Of a stretch of DNA of 64,000 bases, positions 1 through 64,000 are shown piece after piece (position 1 is the first letter of the stretch; each line of letters begins with the position of its first letter). Under the pieces are notes generated by a model. That model saw nothing but the letters and a program-made list of their open reading frames with translations, was not told the origin of the DNA and made no database searches. Source of the DNA: Seonamhaeicola sp. (GTDB taxonomy: Bacteria > Bacteroidota > Bacteroidia > Flavobacteriales > Flavobacteriaceae); the NCBI RefSeq assembly GCF_028281565.1, contig NZ_JANQJQ010000018.1, forward strand, positions 1 through 64,000, given 5' to 3'. The position numbers were made by a program, and so were the translations under genes.

Positions 1-484
1 TAATCTTAACTTAGTTTAGTATAAAAATTTTGGTAAATATAGATAATTTAATTTACTTTTTAAACATTAGTAAGAAAGATTTTTTATTTCATATTTAACA
101 AAATCTTAACCATTCCTTCTAAAACCCCTAAAAACAAAGCTATATTACCGTAATTTAACAATACCATATTTTTAACACCCTATAATTAATAATAACACAT
201 TTTTAGTCCATATAAATTACTGTATACTCAAATAATTACCCTAATGACGCGTTTACATAAATCCTTTTAAAATCTAGGAAAAACCCTTCTTGTAAATGTT
301 AAAAAGAACATAATCCCCTCCATTAAGTTAATTATAAAAAAAATATACTTACTTTTGTAACATTACTAAGTAAATGTTTATTCAATTCACATTATTTAAA
401 ACAACTCTCTTTAAAAATACCCTAAGTCGCTATGAAATTTACAGGACGAATTAAATTAAACAGCAACTCCTTAAAACTAAAATT
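1..484. other. Gene-free AT-rich upstream region
   Basis: There is no convincing gene in these 484 bases. The region is very AT-rich. It holds the promoter/operator of the first gene at 328-373 and, on the minus strand, a TAGGGT (419-424), 16 bases, then GTTTTAAAT (402-394) arrangement like the putative ECF promoters found further right. Two further minus-strand TAGGGT words lie at 177-182 and about 237-242, without the exact spacing. A 14-codon minus-strand reading frame (311 to 267) follows a GGAGGGG stretch but is too short to call. Confidence 0.6.
328..373 (+). promoter_or_regulatory. Candidate promoter with overlapping palindromic operator
   Basis: TTA at 328-330, 19 bases, then TACTTTTG at 350-357 fits the Bacteroidota promoter pattern TTG-N19-TAnnTTTG except for one base. 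The -7 box lies inside an imperfect palindrome at 349-373: TTACTTTTGTA, three bases, TTACTAAGTAA. The same palindrome recurs upstream of other carbohydrate operons here. Overlap with the -7 box suggests a repressor site. It would serve the LamG-GH29-LamG operon beginning at 485. Confidence 0.55.
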
Positions 485-3115
485 ATGCCCAGTAAGAAGC
501 TGACGTTTTTATTTCTTGCCATTTGCAATTTATTGCTCGCCAGCACACTAAGTGCGCAAGCTCAAGGCGTCCTAAAAGCGTATTATACCAAAATAACGAA
601 ACAAGAGCATTGGGAGCCTTATTCACGTACTCGAGAACATGCAGATATTATGGTAGAATTAAACGATTTACTTAAGGTAGAATTTTGGAGAGGCACAAGC
701 TACTTACCCGTTCTACACTCAAAAAATAGAAGCTTCCCCTTTGAGGAGATTATCTCGAGGTCTGGTGACGGGAATAAAACCATGCCCGATAAAACCAACC
801 TCTATTCTTATGTTAAAATCATAGAGCAAACAGAAAAAAAGACGGTTATTCAATGGAAGTACTTACCAGAATTCCATAGTATAAACCCTAGAATTACCAA
901 TAGCAACCTATTCGTTATTGAAACATTCACCTTTAAAGAAAACGGCATCGTTGAAAGAATCATAAAACAGGGCACACAAGACCCCGATGCCTGGAATGAC
1001 CCTAACTACGTAATACAAAGAACATACAGGCTGTCTACTAAAGGTATCAAGCTTATTACATCAAAGCCCATTCCGAATACCTATGCCAAGCCCTTAGCAG
1101 CCAAACCTTCACCTTTATTGGGCCCAAACATTGTAGAGCCCATCCTCTGGTGGAAGTTTGATGAGGGCAACAACAAAGAAACATTAGAAAATATTCAAAA
1201 AACTAAATCCTTCATAAAAGGAAATAAAGTTTACTGGTCTCAAGGCATATCAGGAACAGCGCTGTCTTTAGATGGGTATAACAATTTTGTTGAACATAAA
1301 TCAACTATAGGAAATAAAGACACTTACTCCTTTGAAGTCTGGATAGCCCTTGCCGCAGCTCCCTTCGATCTAATGGGTATATTAAGCCAAGAAAATATAG
1401 GGCTGTTTACCGATGCCGAAGGTGGCCTGCATTGGAAATCGGGAAAATCAACAATTACCGCCCATAACGCCCTAAAAGGAAACTATGGCAAATGGGTTCA
1501 TATTGTAGGCACAAAGGATTCCAAAGCCATGAGGCTTTATTTGAATGGAAAGGAAACTGCATCGGGCAAAGGAAATGCCATAAAATTACGCAGCGACATC
1601 ATAAAAATAGGGCATTCAGAAACGCTTGACCCCAATGCTACACCATATACCTTAGAAGGACTTATTGATGAATTCAGAATCTATGATCTAGCCTTAACAG
1701 CCCAACAAATTGAAAATTCAAGAATTAACTTTTATCCCGGCAGGGAAATCGTAGAAAACCCAGATATTGAAATGGCTCTGATTCCCGAAGGAACCTCGAA
1801 GGGCAAATTCGGAGCACACTATGAAAAACTAAAATACACCCAAAGATGGGATAACCTGCATAGAGATGGAGATTATGCGGATATTGTAGTTGAATATGAC
1901 AACGCACCCGTAAAGACCATTTTCTGGCGAGCGGCTACCTACTCGCCATTTCATACCAACGGGTCCAAAGGAAGGTTCAATTCAGAATTTAATGAAAATT
2001 TTGGACCAACAGGCCCTGAAAATGACTGCTGTTACGAACCTATGTCGGACAAAAAACACGAATTCAGCCATGCCAGAATTATTGAAAATACGCCGGCAAG
2101 AGCCGTGGTGCATTGGAGATATCCGCTATCAAAACCCAATAAAATCATAAATCATACGGATACCTCCACCGGCTGGGGCGATATTTCTGACTGGTACATG
2201 TACTGCTACCCAGATGGTATAACTGCTTATGACATGCGATTTTGGACTGAAGATCGTAACAACTTTGTTGAATGGTCCGAAGGCATGATCTTGATGGGTC
2301 CCGGAGAAAACCCAAGAGATGTGCTTCCTTTTAAAAGTACCGTAACCAATGCGAATCTTACAGAAATACAACATTGGGATTGGTCTACAAGTTCCAGAAA
2401 ACTTGATTATTATTCATGGGACAACGACCCTAACACTATTAAACCAACCATTCAGGTAATTAATTTAAAAGGAAGTCCTTACAAACCATTTTTGATTTTT
2501 GCAGAAGAAAATGTAAAATACTGGGGACCCTACATTCATTGGGACCGCCTTTCACATTGGCCTGTTGGCCAACGCTATTCTTCCCTGGAAGTGGAAAAGG
2601 ACGGCATAGATACCAGAATAGCCCACTTTTCATTATTGAAAACCATCCCACCGCTATTTGGAGAGCCAGGCGGACACCATAAAACGGGTACCATAACGGA
2701 TGGCGCCTATCTAACCCAGGTAAGACTTGAAGGGATGACCAACCGGAATCTGTCAGAATTACGGAGGCTACAGAAATCATGGGCAAATGCCCCAGAGATT
2801 AAAGATGAAACCGGATTGTCCGGAAGCTATCAAAGAGAACAAAGGGCTTTTGTTTTTACGAGCACAGCAGACACAATGACCTTTACATTAGATGCCTCGG
2901 AAACGCAGCCTTTAGACAATCCTTGTTTGGTAATAAAGCATTGGGGACCCCACAAGGATGTTCAACTTACCCTTAACAATAAGGCCGAGGGCATAGCCTT
3001 TAAAAAAGGCATTTACATGGATACCGATGGCACCGAAACCATGGTAATTTATATGCCTTTTACGGCCAACACACCAACTCATATAACCCTAAAGAAAGGT
3101 AATAAGCAGCAATAA
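485..3115 (+). CDS. Secreted LamG / HWRY-module protein (876 aa), putative carbohydrate-active enzyme
   Basis: This is a large secreted protein. A signal peptide covers about residues 1-27 and ends in a run like TLSAQAQG. Three parts follow: a short N-terminal copy of a module (about 28-190, with FWRGTSYLP and VIQWKY), a LamG/concanavalin-type jelly roll (about 219-414, ending LIDEFRIYDLAL), and a full-length copy of the module (about 440-876). The full module carries EPMSDKK near 517 and HWRYPLSKP near 542. Four paralogues lie elsewhere in the window (starting 4823, 23667, 35661 and 40096). The repeated HWRY, DIVV and SDK words suggest a conserved active or binding site, but I do not recognise the module as a named catalytic family. 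Its place before a GH29 gene suggests a role in polysaccharide breakdown; a lyase is possible. It is the first gene of an operon. Confidence 0.75.
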   Translation: MPSKKLTFLFLAICNLLLASTLSAQAQGVLKAYYTKITKQEHWEPYSRTREHADIMVELNDLLKVEFWRGTSYLPVLHSKNRSFPFEEIISRSGDGNKTMPDKTNLYSYVKIIEQTEKKTVIQWKYLPEFHSINPRITNSNLFVIETFTFKENGIVERIIKQGTQDPDAWNDPNYVIQRTYRLSTKGIKLITSKPIPNTYAKPLAAKPSPLLGPNIVEPILWWKFDEGNNKETLENIQKTKSFIKGNKVYWSQGISGTALSLDGYNNFVEHKSTIGNKDTYSFEVWIALAAAPFDLMGILSQENIGLFTDAEGGLHWKSGKSTITAHNALKGNYGKWVHIVGTKDSKAMRLYLNGKETASGKGNAIKLRSDIIKIGHSETLDPNATPYTLEGLIDEFRIYDLALTAQQIENSRINFYPGREIVENPDIEMALIPEGTSKGKFGAHYEKLKYTQRWDNLHRDGDYADIVVEYDNAPVKTIFWRAATYSPFHTNGSKGRFNSEFNENFGPTGPENDCCYEPMSDKKHEFSHARIIENTPARAVVHWRYPLSKPNKIINHTDTSTGWGDISDWYMYCYPDGITAYDMRFWTEDRNNFVEWSEGMILMGPGENPRDVLPFKSTVTNANLTEIQHWDWSTSSRKLDYYSWDNDPNTIKPTIQVINLKGSPYKPFLIFAEENVKYWGPYIHWDRLSHWPVGQRYSSLEVEKDGIDTRIAHFSLLKTIPPLFGEPGGHHKTGTITDGAYLTQVRLEGMTNRNLSELRRLQKSWANAPEIKDETGLSGSYQREQRAFVFTSTADTMTFTLDASETQPLDNPCLVIKHWGPHKDVQLTLNNKAEGIAFKKGIYMDTDGTETMVIYMPFTANTPTHITLKKGNKQQ

Positions 3116-3197
3116 ACAAGGAATTGATTCCAAAACCGCAACCATGACCCTCAACCAAAGAAACAATGACATTAAAAACAATCATAAACAGATACAA

Positions 3198-4823
3198 ATG
3201 AAACTTCAAAAAAAAATTATCACATATCTTGGCCTAGCCCTGGTTTTAGGCTGCAACAAGACTGTGGATGAGAAGAAAACAGACACTATTGATTATTACG
3301 AGCCTACATGGGAGTCCTTAACAAATCACGAAACCCCAAAGTGGCTTAAAGACGGTAAATTTGGAATTTACACCCACTGGGGCATTTATTGCTACTCCGG
3401 AATTAACGGCAACGTTACCTGGAACTCCAGTGTGGCCTATATGGATCCTGAAAGTACCTGGGGAAGGGATTTTGAGCGGGTCCATGGCAAGCTTACGCCG
3501 GAATTCGGGTATAAGGACCTCATACCGAAATTTACCGGCGAAAATTTCAATGCCGAGGAATGGGCCGATCTATTTGCAAAATCGGGAGCCAAATTTGCGG
3601 GTCCGGTAGCCGAACATCATGATGGCTTTGCCATGTGGGATACAGAATATTCAGAATGGAACAGTGCAAAAATGGGGCCTAAAAGGGACGTTGTTGGAGA
3701 ACTAGGAAAAGCTATAAAAGGTAAAGGGATGAAATTCGTAACGGCATTTCATCATTCAGCTAATTGGTACTTCTTCCCTACTTGGGACAAGACAAAAGAT
3801 GCCAGTAACCCAGAATATTCTGGGTTATATGGCCCCATTCATGAAGAAGGCGATGTGCCCAATAAAGAATATCTCGATGAATGGAAAGGCAAACTGGTTG
3901 AAGTCGTTGACAAATACGAACCGGATTTTGTTTGGTTTGATTTTGCCCTTGATATCATTAGGGAAGACTATGTAAAGGACTTTGTAGCACATTACTACAA
4001 TTCCGGATTAAAGCGTAATGAGGAAGTCATTATTTCCTATAAACACAACGACCTTCCAACGGGCGCAGGACTATTCGATCTTGAATTAGGTGCGGCCACC
4101 AAGTTAACGCAGTACGATTGGATTACCGATACCACTATAGATAACGGACCTGCCTGGGGTTACAGGTCAAATCTTGAATACGAACCCGTAAACAACCTTA
4201 TCGATAACCTTGTTTATAGAGTAAGCAACAACGGGGCTCTACTGTTAAACGTTGGCCCTAAATGGGATGGCAGTATTCCGGAAAAGGCCAAAGAAGCCTT
4301 ACTGGGAATGGGCGAATGGCTAAAGATCAATGGCGAGGCTATCTATGGCACAAGGGCCTGGTCTAAATCTGGCGAAGGTCCAGGTAGCGAAGGGTCTGAA
4401 GCAGAAATAGAGGTCATAGACGACCTAAAGGATATGAACGAAGACCATGAAGAGGAGGCGGACGAAGACGACAATGAAGGTGCTGATTTTGGCAGTAAGG
4501 ACATCCGTTTTACAACCAAGGGAAACATTCTGTACGCCACGATCTTAGGTTGGCCGGGAGAATCGGTGATCATAAAAAGCCTGGTGCGTCATTCCGGAGA
4601 AATAACGGGTAAGCAAGCCTGGGGTTATGTAGATTTAGATGAAGACCTACCGGGACATATTGGTGGATACTATCTGTATCCGGATGAAATTGAATCCATA
4701 ACCATGCTGGGCGATGGCAAACCTCTAGACTGGGAACTTATACCGGCTGTAGGCTTAATGGTTAAAATGCCAGAAACTAAACCATGTGAACACGCCTATG
4801 TATTAAAAATCGTGAGAAAATAA
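3198..4823 (+). CDS. Alpha-L-fucosidase-like lipoprotein, GH29
   Basis: GH29 enzymes remove alpha-L-fucose from glycans by a retaining mechanism. Recognisable family signatures are FGIYTHWGIY, AEHHDGFAMWDT, the nucleophile context FVWFDF (Asp about 248 from this start; most members have WFDG) and LLLNVGPKWDGSIP. The frame opens at 3144, but the ATG at 3198 puts a lipobox (LVLGCNKT) in the right place for a signal peptide, so I chose it. The enzyme is probably anchored in the outer or inner membrane facing outward. Between the catalytic barrel and the C-terminal beta domain sits a very acidic low-complexity insert, about 35 residues of mainly Glu/Asp. The stop overlaps the next start by one base (TAATG), so translation is coupled to the following LamG gene. 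The acid/base residue could not be assigned. Confidence 0.88.
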   Translation: MKLQKKIITYLGLALVLGCNKTVDEKKTDTIDYYEPTWESLTNHETPKWLKDGKFGIYTHWGIYCYSGINGNVTWNSSVAYMDPESTWGRDFERVHGKLTPEFGYKDLIPKFTGENFNAEEWADLFAKSGAKFAGPVAEHHDGFAMWDTEYSEWNSAKMGPKRDVVGELGKAIKGKGMKFVTAFHHSANWYFFPTWDKTKDASNPEYSGLYGPIHEEGDVPNKEYLDEWKGKLVEVVDKYEPDFVWFDFALDIIREDYVKDFVAHYYNSGLKRNEEVIISYKHNDLPTGAGLFDLELGAATKLTQYDWITDTTIDNGPAWGYRSNLEYEPVNNLIDNLVYRVSNNGALLLNVGPKWDGSIPEKAKEALLGMGEWLKINGEAIYGTRAWSKSGEGPGSEGSEAEIEVIDDLKDMNEDHEEEADEDDNEGADFGSKDIRFTTKGNILYATILGWPGESVIIKSLVRHSGEITGKQAWGYVDLDEDLPGHIGGYYLYPDEIESITMLGDGKPLDWELIPAVGLMVKMPETKPCEHAYVLKIVRK

Positions 4824-7030
4824 TGTATATAATAAACGAAACAATGAGAACTAAAATGAAAAACGAAATGATTTGGAGTTTTTTACTCCTATTTACGGGC
4901 ACATGTATTTGGGCCCAAGAACCCATACAGCACTTTGATTTTGATAATATAAAAGTGGAACGTGAAAAAGCCAATTTAGAACGCGGGGAAACCTACGTTC
5001 CAAAAGAAGTTTTTGCCTATGTCACCGAGGCCAACGGAAAAGAACACAGCTTAAACGGAAAATATTACGAAAGTGTTCCTGGTGTAAAAGGCAATGCGGT
5101 TTTATTAGATGGCTATACCGCACACATTGTAATTGAAGAAGAATTTGACGAGGCACTAGACGATTTTAAAAGGGATAAACTAAAGGCCTTTACTATAGAG
5201 TCGTGGGTTGCTTTAGGGGCCTATCCCAAAAATTTCTGTCCAATTTATAGCAATAGAAGATTGATCACTGATGGCGCCACACAAGGCTATAGCTTAGAAT
5301 TAGATGATTGGGGAAGACCCGCACTGATGCTGGGAACTTTTGAAGGTAAAACAGAAGTGCTTTTGAGTGATGATAGACTTGAATTAAACAAATGGGCGCA
5401 TGTTGCTGCTACCTATTCACCAGAAAAAGGTATGGCCATATACATTGACGGCAAACAAGTCGCCCAAAAAACATTTAAAGGTAAGTTTCAATTAAACAAC
5501 CATCATGCGGAACTACCAACACTAATTGGAAAAAGTAGAGAGCCTCAGCGGCCAACCGGTACCATTCGTCCTGAGGGAACCGAAAAGTCTTTTACCTATT
5601 TAGACGCGCTATTAGATGAGTTAAAGTTATATGACGTAGCCTTAGATGCTAATACTATTGCAACTGCATATAAAAAAGCGTCTAAGTCCTTAGGAGCCCC
5701 AGCACTGCCTAAAAGAAAATTCCCTACCGGACCACAGTCTCCTGGCGTATTTAGAGCGGTAAATACAACTTTAAAATACTATCCATCCTGGGATGCCCCA
5801 TGGGCCGTAGATAAAGACGCTGATATTGTTGTTCAATTTGATGAATCCGATTGTAAATTTATTTTCTGGAGAGGAACCAGTTACATTCCTAGCTGGGTAA
5901 GCGAAAACGGTATTTTCTTTAACAACGGGTTTAACGAAGGTTGGAATGCCCATGGTAGCTGCGAGCCCATGTCTGATAAGAAGACCAAATACTCCAGTGT
6001 AAAAATTATTGAGAGCTCTCCTGCAAGGGTTGTGGTGCAGTGGCGTTATGGGTTAGTCGATATTTTAGGAAATTTTGCTTTTGAAGATCCTGAAACGGGC
6101 TGGGGCGATTGGACCAATGAAACTTACACCATTTACCCGGATATGACTGCCGTTCGTGAAGACGTGATATTGAGTAATGCTCCAAATGCCGCGCATGAGT
6201 GGCAAGAAAGTATGGTGGTTATGGAGCCGGGACAAAGACCAGAAAGCGTCTTGGAATATGGTGCCCTTACGGTTTCAAATATAGACGGCGAAAGCTCCAC
6301 CTATTCCTGGGAACATGAAGCACCAAAATTATGGCCGGAATACCCTAAAAACATCACCAACCAAATCGTTAATACAAAGGCAAAGCATAAGCCATTCTCC
6401 TCTTTAAGACCCCAAGATATTGCTGGAGGCATCGATGGAGGCCAACCGCAAAGCATGGATCTATATGCTGGCGAACAAAGAAGGCATATTAGTGTATTCC
6501 CGTGGTGGAACCATTGGCCAGTTGCCCCAAGACCAACCGATGGTAGGTATGCCATGGTAGCCGACCGCGGATCCCATGCTTCCTTATCGCATTACTTTTG
6601 GAATGCTTACAAAACAACCGATCGCTCCATCACTAAGATTATGCTTTGCGGAATGACAGATAACAACATTGAATCTGTAGTGAACTTAAACAAAAGCTGG
6701 TCCAATCCAGCAGCAATTAATTTAGCCAATAATAATTCCAAAGCTTACTATAAACCGGAAGAAAAAGCGTATACCATTGAATTAGATAAGCAAGTTAATA
6801 CGCTTGAAATTGCTTTAGCCGGTTCCAATGAATCTCCAGTACAAAACCCAGCTTTTGTTATAGAAAATTGGGGGCAACGTAATTTAGAATCGATAACTGT
6901 AAATGGGAAAGCATTAAACGCCAAAGATGGGCGCTATGGATTTAAGGATTCCTTAGATAGTGTAGATTTAATTGTTTGGGTTAGGACAGACTCCAAAGAA
7001 AGTGTTGACATAAAAATATCAAGCAAATAA
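4823..7030 (+). CDS. Secreted LamG / HWRY-module protein (735 aa)
   Basis: Second paralogue of the LamG/HWRY family. The first ATG overlaps the GH29 stop; ATGs at 4844 and 4856 give a neater signal peptide (MKNEMIWSFLLLFTG) and may be the true start. Domains: LamG jelly roll at about 34-289 and a full C-terminal module at about 307-735. The module shows FWRGTSYIPSWVSENG, EPMSDKK (about 381) and VVQWRYGLVD (about 406), then GDWTNETYTIYPD. Unlike the 876-residue paralogue it has no extra N-terminal module copy. It is probably periplasmic or secreted, since no T9SS tail is visible. A perfect-stem terminator follows directly. The last codons of this gene were copied downstream as part of a tandem duplication (see 13191). 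Confidence 0.75.
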   Translation: MYIINETMRTKMKNEMIWSFLLLFTGTCIWAQEPIQHFDFDNIKVEREKANLERGETYVPKEVFAYVTEANGKEHSLNGKYYESVPGVKGNAVLLDGYTAHIVIEEEFDEALDDFKRDKLKAFTIESWVALGAYPKNFCPIYSNRRLITDGATQGYSLELDDWGRPALMLGTFEGKTEVLLSDDRLELNKWAHVAATYSPEKGMAIYIDGKQVAQKTFKGKFQLNNHHAELPTLIGKSREPQRPTGTIRPEGTEKSFTYLDALLDELKLYDVALDANTIATAYKKASKSLGAPALPKRKFPTGPQSPGVFRAVNTTLKYYPSWDAPWAVDKDADIVVQFDESDCKFIFWRGTSYIPSWVSENGIFFNNGFNEGWNAHGSCEPMSDKKTKYSSVKIIESSPARVVVQWRYGLVDILGNFAFEDPETGWGDWTNETYTIYPDMTAVREDVILSNAPNAAHEWQESMVVMEPGQRPESVLEYGALTVSNIDGESSTYSWEHEAPKLWPEYPKNITNQIVNTKAKHKPFSSLRPQDIAGGIDGGQPQSMDLYAGEQRRHISVFPWWNHWPVAPRPTDGRYAMVADRGSHASLSHYFWNAYKTTDRSITKIMLCGMTDNNIESVVNLNKSWSNPAAINLANNNSKAYYKPEEKAYTIELDKQVNTLEIALAGSNESPVQNPAFVIENWGQRNLESITVNGKALNAKDGRYGFKDSLDSVDLIVWVRTDSKESVDIKISSK

Positions 7031-7055
7031 ACTACACATTACCGCCCTGATTTTT

Positions 7056-7093
7056 AATCTTCGATTGGAAAATACCAATCGAAGATTTTTTTT
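7056..7093 (+). terminator. Intrinsic terminator of the LamG-GH29-LamG operon
   Basis: A 13-bp perfect inverted repeat (AATCTTCGATTGG at 7056-7068, CCAATCGAAGATT at 7075-7087) encloses the loop AAAATA and runs into seven or more T residues. The copy at 13265 has the same arms but the reverse-complement loop. Confidence 0.9.
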
Positions 7094-7232
7094 CGCAATA
7101 TGTTTATAATTAAACATTAATAAGATATGTTTGTTTATAAATATAGTTTTATAATATTCTTATTAATTTCAAGAATTTAATTACTTTAAATAAAGTATAA
7201 CAACAAACTAACTATTTTATATAAAAATTAAG

Positions 7233-7334
7233 TTAACTTTATAACTATTGGTTATTAAGTTAATATTTTATACCTTGTAATCCTCAATTTTTGAGGGATT
7301 AAATTGAGAATTAAATAATTTATTAACTTAATTT
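7233..7334 (+). promoter_or_regulatory. Conserved promoter/leader of G8 gene, copy 1
   Basis: Bases 7237-7334 match 13443-13540 at 96 of 98 positions, although the coding sequences that follow are far less alike. Visible parts: a palindrome with arms TTAACTTTATAAC (7233-7245) and GTTATTAAGTTAA (7251-7263), whose half-sites resemble the ROK-type operator but with wider spacing; a TTG (7248) - N20 - TACCTTG (7271) promoter-like pair; a hairpin AATCCTCAA / TTGAGGGATT (7279-7300); and a weaker stem TTAAATTGAG / CTTAATTT just before the ATG. It is probably a promoter plus structured 5' leader. Confidence 0.6.
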
Positions 7335-7342
7335 CAATTAAA

Positions 7343-10300
7343 ATGGTAAAGAACTATTTTAGTAGCTTTTCATATATCCCTCGTAGGAGAGATTTATGGA
7401 TACTCATGATCATGTGCTGTTTGTCGTTGACAACCACAGCACAAACTCCAGTACAAGTAGCAGGAACAGCTAATGTATCCTCTGCGAAAACTGGAGATTG
7501 GACCGACCCCACTACATGGAACCCGCAAGGCGTTCCAGCAAGTAATGCAAGGGTACTAATTAACCCTAACCACACGGTAACTGTTAACGCAGTAATTAAC
7601 ACCGATTACAAATCGGTACGAATTGCCAATGGTGGCGCTCTAATTTATGCTACCGACAGGGATACCGAACTCAGAACTGAGTTTTTGGTTGGTGAAAAAG
7701 GCAGTACTTTTAAAATTGGCGAAACTTCAAATCAGGTGCAAGCCGATAAAACTGCCAAACTCACCTTTGCTTGGCTTGGAGGCACAACACAAGTTCAAGA
7801 CCCAAGTAGATTTGCTCCTGGAGCAGTCCTTATGGGTCAGGTACGTATGCATGGTGCCCCAAAAACAAATTGGACTACCCTTGCCGTAAAACCATCGGCT
7901 GGCGCAACACAATTAATACTTAACACCACACCATCAGGATGGAGAAATAACGACGATATAGTCGTTGCCGGCACAAGTTCTCAAAGCTATTATGGCGATG
8001 AGATTGCAAAAGTAAGTAACGTATCTGGTAATACCGTGACACTAACAAGTGCTTTAACCAAAAACCATACGCCACCATCGCAAATTGCAAGTCTCGTTGA
8101 TGTTCACGTATCTAATAACACTAGAAACGTCATTATTTCCTCTGCCAATACCAGTGAATCCGCTTTGACTGGCACAAATGGTTATGGGAAACCTAGAGGA
8201 CATATGATGTTTATGGGCACCGCCATCGATGTAAAGCTCAATAACATCGAGACCGAAAACACAGGACGCACAGAAAAAAGATTTCTATTAGACGATTGGT
8301 CTGTACCCGCTGATGAAACTTTGCGACTCGGACCATATCCACTTGGAGCCGGAAAAAACCCCAGAGGACGCTATTCCATACACTTTCACAGATCCATACA
8401 ATTTACAACAACCGCACCAGATTATACTGCTACACCTCCTCTTGCAGAGGTAACAGGTTGTGTGGTGAATAACGATCCGGGATGGGGCTTTGTAAATCAT
8501 TCCTCTCATGTAAACTTCACCCAAAATGTAGCCTATAATGTAAAAGGATCGGCTTTTTGTACGGAGGCTGGCAATGAATTAGGTAGTTTTAGGGAAAACA
8601 TTGCTATTAGAACTGTAAATCCGGACTTACCTATGGATACCGGTCGGCCAAATGGCGTAACTAAGGCCGCTGGCAGAACTGAAGCTCTGGCTGATGCCAG
8701 AGAACAAATATCGGATTTCGCCTGGCATGGTGATGGTTTTTGGTTACACAATACTGCTGTTAACGTGGAAAACAATGTGGTATCAGGCGCCTCAGGTCAT
8801 GCCTATGTCTACTGGCCAGAAGGGCTTGATGAGCCAGGTAAAGGAAAACCAAATTTAAGGGATCACATAGACATGTTTGTTCCTCCGTCTGGAGCTACCC
8901 TAACGCGTAATACCGAACTAAAGACACGAAGATCTTCCAGCACAAATTGGAGATATGACGTTTGGTATCTTCTTCCCGGAAAATTTAATAATAATGTGGC
9001 TTATAGTATGGCAAGAGGGGTCCATGGCTATTACATCATGACCGAATTCCACGAGAATTTTAATCCTAGCGCCAATAACGCTGATTATGAAGGCTATAAT
9101 GCCACACCAACATCGTATAGAGATGCAGCAAGATTAGTGATTGAAAACACCACACTATGGAGCATGAAACGTGTTGGGATTGGATTCAATCACTCGACAC
9201 AAGTCACACTTAAAAACAACAAAATATATGGCTATGGAACCAGTACTGGCAATGCACCATGGAATGTGACCTCCGGACTACCTACTTGGCAACAACAAAT
9301 ATTAGAAGTAGAGCCTGCGGTTTTAGGTATGGACCTTGACCATTACCACAACTCTAAGACCTGGTCAATAGAAAATAACACCATTGTTGGTTTCGATGGT
9401 CAGGCCCAAGCATTAACCTTACCCATCAATGCCAATACAACTGTAAATGGGGGGACATTCAATAATGCGGGTATCGATATTAAGATACGTGAGGTCAATT
9501 GGATGATGGCCTGGCAAACAAAACCGGATGTCATTCTTAATACCGCAGATGCAACATTTAACCCACGAATAAATCCGGCCGGACCATGGGATACCACCCC
9601 CTGGAGAAGAATTCGTATTGAAGGAAACATCCAATTTCAAAACCCAAACAATAACATTGTTATGGATCCTCAATTCCATGCACTAAACCCTGCACAAGAT
9701 GCATTTTCCATCTGGCATTCAGATGGTGTTGGAACAGGAATTAAACAAAGTGTTTTCTTTATGTTGCCAGATGACATCACCTTTAATTTTGGAGATTTTA
9801 ATAACTCTAAAATTTATTTTAACGAACAAGCAGCCGATTTTATACCTGTTAAAGAGGATAGATCGAGATCTCCTCTTAATTTCGGGTATGAAGCCGATGA
9901 CGTACTTGGCCCTGAAAAAGTAGGAATCCTAGCTGAATTTATTGGTAAAACAAACCAGCAGATTAGAGATACCTATAACATGTCGTTTGGAGGCGCCATA
10001 CTCCCAACAGATGGTACTGTTAAAAATCACCCAAGCCTAATAGGTGGTCAAGCATCGAATATAACGGCGAATTCTACAACGCCCAACCCTTTTGTAGACC
10101 TTTCAAGCCCAACCGGAAATGTATATGCGGTTAACACCCCTTTAACAGTTAGCGCTTCTGCTTCAGCAGCTAATGGCAGGAATATCACCCAAGTTGAGTT
10201 CTTCCAGGGCACCCAATCATTAGGCATAGACACTACAGCGCCCTACTCTGCCACTTGGAATGGTAGCGCACAAAATGGCAACTATACCTTAACGGCTGTG

Positions 10301-13129
10301 GCCACAGATAATAGCTCGGCAACAACAACATCGTCTCCAATTAATGTTGTAGTAACCAATTACCCAAATGTGAGCATTACTAGCCCTAATAATGGTACTG
10401 ATTTCCCTGCAGATTCAAATCTCACTGTAAATGCCAGTGCCAGCGATCCTGATGCAGGAGATTCTATAAGTAGAGTGGATTTCTATGTAAACGGAATTCT
10501 TCGATTTACAGATTTTGAAGCACCCTATTCATTTAATTTTGAGAATTTGGAAATAGGCAACTATGCCTTAACCGCAGTAGCTCGAGATAATAACTTTGCG
10601 ACTACAACATCTACCGTAATAAACATTACCGTAGGCGGTGGCACAACTAATCAATCTCCAATGGTTAGTATAACCAACCCAGCCAACAACGCCAATTATA
10701 CAGCAGGTTCAAACATTGTTATCGATCCCATAACGACTGATTTAGACGGCATTGTTACACAAGTAGAGTTTTTACAAGGAAGCACCGTAATAGGCACTGA
10801 TACCACATCACCCTTCTCCTTTACTTGGAACAATGTAGCTGCAGGTAATTATGCGATTACAGCTAGAGCAACAGATAACAACGCAGCAACAACAACATCG
10901 GCTGCTGTGAATATCACAGTAAATAGTAGCGGTGGTGGAAGCGGTTGTTCTGGCCTTACCTATAACGATTATTTAGGTATAGATCATACCATAGGAATAT
11001 CGGCTACTTCTAGTCCAGTTGACGAAACGGCCACTGCAATTAGAACTATAAATGGCACAGGTATCAGTGGCGGTAGTAATGGCACACATAATACGACATG
11101 GGATGCCGGATGGCTAACCACCGCTACATCTGGACAATGGATACAATACGATTTTGGTTCGGCTTATCCCCTTGGTCAAATGCATGTATGGAATGGTAAT
11201 GAAGACGGTGCCACTAATCGAGGTTTAAACAACGTGACTATCAAATATTCGGATACAAGTTCCGATCCAGCTAGTATGACGACATTAGGTGGCACCGGAA
11301 CCACATACACCTGGCCGGTTGCTCCAGGCACCGCTTCTTATGCCGGTTTTGCAGGACCAGACTTTGGTGGCGTAAGCGCTCGATATGTAAGAATAGAAGT
11401 TAATACTATCCATGGCGGAGACGCCGTAGCCTTAGCAGAGGTAAGATTTGACCTTAATTGTAACGCATCAAATCAAGCGCCAGCAGTGAATATTACTAGC
11501 CCTGCTAACAATGCTAACTTTACCGCTGGTGATAATATAACGATTAATGCCAATGCCTCTGATCCTGATGGTACGATAACGCAAGTTCAGTTCTTCCAAG
11601 GCAGCACCTCTTTAGGCACTGATACAACAGCGCCTTACACTGTTAATTGGAACAGCGTTGCTGCTGGAAGCTATACCATTACCGCTGTAGCCACAGATAA
11701 CAACTCGGCAACCACGACATCTACTGCAATTAATATTTCAGTAAACCAGCCACCTACAGCAAGTATTACGAGCCCTGCTAACAATACAACCTTTACGGCT
11801 GGCGACAATATCACTATCAATGCCAATGCATCCGATAGCGATGGTACAATTACACAAGTTCAGTTCTTCCAGGGAAGCACATCTTTAGGGACCGATACAA
11901 CAGCACCTTACGCTGTTAATTGGAATGGTGTCACTGCAGGCAGCTATACCCTTACTGCTGTAGCTACAGATAATAATTCAGCAACGACCACGTCTTCTGC
12001 TATTAATATAACTGTGAATCCTCCTAATCAGTTGCCAATGGTGAGCATTACAAGCCCAGCTAATAATGCGAGCTTTACGGCTGGTGATAATATTACAATT
12101 AATGCCAATGCTTCTGATTCTGATGGTACAATTACTCAAGTTCAGTTCTTCCAGGGAAGCGCATCATTAGGTACTGACACAACAGCACCTTACACTTTTA
12201 ATTGGAACGGTGTCACTGCTGGTAGCTACAGCATTACCGCTGTAGCCACAGATAACAACTCGGCAACAACCACATCTGCTGCTATTAACATAACCGTGAA
12301 TGCTGGCGGAGGTTCTTGTGCCGGCTTACCGTTCACTGATTATATTGGTGCCGGACATTCTACAGGGATGTCGGCTTCTGCCAGCACTGAAGATGACGGT
12401 GTTGCAACTGCTTTAAAAACCTTAAACGGAAGTGGCTTAAGCACTCCCGGTACTGGAAATCACAATGTAGAATGGGCAGATAGCTGGACTACTACGGCTA
12501 ACAGTACCAGCGGTCAATGGATTCAATATGACTTCGGTGCCGCTTATCCGCTAGGACAAATGCGCGTATGGAATGGAAACGAAGTACCTGCAAGAGGTTT
12601 AAATGACGTAACTATTAAATACTCGGCAACTAGCTCTAATCCAGCTACCATGACTACTTTAGGAACTTATGCATGGCCACAAGCTACGGGTGCAGCAAAC
12701 TATGCCGGATTTAATGGCCCTAACTTTAATGGTGTGAGCGCACGTTATGTAAGAATCGAAGTGAATTCACACCACAACGACCCAGAACATGTTGCTTTGA
12801 GTGAAGTAAGATTTGATCTTAGTTGTGGTTCTAGTACTAAGCCTAATCGCACAAAAGCAGAAGCGAATCAAGATATTCAAGATATTCAAATCACTTTATA
12901 CCCCAACCCGGTTAAATTTAATGAGGCAACTATAAGATTTAATGGCATCCAGGACCAGGTAAAGCTGAATGTATTTGATACAGCTGGCAGACAATTAATC
13001 TCGAAACATGTAAAGGTTAATGGCAACATGACCCATAAGGTTGACTTGAGTAATTTACAATCCGGAAACTATTTTATGATACTTGAACATTCTAAAGGCA
13101 CACGGTCGTTCCAATTAATTAAGGAATAA
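7343..13129 (+). CDS. Giant G8-domain beta-helix protein with Ig-like and discoidin domains, T9SS-exported (1928 aa)
   Basis: A signal peptide (about 1-34, ending TTTAQ) is followed by a G8 domain (about 40-150: GDWTDPTTW, VLINPNHTVTV) and a right-handed beta-helix region to about 880 with RGRYSIHFHRS (about 343) and VVNNDPGWGFVNHSS. This is the layout of the CEMIP/TMEM2 hyaluronan-binding or -degrading family. Three Ig-like repeats (about 917-1195), a discoidin-like F5/8C domain (about 1201-1374), three more Ig-like repeats (about 1376-1653), a second discoidin-like domain (about 1657-1828) and a T9SS type A sorting tail (LYPNPVKF to LIKE, about 1850-1928) follow. The protein is therefore likely attached to, or released from, the cell surface, with the discoidin domains binding glycan. 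Enzymatic activity on an algal polysaccharide is an inference. It has its own promoter and terminator. Confidence 0.85.
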   Translation: MVKNYFSSFSYIPRRRDLWILMIMCCLSLTTTAQTPVQVAGTANVSSAKTGDWTDPTTWNPQGVPASNARVLINPNHTVTVNAVINTDYKSVRIANGGALIYATDRDTELRTEFLVGEKGSTFKIGETSNQVQADKTAKLTFAWLGGTTQVQDPSRFAPGAVLMGQVRMHGAPKTNWTTLAVKPSAGATQLILNTTPSGWRNNDDIVVAGTSSQSYYGDEIAKVSNVSGNTVTLTSALTKNHTPPSQIASLVDVHVSNNTRNVIISSANTSESALTGTNGYGKPRGHMMFMGTAIDVKLNNIETENTGRTEKRFLLDDWSVPADETLRLGPYPLGAGKNPRGRYSIHFHRSIQFTTTAPDYTATPPLAEVTGCVVNNDPGWGFVNHSSHVNFTQNVAYNVKGSAFCTEAGNELGSFRENIAIRTVNPDLPMDTGRPNGVTKAAGRTEALADAREQISDFAWHGDGFWLHNTAVNVENNVVSGASGHAYVYWPEGLDEPGKGKPNLRDHIDMFVPPSGATLTRNTELKTRRSSSTNWRYDVWYLLPGKFNNNVAYSMARGVHGYYIMTEFHENFNPSANNADYEGYNATPTSYRDAARLVIENTTLWSMKRVGIGFNHSTQVTLKNNKIYGYGTSTGNAPWNVTSGLPTWQQQILEVEPAVLGMDLDHYHNSKTWSIENNTIVGFDGQAQALTLPINANTTVNGGTFNNAGIDIKIREVNWMMAWQTKPDVILNTADATFNPRINPAGPWDTTPWRRIRIEGNIQFQNPNNNIVMDPQFHALNPAQDAFSIWHSDGVGTGIKQSVFFMLPDDITFNFGDFNNSKIYFNEQAADFIPVKEDRSRSPLNFGYEADDVLGPEKVGILAEFIGKTNQQIRDTYNMSFGGAILPTDGTVKNHPSLIGGQASNITANSTTPNPFVDLSSPTGNVYAVNTPLTVSASASAANGRNITQVEFFQGTQSLGIDTTAPYSATWNGSAQNGNYTLTAVATDNSSATTTSSPINVVVTNYPNVSITSPNNGTDFPADSNLTVNASASDPDAGDSISRVDFYVNGILRFTDFEAPYSFNFENLEIGNYALTAVARDNNFATTTSTVINITVGGGTTNQSPMVSITNPANNANYTAGSNIVIDPITTDLDGIVTQVEFLQGSTVIGTDTTSPFSFTWNNVAAGNYAITARATDNNAATTTSAAVNITVNSSGGGSGCSGLTYNDYLGIDHTIGISATSSPVDETATAIRTINGTGISGGSNGTHNTTWDAGWLTTATSGQWIQYDFGSAYPLGQMHVWNGNEDGATNRGLNNVTIKYSDTSSDPASMTTLGGTGTTYTWPVAPGTASYAGFAGPDFGGVSARYVRIEVNTIHGGDAVALAEVRFDLNCNASNQAPAVNITSPANNANFTAGDNITINANASDPDGTITQVQFFQGSTSLGTDTTAPYTVNWNSVAAGSYTITAVATDNNSATTTSTAINISVNQPPTASITSPANNTTFTAGDNITINANASDSDGTITQVQFFQGSTSLGTDTTAPYAVNWNGVTAGSYTLTAVATDNNSATTTSSAINITVNPPNQLPMVSITSPANNASFTAGDNITINANASDSDGTITQVQFFQGSASLGTDTTAPYTFNWNGVTAGSYSITAVATDNNSATTTSAAINITVNAGGGSCAGLPFTDYIGAGHSTGMSASASTEDDGVATALKTLNGSGLSTPGTGNHNVEWADSWTTTANSTSGQWIQYDFGAAYPLGQMRVWNGNEVPARGLNDVTIKYSATSSNPATMTTLGTYAWPQATGAANYAGFNGPNFNGVSARYVRIEVNSHHNDPEHVALSEVRFDLSCGSSTKPNRTKAEANQDIQDIQITLYPNPVKFNEATIRFNGIQDQVKLNVFDTAGRQLISKHVKVNGNMTHKVDLSNLQSGNYFMILEHSKGTRSFQLIKE

Positions 13130-13152
13130 CCAGTGTTTCGGTTAGTAGCTAT

Positions 13153-13181
13153 TAAAGGCCGCCCTTGGGCGGTCTTTTTTT
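13153..13181 (+). terminator. Intrinsic terminator after G8 gene 1
   Basis: GC-rich stem GGCCGCCC / GGGCGGTC (13157-13164 and 13167-13174) with a two-base loop and a seven-T tract. The tandem-duplication junction lies just after it. Confidence 0.9.
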
Positions 13182-13190
13182 GTTTGAGGC

Positions 13191-13235
13191 AGGACAGACT
13201 CCAAAGAAAATATCGACATAAAAATACCCAGCAAG
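13191..13235 (+). pseudogene. Duplication scar: copied 3' end of the upstream LamG gene
   Basis: From 13191 the DNA aligns with 6983 onward, the last codons of the LamG gene that ends at 7030. The remnant still reads RTDSKENIDIKIPSK in frame against RTDSKESVDIKISSK in the parent, but the stop TAA has become CAA. It has no start and is not expressed as a gene. Homology continues through the terminator and leader up to the G8 start codon. It marks the left junction of a tandem duplication of about 6.2 kb. Confidence 0.85.
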
Positions 13236-13264
13236 CAAACAACACCTTTACTACCCTAACGTTT

Positions 13265-13300
13265 AATCTTCGATTGGTATTTTCCAATCGAAGATTTTTT
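13265..13300 (+). terminator. Duplicated terminator hairpin with inverted loop
   Basis: Arms AATCTTCGATTGG and CCAATCGAAGATT are identical to the terminator at 7056, but the loop is TATTTT instead of AAAATA, so the whole hairpin is the exact reverse complement of its parent. Being orphaned from its gene, it now only insulates the second G8 promoter. Confidence 0.85.
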
Positions 13301-13442
13301 GAATTAAGTTTTTAATTAAACATTAATAAGATACAATTATTCATATTTAAAATTATAATTAACATATGTTAATTTCATTCATTTATTTACTTGATATTAT
13401 ATATATCAAATATTTATGTAATTATTATTCAAAATAAAGCTA

Positions 13443-13540
13443 CTTTATAACTATTGTTTATTAAGTTTATATTTTATACCTTGTAATCCTCAATTTTTGA
13501 GGGATTAAATTGAGAATTAAATAATTTATTAACTTAATTT
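13443..13540 (+). promoter_or_regulatory. Conserved promoter/leader of G8 gene, copy 2
   Basis: 98-nt copy of the leader at 7237, with only two differences (13457 and 13468). Both fall in the right arm of the upstream palindrome, which is therefore weaker here. The TTG (13454) - N20 - TACCTTG (13477) pair and the AATCCTCAA / TTGAGGGATT hairpin are unchanged. The start codon is at 13549. Confidence 0.6.
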
Positions 13541-13548
13541 AATCTAAA

Positions 13549-16500
13549 ATGACAAATGACTATTTTAGGTATCCTAGGCCCTCAAAACAAATAGGCCTAT
13601 GGATAACAATGCTCTTGTGCTTTGTTGTGCTTACAACATCTGCACAAAATGCCGTTCAAGTGGCTGGAACCGCCACTGCCCAGTCGGCACAAACTGGTGA
13701 TTGGACCAACCCCGCAACCTGGGTAGGAAATCAGGTGCCCGGTGCCAATGCCAGAGTTTTAATTAATGCCAATCATACGGTTACCGTAAATGGCCTTATC
13801 AACACTGATTATAAATCAGTGCGTGTTGCCGCCAATGGCACCTTAAATTATGCTGATGGTATTGACACAGAACTCCGTACCGAATATCTTGTTACCGAAG
13901 CCGGTAGTAACTTTATCATCGGTACATCCACAAACAGTATTGATGCGAACAGAACCGCAAGACTAACCTTTGCCTGGTTAGGTGGCACCACCCAAAGCCA
14001 AGATCCGAGCAGGTTTGCTCCAGGGGCTGTATTAATGGGTACCGTTAGAATGTATGGCGCGCCTAAGACGAGCTGGACATCTTTAGCAGTTAACCCAAGC
14101 GCCGGCGCTACCCAATTATCTTTGGGAGCCGTACCCTCAGGTTGGCGTTCAGGCGACCAATTAGTAGTAGCTGGTACAAATCCCAATGACTACACAAGCG
14201 ATGAAGTGGTTCAAATTAGCAGTATTTCCGGTAGCACTGTAACCTTGAACAGCGCCTTGACCAAAAGCCACCAACCACCCTCTCAAATTGCAAGTTTGGT
14301 GCAGGTTCACGTATCAAATAACACAAGAAATATTATTGTGTCATCTTCCAATCCAAGTACCACCGCCCTAAGTGGCACCAGTGGCTTTGGAAAACCCAGA
14401 GGACACATGATGTTTATGCACAACTCGGATGTTATTTTAAACTATGTAGAGACCGAAAATACCGGTAGAACCGACAAATCCATTCAACTTGATGATTGGG
14501 AAGTTCCAGATGACGAAAATGCTAGAAGTGGCCCGTATCCACCTGTAGCTGGAGGTGGCAAAAACCCACGGGGAAGATATTCTATCCATTTCCACAGGTC
14601 ATTGGATTTTAATACCAACAAAGCTACCGTTGAAGGATGTGTGGTAAATAATGACCCGGGATGGGGTTACGTAAACCACACTTCTAATGTTGATTTTATC
14701 AACAATGTATCCTACGACGTATTAGGCTCAGGATTTTGTACGGAAGCTGGGGACGAATTAGGTTCGTTTAACGGCAATATTGCTATCCGTTCTTTTAATC
14801 CGTCACTACCAATGGACGTTGGAAGACCTGCTGGCCACCCTTTTAATGCCACGAGAAACGGAGCTGTTGCAGACCAGCGTGAAGGACGCTCGGACTTTGC
14901 ATGGCAAGGCGATGGATTCTGGTTTCATAGTGCCGGTGTATCCGTAGAGAACAATGTGGTTTCAGGTAGTTCCGGACACGCGTTCGTTTACTGGTCTGAT
15001 GGTTTATTTGAACCAAACAGAGGCAGACCGACCATGCAAACCAAGATCGACCTCTATGTGCCTCCGGCCGAATTCCCAGCCTTAAATGCCGACCTTAAAA
15101 ACCACCAGGCGCAATACCCAGCGTGGATTTATGATGTTTGGTACATCTTACCAAGACCATTTAAGAATAATCAAGCATACAGTATGGCCAGAGGTGTTCA
15201 TGGCTATTACTTAATGACAGAGTTTCACGAAGCAATCGACCCTACAGAATCGGAGTTTAATGTAACCCCGACGCTTTATAGAAACACCATGAAGCTGGTT
15301 ATTGAGAATTCGACGCTTTGGAGCATGAAAAGGATAGGTGTAGGCTTTAACCATTCTGCTCAGGTTACGTTGAAAAACAATAAGGTTTACGGGTATGGCA
15401 CATCCACGGCATTGGCTCCATGGAATCAGTCTGCGTCTACGTATCCCTATGTTGAACAGGAGCCAGCTGTAATTGGAATGGATCTTGACCACTATCACAA
15501 TACCAGAAATTGGGTCCTTGAAAATAATACCGTAGTAGGATTCAATGGCGAAGCTATTGCTGTAACATTACCGGCCAATGCCGACGTAGTTGTTAATGGC
15601 GGTACTTTTGACAACAGTGGTACGGATATAAAAATCAGGGAAGTAAACTGGCGTAAAAACTGGAATACCTCGACCTATATTGTTAATGCTTCAGACACAA
15701 ACTTCGATCCATTACCAAAAGCACCCTGGGACACCACACCATGGAGAAACATTACCATTCAAGGGAATATCCAGTTCAACAATCCCAATAAGAATATTGT
15801 TTTAGACCCGCAATTCCATTTGACCAATCCGGCTCAGGATGGGTTTGCCATATTGGATGGCGATTTTAAGCAAACGGGGTATTTTATGTTACCTGATAAC
15901 ATTATTTTAAATTTCGGGCCATTTAATAACTCGAAAGTTTATTTTGAGCAGCAAAGAGGGGATTTTACGCCCGTTACAAGTTCGGCCTTTTTAGTACCAC
16001 GTGAGGTTCCTAGTGGGGAATTATTCCCAGAGAACACCACGCCGAATAAATATCTTAATAAGGATAACCAAACATTGAGAACTCAATATGGGGTTTCATT
16101 TGGTGGCGAAATAACACCTTCTGGTACGCAGACACATCCTATTTTAATTGGAGGTACGGTGACTAATTTAAGCACTGGAAATCAGTCTCCAACAGTAAGT
16201 ATTACCAGTCCTAATGATAATGATACGTTCACCGCTGGTAGCAATATCACCATTACAGCTAATGCAGCCGATGCCGATGGGACTATTACAAAAGTGGAAT
16301 TCTTCCAAGGAAGCACCAAATTAGGTGAAGCCACCAGTTCCCCCTATTCCTATACTTGGGCGAATGTTACTCAAGGAGCCTATGCACTAACAGCAGTGGC
16401 CACAGATAACAATTCTGCTACCACCACTTCAGCTACAGTGAATATTACAGTAAATGCTGCAAATCAAGCACCGACTGTAAGTATCACAAACCCGAGCGAT

Positions 16501-18789
16501 GGCGCAACATTTACTGCTGGTGGCAATATCGCAATTACTGCTGATGCCGTTGATGCTGATGGGACTATTACAAGAGTGGAATTCTTCCAAGGGAGTACCA
16601 AATTAGGTGAGGCTACCAGTTCGCCCTATTCTTATTCCTGGACGAATGTTACTCAAGGAAGTTATGCATTGACAGCTGTGGCCACAGATAATAATTCGGT
16701 TACAACCACTTCAGCTATAGTTAATATTACTGTAAACGCTGCTAATCAAACACCCACAGTAAGCATAACAAGCCCAAGTGATGGTGCTACATTTACTGCT
16801 GGCGATAATGTTGCAATTGCAGCAACTGCGTCTGACGCTGATGGCACTATTACGAAAGTGGAATTCTTCCAGGGGAGCACAAAATTAGGAGAAGCCACCA
16901 GTTCTCCCTATTCTTATACCTGGGCCAATGTGACACAAGGAAACTATGCATTGACAGCGGTGGCAACGGACAACAATTCTGCCGCAACCACTTCAGCAAT
17001 CGTAAACATTACCGTAAATGCAAGTGGCGGTAATTCATGTTCCGGTCTTACCTATAATGATTATCTGGGTGCCGGGCATGCAACCGGAGTTTCCGTTACG
17101 GCCAGCACTACAGATGATTCGGCCACAGCCATTAAAACCGTTAACGGGAATGGCTTGAGTGGAGGCAGCAATGGCACACATAATAATATTTGGAATACAG
17201 GTTGGGGTAGCACATCTCCAAACAACCAATGGATCCAATATGATTTTGGCGCCTCTTATCCCCTGGGGCAAATGCATGTTTGGAATGCTAATGAAACACC
17301 TTCAAGAGGATTAAACAATGTTACCATTAAGTATTCTGATACGAGCTCTAATCCTTCAAATATGACTACTTTAGGCACCTTTAGTTGGCCACAGGCTTCT
17401 GGAGCAAATTCGTATGCTGGTTTTGCAGGGCCGAATTTTGCAGGCGTTAGTGCGCGTTACGTTAGAATTGAAGTTAATTCGAACTTTGGTGACGAATTTG
17501 GTGTAGCACTGGCAGAGGTAAGATTTGATTTGAATTGTTCGTCATCACCAACCACATATAGCTTAACCACAAATGCGACTTCTGGCGGATCAGTTAGTGC
17601 TGGTGGCACTTACAATGCCGGACAGGTTGCAAACGTAACGGCAACCCCGGATAACAACTTCCAGTTTACTGGTTGGAGTGGCGACGCTTCCGGAACCATA
17701 AATCCATTACCTCTAACTATAGACGCAAATAAAACAGTTACTGCAAATTTTGCACCTATAACATACACCTTAACAGTTAATGCTTCGCCCACGGCAGGAG
17801 GATCGGTTTCTGGTGGAGGAACCTATAATGCAGGAACTGTAGTGAACATTACTGCAACACCTGCCGCTGGATATCAGTTTGATAATTGGAGCGGAGCTGC
17901 TTCGGGTACTAACCCTTCCACTTCGATTACTCTTAACGGCAACCAAACGGTTACTGCTAACTTCTCACAAACTAGTGGGAATTCTTGTTCCGGTCTTACC
18001 TATAATGATTACCTGGGTGCCGGGCATGCAACCGGAGTTTCCGTTACGGCCAGCACTACAGATGATTCGGCCACAGCTATTAAAACCGTTAACGGGAATG
18101 GCTTGAGTGGAGGCAGCAATGGCACACATAATAATGTTTGGAATACAGGTTGGGGTAGCACATCTCCAAACAACCAATGGATCCAATATGATTTTGGAGC
18201 AGCTTATCCCTTAGGACAAATGTATGTTTGGAATGGTAATGAAACACCTTCAAGAGGATTAAACAATGTTACCATTAAGTATTCTGATACGAGCTCTAAT
18301 CCATCGAGCATGACTACTTTAGGCACCTACAGTTGGCCTCAAGCGTCCGGTGCCAACTCCTATGCTGGCTTTACAGGCCCAGACTTTGCTGGTGTCAATG
18401 CCCGCTATGTAAGAATAGAGGTTAATTCTAACCATGGTGATGAATTTGGCGTTGCCCTTGCGGAAGTTAGATTTGACCTAAACTGCTCTTCTAGTGCCAA
18501 AAATGTTAAATCGCCAACAATTGCAGATTCGAATAGTCAAAGCATTCAAATAACCCTGTTCCCTAACCCGGTTAAATTTGATGAGGTAAATGTGAGGTTT
18601 AGTGGCATCAAGGATCAAGTATGGCTTAACATATTTGATACCGCTGGCAGACAATTAATCTCCGAACAGGTGAAAGTTGATGGCAACATGACCCATAAAG
18701 TAGACTTGAGTAATTTCCAATCTGGAAACTATTTCATGATACTTGAACATTCTAAAGGCACACGGTCCTTCCAATTAATTAAGGAATAG
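13549..18789 (+). CDS. Giant G8-domain beta-helix protein with Ig-like, discoidin and InlB-type repeats, T9SS-exported (1746 aa)
   Basis: Tandem paralogue of the preceding G8 protein. Signal peptide about 1-33, G8 domain about 40-150, beta-helix to about 860 with RGRYSIHFHRS near 343 and VVNNDPGWGYVNHTS. The C-terminal half differs: three Ig-like repeats (about 878-1157), discoidin-like domain (about 1164-1329), two InlB B-repeat-like units (about 1335-1474, with FTGWSGDASGT and FDNWSGAASGT), a second discoidin-like domain (about 1479-1647) and a T9SS tail (FPNPVKFDE to LIKE). The two discoidin copies are almost identical in DNA over their first 215 bases. The protein is probably surface-exposed and glycan-binding; polymer cleavage is an inference from the CEMIP-like core. 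The signal peptide region is only about 40% identical to copy 1, whereas the T9SS tail is highly conserved. Confidence 0.85.
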   Translation: MTNDYFRYPRPSKQIGLWITMLLCFVVLTTSAQNAVQVAGTATAQSAQTGDWTNPATWVGNQVPGANARVLINANHTVTVNGLINTDYKSVRVAANGTLNYADGIDTELRTEYLVTEAGSNFIIGTSTNSIDANRTARLTFAWLGGTTQSQDPSRFAPGAVLMGTVRMYGAPKTSWTSLAVNPSAGATQLSLGAVPSGWRSGDQLVVAGTNPNDYTSDEVVQISSISGSTVTLNSALTKSHQPPSQIASLVQVHVSNNTRNIIVSSSNPSTTALSGTSGFGKPRGHMMFMHNSDVILNYVETENTGRTDKSIQLDDWEVPDDENARSGPYPPVAGGGKNPRGRYSIHFHRSLDFNTNKATVEGCVVNNDPGWGYVNHTSNVDFINNVSYDVLGSGFCTEAGDELGSFNGNIAIRSFNPSLPMDVGRPAGHPFNATRNGAVADQREGRSDFAWQGDGFWFHSAGVSVENNVVSGSSGHAFVYWSDGLFEPNRGRPTMQTKIDLYVPPAEFPALNADLKNHQAQYPAWIYDVWYILPRPFKNNQAYSMARGVHGYYLMTEFHEAIDPTESEFNVTPTLYRNTMKLVIENSTLWSMKRIGVGFNHSAQVTLKNNKVYGYGTSTALAPWNQSASTYPYVEQEPAVIGMDLDHYHNTRNWVLENNTVVGFNGEAIAVTLPANADVVVNGGTFDNSGTDIKIREVNWRKNWNTSTYIVNASDTNFDPLPKAPWDTTPWRNITIQGNIQFNNPNKNIVLDPQFHLTNPAQDGFAILDGDFKQTGYFMLPDNIILNFGPFNNSKVYFEQQRGDFTPVTSSAFLVPREVPSGELFPENTTPNKYLNKDNQTLRTQYGVSFGGEITPSGTQTHPILIGGTVTNLSTGNQSPTVSITSPNDNDTFTAGSNITITANAADADGTITKVEFFQGSTKLGEATSSPYSYTWANVTQGAYALTAVATDNNSATTTSATVNITVNAANQAPTVSITNPSDGATFTAGGNIAITADAVDADGTITRVEFFQGSTKLGEATSSPYSYSWTNVTQGSYALTAVATDNNSVTTTSAIVNITVNAANQTPTVSITSPSDGATFTAGDNVAIAATASDADGTITKVEFFQGSTKLGEATSSPYSYTWANVTQGNYALTAVATDNNSAATTSAIVNITVNASGGNSCSGLTYNDYLGAGHATGVSVTASTTDDSATAIKTVNGNGLSGGSNGTHNNIWNTGWGSTSPNNQWIQYDFGASYPLGQMHVWNANETPSRGLNNVTIKYSDTSSNPSNMTTLGTFSWPQASGANSYAGFAGPNFAGVSARYVRIEVNSNFGDEFGVALAEVRFDLNCSSSPTTYSLTTNATSGGSVSAGGTYNAGQVANVTATPDNNFQFTGWSGDASGTINPLPLTIDANKTVTANFAPITYTLTVNASPTAGGSVSGGGTYNAGTVVNITATPAAGYQFDNWSGAASGTNPSTSITLNGNQTVTANFSQTSGNSCSGLTYNDYLGAGHATGVSVTASTTDDSATAIKTVNGNGLSGGSNGTHNNVWNTGWGSTSPNNQWIQYDFGAAYPLGQMYVWNGNETPSRGLNNVTIKYSDTSSNPSSMTTLGTYSWPQASGANSYAGFTGPDFAGVNARYVRIEVNSNHGDEFGVALAEVRFDLNCSSSAKNVKSPTIADSNSQSIQITLFPNPVKFDEVNVRFSGIKDQVWLNIFDTAGRQLISEQVKVDGNMTHKVDLSNFQSGNYFMILEHSKGTRSFQLIKE

Positions 18790-18814
18790 CCTGTGTTTCG
18801 GTTAGTAGTAATTA

Positions 18815-18841
18815 AAGGCTGCCCTAGAGCGGCCTTTTTTT
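18815..18841 (+). terminator. Intrinsic terminator after G8 gene 2
   Basis: Stem GGCTGC / GCGGCC (18817-18822, 18829-18834, one wobble pair) followed by seven T. It is a diverged copy of the terminator at 13153. Confidence 0.75.
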
Positions 18842-19111
18842 GTTTAAAGAACATTCAAAAGGAACAACGCTACATTACCTTGAACCGGACCCTAGACTTA
18901 TCAAATTCTCCTTTGGAAAAACACCAAATGACTCTGACAAAAAGGTATGGATTAAATGAAGGATTACCTTCAGAAAACTTCAAACAATACTTGTAATTGA
19001 CTTAGGTTTAATTGGAGCATCTTATGAAAGATACAAGGCTGTGAAGGGTCAACGTAAGAACAAGAAAGCAGCCAAATTATTTTCAACGCTTTTCACTACT
19101 TCCATTGGTAT
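18842..19111. other. Gene-free stretch with decayed coding fragments
   Basis: No intact gene is seen. Two short plus-strand frames look like gene remains: one ends around 18996 with YGLNEGLPSENFKQYL, the other ends around 19126 with SYERYKAVKGQRKN and a run of basic residues. Neither has a start or a recognisable family. The region may be debris between the duplicated G8 block and the convergent operon. Confidence 0.4.
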
Positions 19112-19150
19112 AAAAAAATGGCCTTAACGTTATGTTTAGGGCCATTTTAA
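19112..19150. terminator. Bidirectional terminator
   Basis: Inverted repeat AAAATGGCC (19115-19123) and GGCCATTTT (19140-19148), with an A tract on the left and T residues on the right. It sits between the plus-strand G8 gene and the minus-strand operon ending at 19186, and would stop both. Confidence 0.65.
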
Positions 19151-19185
19151 AGTTTACACCTACTGTAGTTCCAGAGCTTAATTTT

Positions 19186-19875
19186 TTACTGGTTTAAGTC
19201 TTTTAACAATATATCTCTCAAAATAACCTCATATTTTGATTCTGGATGAATTTGAAAACCTATAAATCCGCTTTTTTGAATAGCAGGATCAGATTCATAC
19301 CAATCTACCGTTTTGACGCCGTTCAACCAATGCTGGATATGGTTGCCCTGTACCCTAATCCGAACGTGATTCCACCCCTTTCGGTTGTACAATGCTTTGG
19401 TCTCGGCCTTACTTAGATCTGCTACGCTTAATTGCCTGTCATAGGGATCGTGCAATTCGCCCCACCATAATTCTTTGTCTCCGGCCCAGCCGCCCAGGTC
19501 GAATTCATAGCCTATAACCTGACCATCTGCATTCCACTTTCCCCTGTAATAAACACCAGAATTTCTATTTCCGTCACCCGCGAGTTTGCACCAAAGCGTT
19601 AGTTCGAAATCGCCATAAACTTGCTCGGTTACCAGCCATGAAGGGTCTACTGGATCCCGTTTTGAACGGGTAGCACCAACAAGTTGGCCATTTTCAACGG
19701 TCCACCACTTGGCCTCTCCTTGCCATCCATCCAAATCCTTACCATTAAATAACTCCCGAGAGTCTTCTTGTACGAGCTGTGTTCTTCGTTCTGAGCATAC
19801 AGACAAACTTAAAATCGTGTAAACTAAAACCGCTACAAACAACAGAAATATTGCATTTTTTAACTGGGCTTTCAT
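19186..19875 (-). CDS. DUF1080 family protein (3-keto-disaccharide hydrolase type)
   Basis: The 229-residue protein starts with a hydrophobic export signal (about 8-26) and then a single DUF1080 domain (PF06439 type) from about 40 to 228. Signatures are ELFNGKDLDGWQ, NSGVYYRGKW, GWNHVRIRVQGNHIQHWLNG and GFIGFQIHPES. The fold is a concanavalin-like jelly roll. Members have been linked to hydrolysis or hydration of 3-keto-glycosides, acting after an oxidoreductase. The gene directly upstream encodes a TIM-barrel isomerase-like protein of the kind found with such enzymes. It is the last gene of the long minus-strand operon. No oxidoreductase partner of the Gfo/Idh/MocA type is present in the window. 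A cysteine at the end of the signal (SVCSE) is a poor lipobox. Confidence 0.82.
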   Translation of the reverse strand: MKAQLKNAIFLLFVAVLVYTILSLSVCSERRTQLVQEDSRELFNGKDLDGWQGEAKWWTVENGQLVGATRSKRDPVDPSWLVTEQVYGDFELTLWCKLAGDGNRNSGVYYRGKWNADGQVIGYEFDLGGWAGDKELWWGELHDPYDRQLSVADLSKAETKALYNRKGWNHVRIRVQGNHIQHWLNGVKTVDWYESDPAIQKSGFIGFQIHPESKYEVILRDILLKDLNQ

Positions 19876-19908
19876 AGGCTTCTATTTTATACAAACCGAA
19901 GTTTGCGA

Positions 19909-20856
19909 TTATTGCTTATTAAAATCTGAAAAAATGTCCCTGACATTATCAATACTAATCCCGATGGCTTTTATAGCATCCATTGTATGTGGCGTTTCAT
20001 CGTCGGCCGCCTGTTCTAAAAAGAGCGCTGGTCTTTGATTGTGTTTTAAAAGCATATCGGCAATCTTGCTGTAATCAATATCACCCTCTCCAAATGTTTC
20101 GGTCCAAATCCCATTTTGGGTCTGCCTTAGATGGAGCTCCTCAATGCGTTTGGCATGTTCGTCTACTAGTCCATAAAGGGCACTTAAGGAGCCCGTTCCC
20201 TTATAAACCCAATCGGCATCGAGACAAAGCCCCAGATTTTCAGGTTTGGTATGTGCCAATACATGGTTAAACTCTTTGGCATCATTTTCCATTTCGGTAT
20301 CATGGTTATGATAGAGCATCCTTATGCCAATCTTACTTAACCCAGCACCAAGCACATCTAGTGCCTTAGACTGTATTTTAAGTTCGGCATCGGTTTTATG
20401 TGGTACCAGATCCTCTTCTTTAGCTTCCGGACTAACCACCATAACATCTATGCCCGACTGTTTTAATTTTGCCCCTACCTTTAGCATTTCGCCAACCTGT
20501 TTCTGTGCTACACTTTCAATATGCACGGTGAGGCTTACAAACATGGAGGCCACATCGATTTTATTCTTATTCAGTTTTTTAAATGTCCCAATAGGATAAC
20601 CTTCGGTCATTTCCATTAAAACTTCCATGCCGCTTAACGAAGCAATAGATGGATTCTTAGTGGCTTCTCCCAGGGTTTTAAACCATGTCTTCCCCTCTCT
20701 TTCCAAAAAGGTAATCCATGTAAATTCTTGACAATACACAGGTAATTGGCCGGTGTTGATATGACCGGCTGCAAAGACATCCATAGGGTTTATCATTAAA
20801 AGACTGGACCCCAAAAGGCTTTTTTTTATAAAATCTCTTCGTTCTATAGTTTTCAT
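19909..20856 (-). CDS. Exported sugar phosphate isomerase/epimerase-like TIM-barrel protein
   Basis: This 315-residue protein begins with a twin-arginine type signal (ERRDFIKKSLLGSS), so it is probably folded with cofactor and exported to the periplasm. The body is a xylose-isomerase-like TIM barrel (AP endonuclease 2 family), with strand/ligand segments MLYHNHDTEME, LGLCLDADWVYKGTG, ELHLRQ and FGEGDIDYSKIADML. The His/Glu/Asp residues in these strands are typical metal ligands. Relatives act as epimerases or as lyases on keto-glycosides. It is followed after 33 bases by the DUF1080 gene, which supports a joint function. The substrate cannot be read from sequence. Confidence 0.8.
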   Translation of the reverse strand: MKTIERRDFIKKSLLGSSLLMINPMDVFAAGHINTGQLPVYCQEFTWITFLEREGKTWFKTLGEATKNPSIASLSGMEVLMEMTEGYPIGTFKKLNKNKIDVASMFVSLTVHIESVAQKQVGEMLKVGAKLKQSGIDVMVVSPEAKEEDLVPHKTDAELKIQSKALDVLGAGLSKIGIRMLYHNHDTEMENDAKEFNHVLAHTKPENLGLCLDADWVYKGTGSLSALYGLVDEHAKRIEELHLRQTQNGIWTETFGEGDIDYSKIADMLLKHNQRPALFLEQAADDETPHTMDAIKAIGISIDNVRDIFSDFNKQ

Positions 20857-20884
20857 TGCTCTTATAATTTATAATTGGCACATA

Positions 20885-21613
20885 TTATTGTAAAATAGCT
20901 TTGGCAAATCGTTGGGCCATTTTCGCACTCCCTTGCTCATTAGGGTGCCAGGCATCCCCCAAATCTCCTAATTCAAAACCGTTATGACAATCCACCAAAA
21001 TAATTTGGGAATCATCGGTTTGCAATTCTGTGGCTAGGGCAGCCCAATTGGCATTGATCTGCGGCACTAATTTGTTCTGCTTGGGAAACTCTGTATTCAA
21101 GGGAATGATTTGCGCCAAATAGATGGTCATTTTAGGATTCTTTCGGCGTAATGCACCAATAATAGCCCGCATACTTGAAGTAACCTCCTCCATTGTGGCC
21201 TTTCCTTCAAAAACCACCTCAGCATCATTTGTTCCCAAATGGATTAATGCCATATCCGGAACGGCTTTTAAGGCTTTCATCCAAGCGTCCATCTGTTGCG
21301 CTACCTCCACTGTTGTAATCCCACTCACGCCCTGGTGCCTATTGCTAAAACGAAGGCCTTTATACATGGGGTAATCATCCGCAGCTCCCAGCCGGTTACC
21401 AACAAAATGATGTTTGTATCCCGCATCCACTAATTGCTTCCATAGCAGATACCGATAGTCTGACCCCTCTGTAATGGAATTTCCAAGAACCAATATATTT
21501 TTTGCAGTAGATATAGGCGGCATACAATTTAGGGATACTTCATTTTTCATTCGGCTGTCCTTAGCACAGTTAATTGCTATTAATACCAAAAAAAGATAGG
21601 TTAATTTACTCAT
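20885..21613 (-). CDS. SGNH/GDSL-family esterase lipoprotein
   Basis: SGNH hydrolase of 242 residues with a lipoprotein signal (lipobox IAINC, Cys16). Catalytic blocks are visible: LVLGNSITEG (Ser46), a glycine block, HLGTNDAE (Asn) and DAWHPN (Asp220, His223). Enzymes of this type, including several carbohydrate esterase families, remove acetyl or other acyl groups from polysaccharides. Its place next to a sulfatase and LamG/HWRY protein suggests de-esterification of the same glycan. It starts 8 bases after the LamG stop, so it is translated within the same operon. Confidence 0.85.
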   Translation of the reverse strand: MSKLTYLFLVLIAINCAKDSRMKNEVSLNCMPPISTAKNILVLGNSITEGSDYRYLLWKQLVDAGYKHHFVGNRLGAADDYPMYKGLRFSNRHQGVSGITTVEVAQQMDAWMKALKAVPDMALIHLGTNDAEVVFEGKATMEEVTSSMRAIIGALRRKNPKMTIYLAQIIPLNTEFPKQNKLVPQINANWAALATELQTDDSQIILVDCHNGFELGDLGDAWHPNEQGSAKMAQRFAKAILQ

Positions 21614-21621
21614 GCCTTTAA

Positions 21622-23667
21622 TTAGTTATTGGTTGAAATCTTAATACTGAATGGTTTTTTAGACATATGATTTACAAACACCACGAGGTTATCCCCCGAC
21701 ATTTTATTTTCTATAGCCTTATGGATCCTAACCTCCGGATTATCTGAACTAATTGAGAAATTGGAGGAGCCTACATTTTTAATAATGAAGGCACCATTTG
21801 CAAAAGGCTGCTGGCTATTAGCATTAAAACGGATACTAAAGTCTTGGATATCATCAGCATGGTTAACAAAGATGTGAGCACGTTGGTACTTATCGTATTT
21901 TACGAATTCAACCTGCTCTGAGGAGACCTTTACCGTACAGGATTCATTCCATGATTTTGATAGGTCTATGAGCGCTTCCATGCTCTGTTGCCCCATACCA
22001 TATAGGCTCACAGCGGTATGTTTTATGCCTTCGGTTTTCCAAATGGGCGACCCATTGGACAATGCCGTATGTGCCGGACGATCATCCACAAAGGTAAAAC
22101 GCCCATCTGAAGGCAATTGCGCAACCGGCCAATGGTTCCACGTATAAAATGCCTGGTCTACCCAAGGCTCAGCAATACTACCTTTTTCAAAAATGTTAAA
22201 GGATTTATTTTTTGATTTGGAATTGATTTTTTTAATGGTAGCTTCTTTTACCCAATTTTCTTCTTCCCATTTATCTTCATCTTCGGGCAAGGGATGTAAT
22301 TTAAACGATCTAATATCTCCTTTTAAATTTGCCATAGTTACTCCTACACTATCTATATTCTGATAGGCGGACTCACCGGGCTGGCTAAACACAAAGGATT
22401 CATTGAACTGATAGGTCCCTTCCAGCGCAACGGTTTGATCATTAAACGCTTGTTTGAACCGATGACTATGCAATATTTGTTTTCTAACCGCAACCTGGTC
22501 TGGATAAATAGTTATGTACTCGTCAGCCCAATCTCCCCAATTGGTGGTTTTATCATAGTCAGGAAAATCATAAAGCACACTTACCAAAGCATACCTCCAA
22601 TGGATTACAACACGGGCATCATTCTTTTCTAGAATCCTAACATGGGAATATCTACATTGCTTATCTGACATGTGTTCATTGCAGCCAGATTCCTCTAAAA
22701 AATATTCCAGGCTTTGGTTACTGGTGAAAATGCCATTTTCGGTTATCCAAGTTGGCCCGTAGTTAATGCCTCTCCAAAAAATCATTCTAACGGGGGAATC
22801 TTTAAATGTAACCAATATATCGGGATCATCGGCCACACGCCATAGGCGCTCCCACTTTTCATCATAATTTAAACGGGTATGGTAAGCGGCAAACCTATTG
22901 GGCATTTCTTCTGGTCCCTTGGGCATGCGTCGCCATTCCAAAGGTTGTTCATTGGCTAATTTCACGCGTTTATAAGTATCTAAAATCTCTGACTGGGAAA
23001 AGGCCTTGTCATAAATTTTTAACTCGTCCAAAAGACCGTCAAAAATCATTTTAGATTTGTTTTTGATACTATTTTCGCGTTCGGTATCCCGGGGACTTGT
23101 ATCCGTTTTACCACGACCAATCCAGACACTATTGTTCTTATTAAACAAAATATCGCCTTCATAAACCGTAAACCCAGCTTTTTGCCCATTTACGTATAGA
23201 GTGATGCCTTTTTTAGCCTCAAAAGTAGCAACTATATGATTCCACTTTAAATGTGGCAAACGGGTTATGGAATCGGCCACTGCCTTTACAACCGATTTTC
23301 CGTTACCCAGAAAAAGTCCCAATTCACCATAGGCGCCAACACCAAAAAAAACACCTTTGTTATTTTCTAGGTTATCGAAAGCACCAGTCCAGTTCCAAGG
23401 GTATTCCTGCAATGCCAGCCAGGCTTCAATAGTAAAATTATTGTCCGGGAATTTTACTGTTTTCGATGGCAACTCCATATAACTTGTCAAACCATCCAAA
23501 CTTACCGACTTTCCGTGCACACCTTCAGCCTCCATGATATACCCAATTTTATTATCTGTAGCCGCCATAGTCTCAAAATCCATATGGAATACCAATTGGT
23601 TTTGAGCGGTTAGATGAACAGTTACGAGAAATAAAGCAAATCCAATAATTTTACTTGACTTGTGCAT
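21622..23667 (-). CDS. Secreted LamG / HWRY-module protein (681 aa)
   Basis: Third family paralogue. Signal peptide about 1-21 (ALFLVTVHLTAQ). A LamG domain occupies about 25-240 (NNFTIEAWLAL, WNHIVATFEAKKG, LLDELKIYDKAF). The full C-terminal module runs from about 257 to 681, with RMIFWRGINYGPTWITENG, EHMSDKQCRYSHVRI (about 330), VVIHWRYALVS (about 356) and GDWADEYITIYPD. EHMSDKQ replaces EPMSDKK, as in the 866-residue paralogue. It lies between a sulfatase gene and an esterase gene, which favours an extracytoplasmic role on a substituted polysaccharide. The catalytic mechanism is unknown. Confidence 0.75.
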   Translation of the reverse strand: MHKSSKIIGFALFLVTVHLTAQNQLVFHMDFETMAATDNKIGYIMEAEGVHGKSVSLDGLTSYMELPSKTVKFPDNNFTIEAWLALQEYPWNWTGAFDNLENNKGVFFGVGAYGELGLFLGNGKSVVKAVADSITRLPHLKWNHIVATFEAKKGITLYVNGQKAGFTVYEGDILFNKNNSVWIGRGKTDTSPRDTERENSIKNKSKMIFDGLLDELKIYDKAFSQSEILDTYKRVKLANEQPLEWRRMPKGPEEMPNRFAAYHTRLNYDEKWERLWRVADDPDILVTFKDSPVRMIFWRGINYGPTWITENGIFTSNQSLEYFLEESGCNEHMSDKQCRYSHVRILEKNDARVVIHWRYALVSVLYDFPDYDKTTNWGDWADEYITIYPDQVAVRKQILHSHRFKQAFNDQTVALEGTYQFNESFVFSQPGESAYQNIDSVGVTMANLKGDIRSFKLHPLPEDEDKWEEENWVKEATIKKINSKSKNKSFNIFEKGSIAEPWVDQAFYTWNHWPVAQLPSDGRFTFVDDRPAHTALSNGSPIWKTEGIKHTAVSLYGMGQQSMEALIDLSKSWNESCTVKVSSEQVEFVKYDKYQRAHIFVNHADDIQDFSIRFNANSQQPFANGAFIIKNVGSSNFSISSDNPEVRIHKAIENKMSGDNLVVFVNHMSKKPFSIKISTNN

Positions 23668-23690
23668 ACTATATAACTCATTAAAGGTTT

Positions 23691-25223
23691 TTACATGGGC
23701 CTTGAAGAACCATTGTTTTTGGTATCCCAGAACAACTTGGTTAGCGCTGCAACAATTTCTGGGTGCTCCTTGATCCTGTTGTTGGTTTCACCTAAATCCT
23801 CTTTTAAATTGTACAATGCCTCGGGTACTAAATGAGCTTCTGTGGCATCTTCAATACGTTCTTGCAGATCAAAAATGAGTTTCCAATCTCCTTTTCTAAC
23901 AGCATAGCCCAAATGGATATAATTGTCTCTCACCGGTTTTTCTATTGATTCACCGTAAAATACTGGTGCAAAATCAAAGCTATCAGGCGCATCTTTTTTG
24001 GCGAGCGGGCTACCTAGAATACTTGCAAATGTGGCATACAGATCCACCTGCCCTATTAAGGCATCGCTCTTTGTATTGGGCTTTACTTTGTTGGGCCATT
24101 TTACAATAAAGGGAACGCGGTGTCCACCCTCTTCAATCCAACCTTTATAACCTTTTAAGTTTCCTGCTGAACGATGCTCGTCAAAAGATTCTCTGGGACC
24201 GTTATCACTTGTAAATACAACGATGGTATTATCCTCTACTCCTAAGTCCTTTATGGTTTTGGTTATTTGACCAACACAATAATCAGTTAGCACCACCAAA
24301 TCGCCTCTTGGCCCGGCATCCGATTTTCCTTTTACAAATGCTGCCGGAGACCATGGTATATGCGGCAGGGATAAAGGCAGGTACACAAAGAAAGGTTTCT
24401 TTTCTGCCACTGTTTGCTTCATAAAATTAATGGCCCTGTTGGTAAAGGTAGTATCGGCCTTTTCATGCGCCCAATCGTGGGCAGCTAAGACATCCTTGTA
24501 ATGGGTCTCCTTGGTGGTCCAATTAAAATCACCGGGCACATTAATATTATTTAGCGCCTTTAAGGGCAGGCCTTGTAACCTATTGCCATCAATAAAAGCG
24601 AATGGCGAATCGTCACTTGTACACCCTGAAGTCCCAAAGAAATAATCGAAACCTTGATCCATTGGCGTAGACTTTAATGGAGCTTCAAAATCTACATTGG
24701 CTTCATCCGGTTCTTCCTCAGGGTTTTTAAATGTCCAGTCCATACCAACATGCCATTTTCCAATGGCTGCCGTCTTATAGCCATTATTCTGGAAAAGGTT
24801 ACCAAGGGTATTTTCATCTTTTGCTATAATTGGAGGCCCATAGCCTTCTTGCAATTCCACATAATTGGTGGATCTCCAGCAGTAGTTCCCAGTCAATATG
24901 CTGTACCGGGATGGTGTGCAATAAGACGCCGGACTATGGGCATCTGTGAACATAAGTCCATCTGCCGCTAATTTATCTATGTTAGGGGTATTTATTTTAG
25001 ACTCTGGAAAATAACTAGATACATCTCCATATCCTAGGTCGTCGGTATATATTACTATAACATTTGGTTTTTCATTAACAGCGACCTCTTCCTGTATGAC
25101 AACCTTTTCATTTTTTTTACAGGAATTTACCAAAAGGCTCAGGCAATAACATGCCATTAGATACCTCAAATATTTTTTTACGTTTAATTTTTTCATGACT
25201 ATTTTAAATTTGAACTGACTCAT
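23691..25223 (-). CDS. Formylglycine-dependent sulfatase, S1 family, lipoprotein
   Basis: The sulfatase signature is clear: NVIVIYTDDLGYGD (metal-binding Asp61, Asp62) and YCTPSR, in which Cys102 would be converted to formylglycine. Later blocks include KWHVG, VVFTSDNGP and GWIEEGGHRVPFIVKWP. A lipobox (LVNSCKK, Cys35) shows outward membrane anchoring. The ATG at 25223 overlaps the region of the ROK stop and is used here; ATG at 25196 (MKKLNVKKYL) gives a more typical signal peptide. Such enzymes remove sulfate esters from algal polysaccharides. It is the only sulfatase in the window; a sulfatase-maturing enzyme would be needed from elsewhere. The exact S1 subfamily and position specificity cannot be set from sequence. 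Confidence 0.9.
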   Translation of the reverse strand: MSQFKFKIVMKKLNVKKYLRYLMACYCLSLLVNSCKKNEKVVIQEEVAVNEKPNVIVIYTDDLGYGDVSSYFPESKINTPNIDKLAADGLMFTDAHSPASYCTPSRYSILTGNYCWRSTNYVELQEGYGPPIIAKDENTLGNLFQNNGYKTAAIGKWHVGMDWTFKNPEEEPDEANVDFEAPLKSTPMDQGFDYFFGTSGCTSDDSPFAFIDGNRLQGLPLKALNNINVPGDFNWTTKETHYKDVLAAHDWAHEKADTTFTNRAINFMKQTVAEKKPFFVYLPLSLPHIPWSPAAFVKGKSDAGPRGDLVVLTDYCVGQITKTIKDLGVEDNTIVVFTSDNGPRESFDEHRSAGNLKGYKGWIEEGGHRVPFIVKWPNKVKPNTKSDALIGQVDLYATFASILGSPLAKKDAPDSFDFAPVFYGESIEKPVRDNYIHLGYAVRKGDWKLIFDLQERIEDATEAHLVPEALYNLKEDLGETNNRIKEHPEIVAALTKLFWDTKNNGSSRPM

Positions 25224-26456
25224 TTAATTGATTTCCAGATTAAGCACTTTATTAAGAATTAAAGAAAAGGCCCCCATTAATGCGGCATTTTCCCCAAACG
25301 ATGATTCCAAGAGTTCTATTTTGGTTGAGAGGCTTGCCATGGCGTGTTTATTAATTTCTTCTTCAAGTTTATTTATCAAGAACTTTTTTCCTCCTGTGAG
25401 ACCACCTGATAACACGATGCACTCAGGATTGAAAAGCTTTACCAAAGTATCCAAACCAATCCCTAAATACCCCATAGCCCTATCGTAAATGCGCAATGCC
25501 ACCGGATCGCCTGCCGCGGCTGCCGATGAAATTATTTTTGCGTCCACATTTTCAATATTGGAAGCAATCATCTGCTCCAACAATCCTGAGCCCATATCTT
25601 TTTCAAGTTCTTCTTTAGCAATCTGTACCATGCCATATCCTGATGACAGGGCCTCAAGCGTCCCCTTTAGACCGCCTCTTCCCATGAATTTACTGTCGTT
25701 GTCCATTATTAAATGGCCCAGTTCACCGGAATAGCCATTGGCTCCAAAAAAAGCTTGGCCGTTAGAAATAATACCCGCGCCAATGCCATACCCTAGGTTT
25801 ACACTTATAAAGTGCTTATAGGTTTTTCCTATACCATACCATAATTCGCCAAGGGCAGTTAAACGGGAAACGTTATCAAAGAATACTGGTAGGGCCGTAT
25901 AGGCTTTGAGTGCTTCCAGAATATTGACGTTTTTCCAATTAAACACCGGCGAATATTCAATAATTCCGTTGTTTTTATTTACCAGACCCGCTACAGCCAA
26001 TCCAATTCCCAAGACTTTCTTGTCCTTTGCCAACTTTCTGGAGGTTAACGTCTCCACAATATTACCGATTTGCGCAATCACTTTTTCAAATCCGTCCTCA
26101 AACTTAGTTGGAATTTCACGTTCCAAAATAAAATTCCCGTCTAAGTCCGATAACACCCCACGAATGTAAGTAGTCCCTAAATCTATGCCTACCACAAAAT
26201 TCTCCTCGGCATTAAATCTTAAAATTTTAGGTTTTCTACCGCCGCTGGATTCCCCGATACCGACTACGGAAACAAGCTTTTCCTTATTAATTAAATCATC
26301 AGATATTCTTGTAACGGTTGGTGCACTCAATCCCGTTCGTTTTACAATTTCGGCTCTACTAATATGCTTTTCATTTCTAATAAGATGTAAGACCCTTATT
26401 TTATTAAATTTATTTATGTAAATAGAATTACCTGTCGGTAACTTTTTGTCATTCAT
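25224..26456 (-). CDS. ROK-family transcriptional regulator (NagC/XylR type)
   Basis: An N-terminal winged helix-turn-helix (about 15-70; SRAEIVKRTGLSAPTVTRI) is followed by a ROK sugar-binding domain (VVGIDLGTTYIRG, GIGLAVAGLV, NLGYGIGAGII, NGYSGELGHL). The position that holds the kinase catalytic Asp (N-D in ROK kinases) reads FFDNVSRLTALGE, with Val instead of Asp. The usual zinc-binding CxCGxxGC is replaced by MGRGGLKGTLE. It is therefore probably a sugar-sensing repressor without kinase activity. A paralogue lies at 32388. It is encoded inside the operon it may control, directly before the sulfatase. The palindromes at 349, 30541, 42454, 49071 and 55452 are candidate sites. Confidence 0.88.
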   Translation of the reverse strand: MNDKKLPTGNSIYINKFNKIRVLHLIRNEKHISRAEIVKRTGLSAPTVTRISDDLINKEKLVSVVGIGESSGGRKPKILRFNAEENFVVGIDLGTTYIRGVLSDLDGNFILEREIPTKFEDGFEKVIAQIGNIVETLTSRKLAKDKKVLGIGLAVAGLVNKNNGIIEYSPVFNWKNVNILEALKAYTALPVFFDNVSRLTALGELWYGIGKTYKHFISVNLGYGIGAGIISNGQAFFGANGYSGELGHLIMDNDSKFMGRGGLKGTLEALSSGYGMVQIAKEELEKDMGSGLLEQMIASNIENVDAKIISSAAAAGDPVALRIYDRAMGYLGIGLDTLVKLFNPECIVLSGGLTGGKKFLINKLEEEINKHAMASLSTKIELLESSFGENAALMGAFSLILNKVLNLEIN

Positions 26457-26579
26457 ATGGCGTACTTTTAGCTGGGCAGATGCGGCCTGTTAAGGTACCA
26501 TCTGCCTGTATTTGGTTATGCCATAAGTAAACCTGCGTTTTAATAAATTTGGGACTATAAATGGGTTTCTTAGGTGTTA
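26457..26579. other. Intergenic region with GGCAGATG inverted repeat
   Basis: A 123-base gap between the Fe-type dehydrogenase and the ROK gene. It holds an 8-bp inverted repeat GGCAGATG / CATCTGCC (about 26475-26504) with a loop of about 14 bases and no T tract. It might be an mRNA-processing or attenuation hairpin that changes expression of the downstream half of the operon. No clear promoter is visible. Confidence 0.35.
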
Positions 26580-27737
26580 TTAAAAGGAGTCTTTTACCAA
26601 GGCGATCATCTCGCTTTTGGTAGCTACCTTTGGATTATTTTCATAATCTGGAAGCACCATACACTGTTCAGCAAGCGCCTCGATTTCATGTTCTGGCATA
26701 TTCACATCACTAAGCTTTTTATACATGCCTATTGCCTTAAGGAACTTAACAATGGCGTGCTCCGCATGTCCGGCGGCAGCTTCATTTGATAAATCCCCTA
26801 ATTCTGGATCCATTAATTTAGCCATTCTTCCATAGGCCTGCGGCGCTGAACTTGCCGTAAATTTGGTACATGCCGGATAAACAATGGCAAGGGCTTCCCC
26901 ATGGGCAACATGCGGATACATGCCCCCAATGGCCATACCCATACCATGTGGCAGGGTAACACCCGCGCTGGCAATACATAATCCGGCCAGGGTGTCTGCC
27001 CATGCCATTTTTTCTCTATATTCAACATTCTTGGGATCCTCCAGAACTTTAGGTAAGTACTCGACAACATGTTCTATGGCTTCCCAGGCCAATAAATCTA
27101 TATAAGCTCCGCTTCCAGGATGAATGGCACTCTCAAAAGCATGACAGAAAACATCAAAACCAGTAGGAGCCGTTATGAAGTTTGGTAGTGTAACCATTAG
27201 TTCCGGGTCTACTATGCACACTGCAGGAAAGATCAAGGGGTGATAGAGGGCGCTTTTATCTCTTTCTTCCGTATTGGTAATCACAGAAACCTGCGTTACT
27301 TGCGAGCCCGTACCCGATGTAGTACTGATGCTAATTACCGGTAAGGTTTTTTTCGTTGGTTCCTTCTTGTAAAACAGGTAATCCCAAGCGCTTCCGTCGT
27401 GTGAAGCCTCTACGGCTATGGCCTTGGCGGCATCCATACTGGAACCACCACCTAGCCCCAGAATAACATCGGCTTTATGTTCCTGGGCTAATGTAGCCCC
27501 TGCAGCACTCACTTGGGTTGTTGGGTTTGGAATAACCTGGTCATAATGGGCCACCGCAATTCCGGCATCTTCCAGTAATTTTATGACCCGATCATACATG
27601 GGCTGTGTGGCCTCTATAGCTGGTGTAGTAACAACAAGGCATCTGCTGCCGTATTTCTTGACTATGTCTCCGACTTCCTGAACCTTTCCTGCTCCAAAGA
27701 TAATTTCGGTTGGTTGGTGGTATGTAAATGATTTCAT
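26580..27737 (-). CDS. Iron-containing alcohol dehydrogenase (lactaldehyde-reductase-like)
   Basis: Group III iron-dependent dehydrogenase, 385 residues, no signal, so cytosolic. Nucleotide-binding GGGSSMDAAKA lies at about 96-106. Metal ligands by family pattern are Asp195 and His199 (GFDVFCHAFES), His264 (LPHGMGMAIGG) and His279 (VAHGEALA). In deoxyhexose catabolism such enzymes (for example FucO) reduce L-lactaldehyde to 1,2-propanediol; that fits a rhamnose/fucose locus, but other aldehydes are possible. It is 41 bases downstream of the Zn-dependent dehydrogenase in the symporter operon. Confidence 0.88.
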   Translation of the reverse strand: MKSFTYHQPTEIIFGAGKVQEVGDIVKKYGSRCLVVTTPAIEATQPMYDRVIKLLEDAGIAVAHYDQVIPNPTTQVSAAGATLAQEHKADVILGLGGGSSMDAAKAIAVEASHDGSAWDYLFYKKEPTKKTLPVISISTTSGTGSQVTQVSVITNTEERDKSALYHPLIFPAVCIVDPELMVTLPNFITAPTGFDVFCHAFESAIHPGSGAYIDLLAWEAIEHVVEYLPKVLEDPKNVEYREKMAWADTLAGLCIASAGVTLPHGMGMAIGGMYPHVAHGEALAIVYPACTKFTASSAPQAYGRMAKLMDPELGDLSNEAAAGHAEHAIVKFLKAIGMYKKLSDVNMPEHEIEALAEQCMVLPDYENNPKVATKSEMIALVKDSF

Positions 27738-27778
27738 ATTTCGTTCTATGTATTATTATAATTTAATTGCTCTGTTTG

Positions 27779-28798
27779 CTAAAGGTCAATGATGACCTTT
27801 AAAGTTTGATCCCCCTGATCATCAATATATTTATAGGCGTTTAAGTAGTCTTCAAAAGGAAATCTTTTGGTTATAAGCGGTTCTGTGATCAGCGCGCCGT
27901 TATCTAAATACTTCACGGCGGCTTCATAATCTTCATGCGTATACATTAAAGTTCCTATGAGTTTAAGCTCGCGATCCCCCAATATGGAAACATCAACCCT
28001 AGGGCGGTCACCATAAACAGCAACTGCTACAACATCGCCGCCTTTGTTTACATTCTGAATGAGATTATCGAGTGCTATTTCCACACCGGCACATTCAAAG
28101 CCGACATCAAAGCCCGCGTCTCCAAAAACTTTTTCTAGGCAATCTTCCAATTGTTCTTCTTTAGGGTTGCAGGTATATTCAATGCCGCAATCCTTGGCCT
28201 TTTTCAACCTAAATTCACTTAAGTCTGTTATTAATACATTAGCGCCCCTTATCTGAGCAAACTGCGCCACAAGATTACCAATTGGTCCGGCGCCAGTAAC
28301 CACGACATTTTTACCGTTTAAATCGCCCGCTTTGAGTGTACAATGCGCTGCAACCGCCGTAGGCTCAACTAAAGCACCAATTTCAAATGACATGGCATCA
28401 GGCAGTTTTATCATGCGGTCTTCGGGGAGCACAAAATAGTCTTGTGCCACACCTGGCGACTGAAAGCCTTGTACTTTTAGCACATCACAAATATTATAAT
28501 CGCCTCTAAGACAAGGCCCACATTTTCCGCACACTAATTGTGGTCTGGCCGTAGCCTTATCTCCCAGCTTAACTTTGGTGACAGCTTTACCAATTTTCAC
28601 GACTTCGCCGCTATATTCATGGCCCTGAACTACGGGATAGGGCGTAAAAGGGTGCTTGCCATGAAAAACGTGGATATCACTTCCGCAAACACCAATTTTT
28701 TTTACGGCAATCAACACCTCATTGGCTCCAATACTGGACGGCTTTTCAACCTCTTTAAACTCTATGGCTCCTGGTTTGGGCATTATAGCCTGTCTCAT
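27779..28798 (-). CDS. Zinc-dependent alcohol/polyol dehydrogenase (MDR family)
   Basis: Medium-chain dehydrogenase of 339 residues. Catalytic zinc: Cys38 (GVCGSDIHVFHG) and His60/Glu61 (QGHEYSG). Structural zinc: Cys90, 93, 96 and 104. The Rossmann fold begins at VVVTGAGPIGNL. Members close in pattern oxidise sorbitol, threonine, idonate or other sugar alcohols and acids with NAD(P). In this locus it may oxidise a released sugar or sugar acid (for example a fucose or rhamnose derivative), but the substrate is not determined by the sequence. It starts 66 bases after the symporter gene; that gap holds a weak match to the palindrome seen at other promoters. Confidence 0.87.
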   Translation of the reverse strand: MRQAIMPKPGAIEFKEVEKPSSIGANEVLIAVKKIGVCGSDIHVFHGKHPFTPYPVVQGHEYSGEVVKIGKAVTKVKLGDKATARPQLVCGKCGPCLRGDYNICDVLKVQGFQSPGVAQDYFVLPEDRMIKLPDAMSFEIGALVEPTAVAAHCTLKAGDLNGKNVVVTGAGPIGNLVAQFAQIRGANVLITDLSEFRLKKAKDCGIEYTCNPKEEQLEDCLEKVFGDAGFDVGFECAGVEIALDNLIQNVNKGGDVVAVAVYGDRPRVDVSILGDRELKLIGTLMYTHEDYEAAVKYLDNGALITEPLITKRFPFEDYLNAYKYIDDQGDQTLKVIIDL

Positions 28799-28864
28799 AA
28801 TTTCTTTTTTACAGTTAATAAGTAACTTTTATATTTTTATTTTATAAAATGCATCGGCATCTGG

Positions 28865-30484
28865 TTACCCGAATATTGTATACAGCACAACAATTGTAAC
28901 AAACAACAGCAACCCAAGCACCCTAACATCTCTTAGACCTTTCAATGATCCCGCAAATATTTGACCCGGGTTTGCAAAGGTAGTATTGGCAATCTGCGCC
29001 TCATCCGGTTTGGGGGTAAGCAAACTCAAGGCAACAAAAAGCACGCAACACAAGCAAAACATCCACCAAGTTCGCATCAGGAAGGGAATCCCAATACCAT
29101 CTGTTATGTAGCTGTAGCCGCTTACTGGCTTAAAGTCGATCAAGAACAGCACAATACCTAGCACAAAGCCTATCAATAAGGTGTAAAAGGCCGCTTCTTT
29201 CGTACCCCTTCTATAAAATACGCCTAGAAGAAAGACCGCAGATATTGGTGGGGCCAAAGCACCTGCCATATCGTTGATGGCCTTAAAGATACTTTCAAAC
29301 TTACCGCCCTGTGTAGACCACAGTATGGCTGCAACCATGACAACAACAGCTGTTATCCTCCCTATTTTTACCTGGGATTTATCTGATAAATCCGGTTTCA
29401 TACGCTTCACAATATCTAAGGCCACCAAGGAAGAACAACTATTTAGGGCCGCGGCAATGGTACTCATTAAGGCTGCCAGTAAGGCCGCGGCGAAAACACC
29501 TTTTAGGCCAATTGGCAACAACTTATCTATTAATACGGGCAATGTTTCAATGGGCTCGTTGATATGTTCCTTGAAAAGCACATAGGCCAAAGCACCGGGC
29601 AGCACCAATATAAACGCCGGCAGTATCTTTAAAAGTCCTGCAAACAATGGCCCATATTGGGCGTCCTTTTGGGTTCTGGCACCTAGCACCCTTTGCACAA
29701 TAGTCTGATCGGTACACCAATACCAAATTCCCAAAACCGGATAGCCCAGGAAAAAAGCGTACCAAGTATACCCATGTTCTTTACCTATAGTAGAATCGGC
29801 ACCATGGAGCATTTCCAATTGCCCCGGTTTCATGGCTCCTTTCAAATCGGAAATACCAGAAAAACCGGCATCCTTAACGGCAAAAATCGCCAAAACTGTT
29901 AATATGATCGAGCCTAGCAACAGAATCACGGTTTGAATATTCTCCGTAACCACTACGGCTTTCAGGCCACCCGCAACGGTATAAATAGCTGTAATTACCG
30001 AAATGACCACAATAGACACATATATATTGACATCATAGAACTTATAGAATACACTGGCCCCCGCATATAAACTGATACCGATATGAATAAAAAGGGCACC
30101 AATAATGGCCATAAAGGCCAACAAAGATCTAGACCTGGAGTCAAAACGCCTTTCAAGGAATTCGGGCAAGGTCGATATTTTGGTTTTAAAATAAAACGGT
30201 GCAAAAACTAAGCCTAACAGCAATAAAGTAAATGTGGCCATCCACTCCCAATTACCGGCTACCAATCCCAAACTAAAACCGTCTGAGGCTAAACCTGTCA
30301 AATGAATTGTAGATATATTTGAAGCGAAAAGGGCCGCTCCTATTGTTGCCCATTTAAGACCTCTGCCCGCAAGGAAATACCCTTCACCAGTCATCTTTAC
30401 TTTTCTTGTTGACAGCAAACCTACAATTACTATCCCTACCAAATACGCAATAATTATTATTGAATCTACAATCGAAATGTTCAT
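28865..30484 (-). CDS. Sodium/solute symporter, SSS (SLC5) family
   Basis: Integral inner-membrane protein of 539 residues with about 13-14 hydrophobic segments. Family signs include GLLSTRKVKMTGEGYFLAGRG near the N terminus, ASNISTIHLTGLASDGFSLG, GYPVLGIWYWCTDQTIVQRVLGA (split across the conserved W-C-T-D-Q motif) and ALMSTIAAALNS. WCTDQ with the downstream VQRVLGA is typical of SglT-type sugar transporters. It is the likely route for mono- or small oligosaccharide entry into the cytoplasm, driven by sodium as expected in seawater. It is the first gene of the long minus operon and is preceded by a palindromic operator. Confidence 0.9.
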   Translation of the reverse strand: MNISIVDSIIIIAYLVGIVIVGLLSTRKVKMTGEGYFLAGRGLKWATIGAALFASNISTIHLTGLASDGFSLGLVAGNWEWMATFTLLLLGLVFAPFYFKTKISTLPEFLERRFDSRSRSLLAFMAIIGALFIHIGISLYAGASVFYKFYDVNIYVSIVVISVITAIYTVAGGLKAVVVTENIQTVILLLGSIILTVLAIFAVKDAGFSGISDLKGAMKPGQLEMLHGADSTIGKEHGYTWYAFFLGYPVLGIWYWCTDQTIVQRVLGARTQKDAQYGPLFAGLLKILPAFILVLPGALAYVLFKEHINEPIETLPVLIDKLLPIGLKGVFAAALLAALMSTIAAALNSCSSLVALDIVKRMKPDLSDKSQVKIGRITAVVVMVAAILWSTQGGKFESIFKAINDMAGALAPPISAVFLLGVFYRRGTKEAAFYTLLIGFVLGIVLFLIDFKPVSGYSYITDGIGIPFLMRTWWMFCLCCVLFVALSLLTPKPDEAQIANTTFANPGQIFAGSLKGLRDVRVLGLLLFVTIVVLYTIFG

Positions 30485-30813
30485 TATCTATATGATGTTT
30501 AAAATTTACACACAACTTGGATGATAACAGGAACAGTAGTTTACTTTCTAAATTATCAAAAGTAATATAATAAAACTCTGAAATACACTGTTAAATTTAG
30601 ACTAATATAACTAAAATTTTTTATAATTTTTAAGATATCAGCATTGCAAATATAACTTTTTTATATACCTTTACAAAGTTTTTAAAATTTTTTTTAAAAG
30701 CCTTGTAGCAGTTTCTTCATGTCAGAAATTGCATTTCAAGTGTTTAGTGTTTAGTTGATAAGAGGGGCGTTACATCTAGTAGCGCTCTCCTTTATTATTA
30801 TTTATTTTGACAA
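30485..30813. promoter_or_regulatory. Divergent promoter region between symporter and sugar-kinase operons
   Basis: The 329-base spacer holds no gene. Minus strand: TTG (30676-30674) - N19 - TATATTTG (30654-30647), a full match to the Bacteroidota promoter pattern, pointing to the symporter. Plus strand: TTG (30644-30646) - N19 - TACCTTTA (30666-30673), one mismatch, pointing to the kinase. The two promoters overlap each other. The operator palindrome lies further toward the symporter (separate entry). Confidence 0.55.
30541..30565 (-). promoter_or_regulatory. Palindromic operator of the symporter operon
   Basis: In gene sense: TTACTTTTGAT, AAT, TTAGAAAGTAA. The second half-site is perfect. 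TACTTTTG inside the first half also matches the -7 box, exactly as at 350. It ends 57 bases before the symporter ATG. A ROK repressor is the likely ligand. Confidence 0.6.
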
Positions 30814-31707
30814 ATGATGAAAATACCCAAGGTTGTATGTTATGGAGAAGTGCTCTTTGACAAACTTCCAACTGTAAAAAAAATTGGTGGAGCGCCTTTA
30901 AACGTAGCACTTAGAATGAATTCTTTAGGCTGTCAAACACAACTCATTAGTTCCGTTGGTGCCGATCAAGACGGAAAAGAAATCATTGATTACCTCAATG
31001 CGCTTAATTTCCCAACAAAGTTTATACAACCCAACAAGCATTACCCTACGGGTGAGGCTAAGGTTTCTCTTGACGATAAAGGCAATGCATCTTATGAAAT
31101 AAAGCATCCGGTTGCCTGGGATGAAATTCTATTGAACCAAAATATAACCACATTGGTATCCCAATCAGATGCCCTTATCTTTGGGACCCTATCCAATAGG
31201 GATGAGACGTCTAGGGCTACCTTACTTGAACTTTTGCAGCATACTAAATACAGTATCTTGGATTTGAACCTTAGAGCACCACATTACGAGCCATCCACCT
31301 TAAAGGAACTCATGTTTAATGCAGATCTTATAAAGTTTAGTGATGAAGAATTTGATGAAATCACTTCATTATATAAGTCCACTTATAATTCAACAGAACT
31401 TAATGTTCAGTATATATCTCAAATCACAAAAACCAAGAGTATCTGTATTACCATGGGTGCAAAGGGCGCTTTGCTCTTTTATGACGCGAAATTCTACTAT
31501 TGTAAGGGCTACGATATAACCGTAGTTGACACGGTTGGTGCTGGAGACTCCTTTTTGGCAGGATTGGTAACACAATTACTGCAAAACCATAATGATCCTC
31601 AGTACGCCTTGAATTTTGCCTGTGCCACCGGAGCCATGGTGGCTCAAAACAGCGGACCGAATCCAAAAATAAAAATCCAAGATATTATTGACTTAATGTC
31701 TACATAA
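30814..31707 (+). CDS. PfkB-family sugar kinase
   Basis: Cytosolic kinase of 297 residues. The N-terminal PfkB signature IGGAPLNVALRMNSLG binds the sugar, and the C-terminal DTVGAGDSFLAGL holds the catalytic Asp245 and anion hole. Family members closest in motif phosphorylate fructose or 2-keto-3-deoxy-gluconate. In this locus a keto-deoxy-sugar acid or ketose derived from the polysaccharide is plausible. It is the first gene of the plus-strand operon opposite the symporter; two ATG codons lie side by side (30814 and 30817). Confidence 0.88.
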   Translation: MMKIPKVVCYGEVLFDKLPTVKKIGGAPLNVALRMNSLGCQTQLISSVGADQDGKEIIDYLNALNFPTKFIQPNKHYPTGEAKVSLDDKGNASYEIKHPVAWDEILLNQNITTLVSQSDALIFGTLSNRDETSRATLLELLQHTKYSILDLNLRAPHYEPSTLKELMFNADLIKFSDEEFDEITSLYKSTYNSTELNVQYISQITKTKSICITMGAKGALLFYDAKFYYCKGYDITVVDTVGAGDSFLAGLVTQLLQNHNDPQYALNFACATGAMVAQNSGPNPKIKIQDIIDLMST

Positions 31708-31747
31708 ATTCCTTCCCTGCTATTTTTAATCTTAAAAACTAATTTTT

Positions 31748-32170
31748 ATGAAAACTTATTTTAAAACTTTTAGTCTATTATTCACCTTGTTTTTATTGGT
31801 TTCATGCAATTCAACAACCAATAGCCCTGAGAACGAAAAAATAACAAAGCGTGTTGGCATGGTCATCAAACTGAAGCCTGAGTCTATTGAGGAGTACAAG
31901 AAATTACATGCCGATTCCAATCCTGGTGTGCGCGACTTATTAACGAAATATGGTATGCGCAATTTTTCAATCTTTCTGCAAGAAATCAATGGCGAATACT
32001 ATGAGTTTGGCTATTACGAATACGTTGGGAATGATTTTGAAGCGGATATGAAAAAAATGGGTGAGGAAGAAAGAACTATTGCTTGGTTAAAAGTGTGTGA
32101 CCCCATGCAAATACCATTAGAAGGCTCTAACGGTTGGACAGAAATGGAGCGTGTTTATTTTAACCCCTAA
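31748..32170 (+). CDS. L-rhamnose mutarotase-like lipoprotein (RhaM/DUF718 family)
   Basis: The conserved part, about residues 35-138, matches the RhaM fold: RVGMVIKLKPESIEEYKKLH, GMRNFSIFLQEINGEYYEF and WTEMERVYF. RhaM interconverts the alpha and beta anomers of L-rhamnose. Cytosolic RhaM proteins are about 104 residues; this one has an extra N-terminal lipoprotein signal with lipobox LLVSCNS (Cys20), so it should act outside the cytoplasmic membrane. That supports L-rhamnose or a similar deoxyhexose as substrate of the locus. It starts 40 bases after the kinase stop and is followed by a strong terminator. Confidence 0.85.
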   Translation: MKTYFKTFSLLFTLFLLVSCNSTTNSPENEKITKRVGMVIKLKPESIEEYKKLHADSNPGVRDLLTKYGMRNFSIFLQEINGEYYEFGYYEYVGNDFEADMKKMGEEERTIAWLKVCDPMQIPLEGSNGWTEMERVYFNP

Positions 32171-32196
32171 ATACCGGTTTTAGTTTAAGGTTTCTA

Positions 32197-32246
32197 ATTG
32201 GCTAAAAGCACATCGCAAATTGTGTTTTTAGCTAATTTTATTTTTT
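32197..32246 (+). terminator. Intrinsic terminator after kinase-mutarotase operon
   Basis: Sixteen-base arms ATTGGCTAAAAGCACA and TGTGTTTTTAGCTAAT (32197-32212, 32221-32236, two wobble or mismatch positions) followed by a T-rich tract. Confidence 0.8.
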
Positions 32247-32310
32247 ACTCCCTAAGAATCAAATTATTAGCCCTTAAAATGCACCTCATAAAGCGTAGAA
32301 TCCACGATCA

Positions 32311-32353
32311 TTTTTAATTTACTGTTAAAAAGTAAGAATTATGATTATCTTAG
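32311..32353 (+). promoter_or_regulatory. Candidate promoter and operator half-site of ROK gene 2
   Basis: TTAAAAAGTAA at 32325-32335 matches the operator right half at 10 of 11 positions; the left half (32311-32321) is poor. A -7-like TATCTTAG (five of six defined bases) is at 32346-32353, so the half-site would lie between the -33 and -7 boxes. Autoregulation is possible. Confidence 0.35.
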
Positions 32354-32387
32354 CACCTAAAAACCATCACGTAAAAAGACACGGATT

Positions 32388-33602
32388 ATGATAGGAAAGG
32401 ACGCTTCATACATTAACAAACTGAACAAAATTGAGATTTTAAAAATTATCCGCGATTCGGACTTAACGTCTAGGGCTGAAATCGTTAAGATTACCAAACT
32501 AAGTGCCCCTACGGTCACGAGAATTGTTGATGCTTTGGTAGAATTGGAACTTGTTAAGGTTGTGGGCGATGGTAATTCAACGGGCGGTAGGCCTCCTAAA
32601 ATGCTTCAGTTCGATGGCAGCAACGCCTATGTTATTGGTATAGATTTAGGGGCTACCAGCATTCGGGGTGCCATATCTAACCTCAACGGCGATATAATTA
32701 TCGAAGTAGAGACCCAAACCGATTTGAGTGGCGGCTTTGAGAAAATTTGCGTGCAGATCCATCAGATCATAGAAAAATTAAAGACCAGGTCCAAACTAGA
32801 GGACTCCTTAATTCAAGGAGTTGGTATTGCGGTGGCCGGTTTAATTAATTACGACAACGGCATCATAGAGTATTCGCCTATTTTCAATTGGAATAAAGTA
32901 AACTTCAGGCAAGAGCTACAAAAGTACATAAGCTTGCCAATAATATATGATAATGCCTCTAGGGTAACAGCGTTTGGGGAATTAATCCAAGGACACGGTA
33001 AGCAGTTTAAAAATTTCATTTTTGTAAATGCTGGGTACGGGATTGGCTCCGGGATCGTGGTTGACGGGAAACCGTTTTACGGACACAAAGGCTTTTCGGG
33101 AGAATTCGGGCATATCATTCTTAACGCAGAAAGCGAGCAGGTTGGTAAAGATGGCCTAAGGGGAAGTCTGGAATCGCTGTCATCGGGTTATGCCATTGCC
33201 GAAATTGCCAAAGAAAAAGTTGCCGCAGATCCGAATAGTAAAATACTCGAAAAATCTAATGGCAACATAGCGGACATAACGGCTAAAACCGTGGTGGCTG
33301 CAGCCAAGGAAAATGATCCTTTGGCGGTACAAATTTTTGATGATGCCATGAAGTATTTTGGAATTGGACTGGATGCCTTAATCAAATTATTTGATCCGGA
33401 AGCCATTATATTAACCGGAGGGCTTACAAAAAACGGCGACATATTTTTTGATAAGCTAAAGGAAAACATGGTCCTGAACCGATTTAAGCAATTAGAACGG
33501 GAAGTGCATATCCTGCCCTCCTCTTTTGGGGAAGATGCCTCATTGGTTGGTGCGCTATCCATCATTTTGGACCGCGTTTTCCAATTTGAATTATCTTCTT
33601 AA
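32388..33602 (+). CDS. ROK-family transcriptional regulator, second paralogue
   Basis: 404 residues with the same layout as the regulator at 25224: winged helix (SRAEIVKITKLSAPTVTRIV, about 27-46) and ROK domain (VIGIDLGATSIRG, VNAGYGIGSGIV, GFSGEFGHI). The kinase Asp position reads IYDNASRVTAFGE with Ala, and the zinc-cysteine motif is replaced by VGKDGLRGSLE. Both changes mirror the paralogue, so loss of catalysis predates or accompanies their duplication. It is monocistronic and convergent with the LamG/HWRY gene ending at 33703. Two related sensors could respond to different sugars released from the same polymer. Confidence 0.88.
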   Translation: MIGKDASYINKLNKIEILKIIRDSDLTSRAEIVKITKLSAPTVTRIVDALVELELVKVVGDGNSTGGRPPKMLQFDGSNAYVIGIDLGATSIRGAISNLNGDIIIEVETQTDLSGGFEKICVQIHQIIEKLKTRSKLEDSLIQGVGIAVAGLINYDNGIIEYSPIFNWNKVNFRQELQKYISLPIIYDNASRVTAFGELIQGHGKQFKNFIFVNAGYGIGSGIVVDGKPFYGHKGFSGEFGHIILNAESEQVGKDGLRGSLESLSSGYAIAEIAKEKVAADPNSKILEKSNGNIADITAKTVVAAAKENDPLAVQIFDDAMKYFGIGLDALIKLFDPEAIILTGGLTKNGDIFFDKLKENMVLNRFKQLEREVHILPSSFGEDASLVGALSIILDRVFQFELSS

Positions 33603-33702
33603 CACCCAAAAAAGCCTTTTAAATCAGGTAGCACATTTAAATACTCGGGCCTTGTTATTGCTATAAGTTAAACAAGAAAAGAAACTATCCCGATCATAAC
33701 TA

Positions 33703-35661
33703 CTAAAACGGCTCAATTGCTATTTGGTCTTCCCCGTTTGTACGTTCCATATCCAGCCAAAGTATCAGATCGGTACCCTGTAATGTCTTTCTATAACCAA
33801 ACCTATAGTCCTTACCATTTTCTAAGGCGTTTCCGTTTAATTTAATATGGAAGGGTTTGTCTCCCCAATGTTTCACGATAAATGCCGGATCAATTACCGG
33901 ATTTGCTGCGCTGGCCTTTAAGGTTAACGCTACGGTAGATGTTTGGTCTGATTCCGCTTTTAGAACATAGGCCATCTCGGTTGGATCATAACCTTCGTTA
34001 ATAAAATCATTTCCACTAAGCAGCAATGTTGCCGGATGCTCCCAACTCCTTGCAAATGGCACCAAATCTTCAACCGTTCCTGTAGTCATACCATGCAACA
34101 TAAGTTTGGTCACGCTATTTTTAGTTTTGGCATAGGGTTCCCATTGGGCCTTGTCTGGCAAGTTCAGGCTTTCAATCATCGTACCATCGGGTTTATTAAA
34201 GTCTAAGTCATAGACAAAACCATGGGTCTTGCTTGCTAGCCTTAAGTTATCAAGGGAAAAGGTCTTGGGATTTTCTGAGCCTGCTATCTCCAAATAAATC
34301 TCATACATGCTTTCCAGATTGGCATCGCCTTGATAATCTTCCAGCATGATATCGGCCGTATAGGTATTAAAGCCCTTATTATGCAACTTAAAACCGGTCC
34401 CTAATTTTTTAAGTTCAATATCTTTGGTGATCTCAGAAGCCCTATCATACATGATAAGTTTGATGTCTGAGGTCCATAAATTGGCATAATCAAAGGAAAG
34501 CGTAATCCCGCCCTTCAAGTTTTCAGGTTTTTTAAACATTAAATCCAAAGCGCCCCAGTCTGTTGCCGTCCATTGTAGTGCTTTATTACGGATCACCGTA
34601 TGATATCCATAGGTCCCCCAACTATCCACTGGAGGATCGATTGCCAGGGCAATATGCCCCAATGAGGAATGCGAGGGTCTATCGGCCGATTCGGCGCCAC
34701 GACCATCACTTGCATCCTGCGAAACAGGCCAATGATCCCACCAATTGAAAAAGGAATTCTTTCCGGTTCCTCTGTAAGGCGTAATTAAATTATCAAAGGC
34801 CTTAGGTTGGGAGACCAGAGCAAAGGGATGCCATTTACTTTTTAGGTTAACCTTAAAAATGTTTGCTCTTGAAGGGTTTTTATCAAAAAACGGCGCCCCA
34901 TTTTCATCCCAAACATAGGTGATATGTTCTCCGGCCATATTAGCTATGGAGATGGCCTCATTCTGAATATTTTCATGGGGTAAGGTACCTGGTTGGTTGA
35001 TTACGATAGCCTCCTGGAATTCCATCCATTTTGTTAAATTGCTACTGTGGGCTGTAATTTTGCGCACACCTTTAGCATTGGGATAAATGGTATAATATTC
35101 GTCTACCCAATCAAACCACCCGGTTTCCTGATCTATAAAGGGATGCTCATAGGTAACATCTACCGGCGCATAGCGCCAGTGAACGACCACGCGGGCATCG
35201 TTATTTTCAATGATCCGCACCTGGGAATATCGACATTGCTTGTCGCTCATAGGTTCCACAATACTGGTGGTATTGGAGCTGTGTACATCTCTGCGTTCCA
35301 CAAATTCATTGGTATACCAAATACCATTTTCTGAAACCCATGACGGGATATAACTGGTACCCCTCCAAAACACGAATTTATGTGCGCCGTCTTCAAATCT
35401 CACAACAATATCCGGATGGTCCCCAATACGCCAGTCCTTATCCCAAACCGGGTCATATTCCAAACGCGCATAATAGGCTCCGAATTCCCCTGGCCCCTCA
35501 GGACCTGATGGCAGTTTATGTATTTTTTTTTCTTGGGCATACATGCTCGAACTTACAACCAAGGTCATAATAAGAGCCGTAAAGATTATTTTAGAAATTG
35601 AATATACTAGCGTGTATTGTACGTCTAAAACAACTTTTTGAAGTTGCATTGTAATAGTCAT
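33703..35661 (-). CDS. Secreted HWRY-module protein without LamG domain (652 aa)
   Basis: Fourth family member. An export signal lies within about residues 20-43 (FTALIMTLVVSSSMYAQ); the true start may be downstream of 35661. There is no LamG domain: the module starts at about 60 (EFGAYYARLEYDPVWD) and continues with FVFWRGTSYIPSWVSENG, EPMSDKQCRYSQVRI (about 135), VVVHWRYAPVDV (about 160) and DWVDEYYTIYP. A segment of about 110 residues (roughly 360-470, DLMFKKPENLKGG to FSLDNLRLAS) not seen in the paralogues interrupts the module and resembles a small beta-sandwich. That this protein lacks LamG shows that the HWRY module itself is the functional core. It is the last gene of the minus operon starting at 42411. 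Confidence 0.75.
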   Translation of the reverse strand: MTITMQLQKVVLDVQYTLVYSISKIIFTALIMTLVVSSSMYAQEKKIHKLPSGPEGPGEFGAYYARLEYDPVWDKDWRIGDHPDIVVRFEDGAHKFVFWRGTSYIPSWVSENGIWYTNEFVERRDVHSSNTTSIVEPMSDKQCRYSQVRIIENNDARVVVHWRYAPVDVTYEHPFIDQETGWFDWVDEYYTIYPNAKGVRKITAHSSNLTKWMEFQEAIVINQPGTLPHENIQNEAISIANMAGEHITYVWDENGAPFFDKNPSRANIFKVNLKSKWHPFALVSQPKAFDNLITPYRGTGKNSFFNWWDHWPVSQDASDGRGAESADRPSHSSLGHIALAIDPPVDSWGTYGYHTVIRNKALQWTATDWGALDLMFKKPENLKGGITLSFDYANLWTSDIKLIMYDRASEITKDIELKKLGTGFKLHNKGFNTYTADIMLEDYQGDANLESMYEIYLEIAGSENPKTFSLDNLRLASKTHGFVYDLDFNKPDGTMIESLNLPDKAQWEPYAKTKNSVTKLMLHGMTTGTVEDLVPFARSWEHPATLLLSGNDFINEGYDPTEMAYVLKAESDQTSTVALTLKASAANPVIDPAFIVKHWGDKPFHIKLNGNALENGKDYRFGYRKTLQGTDLILWLDMERTNGEDQIAIEPF

Positions 35662-35687
35662 GATATTCTATTTAAATTAAAAAATGT

Positions 35688-36899
35688 TTATGTATTACTG
35701 GTTAATATTAGTTTTATGGCCTGAAACCCGTCTTCACAAGCCCCATGAACCGTTGCGCTACCGTTGTTTGCCAGTGCTTCTCCTGCAAAGTATACCCTGT
35801 TATTTAGAGGTTGTTTTATCGTATCAATGGTTAGCCCATCACCATTTGCTGAATAGCTCCCTTTTATGTAAGGCTCTTTTGACCAATTTTGCACCAAATG
35901 CTTGATGTAATTTGCTGATGCCTTACCATCGTATATCTCATCCAACTCGACCAAAATTTTATCCACAATTTCTTGATCTGAGTTTAAATCAGTATATGGG
36001 GACGCCTTTTCTTGTACTGCGAAAAGACCAAAAATATTTTTATTAGAATCCTTTCTAAAGGCAACATCGTAAAACACCTTATCACTACTAGACAAAGTTT
36101 CTATCAACCTTCCAATGGCAAGTATATCTGGGTAAAATCTTTTCTTGAACTCAATGAATACTTTTATGCCATCACCCATGCTGATACTATTGATAGCATC
36201 TTGTTTGATGACAGGCATTTCTGGTATAAAATTGATTGTTCTACCCTGTAATATCTTTATGGGCACAGTAACCAATACCTTATCTGCTTCGTAAACTGTA
36301 TTGTCTATTGACCTAACTAAGACCTTGTTAGCCGAATAGTCAATTTCAACTATGGGCTGGTTATATGTAATCTTATCGACAAACTCGGACACTATATATC
36401 TTTCGAAAAAACCAAACCAGGTCGTATTCTTAAATTTATATTCGCTATAAAAATTGCTTGCATAATTATGTTCTCTTAATTTTCCATTATTCCAAGCACT
36501 GATTTCCTGCGGATTATAGGTTATAAACTCAATATTGGAATTCTTGGTTGGGTCATCAACAATATCTGCCAGTATTGATGGGGAGGCATGTATCCATTCT
36601 GCGCCCAAGTCTATGGGAAAGTCTGCAAAACCTGTTGCTCTTTTCACCCGTCCACCAAAAGTTGAAGAGGCTTCTATTATTTCAAAATCTATATTATGAC
36701 GCTGCAATAAATAGCCTGCACAAAGACCAGAGGCTCCTGCGCCAATTACAATAACTTTTCCGGAAAAATTGGTTTCAAATTTTGGAAGCACCACGCCTTG
36801 TTCATCTTCACAGGATACTAAAAATGATGAAATAAATGGCAGACTTACGCCAAGTATTAAGCTACTTTTTATAAACTCTTGTCTTGTTATTTTTTTCAT
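35688..36899 (-). CDS. FAD-dependent amine oxidase-like lipoprotein
   Basis: Flavoprotein of the monoamine oxidase fold, 403 residues. The dinucleotide-binding motif VIVIGAGASGLCAGYLL is at about 49-65, followed by FGGRVKRA and DLGAEWIHA; the C-terminal FAD block is RVYFAGEALANNGSATVHGACEDG. The N terminus (TRQEFIKSS, then LVSCED) looks like a Tat-type lipoprotein signal with the second Arg replaced by Gln. Substrates of this superfamily include amines and polyamines. Inside a CAZyme operon it might oxidise an amino sugar or a sugar hydroxyl, but this is speculative. Its ATG overlaps the previous gene's stop by four bases (ATGA). Confidence 0.82.
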   Translation of the reverse strand: MKKITRQEFIKSSLILGVSLPFISSFLVSCEDEQGVVLPKFETNFSGKVIVIGAGASGLCAGYLLQRHNIDFEIIEASSTFGGRVKRATGFADFPIDLGAEWIHASPSILADIVDDPTKNSNIEFITYNPQEISAWNNGKLREHNYASNFYSEYKFKNTTWFGFFERYIVSEFVDKITYNQPIVEIDYSANKVLVRSIDNTVYEADKVLVTVPIKILQGRTINFIPEMPVIKQDAINSISMGDGIKVFIEFKKRFYPDILAIGRLIETLSSSDKVFYDVAFRKDSNKNIFGLFAVQEKASPYTDLNSDQEIVDKILVELDEIYDGKASANYIKHLVQNWSKEPYIKGSYSANGDGLTIDTIKQPLNNRVYFAGEALANNGSATVHGACEDGFQAIKLILTSNT

Positions 36900-37468
36900 T
36901 TCTTTTTCATTTTTAAGAGCATCCCAAATTCTACTCCGAAAATGGAAGAATCTACACGTTGAGCGCCAAATTTCCTTCCATAAAAAAGTTTAAAATAATA
37001 TCCTATCGATTTTTTTGGCTCAACTTCAAACCCCAGATTTAATGTTGGGGTAAAATAATGCAAGGTTTCCTTTTCTGTATGTATTTGACCATTCGCAAGG
37101 TTTACGGTTCCCCCTAGTTGCTGAAAAGCCAATAGGTAACCCAAACCTAGTGCGGCAATGGGAGCAAATCTTTTATTTGCTTTCTTTCTTTGATACGATA
37201 ATTCGGTATTGAAAAGAACATTTTGTTGTACATCTGGGTTTACAAAATATCCCAGTTGCGGATTAATGTTCAATTTATGAATTGGGGCTGCCCCATCTTC
37301 AGCATTGAGTTTCCATTGCTTGTAATTGAATGATGCTCCTATTTTTCCTCCAAATTGTAATCCATAGGGTGCAAAATATCCAACAGAAAGCTCTGTACTC
37401 CTTTCTTGACCCGATATACTATGACCAGTAGCCAACAACAAAGTCAGTATTAAAATATATCTATTCAT
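36896..37468 (-). CDS. Small outer-membrane beta-barrel-like protein
   Basis: 190 residues with a signal peptide (about 1-20, TGHSISGQ). The mature part has alternating hydrophobic and polar residues and many aromatic/Gly turns (LSVGYFAPYGLQFGGKIGASF, ALGLGYLLAF, LNLGFEVEPKKSIGYYFKLFYG), as in 8- to 10-strand outer-membrane barrels. No named family is recognised. It is tightly coupled to the amine oxidase-like gene (four-base overlap), suggesting a joint function at the envelope. Confidence 0.65.
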   Translation of the reverse strand: MNRYILILTLLLATGHSISGQERSTELSVGYFAPYGLQFGGKIGASFNYKQWKLNAEDGAAPIHKLNINPQLGYFVNPDVQQNVLFNTELSYQRKKANKRFAPIAALGLGYLLAFQQLGGTVNLANGQIHTEKETLHYFTPTLNLGFEVEPKKSIGYYFKLFYGRKFGAQRVDSSIFGVEFGMLLKMKKK

Positions 37469-37495
37469 TCTGCAGACAAATATGCTATTAAGGCG

Positions 37496-40096
37496 TTATT
37501 TTATTTCAATGACAACAGGTTTTTCGCTGTTATATTTTATCCATACAATGGTTTTAGGCTTTCCTTCTGTGTTATATTCATAGCCTACCCTGGCCTCTTT
37601 TCCTAAGGCTAATTTTTTACCATTGACTGAAATTTGATTTATCTCCAGTCTAATGTTATCAAAAACAAAAGCGGGATTATAGATTGGTGAATCTTTTGAA
37701 GCGGCCATGTTAATATTGATATCACCTTGATTGGCCTCAGCAATCATATAAGCCTTTTCAGCTTTCATAAAGCCCATACTTTTCCCATTATCAATATTGG
37801 AAATTTCTGGAGCATTTTGGAAGTATTTGGCAGGGTCAATTAAAGTATGAATGGTTTGATCTGTGAACCCATAGAAAACAGTAGCCTCTGGCCCAGGCCC
37901 ACCAGAACCTAATGCAAAATGCGTTACGCGATCCGTGTCAATGGCAAATCTTCCATCTGAAGGCAACAGGCTAATAGGCCAGTGATTCCAGGGCCCTGCA
38001 AATGGGTCATCGGTGTATTTTGATTGTTCGTTCTCGCCCCAAGCAAAGATGCCCTCTTCATCATAAATTTTATATATTTTCCAGTCGGATTTGGAATTCA
38101 TCCACTGTATGGAGGCGTCTTCCAACTCCCCTTCAGGCATCACATTTGGTTTTTCCCAAACATACTCCACGATTTCTCCTTTTGTATTAGCCACGGTAAC
38201 GGCATTTATATTAACAACGTCTAGGGCACCTTCTCCGGGATTGGTAAAAAACTGTACATCCTGAAAACCGGGAGCTTCTATTAATTTATTATTGAAATCG
38301 GCTTTTCTAATGGCGGTTCCATCCGGATAAATGGTGTGGTACTCATCAGTATAATTTCTTTTATTGGTACACACATAGCCGATATCTACGCAAGGATAGC
38401 GCCAATGCACCACTACCCTGGCAGGATTACTTTCTATAATTCTGGCATAGCTATGTCGGTTTTGTTTATCGGACATATGCTCTGAGCAGCCATGCCTGGT
38501 GAATATTTCGGAGCTTTGGTCGGCCATCCACCTATTGTTGTCCAGCACCCAGTTGGCAGCAAAATTAGAACCGTGCCAATACACCACACTTACGGGCGAA
38601 TCTTCAAACTTAACAACGACATCCGTCTTATCTGTAAGCCTCCACATTTTATCCCACAGCTCATGATAATCAAGGGTCTTGTAATAGGCTCCAAAATTTT
38701 GGGCCACCCCCACTTCTCCGGGCAGGACCGCTTTGGCTACCGGTGAGGTTCTATCGGCTGGTACAAACCGCGTATAATGCTTGGCTATTTGCTTATCGGA
38801 CAGCGCGGTATCGTAAACCTTAACTTCATCTATAATGCCTTGAATACCATAGATAAATGGCAAATTTTGAGGAAATTCACGGACATAATCCGTGCCTCGG
38901 GCTTTGTCTGCATTAAGCCCTATTGACAGCCTTTTATCATTCTTTAGGGATCCCTTGAAACTGGTGCTTCCTATTGCAGCACCGTCTACATAGAATACGG
39001 CATTGTTTTCCTGTACCGTGGCCGACAAGTGTTTCCATTGGTACAAGGGCAGCTTTGTATCACTTTTGATGGTTTTTCCGTTTACCCTAAGGAATGGATG
39101 TCCATAGGCATCTACACCCAAGTAAAATCCCTGTTCCCCAAAGCCAACAGCATTATGGATTAGGGGTGCCTCATTGTATGGATATACATCAAGCGCCAAC
39201 CAGCCTTCAACTGAAAAATTAGTTGGCAGTTCGAAGGGCTCTATATGCTCAATGCCAGTATAATAACCATCAAAGGCCAATGCCCTACCGGACACACCTT
39301 TCTTAACAATATAGCTACCTCCTAAAATAGTATCGACAGCTTCGTTAACAGATTCAAGGGCACTGTCTTTATAATATTCCATTTCCCAATCGGCAATACC
39401 ATCTACATCACCGGCGTCCAGAATATCCATATCGAATTTCCAATGTAATACCGGTGCCTTAAGCCCCTTGGTTGCAATAACCTTATTCTGAGGTACGCGT
39501 TCTGGTTTTACCCAGCCTTTATTACCCCATACCACAGGATCGTAATCAATGCCGGAACTGGATAGCTGAAAGCTTTGCCTGTCGGCGTAATTTTCACTGG
39601 ACCAACTGTTATAACTAGAGCCTGTAGCATCTTTTACCTGGCGCTCTACCCTACCATCTGGATAAATGGTAAATAGTTCATGTACCACATGGGTAAGCCC
39701 CTGCTCAAACTTAGGGTCTAAATTTTTATTGGCCGCCTTAAAAATGGCAATATCCTTTACATAACGCCAGTGCACAACTATCTTCTCTGGACTTTCTTCG
39801 AGCAGCCTAATATAGGTATACTCAAAATTACGGTCTATATCCTTATCCGGGAAGAAATCATCTACCAAAAACGTTCCCTTAGCGGTTACCCATTTTGGCA
39901 AATACCCCGTTGGTCTGGAGAATTCCAATTTATTCTCACCCAAGACCACAATTAAATCGGCATACTTGCCAACATAGTCGGATGGCGAATGCTGCACTTT
40001 TGTGTGATAAGCATAAAAACTTTCTTGTCCGCTTACCTCAATTCCCAATAATACAAATGCTAAGGAAATAACCAACGTAATATTTCTGAAATTCAT
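37496..40096 (-). CDS. Secreted LamG / HWRY-module protein (866 aa)
   Basis: Fifth family member, organised like the 876-residue one: signal peptide (about 1-23), short N-terminal module copy (about 25-190, with FSRPTGYLPKWV and VVHWRYVKD), LamG domain (about 215-442, LHWKFDMDILDAG to DEVKVYDTAL) and full module (about 465-866). The full module has VYWHGSNFAANWVLDNN where others have FWRGTSY, plus EHMSDKQNRHSYARI (about 538), VVHWRYPCVDI (about 563) and YTDEYHTIYPDG. The substitution WRG to WHG may alter specificity. It follows the GH3 gene by 20 bases in one operon. Confidence 0.75.
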   Translation of the reverse strand: MNFRNITLVISLAFVLLGIEVSGQESFYAYHTKVQHSPSDYVGKYADLIVVLGENKLEFSRPTGYLPKWVTAKGTFLVDDFFPDKDIDRNFEYTYIRLLEESPEKIVVHWRYVKDIAIFKAANKNLDPKFEQGLTHVVHELFTIYPDGRVERQVKDATGSSYNSWSSENYADRQSFQLSSSGIDYDPVVWGNKGWVKPERVPQNKVIATKGLKAPVLHWKFDMDILDAGDVDGIADWEMEYYKDSALESVNEAVDTILGGSYIVKKGVSGRALAFDGYYTGIEHIEPFELPTNFSVEGWLALDVYPYNEAPLIHNAVGFGEQGFYLGVDAYGHPFLRVNGKTIKSDTKLPLYQWKHLSATVQENNAVFYVDGAAIGSTSFKGSLKNDKRLSIGLNADKARGTDYVREFPQNLPFIYGIQGIIDEVKVYDTALSDKQIAKHYTRFVPADRTSPVAKAVLPGEVGVAQNFGAYYKTLDYHELWDKMWRLTDKTDVVVKFEDSPVSVVYWHGSNFAANWVLDNNRWMADQSSEIFTRHGCSEHMSDKQNRHSYARIIESNPARVVVHWRYPCVDIGYVCTNKRNYTDEYHTIYPDGTAIRKADFNNKLIEAPGFQDVQFFTNPGEGALDVVNINAVTVANTKGEIVEYVWEKPNVMPEGELEDASIQWMNSKSDWKIYKIYDEEGIFAWGENEQSKYTDDPFAGPWNHWPISLLPSDGRFAIDTDRVTHFALGSGGPGPEATVFYGFTDQTIHTLIDPAKYFQNAPEISNIDNGKSMGFMKAEKAYMIAEANQGDININMAASKDSPIYNPAFVFDNIRLEINQISVNGKKLALGKEARVGYEYNTEGKPKTIVWIKYNSEKPVVIEIK

Positions 40097-40116
40097 GTTC
40101 TTACTTTTTCAATTAT

Positions 40117-42411
40117 TTATCGCGTAATTGACATTTTAACTCTAATATCGGCTGAAGAAGAACCAACGAGGATCTCATAATCTCCAGAAGCAACTACCCA
40201 TTCTTTTTTATATTCATCCCAATATGCAAAATCCGATTCATCAAGGGTAAAATCTATTGTTTTAGACGCCCCTTTACCCAAGGAAATCCTTTGGAACTTG
40301 CGCAGTTTTTTCATGGGTTGGATGACAGCTGGGGTTGCCTGATTCCGTACATAAAGCTGAACTACTTCATCGCCTTTTAAATTACCAGTATTTTTAATAC
40401 TCAAGGTAACTTGATCGCCTTTTACATTTAAATTACTGTATTCAAAATCGGTATAGCTAAGGCCATGTCCAAATGGATATATAACATCACCTTCAAAGAA
40501 CATATAGGTGCGTCCTTTCGTGATATCATAATCTCCCATTGGCGGCAAGTCATCCAAATTTTTATAGAATGTAACCGGTAACTTCCCACCGGGGTTGTAG
40601 GCACCAAAGAGCACTTCGGCAATAGCAGTTCCACCAGATTGCCCCGGATACCAGGCCTCTAGAATACCGGGCACATGGCTGTTGATCCAATCTATAGTCA
40701 GGGACATACCATTTATAAGAACGACCACCATATTCTTGTTAACCTTATAAACTTCTTCAACGAGCTTTTGCTGATCGCCGGGAAGGTTTAAATTGGATCG
40801 GTCTGCTTCTTCATTCGCCACAGTGAGATTCGTCCCAACAAATACAATGGCCACATCAGATTTTTTAGCTAATGCAACGGCCTTTTTAAGTTCACGCTCC
40901 TTATCGAAACTTTCAATTTCTGCTAACTGTTCTGCACTGACTTCCTCTTCATTTATATGGTGGGAAATCAAGCAGCCTTTGGCAAATGCCACATCAACCT
41001 GTTCCCCAACCATAGACTTGATGCCCTCAAGGGCACTAACTTCTTTTGAAGGGGTGCCACTATAGCCGCCTAGCACCGCAACATTGGCATTGGGCCCTAT
41101 GACAGCAATACTATTTAGTTTTTTCGAATCTAAGGGAAGGATCCCATCGTTTTTTAGCAATACCATGCTTTCCCTGGCCACCTGCAATGCCAATTCCTTG
41201 TGTGGTTTGCTATCAAGATCACTTTGGGGGATCGCATTAAACGGCACCTTCTCTGAAGGATCGAATTCCCCTAGTAGTATCCGTGTTCTGAATAACCTTG
41301 TAACCGCCTTATCTATTTCCGCTTCATTTATATAGCCCTTTTCCAAAGCCCCCGGAAGGTATTTATCGTATAAAAATTGCTCATTCCCACAGGTTTCGCA
41401 TTCTAGATCGGTACCTGCTTTAACGGCCATGGCTACAGCTTTTTCTGGATCTGTTTCAAATTTGTGCCCATGAACGATATCGCTAATAGCACCACAATCT
41501 GAAACCACATAGCCCTTAAAACCCCACTCTTTTCTCAAAATATCATCCAACAACCAGGTGTTGGCACTTGCCGGAATACCATTTAAACTGTTATAGGCAC
41601 TCATGACCGACATGGCCCCGCCTTCGGTTATAGATGCTTTAAAAGCCGGTAGATAGTACTCTCGCAACAAGCGTTCACTGACATCGGATGATCCGGTATG
41701 CCGATTAAACTCGCTGTTATTGGCAACAAAGTGCTTTACCGTAGCAACGGCTTTTAAATAGTTTGGGTCATTACCTTGTAGGCCCTTAACAAAACCAACG
41801 GCCATTCTGGACAGTAAGTAGGGGTCTTCTGAATAGGACTCTTCATTGCGGCCCCATCTAGGATCCCTTAATATATTTATTGTGGGTGACCAATAGGTAA
41901 GCTTCTTGCCATAGGTATTATGATGGATACGTGCCTCTGTTGAAGTAACATCGGCCATATCTTGGATAAGGCCAGGATTCCAGGTACTCCCCAATCCGAT
42001 GGCCTGCGGAAATACGGTTGCCAATCCTGAACGGGCAACCCCGTGCAGGGCCTCATTCCAGTAACCGCCATCGAGGCATCCCAATCCCATATCCTCCCAA
42101 TGGTGCCAATTTTCCTTTTCCCAAGGGCGCTTCTGCTCGTATTCCGGGGCATCTTCGTTTTCAAACTCTATTGAAATCTGACCATAGGGATTATCAAAAT
42201 TCATGTCGTAGGCCGGTACCTTTAAACGCTCAATACCAGGGGCTAAATGGCTTAATTGCGATACCTTTTCTTCTAAGGTCATTCTAGAGACTAAATCGGC
42301 CGCTCTATCATCTGCCGACAAGCTCGTGTTTAAATAGGAAGGGTTTTCTTGATTTTTGCAACCCACTAAAAGTATGGCAAAAATGAGAAACGAGGTGTAC
42401 GTAATTTTCAT
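40117..42411 (-). CDS. GH3 glycoside hydrolase lipoprotein, beta-xylosidase-like
   Basis: Full-length GH3 of 764 residues with a lipobox (LLVGCKN, Cys18). Domain order: (beta/alpha)8 barrel with ALHGVARSG, NILRDPRWGRNEESYSEDP and KHFVANNSEFNRH; nucleophile Asp305 in YVVSDCGAIS; alpha/beta sandwich (AVIGPNANVAVLGGYSG); and a C-terminal fibronectin-like domain ending before the stop. VSDCGAI with a second Cys in TDLECE is the pattern of GH3 beta-xylosidases and alpha-arabinofuranosidases, not of typical beta-glucosidases, so xylose-containing oligosaccharides are a fair guess. It is the first gene of the minus operon; an operator and -7 box lie just upstream. Confidence 0.9.
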   Translation of the reverse strand: MKITYTSFLIFAILLVGCKNQENPSYLNTSLSADDRAADLVSRMTLEEKVSQLSHLAPGIERLKVPAYDMNFDNPYGQISIEFENEDAPEYEQKRPWEKENWHHWEDMGLGCLDGGYWNEALHGVARSGLATVFPQAIGLGSTWNPGLIQDMADVTSTEARIHHNTYGKKLTYWSPTINILRDPRWGRNEESYSEDPYLLSRMAVGFVKGLQGNDPNYLKAVATVKHFVANNSEFNRHTGSSDVSERLLREYYLPAFKASITEGGAMSVMSAYNSLNGIPASANTWLLDDILRKEWGFKGYVVSDCGAISDIVHGHKFETDPEKAVAMAVKAGTDLECETCGNEQFLYDKYLPGALEKGYINEAEIDKAVTRLFRTRILLGEFDPSEKVPFNAIPQSDLDSKPHKELALQVARESMVLLKNDGILPLDSKKLNSIAVIGPNANVAVLGGYSGTPSKEVSALEGIKSMVGEQVDVAFAKGCLISHHINEEEVSAEQLAEIESFDKERELKKAVALAKKSDVAIVFVGTNLTVANEEADRSNLNLPGDQQKLVEEVYKVNKNMVVVLINGMSLTIDWINSHVPGILEAWYPGQSGGTAIAEVLFGAYNPGGKLPVTFYKNLDDLPPMGDYDITKGRTYMFFEGDVIYPFGHGLSYTDFEYSNLNVKGDQVTLSIKNTGNLKGDEVVQLYVRNQATPAVIQPMKKLRKFQRISLGKGASKTIDFTLDESDFAYWDEYKKEWVVASGDYEILVGSSSADIRVKMSITR

Positions 42412-42441
42412 GATTTATTATTATACTATTACAATTGAACG

Positions 42442-42478
42442 CAAATATACTACTTTCTTTCTATATGTAAGAAAGTAA
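42442..42478 (-). promoter_or_regulatory. Promoter and operator of the GH3-LamG operon
   Basis: Minus-strand TATATTTG (42449-42442) is a perfect -7 box. Directly upstream, in gene sense, is TTACTTTCTTA, CAT, ATAGAAAGAAA (42478-42454), matching the shared palindrome at 19 of 22 arm positions. A protein bound there would cover the -33 region. Confidence 0.6.
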
Positions 42479-42511
42479 ATTACTGTTTAACTTAAATTTA
42501 AGTAGGCTGTA

Positions 42512-44785
42512 TTATTGAATCACAAGTTTTGTTCTCAAAAGGATATCTTCTGAAGAACTACCCACTTGAATTTCAAAGTCTCCTGGCTCGATATTCCAAC
42601 CTTTAACAGCTTCGTCCCAAAACTGGAAGTCCTCATTGTTAAGGGTAAATTCAATGACTTTGGTTTCTCCCGATTTTACATCAACCTTTTTGAATCTTTT
42701 AAGTCTTTTATTTGGTTGGATGACTTTTGATTCTAAATCTTTTACATATAACTGCACCGTCTCTTTTCCATCCATTCCGCCAATATTCTTCACCTTGAAA
42801 GACACTTTTACTTCAAGGCCAGCGGATGAATCCAAAGATGCACTCGTTATTTTCAAACTAGAATAATCAAAATCGGTATAGCTTAGTCCGAATCCAAAGG
42901 GAAATAAGGGTTTTTCCTCATGAAACCAATAGGTTCTATTTTTTGTAATGTCATAATCGGCGATATGTGGCAGGTTTTTATCGGTTGCATAGTAAGTTAC
43001 CGGCAACTTACCGGAAGGATTTACATTCCCCAATAATACATCTGCAATGGCCAGTCCTTGTTCTTGGCCACCATACCAGGCCTCTACTATGGCAGGTAAA
43101 TTTTCGTTCTCCCATCTTAAATCAATTTGATAACCTTTCACGGTTACCAGAACAACATTTTTATTCACCTTATAGATTTCCCTTATTAACTTTCTTTGGT
43201 TTCCAGGCCACTCTAAGTTTTCGGCATCGGTGCCTTCTGCAGAAATAAAGACATTGGTTCCCATTACAAGGACTACCTGATCTACTTTTTTGGCCAACTC
43301 TACAGCCCGTGGTATCAAAACGTCGTCTGTTTCGGCTACTTCCTTTTTATAATCCTCATAAAAAGCCATCCAAACCTGTGCTTCCAGATCGTCTGCTACC
43401 GCTTTCTCAGCTAGTTCCCTATTTTCTACATCAAACACCAGTTTATCTGGAGTAGTTATATTACACCCACGTTCGTAGAAAAGCGCAACGCCTTCATCCA
43501 GCCTTTGTTTTAAGCCATCCAACGGGGTTATTTTTCTACTTGGCCTCCCACTGTAACCTCCCAGTTCTGTAGCATTTGCATTTGGACCTATAATGGCAAT
43601 GGACTTAATATCTTTTGAAAGCGGCAAAGTATTATGGTTGCTTTTAAGTAGTATTATGGACTCTTGAGCGGCTCTTAAAGCAAGGGCTTGATGTTTTGGG
43701 CTCTCTATAACGTCCTTTTGAATATTGGAATATGGGACATCTTCCTTTGGATCGAACATACCCATTTTAAATCTGGACACCAATAATTTTTTTAACGCTG
43801 CATTTATAACAGACTCTTCTATAAGCCCCTTTTTCACGGCCTTGTTTAAATAGTTTTCATAAACATCACCGCAATTTAACTCGCAACCCGCGTTAATACC
43901 GAGTACGGCCGACTCTATTGCGTTCTCTTTAAACTTATGTCTTAAAAACACGTCCTCAATGGCTCCACAATCTGAAACCACATAGCCAGAGAACCCCCAC
44001 TCATTCCTTAAAACTTGATTTAATAACCACTCGTTACCACAAGCAGGCACTCCGTTGACCCTATTATAGGCGCACATTGTTGAGAATGCTTTACCATCTT
44101 GCACAGCTGCTTTAAACGCTGGAAAATAATACTCCCGTAACCAACGTTCCTTTACCTCAGAATTCCCATCATGCCTGTTAAACTCAGAATTATTGGCAAC
44201 AAAATGTTTTGGACTGGCCACCGTCTTTAAATACTTAGGGTCATTGCCCTGTAAACCTTTTACAAATGCCACGCCCATTTTAGACATTAAATAGGGGTCT
44301 TCTGTAAAGGCCTCATCGTTCCTGCCCCACCTTGGGTCCCTTAATACGTTAATATTAGGCGACCAGAATGTCAGGTCCATTTGTCCCATATTGTAATACG
44401 CTCTTGCCTCATCCGATATGGCGGTAGAAACCTGGTACATAAGTTCCGGATTCCAAGTGCTTCCCATGGCGATGGACTGCGGAAACGAGGTTGCCGGGAA
44501 ATAAAGGCCTCCTGCCATCTCGGCAATACCATGCAATGCCTCTCCCATATAATTATATTTAGGAATACCAAGTCTATTTATCGATCTTGTTATGTTACCT
44601 AACTGCTGTACTTTTTCATCCAGGGTCATTTCACTGACCAAAGCTTCTACCCTTGATTCGAAACTTAAATCCGTATCGAACCACTTTTCTGATTGGCCAA
44701 ATATATGCATACCAACTAGGGCATAAATAATAAAAAGACCAAGTCGCAAGGGTCTTCTACTTAAACAAAAGAATTCTGTTCTCAT
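42512..44785 (-). CDS. GH3 glycoside hydrolase, beta-xylosidase-like (secreted)
   Basis: Second GH3, about 757 residues from the ATG at 44785. The frame extends to 44836, but the first 17 residues lack a signal-like character and overlap the upstream terminator. Signal peptide (LFIIYALVGMHIFGQ) without lipobox, so periplasmic. Landmarks: ALHGIAEMAGG, NVLRDPRWGRNDEAFTEDP, KHFVANNSEFNRHDG, nucleophile in YVVSDCGAIEDVF (Asp about 272), NAGCELNCG, AIIGPNANATELGGYSG and a C-terminal fibronectin-like domain. The SDCGAI plus NCG cysteines again point to the xylosidase-type branch. It is separated from the FN3 lipoprotein gene by a strong terminator, and no convincing own promoter is visible. Confidence 0.88.
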   Translation of the reverse strand: MRTEFFCLSRRPLRLGLFIIYALVGMHIFGQSEKWFDTDLSFESRVEALVSEMTLDEKVQQLGNITRSINRLGIPKYNYMGEALHGIAEMAGGLYFPATSFPQSIAMGSTWNPELMYQVSTAISDEARAYYNMGQMDLTFWSPNINVLRDPRWGRNDEAFTEDPYLMSKMGVAFVKGLQGNDPKYLKTVASPKHFVANNSEFNRHDGNSEVKERWLREYYFPAFKAAVQDGKAFSTMCAYNRVNGVPACGNEWLLNQVLRNEWGFSGYVVSDCGAIEDVFLRHKFKENAIESAVLGINAGCELNCGDVYENYLNKAVKKGLIEESVINAALKKLLVSRFKMGMFDPKEDVPYSNIQKDVIESPKHQALALRAAQESIILLKSNHNTLPLSKDIKSIAIIGPNANATELGGYSGRPSRKITPLDGLKQRLDEGVALFYERGCNITTPDKLVFDVENRELAEKAVADDLEAQVWMAFYEDYKKEVAETDDVLIPRAVELAKKVDQVVLVMGTNVFISAEGTDAENLEWPGNQRKLIREIYKVNKNVVLVTVKGYQIDLRWENENLPAIVEAWYGGQEQGLAIADVLLGNVNPSGKLPVTYYATDKNLPHIADYDITKNRTYWFHEEKPLFPFGFGLSYTDFDYSSLKITSASLDSSAGLEVKVSFKVKNIGGMDGKETVQLYVKDLESKVIQPNKRLKRFKKVDVKSGETKVIEFTLNNEDFQFWDEAVKGWNIEPGDFEIQVGSSSEDILLRTKLVIQ

Positions 44786-44813
44786 TTTGATTTTAGTTTT
44801 GGTTTTGGTTGTT

Positions 44814-44848
44814 AAAAAAATACCATTGGAAAGCATTCCAATGGTATT
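44814..44848 (-). terminator. Intrinsic terminator (minus strand)
   Basis: Perfect 13-bp arms AATACCATTGGAA (44819-44831) and TTCCAATGGTATT (44836-44848) with a four-base loop; on the minus strand the stem runs into seven T. It ends the transcription unit carrying the G8 gene at 48981 and the lipoprotein gene, just before the GH3 start. Confidence 0.9.
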
Positions 44849-44861
44849 TAAATAGACGCAA

Positions 44862-45545
44862 TTAATTAGCAGTAAAACGCCATACGGGACCTATGGCTGC
44901 CGATTGTTTGTCATCTTTCACTACGATACGCCAGTAGTAGGTTCCTGTAGCTGGCAGGTCAACACTCCTCGAAGTCTCGGAAATACCCGAAGCCAGCAAT
45001 GGCGGCGGATTTAAGGTTCCGAAATAAATATCGTAGGTCAGGGGGTCGTTATCTGCATCTTGGGCACTCCATGATAAACTTGCCGTATTACCTGAGACCG
45101 TTCCTTCATTTGTTGGTCCTATCAAGGTAGGGGCATAAGGAATGTTATTGGAAGTTGGGTTGGGCTCCGTATCAAATTTCCAAGTTTGCGAGGTCACTGA
45201 GGCCTCGGAATTTGGACGTTTTGTAGTGATACGCCAGTAATAGGTAGTATTCTTTTCTAAGGTGTAGGTCTTAAAGGTCCCGGTAACATTCTCCTTAAAT
45301 ATTGGGTTGGTAAAACTCTCATTCTGGGCTATTTCAATCTGGTTCTCTACAGTCCCCGTATTGTTATTGGTCCACCTAAACTCCAATTGGAAGTTGGTAC
45401 AGATTAAGTTGTTGGTTGGAAAGCCCAAAGTGGCTGCTACCAATTCGGGATCCGGATTGGTTGGAGGTTGGGGACTTTCACTTTTGCTGCACGACACCAG
45501 TGCAAGAACAAAAACTACTGCTATTATGATGCTTCCTTGTTTCAT
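44862..45545 (-). CDS. Tandem fibronectin-like lipoprotein
   Basis: 227-residue lipoprotein with lipobox LALVSCSKS (Cys19). Two beta-sandwich repeats follow (about 35-125 and 133-226), each with a TTYYWRITTK / GTYYWRIVVKDD strand and a closing WKF or WRF strand, typical of FN3-like repeats in Bacteroidota surface lipoproteins. There is no catalytic motif. It is 19 bases downstream of the G8 gene and may be its surface partner or a glycan-binding protein; SusE/F-like roles are possible but there is no SusC/D nearby. Confidence 0.75.
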   Translation of the reverse strand: MKQGSIIIAVVFVLALVSCSKSESPQPPTNPDPELVAATLGFPTNNLICTNFQLEFRWTNNNTGTVENQIEIAQNESFTNPIFKENVTGTFKTYTLEKNTTYYWRITTKRPNSEASVTSQTWKFDTEPNPTSNNIPYAPTLIGPTNEGTVSGNTASLSWSAQDADNDPLTYDIYFGTLNPPPLLASGISETSRSVDLPATGTYYWRIVVKDDKQSAAIGPVWRFTAN

Positions 45546-45564
45546 ATTTTCTAACTTTTAAATG

Positions 45565-48500
45565 CTATTGTTTTATTATTTTAAATACTTTGCTTTTATT
45601 ATCTGCATATACCTTAACCAGATAAATGCCTTGCTTTAGGCTACTGGAGTTTATACGCGCCGTAGAACCTACCAAGCTATGATCTCCTTGGTAGACCAAA
45701 CTTCCCGTTATGGCGTAAATCTCAAGATGGATCTTATCTGATTTTGAGGATGCCACCTGAACATTAAAGGCACTTCTCACCGGATTAGGAAACACTTTGA
45801 AACCTCCCAAGACTTTGGCGGTGAATGCCAATTTGCCTTCGCATTGCTTACTTGAAGTAACCTCCACCTGGTCTTGTTCGGAAACGGCTATATCAAATTT
45901 TGAGCTACTAAAACGGCCTATGTTTTTATTATTCACTTTTACTGTAAACGGTGCCGTTCCCTTATCTATATCTATAGTCATAACAGTTCCTTGTGAACCG
46001 GGCCCATTTTTAATACTTGATTTACCGGTTATACTAATCCCTGCACCAATGACCACTTCATAACAACGTTCACAATTCACGGTGGCTCCCGGCACTGCAA
46101 TGCAGAGCGTATAGGTTCCAGGTGCCAATCCAGTTATTTTATGCTGACTAGAAAAAGATTGGGTATTATTATTGACAGTTGCGGTATAGGAACCCACCTG
46201 TTGACTGGATATAATAATCTCGCCATTAGAGCGTCCTACACAGGTCTCATTGTTTCCAATAATTGAGAAATTATTTGAAGGCAGGGCATCAATGGGACAG
46301 CCTTCAATCGTTACGTTACTAACTTTCCCACCTGTGATCATGGCATGCGATACCGCAGTGGCCGGAGTAATAACACCACCCATGGAAGTGCCGTAAAGGT
46401 TTTGTAACTGCTGATTGGTCTTGCCCCGGAATACCGTAGGGGTTAATCTTTCAGGGTACTTTGCTTCGGACTCATATAATAGTGGGTCTAATAAATTGGT
46501 AGTAGGCACTGGCACAAAATCGGCTGCCTGCTCATCAAAGTAGACTTTGGCATTATTGAAGGGTCCGAAGTTTAAGGTAATATTATCGGGTAGTAAAAAG
46601 TAACCCGTCATTTTTACTCCGGAACCATCAGGATGTAAAAGCGCAAAGGAATCGCCTGCATTGTTAAGCAGGTGCATCTGGGCATCCAGTACAATGTTCT
46701 TTGCAGGATTATTGAACACGATATTTCCTTGAATGGTGATATTCCTCCAGGGCGTGGTCTTATCTAGCGGTGTTGGGTCTGCTATAACCATTCTTGTTCC
46801 ATTATTGGGATCTGTGACCTCTTCATTGTTGACTACCCTATCTAGCCAGTCTTTGGCCCAGTTCACTTCCCTTATAAAAATATCGGTTCCGGAGTTATCA
46901 AAAGTACCGCCATTAACCACAACCTCAGCGTTTATGGGTAGTGTAACGGCTTGGGACTCCCCGTCCCAACCGGCTATAATGTTATTCTCAATAGTCCAAC
47001 TACGGGTGTTGTGATATTGGTCTAAATCCAATCCAATGGAATGGGGTTCTACCTCTAATAATCCTGGGTATGGATTGGGTTGCGGCCGCCATGGTGCTAA
47101 TGCAGTTGAGGCACCGTAACCGTAAACCTTGTTGTTTTTGAGGGTAATCTGGGCACAGTTCTCAAACTGCATACCGGTTCTGCGGATACTCCACAACAAG
47201 GTGTTCTCTATGACTAGGTTCATGGTATTCCTATAATTTGGTGGCATCATGTTGAACTCGATACTGGTGGTTTCGCCCACTTCATGGAATTCTGTCATGA
47301 TATAATCGCCACGGAACCCTTGAGCCGATGTGTAGCCTATGTTATCTTTAAACGGCTTGGGAAGGATGTACCACACATCAAAAATCCAATTGGAATATTG
47401 TGCGGCACGGGCCTTTACTTCCGCATTCAAATCTTTAAATTGAACCGGATCTACATACAAATCAATATTATCCTGCATTTGAGGTCGACCGCGAAGGCTT
47501 TCCCAGAGCCCTTCCGTCCAATAGATATAGGCATGTCCACTACAACCTGATACCACATTTCCTTCAATGGTAACCCCAGTTCCGTGCACCCAAAAGCCGT
47601 CACCTTGATGGGCGAAATCGGATATCTGTTCCCTGCCGTCGGTAAGGCCATTAGTCCTTCCTGCCTCCACCCCTAGACCACCACCGGCCGGTCTTCCTAA
47701 GTTTAAGGGTTCTGCCGGGTTATAGGTCCGTATTGCAATATTTCGGAGAAAGTTTCCAACTTCGTCTCCGGCCTCGGTGCAGTAGGCAGAGCCTACCACC
47801 TCATAGCTTACATTCTCTATGAAATCAACATTTGAGGAATGGTTTGTATAGGCCCACCCCGGATCATTATTTACTACACAGCCTTCTACAAGTGCTTTAT
47901 TTGTGTTTGTATCTAGAGTCCTATGGAAGTGAATGGAATAGCGACCTCTAGGGTTCATTCCTGGCCCCGCAGGATAGGGAACCGTGGTACTCCATCGGGG
48001 ATCCGGCTGACCTTCTTCACCTTCTAAAGGAACCGACCAATCGTCAAGATCTATGGCTTTGTCTGTCCTACCTGTATTTTCGGTCTCTATATATTTTAAG
48101 ATCACGTTTGGATTGTGCATGAACATCATATGCCCTCGAGGCTTGCCAAAACCATTGGTTCCGCTTAAGGCTGCAACACTTGGGTTTTCGGAGGAAATAA
48201 CCACATTCCTGGTGTTGTTAGACACATGCACATCTACCATACCGGTTAGTTGTGATGGCGGCTGATGGTTCTTGGTCAGGGCAGCACTTAAGGTGACTGT
48301 TGACCCAGCGATACTGTTTATGCTTACCTTCTCATCGCTACGGTAATCATTAATATCGGTACCGGCAACCACTAATTCATCACCTACCCGCCAACCAGTA
48401 GGCGTAGTACCTAAGGACAACTGGCTAGTACCAGAAGTAGGATGTACCGCAAGGGTGGTCCAACTGGTCTTTTCGGCACCATGCATGCGCACAGGCCCCA

Positions 48501-48981
48501 TAAGCACGGCACCCGGGGCAAACCTACTAGGATCTTGGCTTTTGGTTGTACCCCCGCGCCAGGCAAAGATCAATCTGGCCGTAACATTAGCGGCTACTTT
48601 GTTTGTGCTGTTCCCAATCTCAAAGGAACCGCCCATTTCACTTACTAGATATTCTGTTCTTAGCTCTGTGTTCACATTGGTGGCATATTGAAGCTTGGCG
48701 CCATTGGCAATGCGAATGGATTTCATTTTCTCTGGAATGATGTCATTTACGGTAACGGTGATGCCATTGGGGATCAGTACCCGTGCATCATCGGCTGGAA
48801 CGGATCCGCCCCAAGTTGCAGCATCACTCCAGTTACCGCTCTGCGCTGCCGTTTTAGTAGCCGTACCAGCTACCTGGACAGGGCCTTGGGCATAGGTTTG
48901 CGATACCACACTGCATACTATGGCTAATAAGAACAGTGATAACCTATGTGTTAGTTTCATTCTTAAATATTTTTTCTTCAT
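45565..48981 (-). CDS. G8-domain beta-helix protein, T9SS-exported (1138 aa)
   Basis: Signal peptide about 1-31. G8 domain about 35-140 (SGNWSDAATWGGSVP, IPNGITVTVND). Parallel beta-helix with RGRYSIHFHRT near 345, VVNNDPGWAYTNHSS, GDGFWVHGTGVTIEGNVV and DLDQYHNTRSWTIENN. From about 894 a cysteine-bearing domain (CPIDALPSN, ETCVGRSNGEI, CERCYEVVIG, KQCEGKL) resembling SprB-type or gliding-motility repeats follows, and then a T9SS tail from about 1062 (FKVFPNPVRSAF to KIIKQ). It shares the CEMIP/TMEM2-like core with four other proteins here but lacks Ig and discoidin domains. It is preceded by both a palindromic operator and a TAGGGT-N16-GTT promoter motif. Confidence 0.85.
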   Translation of the reverse strand: MKKKYLRMKLTHRLSLFLLAIVCSVVSQTYAQGPVQVAGTATKTAAQSGNWSDAATWGGSVPADDARVLIPNGITVTVNDIIPEKMKSIRIANGAKLQYATNVNTELRTEYLVSEMGGSFEIGNSTNKVAANVTARLIFAWRGGTTKSQDPSRFAPGAVLMGPVRMHGAEKTSWTTLAVHPTSGTSQLSLGTTPTGWRVGDELVVAGTDINDYRSDEKVSINSIAGSTVTLSAALTKNHQPPSQLTGMVDVHVSNNTRNVVISSENPSVAALSGTNGFGKPRGHMMFMHNPNVILKYIETENTGRTDKAIDLDDWSVPLEGEEGQPDPRWSTTVPYPAGPGMNPRGRYSIHFHRTLDTNTNKALVEGCVVNNDPGWAYTNHSSNVDFIENVSYEVVGSAYCTEAGDEVGNFLRNIAIRTYNPAEPLNLGRPAGGGLGVEAGRTNGLTDGREQISDFAHQGDGFWVHGTGVTIEGNVVSGCSGHAYIYWTEGLWESLRGRPQMQDNIDLYVDPVQFKDLNAEVKARAAQYSNWIFDVWYILPKPFKDNIGYTSAQGFRGDYIMTEFHEVGETTSIEFNMMPPNYRNTMNLVIENTLLWSIRRTGMQFENCAQITLKNNKVYGYGASTALAPWRPQPNPYPGLLEVEPHSIGLDLDQYHNTRSWTIENNIIAGWDGESQAVTLPINAEVVVNGGTFDNSGTDIFIREVNWAKDWLDRVVNNEEVTDPNNGTRMVIADPTPLDKTTPWRNITIQGNIVFNNPAKNIVLDAQMHLLNNAGDSFALLHPDGSGVKMTGYFLLPDNITLNFGPFNNAKVYFDEQAADFVPVPTTNLLDPLLYESEAKYPERLTPTVFRGKTNQQLQNLYGTSMGGVITPATAVSHAMITGGKVSNVTIEGCPIDALPSNNFSIIGNNETCVGRSNGEIIISSQQVGSYTATVNNNTQSFSSQHKITGLAPGTYTLCIAVPGATVNCERCYEVVIGAGISITGKSSIKNGPGSQGTVMTIDIDKGTAPFTVKVNNKNIGRFSSSKFDIAVSEQDQVEVTSSKQCEGKLAFTAKVLGGFKVFPNPVRSAFNVQVASSKSDKIHLEIYAITGSLVYQGDHSLVGSTARINSSSLKQGIYLVKVYADNKSKVFKIIKQ

Positions 48982-49003
48982 AATTTATTTTTAACCTTTA
49001 ATT

Positions 49004-49033
49004 GTTTGAACAACTAATTCTAAATCCACCCTA
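49004..49033 (-). promoter_or_regulatory. Putative ECF-sigma promoter of the 1138-aa G8 gene
   Basis: In gene sense TAGGGT (49033-49028), 16 bases, GTTCAAAC (49011-49004), 22 bases before the ATG. Same element and spacing at 55379-55408, 60427-60457 and 61027-61056. Confidence 0.55.
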
Positions 49034-49070
49034 CCTTAGAAATTGAAATTATTGGAAACAACATATCATA

Positions 49071-49095
49071 TATATTACTAAATGTTAGAAAGTAA
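49071..49095 (-). promoter_or_regulatory. Palindromic operator upstream of the 1138-aa G8 gene
   Basis: In gene sense TTACTTTCTAA, CAT, TTAGTAATATA. The first half is perfect; the second matches 7 of 11. It lies about 40 bases upstream of the TAGGGT element. Confidence 0.5.
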
Positions 49096-49124
49096 GTTGA
49101 TTACAATCTTCGGATGGTTTTGAT

Positions 49125-52100
49125 TTACTGTTTAACCATTTCAAATATTTTATTAGTTCCTTTGGTATAAACTTTCACTAAATAAGTTCCCTCGGCAAGT
49201 TGGTCGACTGACACCTCTGCTCTTTTATCAAATAATTCATACTTACCTTGAATTATAACCTGTCCGTTCATATTATAGATTTGGATATAGACTTCCTCTA
49301 CATTTGGTTCTAAAGTAACTACCGAAAAACTGTCTTTTACAGGATTAGGAAACAATTCCATGGTCTCAGATAACTTTGCCGTAAATTGGAGTTTCCCTTC
49401 GCAACTCTTATTAGATGTAACCTCAACCTTATCCTTGTCCGCTACAAATATTTCAAACGTTGAATTAGTGTAACTTCCAGCCTCCTTATCATTAACCTTC
49501 ACTTTGAAAGGAGAAGTACCTTCGCCAATATCTACAAGCATTTTACTTTGATTTTGTTTTACCTTTAAACTTGATTTCCCCGTTAGAAGTGTACCCTCAA
49601 TAATTGCCACTTCATAACACCATTCACAAGTCTTTTTAGTCCCCCGTACACCAATACATAACATATGCGTACCGGGAGCAAGGTTACCTATCTTGAATTC
49701 TTTTGAAAAAGCGTGTGTGCTCCCTCCAATGTTCACATAATAAACTTCTGAATTTTGGCTTGTTATAAGTATTTCCCCATTTGAACGTCCTTTACATGTT
49801 TCATTATTGACAACTATATTGAAATTATTGGTTTGCAGATTATCTAAGGGGCAACCATCAATAGTAACTCCGGTAGCCTTACCACCAACAATTTGTGTGT
49901 GCGGAATAGCATTATCTGGGGTAATGGATCCTGCAAACGACTTACCGTTATTTTGAGAACTCAACTGCGTGTTAGTCTTTCCAACAAATCTATTGGGGAT
50001 ACAATCAATGCTTCCTCCTCCCAGAGTGCATTGTGTTTCAGATGTAATTGGAATAAAATCCGAATCTTGGGCATTATAGTAAACCCTTGAGTTTATAAAA
50101 GGTCCAAAGTTAAAGGTTAACTCATGTGGAGTAAAGTACCAATCGCCTTCTTTGGCATCCGCTAATAGTGCAAAACCATCCTGATCGAAAATATGATTAT
50201 GCAGCTGAGGTAACAGTACTATATTTTTGTTTTCATTTAAAAAACGAATGGGCCCAGCTTCTTCTTTAATGGTAACCCCTGGATTGCCATCAAATACCAG
50301 AGGAAAGTCCTCATTGGGTTCATGAGTAGGGTTTTTTATTTCTATGTCCGTTCCCGAATTATTAAACGTACCTCCGTCAATAATTACTTTACCGTTTAAG
50401 GGTGTAGTTAATCCAACGGCATTTCCAGAAAACCCCTCTATTGTATTGTTTATCAGGGTCCAATTATATGTGTTGTGATAAAAATCTAAGTCCATTCCAA
50501 TAGCCACAGGTTCTTCGGCTATTACGCCCGGTAGTGGATTGGTACCATAGTTTTCAAATTCACCAGAGGCATTATATCCCACCACCCGAGAATTCTGAAT
50601 GGTGACATTGGAGGTATGGTTATGTCCAAATCCCCGCCTACGAATATTCCACAATATGGTATTATCAAAAACAAGATTCAATTGTTTTCGGTAAATATCC
50701 GGTGTTAAATTCATCCATTCTTCGGGATCATTGCTTTCCTCCTTACTAAGGTGAAACTCTGTATGTACATAATAGGTATGTACGCCCCTGGCGAAGGTAT
50801 AAGCCGTGTTATTTTTAAAGGGTCTCGGCTGTAAATACCATATATCCAATACAAAGCCCGGGTACTGTGCTTTCCAATCTTTCAATGCTTGATTTAAAAC
50901 TGGGAATTCGTTGGCCGGGACGTGTGTGTCGATATCCCCACGAGCCATGCCCAATCCCTTTTCTATGAGTCCGTCTACCCAATACACGTAGGCATGTCCG
51001 GTTGAACCTGCAACCACATTCCCTTCTACGGTTACCCCTGTTCCATGAAACCAAAAGCCATCTCCTTGCCAGGCAAAATCTTGCCTACCTTCTCTTATAT
51101 CCGCTAATGCCTGGGTGGGACCACCATCAAAATACGAGTTTCTGGGCCTTGGAATGGCGGTCATAGGCTCGGCCGGATTATAGGTCCGTATGGCAATATT
51201 TTCAATAAAGGATCCTGTTTCATTGCCTGATTCTGTACAAAAGGCGCTACCAATCACATCATAACTGACATTCCTTACAAAATTCACCCTCGAAGAATGG
51301 TTAACAAAGCCCCATCCTGGATCGTTATTGACCACACAGCCCTCCACATGTGCCGGATTGGGCAAAAAGGCTTTTGCCGGATAGACACTGGTATCGACTG
51401 CTCCCCTGTGAAAATGAAATGAATAGCGCCCTCTCGGGTTCCTGCCACCATTAGCAATGGGGTTTCCTGTATTACGGCCCCTTGACAAATCTTCAAAGTC
51501 CCAGTCATCGAGTATGATTGACTTATCCGTCCTCCCCGTATTATTGGCTTCAACATATCTTAAATCAACATCTTGATTATGCATGAACATCATGTGGCCT
51601 CGTGGTTTTCGAAAATCGCCACTTATTGAAGTTACACTTGGGTTTTCAGATGTCACTACAATATTCCGAGATATATTAGCAATGTGCACATCGAGGTCCG
51701 AAGCCTGAGACGGCGCCTTATGATCCAATTGTAAAGGAGACTTTATATTAATTACATTACCCGAAATCCCTGTAATTTCAACAACCTCATCACTGGTAAA
51801 GCTATTGATATCTGTTCCGGCCAGGGCCAATTTATCCCCCACCTGCCAGCCTGAAGGTGCCGAATTCAAGACCAATGATGTGGCGCCCTGTGAGGGCTGA
51901 TTAGCGTTATTAAAGGCCAACCAGTTGGTTTTCTCGGCCCCGTGCATTCTTACTGGCCCCATCAGCACTGCACCAGGAGCAAACCTTTCGGGGTCTTCAG
52001 CTTGGGTGGTTCCTCCTCGTTCAGCAAATACGAGACGTGCTTTAACATTTGGAGCTATTTTATTGGAGGCAGTTCCTATTTCAAAAGCACCGCCCATTTC

Positions 52101-52421
52101 ACTCACCAGATACTCTGTTCTTAATTCCGTATTCACACTGGTAGCATATTGCAGTTTAGCGCCATTAGCAATGCGGATGGACTTCATTTCTTCTGAAATC
52201 ATACTGTTGACAGTAATTGTAATCCCGCTTGGAATAAGCACCCGCGCGTCGTTTCCAGGCAACGAACCGCCCCAAGTGGCTGGATCGTTCCAATTCCCGC
52301 TTTGAACGGCTGTTTTTGTGGCCGTTCCTGCCACCTGTATCGGTGTTTGGCCTTTTGTGCAGCTCATGGAACAGATCACAAAAAGGCAGGTTAAAAGAAT
52401 CTGTGGTAGTTTAATATTCAT
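49125..52421 (-). CDS. G8-domain beta-helix protein, T9SS-exported (1098 aa)
   Basis: Close relative of the 1138-residue protein. Signal peptide about 1-24 (with a Cys near the cleavage site, ICSMSCTKG, which could make it a lipoprotein). G8 domain about 28-135 (SGNWNDPATWGGSLP), beta-helix with RGRYSFHFHRG near 332 and VVNNDPGWGFVNHSS, then the same cysteine domain (from about 857: CPLDNLQTN, ETCKGRSNGEI, CEWCYEVAI, KSCEGKL) and a T9SS tail from about 1020 (LFPNPVKDSF to MVKQ). It begins 11 bases after the stop of the 973-residue G8 gene, so the two form an operon. Function as for the family: surface polysaccharide binding or depolymerisation, not proven. Confidence 0.85.
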   Translation of the reverse strand: MNIKLPQILLTCLFVICSMSCTKGQTPIQVAGTATKTAVQSGNWNDPATWGGSLPGNDARVLIPSGITITVNSMISEEMKSIRIANGAKLQYATSVNTELRTEYLVSEMGGAFEIGTASNKIAPNVKARLVFAERGGTTQAEDPERFAPGAVLMGPVRMHGAEKTNWLAFNNANQPSQGATSLVLNSAPSGWQVGDKLALAGTDINSFTSDEVVEITGISGNVINIKSPLQLDHKAPSQASDLDVHIANISRNIVVTSENPSVTSISGDFRKPRGHMMFMHNQDVDLRYVEANNTGRTDKSIILDDWDFEDLSRGRNTGNPIANGGRNPRGRYSFHFHRGAVDTSVYPAKAFLPNPAHVEGCVVNNDPGWGFVNHSSRVNFVRNVSYDVIGSAFCTESGNETGSFIENIAIRTYNPAEPMTAIPRPRNSYFDGGPTQALADIREGRQDFAWQGDGFWFHGTGVTVEGNVVAGSTGHAYVYWVDGLIEKGLGMARGDIDTHVPANEFPVLNQALKDWKAQYPGFVLDIWYLQPRPFKNNTAYTFARGVHTYYVHTEFHLSKEESNDPEEWMNLTPDIYRKQLNLVFDNTILWNIRRRGFGHNHTSNVTIQNSRVVGYNASGEFENYGTNPLPGVIAEEPVAIGMDLDFYHNTYNWTLINNTIEGFSGNAVGLTTPLNGKVIIDGGTFNNSGTDIEIKNPTHEPNEDFPLVFDGNPGVTIKEEAGPIRFLNENKNIVLLPQLHNHIFDQDGFALLADAKEGDWYFTPHELTFNFGPFINSRVYYNAQDSDFIPITSETQCTLGGGSIDCIPNRFVGKTNTQLSSQNNGKSFAGSITPDNAIPHTQIVGGKATGVTIDGCPLDNLQTNNFNIVVNNETCKGRSNGEILITSQNSEVYYVNIGGSTHAFSKEFKIGNLAPGTHMLCIGVRGTKKTCEWCYEVAIIEGTLLTGKSSLKVKQNQSKMLVDIGEGTSPFKVKVNDKEAGSYTNSTFEIFVADKDKVEVTSNKSCEGKLQFTAKLSETMELFPNPVKDSFSVVTLEPNVEEVYIQIYNMNGQVIIQGKYELFDKRAEVSVDQLAEGTYLVKVYTKGTNKIFEMVKQ

Positions 52422-52432
52422 TGTTCATAATT

Positions 52433-55354
52433 TTAATCTTTAACTATTTTAAATATTTTACTGGCGCGATCCATATGCAGTTTTACCAGGTAGATACCAT
52501 TAGATAAACCTGAAACCGGAACCGTTAATTCCGTATTCCCGGCATCTATTGAAGTACGCTTCAACAACTTTCCGGTTAGGGAAAAAATCTCTAGTTTTAC
52601 ACGACTATGGTTCAGGCTGGGTAAATTGATAACAAATTCATCCTTAACCGGATTTGGATATAGTCTTATTTTTTGTAGTGCATTCTCTGAAACAGATAAG
52701 CCATTTCCGTCTACTTTTCCTCCTGTAATCATGGCATGAGTTACAGTGCCAGCCGGCATAATTACACCACCAAATGACGAACCATACTGGGTTTGCAATT
52801 GTTGGTTTGTCTTTCCTATGTATTTTGGATTCACAAAATTTTCGGGGAACAGGTCGCCAACAGGGATTCCAATTGGCCTGCCTAAAGTACTGTTGGGTAC
52901 TGGAATAAAGTCTGCCCGTTGATCATCAAAATAGACTCTGGCATTACTGAATGGGCCAAAATTGAGCGTAATGTTGTCTGGTATCAAGAACCAGCCAGGC
53001 ATTTTAACGCCGCCGTTTAGAATGGCGAATCCATCTTGACCCGGGTTTGTCATATGGTATTGCGGCGCGAGAACAATATTTTTATTCGAATTGTTAAACT
53101 GGATATTACCCTGAATGGTAATGGTTCGCCAGGGCGTCGTTTTCCAAGCTCCAATTGGCAATCCATCCATAGAATCGTCTTCGTAGCTTACTACCCGGTC
53201 CGGCCATGTTTTAGCCCAGTTGGTTTCCCGGATCTTAAGATCAACCCCGCTATTGTCGAACACCCCACCATTAACAACAACGTTCCCATCGTTGACTGGG
53301 AGCGCCACCGCCACGGCACTGCCATCAAAACCTACGACCGTATTGTTAATTAAATTCCAGTTTCTGGTATTGTGGTCGTGATCCAGATCCATGCCCAATA
53401 CGGCAGGTTCTACTTCTATATATTGGGTATACGGATCGTTTAAGGGCGGTTGCCAAGGGGCTACACCTGTATCGGTACCATAGCCGTAAACCTTATTATT
53501 GACCAAGTCTATTTGGGCACAATGGGTAAAGCCAAAACCGACCCGTTTCATACTCCAGAGGGTAGTATTTTCCATCACCATTTTATTGGCTGCGCGATAA
53601 CCCGGAGGTACCAGGTTGAATTCACTTTGGGCTTCGGCATCCGAGAAATCGGTAGCTTCGTGGAACGTGGTCATCATATAATAGCCATGTACACCCCTGG
53701 CCATACTATAAGCCTGATTGTTCTTAAATGGTCTACATTTGATATACCATATATCATAGTTCCAATAAGGATGTGTGGTTTTCCAGGCTTTGAGCTCGGT
53801 GTTTAATGTTTCGAATTCTGCTGCCGGTACATGAATATCGATATCTCCTTTGGTAATACCCAATTGGTGCTCCACCAAGCCTTCTGACCAATACACATAG
53901 GCGTGCCCTGTACTACCGGATACTACATTGTTCTCAACGGTTACACCCGTACTGTGAAACCAGAAACCATCGCCTTGCCAGGCAAAATCGGACAGGTTTT
54001 CCCGAGAATCGGCAATGGCATCGGTTCTACCCTCACCCGAGGAGACCGAAGGACGCCCAGGTTCCATAGGTGTATTGGAATTATAGGTTCTAATAGCAAT
54101 ATTCCCAATAAAGGAACCTATTTCATTTCCAGCTTCCGTGCAATACGCTGAGCCCACGACATCATAGGATACATTGTTCTTAAATTCTACGTTCGATGAA
54201 TGATTGACGTAGCCCCATCCTGGATCGTTGTTAACCACACAACCCTCCACTTTCGCTTGTGGTGGATTTATGGTATAATCGGGCTCTGTGGTCTTAAATT
54301 GGATGGACCTGTGAAAATGGATGGAGTAGCGCCCCCTAGGGTTTTTAAAACCACCGGGAACTTCCGGAAGTGGTTGTGGTGCTCTTGGCAGCCCTGTGGC
54401 ATCCCAATCATCTAAGGGTATTTTCTTATCTGTTCTACCAAGGCCATCGGTTTGGACATATTTGAGAATAACATCGGCATTATGCATAAACATCATATGT
54501 CCGCGAGGTTTATGATACCCGCTTTGCCCAATGGCTATGGTTCGTTTATCCTCCGATGAAATAATGATATTCCTGGTGTTATTGGACACATGAACATCGA
54601 CCAGACTTGCAATTTGGCTGGGTGCCTGATGGCTTCTGGCTAGATTTTCGGATAGGGTGACGGTATTTCCCGAAATACTGCTTATGGTCACCATCTCATC
54701 ACTGGTATAGCTATTGGGGTCTGTACCAGCTACGACCAATTTATCACCTACACGCCATCCACTTGGCGCAGACTTTAAGACCAATTGATTAGCTCCAGCA
54801 GCAGGTTGTACCGATAGGGCGTCCCAACTTGTTTTGTCGGCACCATGCATTCGTACAGGCCCCATAAAGACCGCGCCGGGCACAAAATTGTTTTTGTCTT
54901 GGGCCTTTGAGGTGCCCCCTTTTTCGGCAAAGACCAAACTTGCGGTCACATTGGGATTGATTTTATTGGTTTCTGTACCAATTTCAAAAGCCCCACCCAT
55001 TTCACTTACTAAGAATTCTGTCCTCAATTCGGTATTGACATTGGTGGCATACTGAAGCTTACCACCATTTGCAATTCTAACGGATTTCATCTCTTGGGAT
55101 ATCATACCGTCTACCGTAACCGTTATGCCATTTGGGATGAGCACCCTATCTAAATCTGAAGGAACAGAACCTCCCCAGGTAGCTGCACTGCTCCAATTAC
55201 CACTTTGTACTGCGGTCTTGTTGGCAGTACCTGCTACTTGAACTGGAGTCTGAGCCAATAAGGTAATTACCTGCATTACCATGATAAGTGCTATCCATAA
55301 TTTGCTTATCTTACTTTTTAATAAAAATTTCTCTCTTAAATAGTTTTTTTTCAT
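52433..55354 (-). CDS. G8-domain beta-helix protein, T9SS-exported (973 aa)
   Basis: Shortest G8 paralogue: signal peptide about 1-34, G8 domain about 38-145 (SGNWSSAATWGGSVP), beta-helix to about 880 with RGRYSIHFHRS near 343, VVNNDPGWGYVNHSS and GDGFWFHSTGVTVENNVV, then directly a T9SS tail (LYPNPVKDEF to KIVKD). There are no extra binding domains, so it shows the minimal functional core of the family: G8, helix and sorting tail. It is the first gene of an operon with the 1098-residue paralogue. It is preceded by an operator palindrome and a TAGGGT-N16-GTTTAAAC promoter motif. Confidence 0.85.
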   Translation of the reverse strand: MKKNYLREKFLLKSKISKLWIALIMVMQVITLLAQTPVQVAGTANKTAVQSGNWSSAATWGGSVPSDLDRVLIPNGITVTVDGMISQEMKSVRIANGGKLQYATNVNTELRTEFLVSEMGGAFEIGTETNKINPNVTASLVFAEKGGTSKAQDKNNFVPGAVFMGPVRMHGADKTSWDALSVQPAAGANQLVLKSAPSGWRVGDKLVVAGTDPNSYTSDEMVTISSISGNTVTLSENLARSHQAPSQIASLVDVHVSNNTRNIIISSEDKRTIAIGQSGYHKPRGHMMFMHNADVILKYVQTDGLGRTDKKIPLDDWDATGLPRAPQPLPEVPGGFKNPRGRYSIHFHRSIQFKTTEPDYTINPPQAKVEGCVVNNDPGWGYVNHSSNVEFKNNVSYDVVGSAYCTEAGNEIGSFIGNIAIRTYNSNTPMEPGRPSVSSGEGRTDAIADSRENLSDFAWQGDGFWFHSTGVTVENNVVSGSTGHAYVYWSEGLVEHQLGITKGDIDIHVPAAEFETLNTELKAWKTTHPYWNYDIWYIKCRPFKNNQAYSMARGVHGYYMMTTFHEATDFSDAEAQSEFNLVPPGYRAANKMVMENTTLWSMKRVGFGFTHCAQIDLVNNKVYGYGTDTGVAPWQPPLNDPYTQYIEVEPAVLGMDLDHDHNTRNWNLINNTVVGFDGSAVAVALPVNDGNVVVNGGVFDNSGVDLKIRETNWAKTWPDRVVSYEDDSMDGLPIGAWKTTPWRTITIQGNIQFNNSNKNIVLAPQYHMTNPGQDGFAILNGGVKMPGWFLIPDNITLNFGPFSNARVYFDDQRADFIPVPNSTLGRPIGIPVGDLFPENFVNPKYIGKTNQQLQTQYGSSFGGVIMPAGTVTHAMITGGKVDGNGLSVSENALQKIRLYPNPVKDEFVINLPSLNHSRVKLEIFSLTGKLLKRTSIDAGNTELTVPVSGLSNGIYLVKLHMDRASKIFKIVKD

Positions 55355-55378
55355 TTTCCTTTGATTTTAATTCTTCTT

Positions 55379-55408
55379 GTTTAAACAAAATATTCTCAAT
55401 TCACCCTA
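55379..55408 (-). promoter_or_regulatory. Putative ECF-sigma promoter of the 973-aa G8 gene
   Basis: In gene sense TAGGGT (55408-55403), 16 bases, GTTTAAAC (55386-55379), 24 bases before the ATG at 55354. Confidence 0.55.
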
Positions 55409-55451
55409 TCTTCTAACATCAAAGTATAGCATTCAAAATGTATTTGCAAAA

Positions 55452-55476
55452 ATACTTATTAATTGTTAGAAAGTAA
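55452..55476 (-). promoter_or_regulatory. Palindromic operator upstream of the 973-aa G8 gene
   Basis: In gene sense TTACTTTCTAA, CAA, TTAATAAGTAT. The first half is perfect, the second matches 8 of 11. It lies about 44 bases upstream of the TAGGGT element. Confidence 0.55.
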
Positions 55477-55540
55477 GTTTTTTTCTGTTTTAGTTATTTT
55501 TTTAACATTTTAGTTCCAAAAAAACAATTCTAACATTTTC

Positions 55541-56677
55541 CTAAAACTCAAATCTTAGTCCAATGCCCGCGTAGTAATAATCATAACTTCTAAATGTAAT
55601 TGTGTTTATATTGGTGCGATTAGAATTACGATTATTCACATACATATTTGCCGTTAAGTAAAGCTTCCTTCCCAGTTCGTATTCAATATCAACCTTTAGT
55701 CTGTAATATTTAAAATTTAGTTTACCTAGAATCTCCTCAGCACTATTTGTTGCGTTTAGACCATCAAAATCCCTAATTGTATAACTCCCCTCTGTTTCGA
55801 TTAGCCATTTTTCATTTTTATATCGTAGTTCTAATGATGGTCTTATTTGTCTATATGTAAATGTTCCCTTGTTATTATCCTTTCGCTTTGACCACTCAAC
55901 ACCCCCTCTTAGTCTCCAATTCTTACTAACAGGCCAACGGTAAAAAGGTTCCAATACTATATAACTCCAATCCCGTGTTTCTTTGGGAACTTCGGGCTCA
56001 AAATACGTTCTTTCATATAATCGTTTTGACAATTGAGCTTCAATACCATAGCTGTGCCATCCTTCAGGTCTTTCAAATACGTTTCTGAACACCGTATTAA
56101 TAGTATAGTAGTCATATTGCAAATCGTTTGACTCTGCATCCTGATAATTCCGATTTCCAATTTCAAGGTTAATAAACCCGCGGTGCTGGTCGTATAACCT
56201 AAAAAATAATCCAGCTGAAATATCTAGATGTCTGTACCCTAAAGGCGTTCTAAGTTCATTGTCATCCAAGTTCTCGCCCTCCCGATCCCTTAAATTCCAA
56301 TGAGATGTCAACCAAAGTCTCGTTTTTCTCGAGAAGTTCTTTTCGTATCTGAATCTTGAATAAACCGTATAGAAAGTAGCTTCAGTATCAGATAAAAATA
56401 AACGTCCTTTAGGGTATAATCTCAGACTTATATTTTCATTTTTCCAAAATTTCTTAAAAATCCCTTTAAAACCCATGTCTTGATAAATACTACTTCTTAT
56501 CAAATCATCTTTTCCAAAAAGTTCATCTTCATCAATAAACGAACTTGGTGACCTGAAAATATTGTGCATGTAACCCGATGCCGTCTCCATCTCAAATTCA
56601 GACTGTATTTGTGAAATACCAACCCCAGAGCTTAATAGGCCAATTATTAAAATAAATTGTCTCATTATTAATTTCAT
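55541..56677 (-). CDS. Outer-membrane beta-barrel protein of the pgs-like operon
   Basis: 378 residues with a signal peptide (about 5-22; a second ATG at 56665 is equally possible). The mature protein is a string of amphipathic beta strands with aromatic girdles and ends in the classical outer-membrane C-terminal Phe (YYYAGIGLRFEF). By length it could form a 14- to 18-strand barrel. No family name is recognised. As last gene of the pgsB-pgsC-pgsW operon, it is a candidate outer-membrane exit channel for the polymer. Charged residues are abundant in the predicted strands and loops. Confidence 0.65.
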   Translation of the reverse strand: MKLIMRQFILIIGLLSSGVGISQIQSEFEMETASGYMHNIFRSPSSFIDEDELFGKDDLIRSSIYQDMGFKGIFKKFWKNENISLRLYPKGRLFLSDTEATFYTVYSRFRYEKNFSRKTRLWLTSHWNLRDREGENLDDNELRTPLGYRHLDISAGLFFRLYDQHRGFINLEIGNRNYQDAESNDLQYDYYTINTVFRNVFERPEGWHSYGIEAQLSKRLYERTYFEPEVPKETRDWSYIVLEPFYRWPVSKNWRLRGGVEWSKRKDNNKGTFTYRQIRPSLELRYKNEKWLIETEGSYTIRDFDGLNATNSAEEILGKLNFKYYRLKVDIEYELGRKLYLTANMYVNNRNSNRTNINTITFRSYDYYYAGIGLRFEF

Positions 56678-56716
56678 TAATGAATTGTTAATTGGGAATG
56701 AGGGGATTCCTTGCTA

Positions 56717-57646
56717 TTAGGCTGCATTTATTTTTTTCTCCTGCTTTTTATTTCCAAGAAAAACGCGAATAATGGCAGATTTATCAGAGTTCTTTAAAAC
56801 AATCTCATATTGATTTTTATCTTGAGAAGGAATGTCAATAAAGACCTTCTCTAATGCTCCGGGCATAAGCGCTTTGTCTGTAATATTCTGTACAGCCGCA
56901 GATTTTTTACAAGTAACCTTGTAAGTTTTGATGACCTCGCCATTTTTCTTCAAAGCAAAACGTATCACATTTTCATCATGCATTTTATAGTTAAAATCTG
57001 CCCGAAGAAAAATTCTTAGCTTTTGGCTACTATCGTTTCTGAATTTAAAGCCGCTTTTATTATCAATACGGTAATAGGTTTGTTGTTTTTTATTTTTTTG
57101 GTGTTCAATTTTCACCCTATTTAAATTGGAAATAGACTTCAGCTCCTTCCAAAACAACTTTTTGGTAGGCTGAAAAACAAACCTCACATGGGCTTTTTGT
57201 TTCGTTTTGTATTTATAAAAATTAAGTTGATGTTTACCAGGTGGAATATTAATGACTTCTTTGTCCACTTTACTCGGTGTTCCAGGTAAATTACTTTTAT
57301 AGCTTACCTTTTTCGACATTTCCTGAGGTCCAATCTTTTGGGATATAATACGCTTTCCATCTATAATATACTTAAGATAATAAGGCCTTGAAGCTTTTTG
57401 ATTATCTTCTAATCGCACCCTATTGAACACGATAAGTTTTCCAGGACCGGTAACGGTTATTGAAGTTTTTGTTTTTTCTGAAAGTGCGTAATACACAAAA
57501 TCTGAATCACTGGTCATGTGAACTAAGCTCACAAACTTCTTAGGCTTTATTTCTTTTCTCTCCTGAGCAAAAACTGCGTTGCAAAATGCGAGCAGAAAAG
57601 ATGCCACCAAGACAATTACTAACGAAGATTTTTTAATTTCAATCAT
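56717..57646 (-). CDS. Secreted protein of unknown function in the pgs-like operon
   Basis: 309 residues; signal peptide about 1-27 (LAFCNAVFAQ). The mature part is Lys-rich and predicted mainly beta, with segments such as KTKTSITVTGPGKLIVFNRV, NIPPGKHQLNFYKYKT and FKFRNDSSQKLRIFLRADF. No recognised domain. Its start overlaps the pgsW stop by eight bases (57639-57646), so translation is coupled. A periplasmic, positively charged partner that handles an anionic polymer on its way to the outer-membrane barrel is a reasonable but unproven idea. Confidence 0.6.
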   Translation of the reverse strand: MIEIKKSSLVIVLVASFLLAFCNAVFAQERKEIKPKKFVSLVHMTSDSDFVYYALSEKTKTSITVTGPGKLIVFNRVRLEDNQKASRPYYLKYIIDGKRIISQKIGPQEMSKKVSYKSNLPGTPSKVDKEVINIPPGKHQLNFYKYKTKQKAHVRFVFQPTKKLFWKELKSISNLNRVKIEHQKNKKQQTYYRIDNKSGFKFRNDSSQKLRIFLRADFNYKMHDENVIRFALKKNGEVIKTYKVTCKKSAAVQNITDKALMPGALEKVFIDIPSQDKNQYEIVLKNSDKSAIIRVFLGNKKQEKKINAA

Positions 57647-58751
57647 GATTTTTAATTATTTGGGTTCCTAAAGCGTTTTGTTTTTTATCATAGTACATAA
57701 CGGCAATTATCAGTGTTAGAAAAACAACTGTTGAAACTATTACAGTGGGTAGATCATACTTGTAAGCCCTGTACAAAAGACCTTCTCCTATAGCGGGCAA
57801 CGGAACTGGGTCTCTTGGTAAATCATACCTAGACATTAACCTGCCAATATTTAAAAGATTAATTGTTGGAACGCCTTTTCGCGTCATTTCATAAAGCACC
57901 CCAAGCTTATCTGGAAAATCGCTGAGTTTGGCGTTTTGTTTAAAACCCGACGGAAGCGTTTTAGCATTAGCGTTACTCCCCAGACTAGCCACTCCGCCGC
58001 CAACATTTATGAATAATTTTACGTTATCACCAGACTCAGTTTCAAAAATCTCCATGCGTCTGGCAATGCTCTTTTCCAAACTCCCTTCGTTTATATAAGG
58101 AATCCCATTTCGAAAAATAGCATTCACAGCCAATTCCCGCCCTTCAATACTTAAAGTCCGTCCTAAATCTTGATTACCACCAATGGATGATGCCCTTGGT
58201 AAGAATGAAACCACATTGGCTTCATAGAGTGACTTATGCATATCAAGCCATGTCAAGTTTGGGTCATTTGCACCCCATGAAGACGATGTTACCGATGTCA
58301 CCAAAATCGGTTTCAGCTTAAGAGTTTCAAGAGCTGTACAAACCGCCAAATTAAGCGCTGGAAAAGAGCCTGTAAAGCATAATGCAACGTTATCACCTTC
58401 TTTCAGACCAGCTTCTTTAATTTGCTCGATAATCATGGCCGCAAAGTTTGGGTTTGTGGTAGATAGTTTAATTGGCAATGACCCCCTACCAGAAGTAAGT
58501 TGGGAGAACTGTTGCCCAATAATCCCGGTATTATTAGGGTCATTAATATTATCTATGGCAATTTCATCAGGAAAAAATGTATTTTTTAAATGATGCATCC
58601 CTTTTGCTGCCAATCCGGCAGCTTTCATCTTTTGTTTAAAATACCTTTGCTCTTTAAAGCTCTTGGAGCTTTCAACAATAATTAAAAGTGCAATGGCTAA
58701 GGCACCAAGAATACTGAGCACTAGAGTTGATCTTATGGAAATATTATTCAT
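57639..58751 (-). CDS. Poly-gamma-glutamate system protein PgsW-like
   Basis: About 370 residues from the ATG at 58751; the frame extends to 58793, but the 58751 start avoids overlap with pgsC and gives a clean membrane anchor (TLVLSILGALAIALLII). A long extracytoplasmic domain (GDNVALCFTGSFPALNLAV, NVGGGVASLGSNANAKTLP) and a C-terminal membrane segment (VIVSTVVFLTLIIAVMYY) follow. The pattern and order match the PgsW component found next to PgsB and PgsC. Its exact role in polymer synthesis or export is not established. The stop overlaps the next gene by eight bases. Confidence 0.8.
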   Translation of the reverse strand: MNNISIRSTLVLSILGALAIALLIIVESSKSFKEQRYFKQKMKAAGLAAKGMHHLKNTFFPDEIAIDNINDPNNTGIIGQQFSQLTSGRGSLPIKLSTTNPNFAAMIIEQIKEAGLKEGDNVALCFTGSFPALNLAVCTALETLKLKPILVTSVTSSSWGANDPNLTWLDMHKSLYEANVVSFLPRASSIGGNQDLGRTLSIEGRELAVNAIFRNGIPYINEGSLEKSIARRMEIFETESGDNVKLFINVGGGVASLGSNANAKTLPSGFKQNAKLSDFPDKLGVLYEMTRKGVPTINLLNIGRLMSRYDLPRDPVPLPAIGEGLLYRAYKYDLPTVIVSTVVFLTLIIAVMYYDKKQNALGTQIIKNHD

Positions 58752-58764
58752 AACAAATAGTAGG

Positions 58765-59223
58765 TTAATAAAGTTCAGGTAAGGTTTCTCCAAGAAAACA
58801 GATAATCACCAGTAGTCTTACAATCACAGAAGTCACGGTGAGCATTGCCATGGTTTTGGCAAATCCTTGTTTTGCCGCCCAATGGGCTATCAAGCCGGGA
58901 ATCACCCAACCAATAGCACTAAGTTCAACCGTCGAACTAGGTGTATTGAACACTAAAAAATGATGGGAAACTATTGAAAGAATAGTTCCTATTAATAATG
59001 AAACTACCATTTGTCTCCTTCCAAACAAAAATGTGAACCTTGAAATAAACTTGATTATCAGGAATGTAATGAACGCTATTATTATCAATCCTACAAGGCG
59101 ATCTATTGTGGCCAATTGCAAGGCTACATAACCCGGTACGATTATACCCCCAGCGGCCATTCCAAATTTTTCTATAAAGAATAAACTTATTATTATTCCA
59201 AGTGTAACAGATAATTCTATCAT
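58765..59223 (-). CDS. Poly-gamma-glutamate synthase subunit PgsC/CapC
   Basis: 152 residues, almost entirely hydrophobic, with four to five membrane spans (IELSVTLGIIISLFFIEK, GLIIIAFITFLIIKF, GTILSIVSHHF, MLTVTSVIVRLLVIICFLG). IVPGYVALQL and WVIPGLIAHW are typical PgsC words. It forms the membrane part of the PGA synthase with PgsB. It starts 9 bases after pgsB. Confidence 0.88.
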   Translation of the reverse strand: MIELSVTLGIIISLFFIEKFGMAAGGIIVPGYVALQLATIDRLVGLIIIAFITFLIIKFISRFTFLFGRRQMVVSLLIGTILSIVSHHFLVFNTPSSTVELSAIGWVIPGLIAHWAAKQGFAKTMAMLTVTSVIVRLLVIICFLGETLPELY

Positions 59224-59232
59224 AAAGACATT

Positions 59233-60408
59233 TTAATTTTGTTTATGCTTTTTCTCAAAATATTGGGCTAATTCTGCGCCGCCTACTCCCATATTTCCAA
59301 TTGCTAAAACCGTGGTTTTACAGTGAGAAGCATGACATATATCTATAAATTGATCATGAGTTGACTTCTCTCCAATAGCGTGTATTTTTTCTTTTGGAAC
59401 ACCCTTTTTAATGCACATTTGAAATACATTATCCAATGATTCACCGATCAAGCCTACACTTCCATAATCTAACAAAGCAATCATTTTCACTAATTGAACA
59501 GCCCGATCTTGACGGTCTTTTCTTGTATTTAAAACAATCATGATATGTTCATCAGGATCACATTGCTCTTTGATGGACTTCCATATCATTAATGTTGATT
59601 CCGGATCATTGGCCGCTAGGGCATTGTAGAAAAAAATACGTTTATCTTCTGCATTTATGGTGTAGCGTCTTAACACCCCTTCGTCTGGTATGCTGCGCTT
59701 CATTTCCTTTAATGCAGATGCTCTTTCTACACCTAACTCTGAACAAATATCCAGGGCAAGGGCCACATTATCTTTATGCTCTATATAGGTAAACCCTTGC
59801 ATATCCGTTTTCGATATAGAAGCCGCCTCACTTTTTCTAATTGTTGTTTTTCTTCGTTTTGCCACCTTATTCATATAGCCCAAATACCTATTCTCTGAAG
59901 TGAATAATTGAGACTTCTTTGGAATAGTCCTACAAATGGCCTTGGCAACATCATCAAGGGTGGGGCCCATAACATCAAGATGATCTAGCCTAATATTAGT
60001 TATAACACCTATGTTCGCTTTTACCATTTGGTGTTCTGTGATTTTTTGATAAATAGGCTGAAGGGCCATGCACTCAATAATTAACACCTCTGCTTTTTGT
60101 TGTGAGCAATATTTTATAATATCCAGTTGTTCCAAAATATTAGCCTTTTCTTTTCTGTGAACCACAGCTTCACTACCATCTGGAAGTATTATCCTTGGAA
60201 AAGTGCCTGTTACTTTTGTTATGGTTTTGAGTCCACCTGCTCTTAGGCCAGCTCCAATTAATCGGGTAACACTAGATTTTCCTCTTGTACCGTTAATATG
60301 GATACGTATTGGAATTGCACTTAGATATTTTTGATGCAACCTATACTCTATTGCACCATAAATTGTAATTGCAACCGTAAGACCAATAATGACAATTAAG
60401 CTCAACAT
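59233..60408 (-). CDS. Poly-gamma-glutamate synthase subunit PgsB/CapB
   Basis: Mur-ligase-like ATP-dependent amide ligase, about 391 residues. An N-terminal membrane segment (LSLIVIIGLTVAITIYG) is followed by the nucleotide loop HINGTRGKSSVTRL, ECMALQPIYQ and ITNIRLDHLDVMG, all hallmarks of PgsB/CapB. The frame opens at a TTG at 60420, but ATG at 60408 has a good GAAGGA ribosome site 5 bases upstream and is preferred. With PgsC it would polymerise glutamate (or a related acid) through the gamma-carboxyl group at the inner membrane. No PgsA/CapA-type protein is in the window. The promoter-like TAGGGT-N16-GTTTTAAAC lies 18 bases upstream. Confidence 0.9.
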   Translation of the reverse strand: MLSLIVIIGLTVAITIYGAIEYRLHQKYLSAIPIRIHINGTRGKSSVTRLIGAGLRAGGLKTITKVTGTFPRIILPDGSEAVVHRKEKANILEQLDIIKYCSQQKAEVLIIECMALQPIYQKITEHQMVKANIGVITNIRLDHLDVMGPTLDDVAKAICRTIPKKSQLFTSENRYLGYMNKVAKRRKTTIRKSEAASISKTDMQGFTYIEHKDNVALALDICSELGVERASALKEMKRSIPDEGVLRRYTINAEDKRIFFYNALAANDPESTLMIWKSIKEQCDPDEHIMIVLNTRKDRQDRAVQLVKMIALLDYGSVGLIGESLDNVFQMCIKKGVPKEKIHAIGEKSTHDQFIDICHASHCKTTVLAIGNMGVGGAELAQYFEKKHKQN

Positions 60409-60426
60409 AATTTCCTTCAAAATTTA

Positions 60427-60457
60427 GTTTAAAACAACCAGCACAAAATTTACCCTA
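60427..60457 (-). promoter_or_regulatory. Putative ECF-sigma promoter of the pgs-like operon
   Basis: In gene sense TAGGGT (60457-60452), 16 bases, GTTTTAAAC (60435-60427), 18 bases before the preferred pgsB ATG. Confidence 0.55.
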
Positions 60458-60479
60458 CCTTTTTTTTGAAAAAAAGAAT

Positions 60480-60487
60480 TATGTTTG
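60480..60487 (+). promoter_or_regulatory. -7 box of the sigma-factor gene
   Basis: TATGTTTG matches TAnnTTTG exactly and lies 18 bases before the sigma factor ATG. No TTG is present at the usual distance upstream. It suggests housekeeping transcription of the sigma gene itself. Confidence 0.4.
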
Positions 60488-60505
60488 CTTAATATTTTTT
60501 TCTAA

Positions 60506-61024
60506 ATGACCCCTAAGCCAGATTCTATTTGCCAGAATTATATTTTTGAAAAAGTCTTTAAGGACTATTCTAAAATGATTCGGAATTTCATTTATTCTAA
60601 ATGTGGGAATTTGGATTTGGCTGAAGATTTAACCCAAGATGCATTTGTTAAATTATGGAATAATTGCTCCAAAGTTTCTTTAGAAACTGTTAAGGGCTAT
60701 CTTTTTACTTTAGCTAAAAATTCTTTTCTAAATGAGGTAAAGCATCAGAAAGTAGTTCTAAAATATCAGAACACTAAAAACAGCGCTCAAAATAATGAAG
60801 ACCCAGAATTTGTTTTGCGAAAAAAAGAATTTCAAAATGAGCTAAATAGGGCTATTAATAACCTTTCGGAAAAACAACGTGAAGTCTTTTTGCTAAATAG
60901 GATAGATAAAAAAAAGTACAGCGAAATAGCAGAATTATTGGGGCTTTCGGTCAAGGCCGTTGAAAAAAGAATGCATGCAGCTTTGGTCAGTTTAAGAAAG
61001 GATGTAAAAAATTATAAAATATAA
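60506..61024 (+). CDS. ECF RNA polymerase sigma factor, FecI-like
   Basis: 172 residues with the two ECF domains: region 2 (about 25-90; NLDLAEDLTQDAFVKLWNN) and region 4 (about 115-165; LSEKQREVFLLNRIDKKKY, then EIAELLGLSVKAVEKRM, the helix-turn-helix). It would direct RNA polymerase to special promoters when released by the anti-sigma factor encoded next. The four TAGGGT-N16-GTT elements close by are candidate targets, including the one in front of fecR. Confidence 0.93.
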   Translation: MTPKPDSICQNYIFEKVFKDYSKMIRNFIYSKCGNLDLAEDLTQDAFVKLWNNCSKVSLETVKGYLFTLAKNSFLNEVKHQKVVLKYQNTKNSAQNNEDPEFVLRKKEFQNELNRAINNLSEKQREVFLLNRIDKKKYSEIAELLGLSVKAVEKRMHAALVSLRKDVKNYKI

Positions 61025-61026
61025 AG

Positions 61027-61056
61027 TAGGGTTTTTTGGAAATTAGAAGTTCTAAA
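61027..61056 (+). promoter_or_regulatory. Putative ECF-sigma promoter of fecR-TonB receptor genes
   Basis: TAGGGT (61027-61032), 16 bases, GTTCTAAA (61049-61056), 23 bases before the fecR ATG. It lies between sigma and anti-sigma genes, so it would amplify the anti-sigma/receptor pair when the sigma factor is active. Confidence 0.55.
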
Positions 61057-61079
61057 TAAAAAACACTTAAGTTTAAATT

Positions 61080-61994
61080 ATGGAGGAACAGTTTGACGAT
61101 ACTTTTTTAGCACGCTGGCTTGCCAATGAGCTTTCAGAAAAAGAACTTGAAAGTTTCAAGGGTTCTGAGGCCTACAAGGAGTATTCCGAGATTATTGATT
61201 CCTTAGATAACGCAGAATTCCCGTCTTATGACTTAAATTATAATTTTGAGGCAACCTTAAAAAAAATCGAAAAATCAAAAAATCAAAACCATGGTACCAG
61301 GCGTTTGATTTTAAATTGGTCGTATGGAATTGCTGCAGCATTGGTTTTATGCTTTGGTTATTTTTTGTTTTTCGATTATTCTAACTTCAAGACCAATGCA
61401 ACAGAGCAAATGGCATTTATTTTGCCAGATAGCTCAAAAGTAAATCTCAATGCCGGTTCTAAAATCTCGTTTAAATCATTTAATTGGGAGAAAAACAGAA
61501 CGTTAAAATTACAGGGAGAAGCTTTTTTTGAGGTTAAAAAAGGGGCCTCATTCACTGTAAATACAAAAGAAGGGCAAGTTGTAGTTTTAGGAACTAAATT
61601 CACCGTGAACTCCAGAGATAGTCTTTACAGCGTATCCTGTTTTGAGGGGAAAGTAGAAGTCTTAATTGAAAATAAAACACCTATTATTTTAAACAAAGGC
61701 GATGCAGTAACCCTTCAAAAAGACACATTAGAAGCATCTAATTTTAACAAAACAAGCCCAGTTTGGTTAGAAGACAAAAGTTCATTTACCAAAATCTCAA
61801 TCTTTGAGGTGGTTTCTGAATTAGAACGTCAGTTTGGGGTAAGCATTCAAGGTAAATCCAATTTAAGACCTGCCTATTTTTCTGGGCAATTTTCGCATAA
61901 CAGCTTAGAAAAAGCCCTCAAGACCATCTTTACCGCCATGGATATTCCTTATGAGTTTAAAGATAAGAACAGTATTTACATTCTACCCTATTAA
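61080..61994 (+). CDS. FecR-type anti-sigma factor
   Basis: 304 residues. Cytoplasmic N-terminal part (about 1-78) for sigma binding, one membrane helix (WSYGIAAALVLCFGYFLFF, about 81-99), then the periplasmic FecR domain (AFILPDSSKVNLNAGSKI, GEAFFEVKKGASFTVNTKEG, VLGTKFTV, about 115-210) and a C-terminal DUF4974-like domain (ISIFEVVSELERQFGVSI to end). It relays the signal of the TonB receptor encoded next (overlap by one base, TAATG) to the sigma factor. Confidence 0.93.
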   Translation: MEEQFDDTFLARWLANELSEKELESFKGSEAYKEYSEIIDSLDNAEFPSYDLNYNFEATLKKIEKSKNQNHGTRRLILNWSYGIAAALVLCFGYFLFFDYSNFKTNATEQMAFILPDSSKVNLNAGSKISFKSFNWEKNRTLKLQGEAFFEVKKGASFTVNTKEGQVVVLGTKFTVNSRDSLYSVSCFEGKVEVLIENKTPIILNKGDAVTLQKDTLEASNFNKTSPVWLEDKSSFTKISIFEVVSELERQFGVSIQGKSNLRPAYFSGQFSHNSLEKALKTIFTAMDIPYEFKDKNSIYILPY

Positions 61995-64000
61995 TGAAAC
62001 GCTTTGTAATTACCATCTTATGTTTTTTGAATTTTGTACTTGCATATACTCAAGAACACACATTAGACTATAAAAACTCATCTTTAATTGATATTCTTGA
62101 AGATCTGGAAAACAGATTTTCGGTGAAATTCTCATACAATAGTGATATCTTAAAAGGAGAAACCTTTTCATACTCTGGTGAAGCCACAATAAAAGGTTTT
62201 CTTGATATCTTAAAAGAGACATTGGATTTAGAAATAATATTCATAGACGATGAGAACATTGTTCTAAAAAAAAAAGGCTCCCTAGAAGAAACGGCGGTCA
62301 TCCATAATTTAGATGAAGTTTTAATTGTCACAGAATACCTTACCTCGGGATTTGACCAGAACAAGAAAGATGGCTCCATCAATTTGCAGCCCGCCAGGCT
62401 AAATGTTCTACCGGGTCTCACAGAACCCGATGTATTGCAAAGTTTACAAATGCTACCGGGCATTTCAAGTCCTACGGAATCAGCCTCAAATTTACATATT
62501 AGGGGAGGCACTCCCGATCAAAACCTGATATTATGGGATGGCATAAAAACTTACCACCAAGGGCATTTATTTGGGATGATTTCTGCATTCAACCCCTATA
62601 TCACTGAGCAAGTAAACGTTTACAGAAGTGGAACCAGTGCAAAATATGGTGAACGTATTTCAAGCGTTATTGATATACAAACCACTAAAGAAATTCCTGA
62701 GAAAACCACATTGGGGATTGGAGCCAATTTATTGCATTCAGATGCTTTTATAAAAACTCCAATTATTAAAAACAAACTTGGTGTCATCATATCGGCCCGA
62801 AATTCATTATCCAATTTAAATTCAATTACATTTAATAGAATTAGTAATAAGGTTTTTCAAAATACTAGAATAAATGATAAGAACGAAATTCAAGAAGAAG
62901 AGGAACTAAATATTTTGGACGATACATTTAAATTCACAGATTTTAATATTAAAGCTTTATGGCAAATTTCTAAAAACAGTAAACTTAGTATAAGCAGCCT
63001 ATTTATTAATAATGAATTAGATTATGCCAATGAAGACAATAATGGCAGCATTGCAAGAGACATATTGAATCTAAAGAATAACGGTTTTAGTATGAAATGG
63101 GATAAGAAATTCAATCCCAATTGGAGTTTCCAAAGTGACATTCATTTTTCCAATTACAATTCTTTTTATGAGTTTAATGAGCAATCTCTAGAAGGCAATT
63201 CTGATGAAAATGTAATTCGAGATAACCAAATTAAAGATTCTGGAGCAAGTCTACACAACCAATTAAAAATCAACTCCAATAACATATTTATTTTTGGTTT
63301 AGACTATAACAGATATAGAGTAGATTATAATATTGGATATGGGCAAAATGCCTCAATCAGGGAATCACAGAGTCGCACAGAATCAGTTAATTCGGTTTAT
63401 ATAGAACATCAGTTTCAACATAAAAATTGGTACATCCGGCCCGGAATACGATCAAGTTTATTTTCAGAAAACACTAAATTTTTAGTAGAACCAAGGTTGT
63501 TTGTTAACTATAAAATAAATAAAGCCTTAATGTTCAAAGCTTCTGGAGAAATAAAAAACCAAGCTATAAGCCAGTTAATCTCCTTTGATTTTAATTACTT
63601 GGGGCTAAACAATGAGATTTGGGCTTTAGCCAACAATGACAATATCCCTATACTTAACAACAAACAAATTACTTCAGGATTATCATTTACCAAAAAAGGA
63701 TGGAAAATTGATATTGAAGGATATTATAAGCATATAAAAGGCTTAACCTCGCTTACTAAGGGTTTTAATGCTTCTGTAACCGATGACGATTATGCCTCTG
63801 GAAAAAGCAACATATACGGCATTGATGTATTGTTAAAAAAGCGCATTGGAAATTTCCGAACCTGGTTAAGTTATTCTCTTAGCAAAACCGATTTTGACTT
63901 CAATAGTATTCAAAACAATAGTTTTCCTGGCAATTTTGATCAGCGCCACAGTTTATCTTTTTCTAATACCTATAAGTACAAACAATTTCAATTTTCGGTG
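61994..64000 (+). CDS. TonB-dependent transducer/receptor with STN domain (partial, runs off the window)
   Basis: The frame is open for 669 codons to the last base. Signal peptide about 1-20 (ILCFLNFVLAYTQ). An STN signalling domain (about 22-95; NSSLIDILEDLENRFSVKFS) is followed by the plug (about 115-240; LPGLTEPDVLQSLQMLPGIS, LHIRGGTPDQNLILWDGI, YRSGTSAKYGERISSVIDI) and the start of the outer-membrane barrel. The STN domain and adjacency to FecI/FecR show a trans-envelope signalling receptor. It lacks the carboxypeptidase-like extension of SusC proteins. The ligand is unknown; a glycan fragment or the product of the neighbouring pgs-like operon are possible. The C-terminal part lies beyond the window. 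Confidence 0.9.
   Translation, partial: MKRFVITILCFLNFVLAYTQEHTLDYKNSSLIDILEDLENRFSVKFSYNSDILKGETFSYSGEATIKGFLDILKETLDLEIIFIDDENIVLKKKGSLEETAVIHNLDEVLIVTEYLTSGFDQNKKDGSINLQPARLNVLPGLTEPDVLQSLQMLPGISSPTESASNLHIRGGTPDQNLILWDGIKTYHQGHLFGMISAFNPYITEQVNVYRSGTSAKYGERISSVIDIQTTKEIPEKTTLGIGANLLHSDAFIKTPIIKNKLGVIISARNSLSNLNSITFNRISNKVFQNTRINDKNEIQEEEELNILDDTFKFTDFNIKALWQISKNSKLSISSLFINNELDYANEDNNGSIARDILNLKNNGFSMKWDKKFNPNWSFQSDIHFSNYNSFYEFNEQSLEGNSDENVIRDNQIKDSGASLHNQLKINSNNIFIFGLDYNRYRVDYNIGYGQNASIRESQSRTESVNSVYIEHQFQHKNWYIRPGIRSSLFSENTKFLVEPRLFVNYKINKALMFKASGEIKNQAISQLISFDFNYLGLNNEIWALANNDNIPILNNKQITSGLSFTKKGWKIDIEGYYKHIKGLTSLTKGFNASVTDDDYASGKSNIYGIDVLLKKRIGNFRTWLSYSLSKTDFDFNSIQNNSFPGNFDQRHSLSFSNTYKYKQFQFSV

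Follow-up and report, generated by a model that had tools for sequence, protein, structure and literature searches.

Signalling from the cell surface through a sigma factor is an already known kind of system, and in E. coli the target of FecI/FecR/FecA signalling is ferric citrate uptake. In Bacteroides thetaiotaomicron, polysaccharide capsule loci are under ECF sigma factor control, with BT0248 having a negative effect (PMC12596196; Martens 2009, as cited there). Bacteroidota ECF promoters have been called hard to predict without mapped transcription starts (PMC3878776), and as of 2020 none of the ECF sigma factors of B. thetaiotaomicron had a known motif (PMC7366714). Proposed elements include PM2, with boxes near -10 and -30 (PMC7366714), a TGTT near -10 at two B. 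thetaiotaomicron promoters, where the MEME motif was not significant (PMC12596196), and SM6 of Flavobacterium psychrophilum, a CGT box in the -10 region (PMC9723704).

Here, we analysed a 64-kb window (the whole stretch of 64,000 nucleotides). As in FecI/FecR/FecA signalling, an ECF sigma factor, a FecR-domain anti-sigma factor and a TonB receptor with an N-terminal FecR_C-type domain are encoded in a row:

60480-60487, forward strand: predicted TAnnTTTG-type primary-sigma box, TATGTTTG, 26 nt upstream of the sigma ATG
60506-61024, forward strand: FecI-type ECF sigma factor, 172 aa (Pfam Sigma70_r2 and r4_2 over cut-off; TIGR02985 130.3 bits, cut-off 126.4)
61080-61994, forward strand: FecR-type anti-sigma factor, 304 aa (Pfam FecR and FecR_C over cut-off)
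61994-64000, continuing to contig position 64351, forward strand: TonB-dependent receptor, 785 aa (Plug and FecR_C over cut-off)

The receptor gene begins within the fecR stop and extends past the window end, which is why the list of open reading frames shows no long ORF 3' of fecR; the idea of a missing receptor was rejected once tblastn had located the gene, whose product matches the receptors of sister loci. The part inside the window scores 41.4 bits for Plug and 28.4 bits for FecR_C, each above its cut-off, and the outer-membrane transducer postulated in an earlier note on this DNA thus exists, directly after fecR. FecR itself has a single hydrophobic stretch at about residues 80-98 by hydropathy; against NF007296, the equivalog model for E. 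coli FecR, it scores 42 bits, far under the cut-off of 385. Unlike in the FecI/FecR/FecA system, the divergent target here is a poly-gamma-glutamate synthase operon, and the sigma gene shows no ECF element of its own in a matrix scan of the window; it seems to lie outside its own regulon. The divergent operon comprises:

59233-60408, reverse strand: PgsB, poly-gamma-glutamate synthase (TIGR04012 410.9 bits, cut-off 222.7)
58765-59223, reverse strand: PgsC (TIGR04011 116 bits, cut-off 96.45; Pfam CapC)
57639-58793, reverse strand: poly-gamma-glutamate system protein (TIGR04332 303.9 bits, cut-off 100)
56717-57646, reverse strand: 309-aa exported, beta-rich protein (conserved in pgs loci L174, L175, L185-L190 and L193)
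55541-56677, reverse strand: 378-aa outer-membrane barrel (OMP_b-brl under cut-off; low-confidence barrel model)

Like the PgsBC synthase, this operon encodes PgsB and PgsC proteins that pass NCBIfam equivalog cut-offs. Unlike it, the operon proteins include no match to a PgsA-type model of Pfam or NCBIfam, and the TIGR04332 protein, the 309-aa exported protein and the outer-membrane barrel follow instead. The barrel is conserved in L174, L175, L185 and L186. Structure models of the last two proteins have mean pLDDT values of 62.9 (309-aa protein, low confidence) and 61.6 (378-aa protein), and a Foldseek search with the latter returned many porins, with TM values of at most 0.37 among the matches listed.

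The pattern TAGGGT-N16-GTTYWAA has five exact matches in the window, against a mean of 0.04 (largest 1) in 100 dinucleotide shuffles:

61027-61055, forward strand: predicted ECF-type promoter element upstream of fecR and the TonB receptor gene (exact match; 24 nt to the ATG)
60429-60457, reverse strand: predicted ECF-type promoter element upstream of the pgs operon (exact match; top matrix score, 26.1)
55380-55408, reverse strand: predicted ECF-type promoter element upstream of the 973-aa G8 gene (exact match; matrix score 15.8)
49005-49033, reverse strand: predicted ECF-type promoter element upstream of the 1138-aa G8 gene (exact match; matrix score 15.5)
396-424, reverse strand: fifth element, target unsure (exact match; matrix score 22.1; contig overlap with C47)

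Four of the five lie 20-25 nt upstream of an ATG; measured from where the 7-base box ends, the distance is 24 nt for fecR, 20 for pgsB, 25 for the 973-aa and 23 for the 1138-aa G8 gene. The ORF list gives no reading frame downstream of the fifth within the window, and its target may be a lipoprotein/SusC/SusD/GH95 operon that lies 395 nt further on, on contig C47. A matrix made from 18 elements outside the window ranked the five sites at the top (14.6-26.1), with the next site at 5.9 and the best score in six null windows at 11.9; no further site of the window rose above background. The form of this matrix (TAGGGT-N16-GTT) derives from the finding itself, although its training elements lie outside the window, two of the 18 being those at the C23 locus in the genome studied here. 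The earlier note had reported four sites, all of which are real and among the five exact matches; it overlooked the one at 396-424, its coordinates were right at the near ends and one or two bases off at the far ends, and its distance of 18-24 nt to the ATG has to be replaced by the measured 20-25 nt.

SM6, PM2 and the TGTT box are likewise proposed Bacteroidota ECF promoters, compared here by description and not by logos; unlike SM6, the -10 box is GTTYWAA, and CGT occurs in none of the five window sites. The arrangement resembles B. thetaiotaomicron capsule control in tying an ECF sigma factor to surface polymer synthesis, and differs from those polysaccharide capsules in that a gamma-glutamyl polymer is predicted and the element stands before its synthase. 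The literature searched yielded neither a TAGGGT-N16-GTT-type ECF promoter, which may be in print elsewhere, nor a link between a FecI-type sigma factor and pgs, with the main ECF classification and Martens 2009 lying outside that search.

Across the whole genome, TAGGGT-N15-17-GTTYWAA matched 14 times, against 3 matches of the reversed pattern. Spacer 16 accounts for ten matches, eight of them intergenic, and all four matches with spacer 15 or 17 fall within ORFs. Three of the eight intergenic spacer-16 sites lie outside the window and have their ATG 98-120 nt downstream. Five of the ten exact spacer-16 sites are grouped round the window sigma gene. A related pattern, TAGGGT-N15-TGTTNNA, gave 131 matches (forward plus reverse) versus 69 for the control in 39 genomes, and 16 versus 5 in this genome alone. 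Chance matches in AT-rich DNA might be suspected from a looser genome scan (GTTNNAA, one mismatch), which showed no excess (170 matches versus 186 for the control), but we reject this explanation, whose probability is negligible, on the excess of exact sites in window and genome and on conservation beside related sigma genes in other genomes.

We looked for this conservation in this and related genomes, at 29 loci that encode FecI-type sigma factors. A relaxed, GTAGG[GA]-N16-TGT[TC]-like element is present on the fecR side of 23 and on the divergent side of 22, with no significant element at the other six and seven, respectively; the motif was defined after inspection of the loci, and ties in the scan favour spacer 16. 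The strict element occurs on eight fecR sides and eight divergent sides (expected, 0.01 each). In 24/29 loci an element lies 6-25 nt ahead of the fecR ATG (median 18). The -35 variant broadly tracks the sigma tree; L063, L066, L076 and L083, without a significant element, are exceptions to motif conservation, L074 is mixed, with one GTAGGAG and one GTAGGGT element, and the TGTC variant of the -10 box is found at two places of the tree. Boxes of the TAnnTTTG type precede the sigma gene in 14/29 loci (3.1 expected), 12 of these within 55 nt, and are found on the fecR side of none of the 29 (2.5 expected). That the element might be a transcription-factor operator or an RNA leader signal, and no promoter, is very improbable: bipartite sites of fixed spacing can be operators, but here two boxes 16 apart on one face stand at a short, fixed distance from the ATG, their variants broadly follow the sigma tree and no fecR side has a primary-sigma box.

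Very probably, then, a signalling sigma factor of the FecI/FecR/TonB-receptor type uses the element as its promoter, and pgs is a conserved target. The sequence shows the elements, where they lie, how they are spaced and that they recur next to related sigma genes and upstream of pgsB; it also supports the earlier proposal of a -35/-10 pair for the adjacent FecI-type sigma factor, as which the element behaves (fixed spacer, position before fecR, conservation, variants broadly following the sigma tree). Our best explanation, in which we have good confidence, is that the window's ECF sigma factor (60506-61024), the cytoplasmic end of the surface-signalling system, reads a -35 TAGGGT, 16 bases and a -10 GTTYWAA, and so drives fecR and the receptor gene, the pgs operon and probably the G8 genes. 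We infer recognition by this sigma factor and the following flow of signal. The primary sigma factor would provide basal expression of the ECF sigma factor, which FecR would hold or control until ligand at the TonB-dependent receptor causes FecR to set it free or activate it. Transcription by the ECF sigma factor would then cover fecR and the receptor gene, giving feedback via their two products, as well as the divergently oriented pgsB-pgsC-TIGR04332-309-OMP378 operon, such that poly-gamma-glutamate polymer would, we propose, be made and exported. In this genome, the two G8/T9SS operons would probably be transcribed too.

It is possible, and to our minds a lesser prospect, that several sigma factor paralogues of this genome use these ECF promoters in a shared response, and that the window sigma factor has no regulon to itself. 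The main candidate is the paralogue at C23, which is 57% identical to the window sigma factor and has TAGGGT-N16-GTTTTA on both sides, and so may share targets; in addition, some TAGGGT-N16-GTTATA sites adjoin longer FecR genes, e.g. C26 188729-188757. However, half of the exact GTTYWAA sites surround the window sigma gene, both C23 elements diverge from GTTYWAA after GTTTTA, and the pairing with pgs accompanies such sigma systems in three other genomes.

In these genomes (one Kordia and two Winogradskyella; L184, L185 and L186), sigma factor, FecR, TonB receptor and pgs operon occur together, in two arrangements, and TAGGGT-N16-GTT precedes pgsB by 32, 25 and 25 nt, respectively. The link to polymer synthesis drawn in the earlier note therefore recurs outside this genome. 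The Winogradskyella pgsB elements carry GTTTTT (first seen by eye, later matched by pattern scans); on their fecR side, inspection by eye shows degeneration, with TGGGGT at L186 and, at L185, a 250-aa ORF separating element and fecR. The pgs-linked sigma factor of Kordia is separate from that of the window in the tree. No sigma match was found at 22 of 25 pgs loci, several of which are cut near pgsB and say little on this point; the scan was built on two peptide patterns and would have missed relatives without them. At L187 the FecR/receptor pair is a distant one (26-27% identity), and we saw no element of this kind upstream of pgsB.

Two of the five elements stand before operons for G8 proteins:

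52433-55354, reverse strand: 973-aa G8 protein with T9SS tail (G8, CEMIP_beta-hel and Por_Secre_tail over cut-off)
49125-52421, reverse strand: 1098-aa G8 protein with T9SS tail (Pfam; ORF list)
45565-48981, reverse strand: 1138-aa G8 protein with T9SS tail (Pfam)

The 1098-aa gene lies 11 bases 3' of the 973-aa gene and has no element of its own. The upstream regions that hold the two G8 elements align over 183 columns, gene start included, at 69% identity, so that the four sites reported earlier amount to about three independent ones; judging from this likeness, both elements probably stem from one duplication. They could then be a single ECF promoter that was copied together with the genes, or be dormant, with a carbohydrate regulator at a nearby palindrome mainly running the G8 operons. 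The palindrome lies upstream of both operons and has near matches ahead of a GH3 gene and at 53-73, two ROK regulators are encoded in the window, and the element is absent from all 28 G8 loci sampled in other genomes. We nevertheless consider this somewhat unlikely: both copies, which lie 23 and 25 nt ahead of the ATG, have TAGGGT, the 16-base spacer and GTTY in intact form, and the other G8 genes of the window (7343 and 13549, both forward) lack the element, which accordingly does not accompany G8 genes as a rule. On balance, we favour transcription of the two G8/T9SS operons by the window sigma factor in this genome. Of the single regulon put forward in the earlier note, the polymer part has stood and the G8 part is weaker, given the probable duplication, the G8 loci elsewhere and the second shared sequence upstream of both operons; as a whole, that interpretation is partly supported.

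More broadly, the Flavobacteriaceae may possess a modular family of surface-signalling sigma factors with a readable promoter dialect, a reading to whose parts, taken jointly, we give an even chance. The promoters would consist of GTAGGGT, GTAGGA[AG] or TCAGGGA, a fixed spacer and then TGTT or TGTC. The primary sigma factor would run the sigma gene, outside its own regulon, and the anti-sigma factor, the receptor and one swappable divergent cargo would lie inside. This cargo would be a surface lipoprotein family in many relatives, and poly-gamma-glutamate synthase with its own outer-membrane barrel in the window lineage and Winogradskyella, with another arrangement in Kordia; polymer synthesis would consequently answer to an outer-membrane receptor. 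In this genome, the regulon would have widened to T9SS-exported G8 proteins. Should the proposed promoter hold, the regulons of many paralogous flavobacterial sigma factors would become predictable and a sigma-promoter code testable, starting from a motif obtained from sequence alone, with its fixed 16-base spacer, a -35 variant broadly following the sigma tree and targets readable in relatives. As a switch, the system very probably ties polymer synthesis, and here perhaps some secreted proteins, to outer-membrane sensing. It also presents a recurring case of a rare poly-gamma-glutamate synthase adjoining an outer-membrane signalling system: among Flavobacteriaceae, 2 of 299 genomes have the synthase over cut-off.

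Within the window, the bipartite element TAGGGT-N16-GTTYWAA, a putative -35/-10 pair of the FecI-type ECF sigma factor encoded there, has five exact matches in 64 kb versus 0.04 expected. These include all four sites that the earlier note had placed before fecR, pgsB and the genes for the 973-aa and 1138-aa G8 proteins, where the gap between box end and ATG measures 24, 20, 25 and 23 nt, respectively; the distance is therefore short and near-constant, but with a measured range of 20-25 nt instead of the 18-24 nt proposed. The fifth match, at 396-424 on the reverse strand, was absent from that note, and no ORF in the ORF list of the window lies behind it. A genome scan with spacers of 15-17 gave 14 matches versus 3 for the reversed pattern used as a control. 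Matches with a spacer of 16 were mostly intergenic (8/10), and those with 15 or 17 all lay inside ORFs (4/4). Three of the intergenic matches belong to other parts of the genome; their distances to an ATG (98, 103 and 120 nt) exceed those of the four window sites given above. Allowing GTTNNAA with one mismatch gave no signal genome-wide (170 matches versus 186 in the control). We also built a weight matrix from 18 elements, two of them from the C23 locus (a second sigma locus on another contig of this genome) and none from the window. Its five highest scores in the window fall on these five sites (26.1, 22.1, 15.8, 15.5 and 14.6, with the next window site at 5.9), and the maximum over six Markov null windows was 11.9. 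Because the general form of the matrix was taken from the finding, this recovery tests the placement of the sites, not their form.

The sigma locus itself is organised as follows:

60506-61024, forward strand: ECF sigma factor gene, assigned from profile matches
61080-61994, forward strand: fecR, after the sigma gene
from inside the fecR stop to contig position 64351, forward strand: TonB-dependent receptor gene, assigned from a search with sister receptors and from domain matches

The outer-membrane transducer postulated previously thus exists, as the receptor gene after fecR. The part of the receptor inside the window matches Plug and FecR_C, and receptors of two sister loci match the barrel model as well.

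We then searched 39 genomes, among them that of the window, with the sigma protein. Eighteen matched at 1e-20 or lower, and 30 loci were retrieved. The incomplete L085 was dropped, and the 29 loci analysed comprise the window locus, its C23 paralogue and 27 loci of other genomes. In line with the expectation that the element should accompany related fecI genes, the strict form TAGGGT-N16-GTTNNA is found on 8/29 fecR sides and 8/29 divergent sides (summed expectation 0.01 each), and most other loci carry the variants GTAGGA[AG]...TGTTWTA, GTAGGGT...TGTCTTA or TCAGGGA...TGTTATA. A relaxed score, chosen after the loci had been inspected, with significance requiring that no more than 5 of 100 shuffles score as high as the best match, and with ties favouring 16, places the element on 23/29 fecR sides and 22/29 divergent sides, always with a spacer of 16. 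This score fails on both sides at L063, L066, L076 and L083, and likewise at L086 and L088, though there a variant is visible by eye; at L062 the failure concerns the divergent side. In 24/29 loci a variant precedes the fecR ATG by 6-25 nt (median 18, counted from the sixth box base).

We built a tree from 36 sigma proteins and assigned the motif labels ourselves. All 13 GTAGGA[AG]-labelled rows fall in a 17-member clade (support 100/97), together with one TCAGGGA row, one without a clear motif and two unlabelled own-genome rows; GGA[AG] appears in no labelled row outside it. Exceptions to this pattern are L074, inside the clade, which has GTAGGGT...TGTC as its divergent element, and TGTC itself, which is shared by the sister rows L082 and L087 (100/99) and present, separately, in L064. 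Among 23 hand-picked neighbour proteins at sister loci is a family of ten that have lipoprotein-like starts (L093, L095-L098 and L100-L104), encoded beside the sigma genes. A Pfam scan of six members, among them L093, L095, L096, L098 and L103, gave no match over the cut-off.

The sigma system and the pgs (poly-gamma-glutamate synthesis) operon appear to belong together, the strongest evidence being their recurrence in two arrangements. PgsB, PgsC and a TIGR04332 protein exceed the NCBIfam cut-offs, and no PgsA model matches within the operon. The operon goes on with genes for an exported, beta-rich protein of 309 aa and an outer-membrane barrel of 378 aa, each modelled with low confidence. 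Among Flavobacteriaceae, PgsB passes the cut-off in 2/299 genomes, one of them that of the window, with a partial copy at a contig end in one more; weak matches below the cut-off occur in 270/299. A scan of 84,980 species genomes, a collection that may lack records close to the window's genome, gave 25 pgs loci. At three of these (Kordia sp. NORP58 and two Winogradskyella), sigma, FecR and receptor genes with 50-61%, 34-48% and 40-46% identity to the window proteins, respectively, adjoin a whole pgs operon, divergently as in the window in Winogradskyella and all on one strand in Kordia. In each of the three, the pgsB ATG is preceded at a distance of 25-32 nt by TAGGGT-N16-GTT, in agreement with the proposed link to polymer synthesis. 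The fecR side carries TAGGGA...GTTTTA in Kordia and, by eye, a TGGGGT form in one Winogradskyella locus (L186) and an element, a 250-aa ORF and then fecR in the other (L185). The window sigma factor clusters with the two Winogradskyella ones (83/92, modest), and that of Kordia lies on a different branch. The other 22/25 loci have no sigma match; 10 of these 22 are titled Cloacimonadota or Cloacimonetes, and several end near pgsB. The 250-aa ORF of Winogradskyella Bin3 (L185, 8473-9225, reverse strand) lies between the sigma gene and fecR, and W. haliclonae is without it. In a Flavobacteriia MAG (L187, 6583-16201), genes for a distantly related FecR and TonB receptor (26-27% identity) come after a pgs operon, which may be a further pairing of pgs with FecR/receptor.

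TAnnTTTG is the primary-sigma box type of Bacteroidota. On the fecR side it is found in 0/29 loci versus 2.5 expected. Upstream of the sigma gene it is present in 14/29 versus 3.1 expected (about 120 nt away in 2/14), and the 25 best matrix sites include no ECF element before the start of the window sigma gene, which suggests that the housekeeping polymerase would make basal sigma factor. The anti-sigma factor, receptor and cargo would respond to the ECF sigma factor, the divergent cargo being pgs in the window versus the lipoprotein-like family at sister loci. By analogy with known FecI/FecR/FecA systems, we infer a ligand, the release of the sigma factor from FecR and the export of the polymer. 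This kind of system, an ECF sigma factor with surface signalling, is already known. For B. thetaiotaomicron, one paper reports ECF links to capsule loci, and TGTT near the -10 of two promoters, the motif there not being significant (PMC12596196). In the literature searched, which did not include the main ECF classification paper, we found neither the bipartite motif nor pgs under such a system.

The proposed inclusion of the G8 genes in the regulon fares less clearly, and we consider it, from the sequences, somewhat favoured. The genome has five G8 matches, all of them inside the window, at 7343-18789 (forward strand) and 45565-55354 (reverse strand), amid LamG, fucosidase, sulfatase and GH3 genes, and the proteins share 45-60% pairwise identity over their common part. 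Two G8 operons are preceded by the element, but an alignment of their upstream regions and gene starts over 183 columns shows 69% identity, so that both elements probably derive from one event. G8 matches occur in 27/397 family genomes. Of the 31 G8 places in other genomes, 28 were retrieved, and none of these shows such an element in the sense orientation ahead of the G8 domain within the fetched flank, outside which the gene start may fall for long proteins. A partly palindromic sequence is also found upstream of both G8 elements; it is listed here with its near matches and two regulators:

49075-49095, reverse strand: TTACTTTCTAACANTTAGTAA-like sequence upstream of a G8 operon
55456-55476, reverse strand: TTACTTTCTAACANTTAGTAA-like sequence upstream of a G8 operon
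42458-42478, reverse strand: near match before a GH3 gene
53-73, forward strand: near match near the window start
25224-26456: ROK-family regulator
32388-33602: ROK-family regulator

The pattern, derived from the two G8 sites, occurs at 8 places genome-wide (one a contig overlap) versus 1 in the control, and the bare palindrome TTACT-N11-AGTAA is weakly enriched (7 versus 3.0). The shared sequence may serve one of the listed ROK regulators as an operator; given that these are encoded nearby, we speculate that a sugar regulator shares control of the G8 operons.

Window bases 1-96 are identical to the last 96 bases of C47, another contig of this genome (L212), and the two contigs are therefore probably neighbours. 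The C47 end carries, in the same orientation as the fifth element, the gene for a 298-aa protein (no Pfam match; lipoprotein-like start by eye), followed by SusC-like, SusD and GH95 genes. If the contigs adjoin, the fifth element lies 395 nt before this gene row, which is possibly its target. On other contigs, TAGGGT-N16/17-GTTATA sites occur on C26 (188729-188757 and 178673-178701, both reverse strand) and C43 (near 28708). The first C26 site and that on C43 are close to genes for longer FecR proteins, and a related promoter form may thus serve FecI/FecR pairs of this longer kind.
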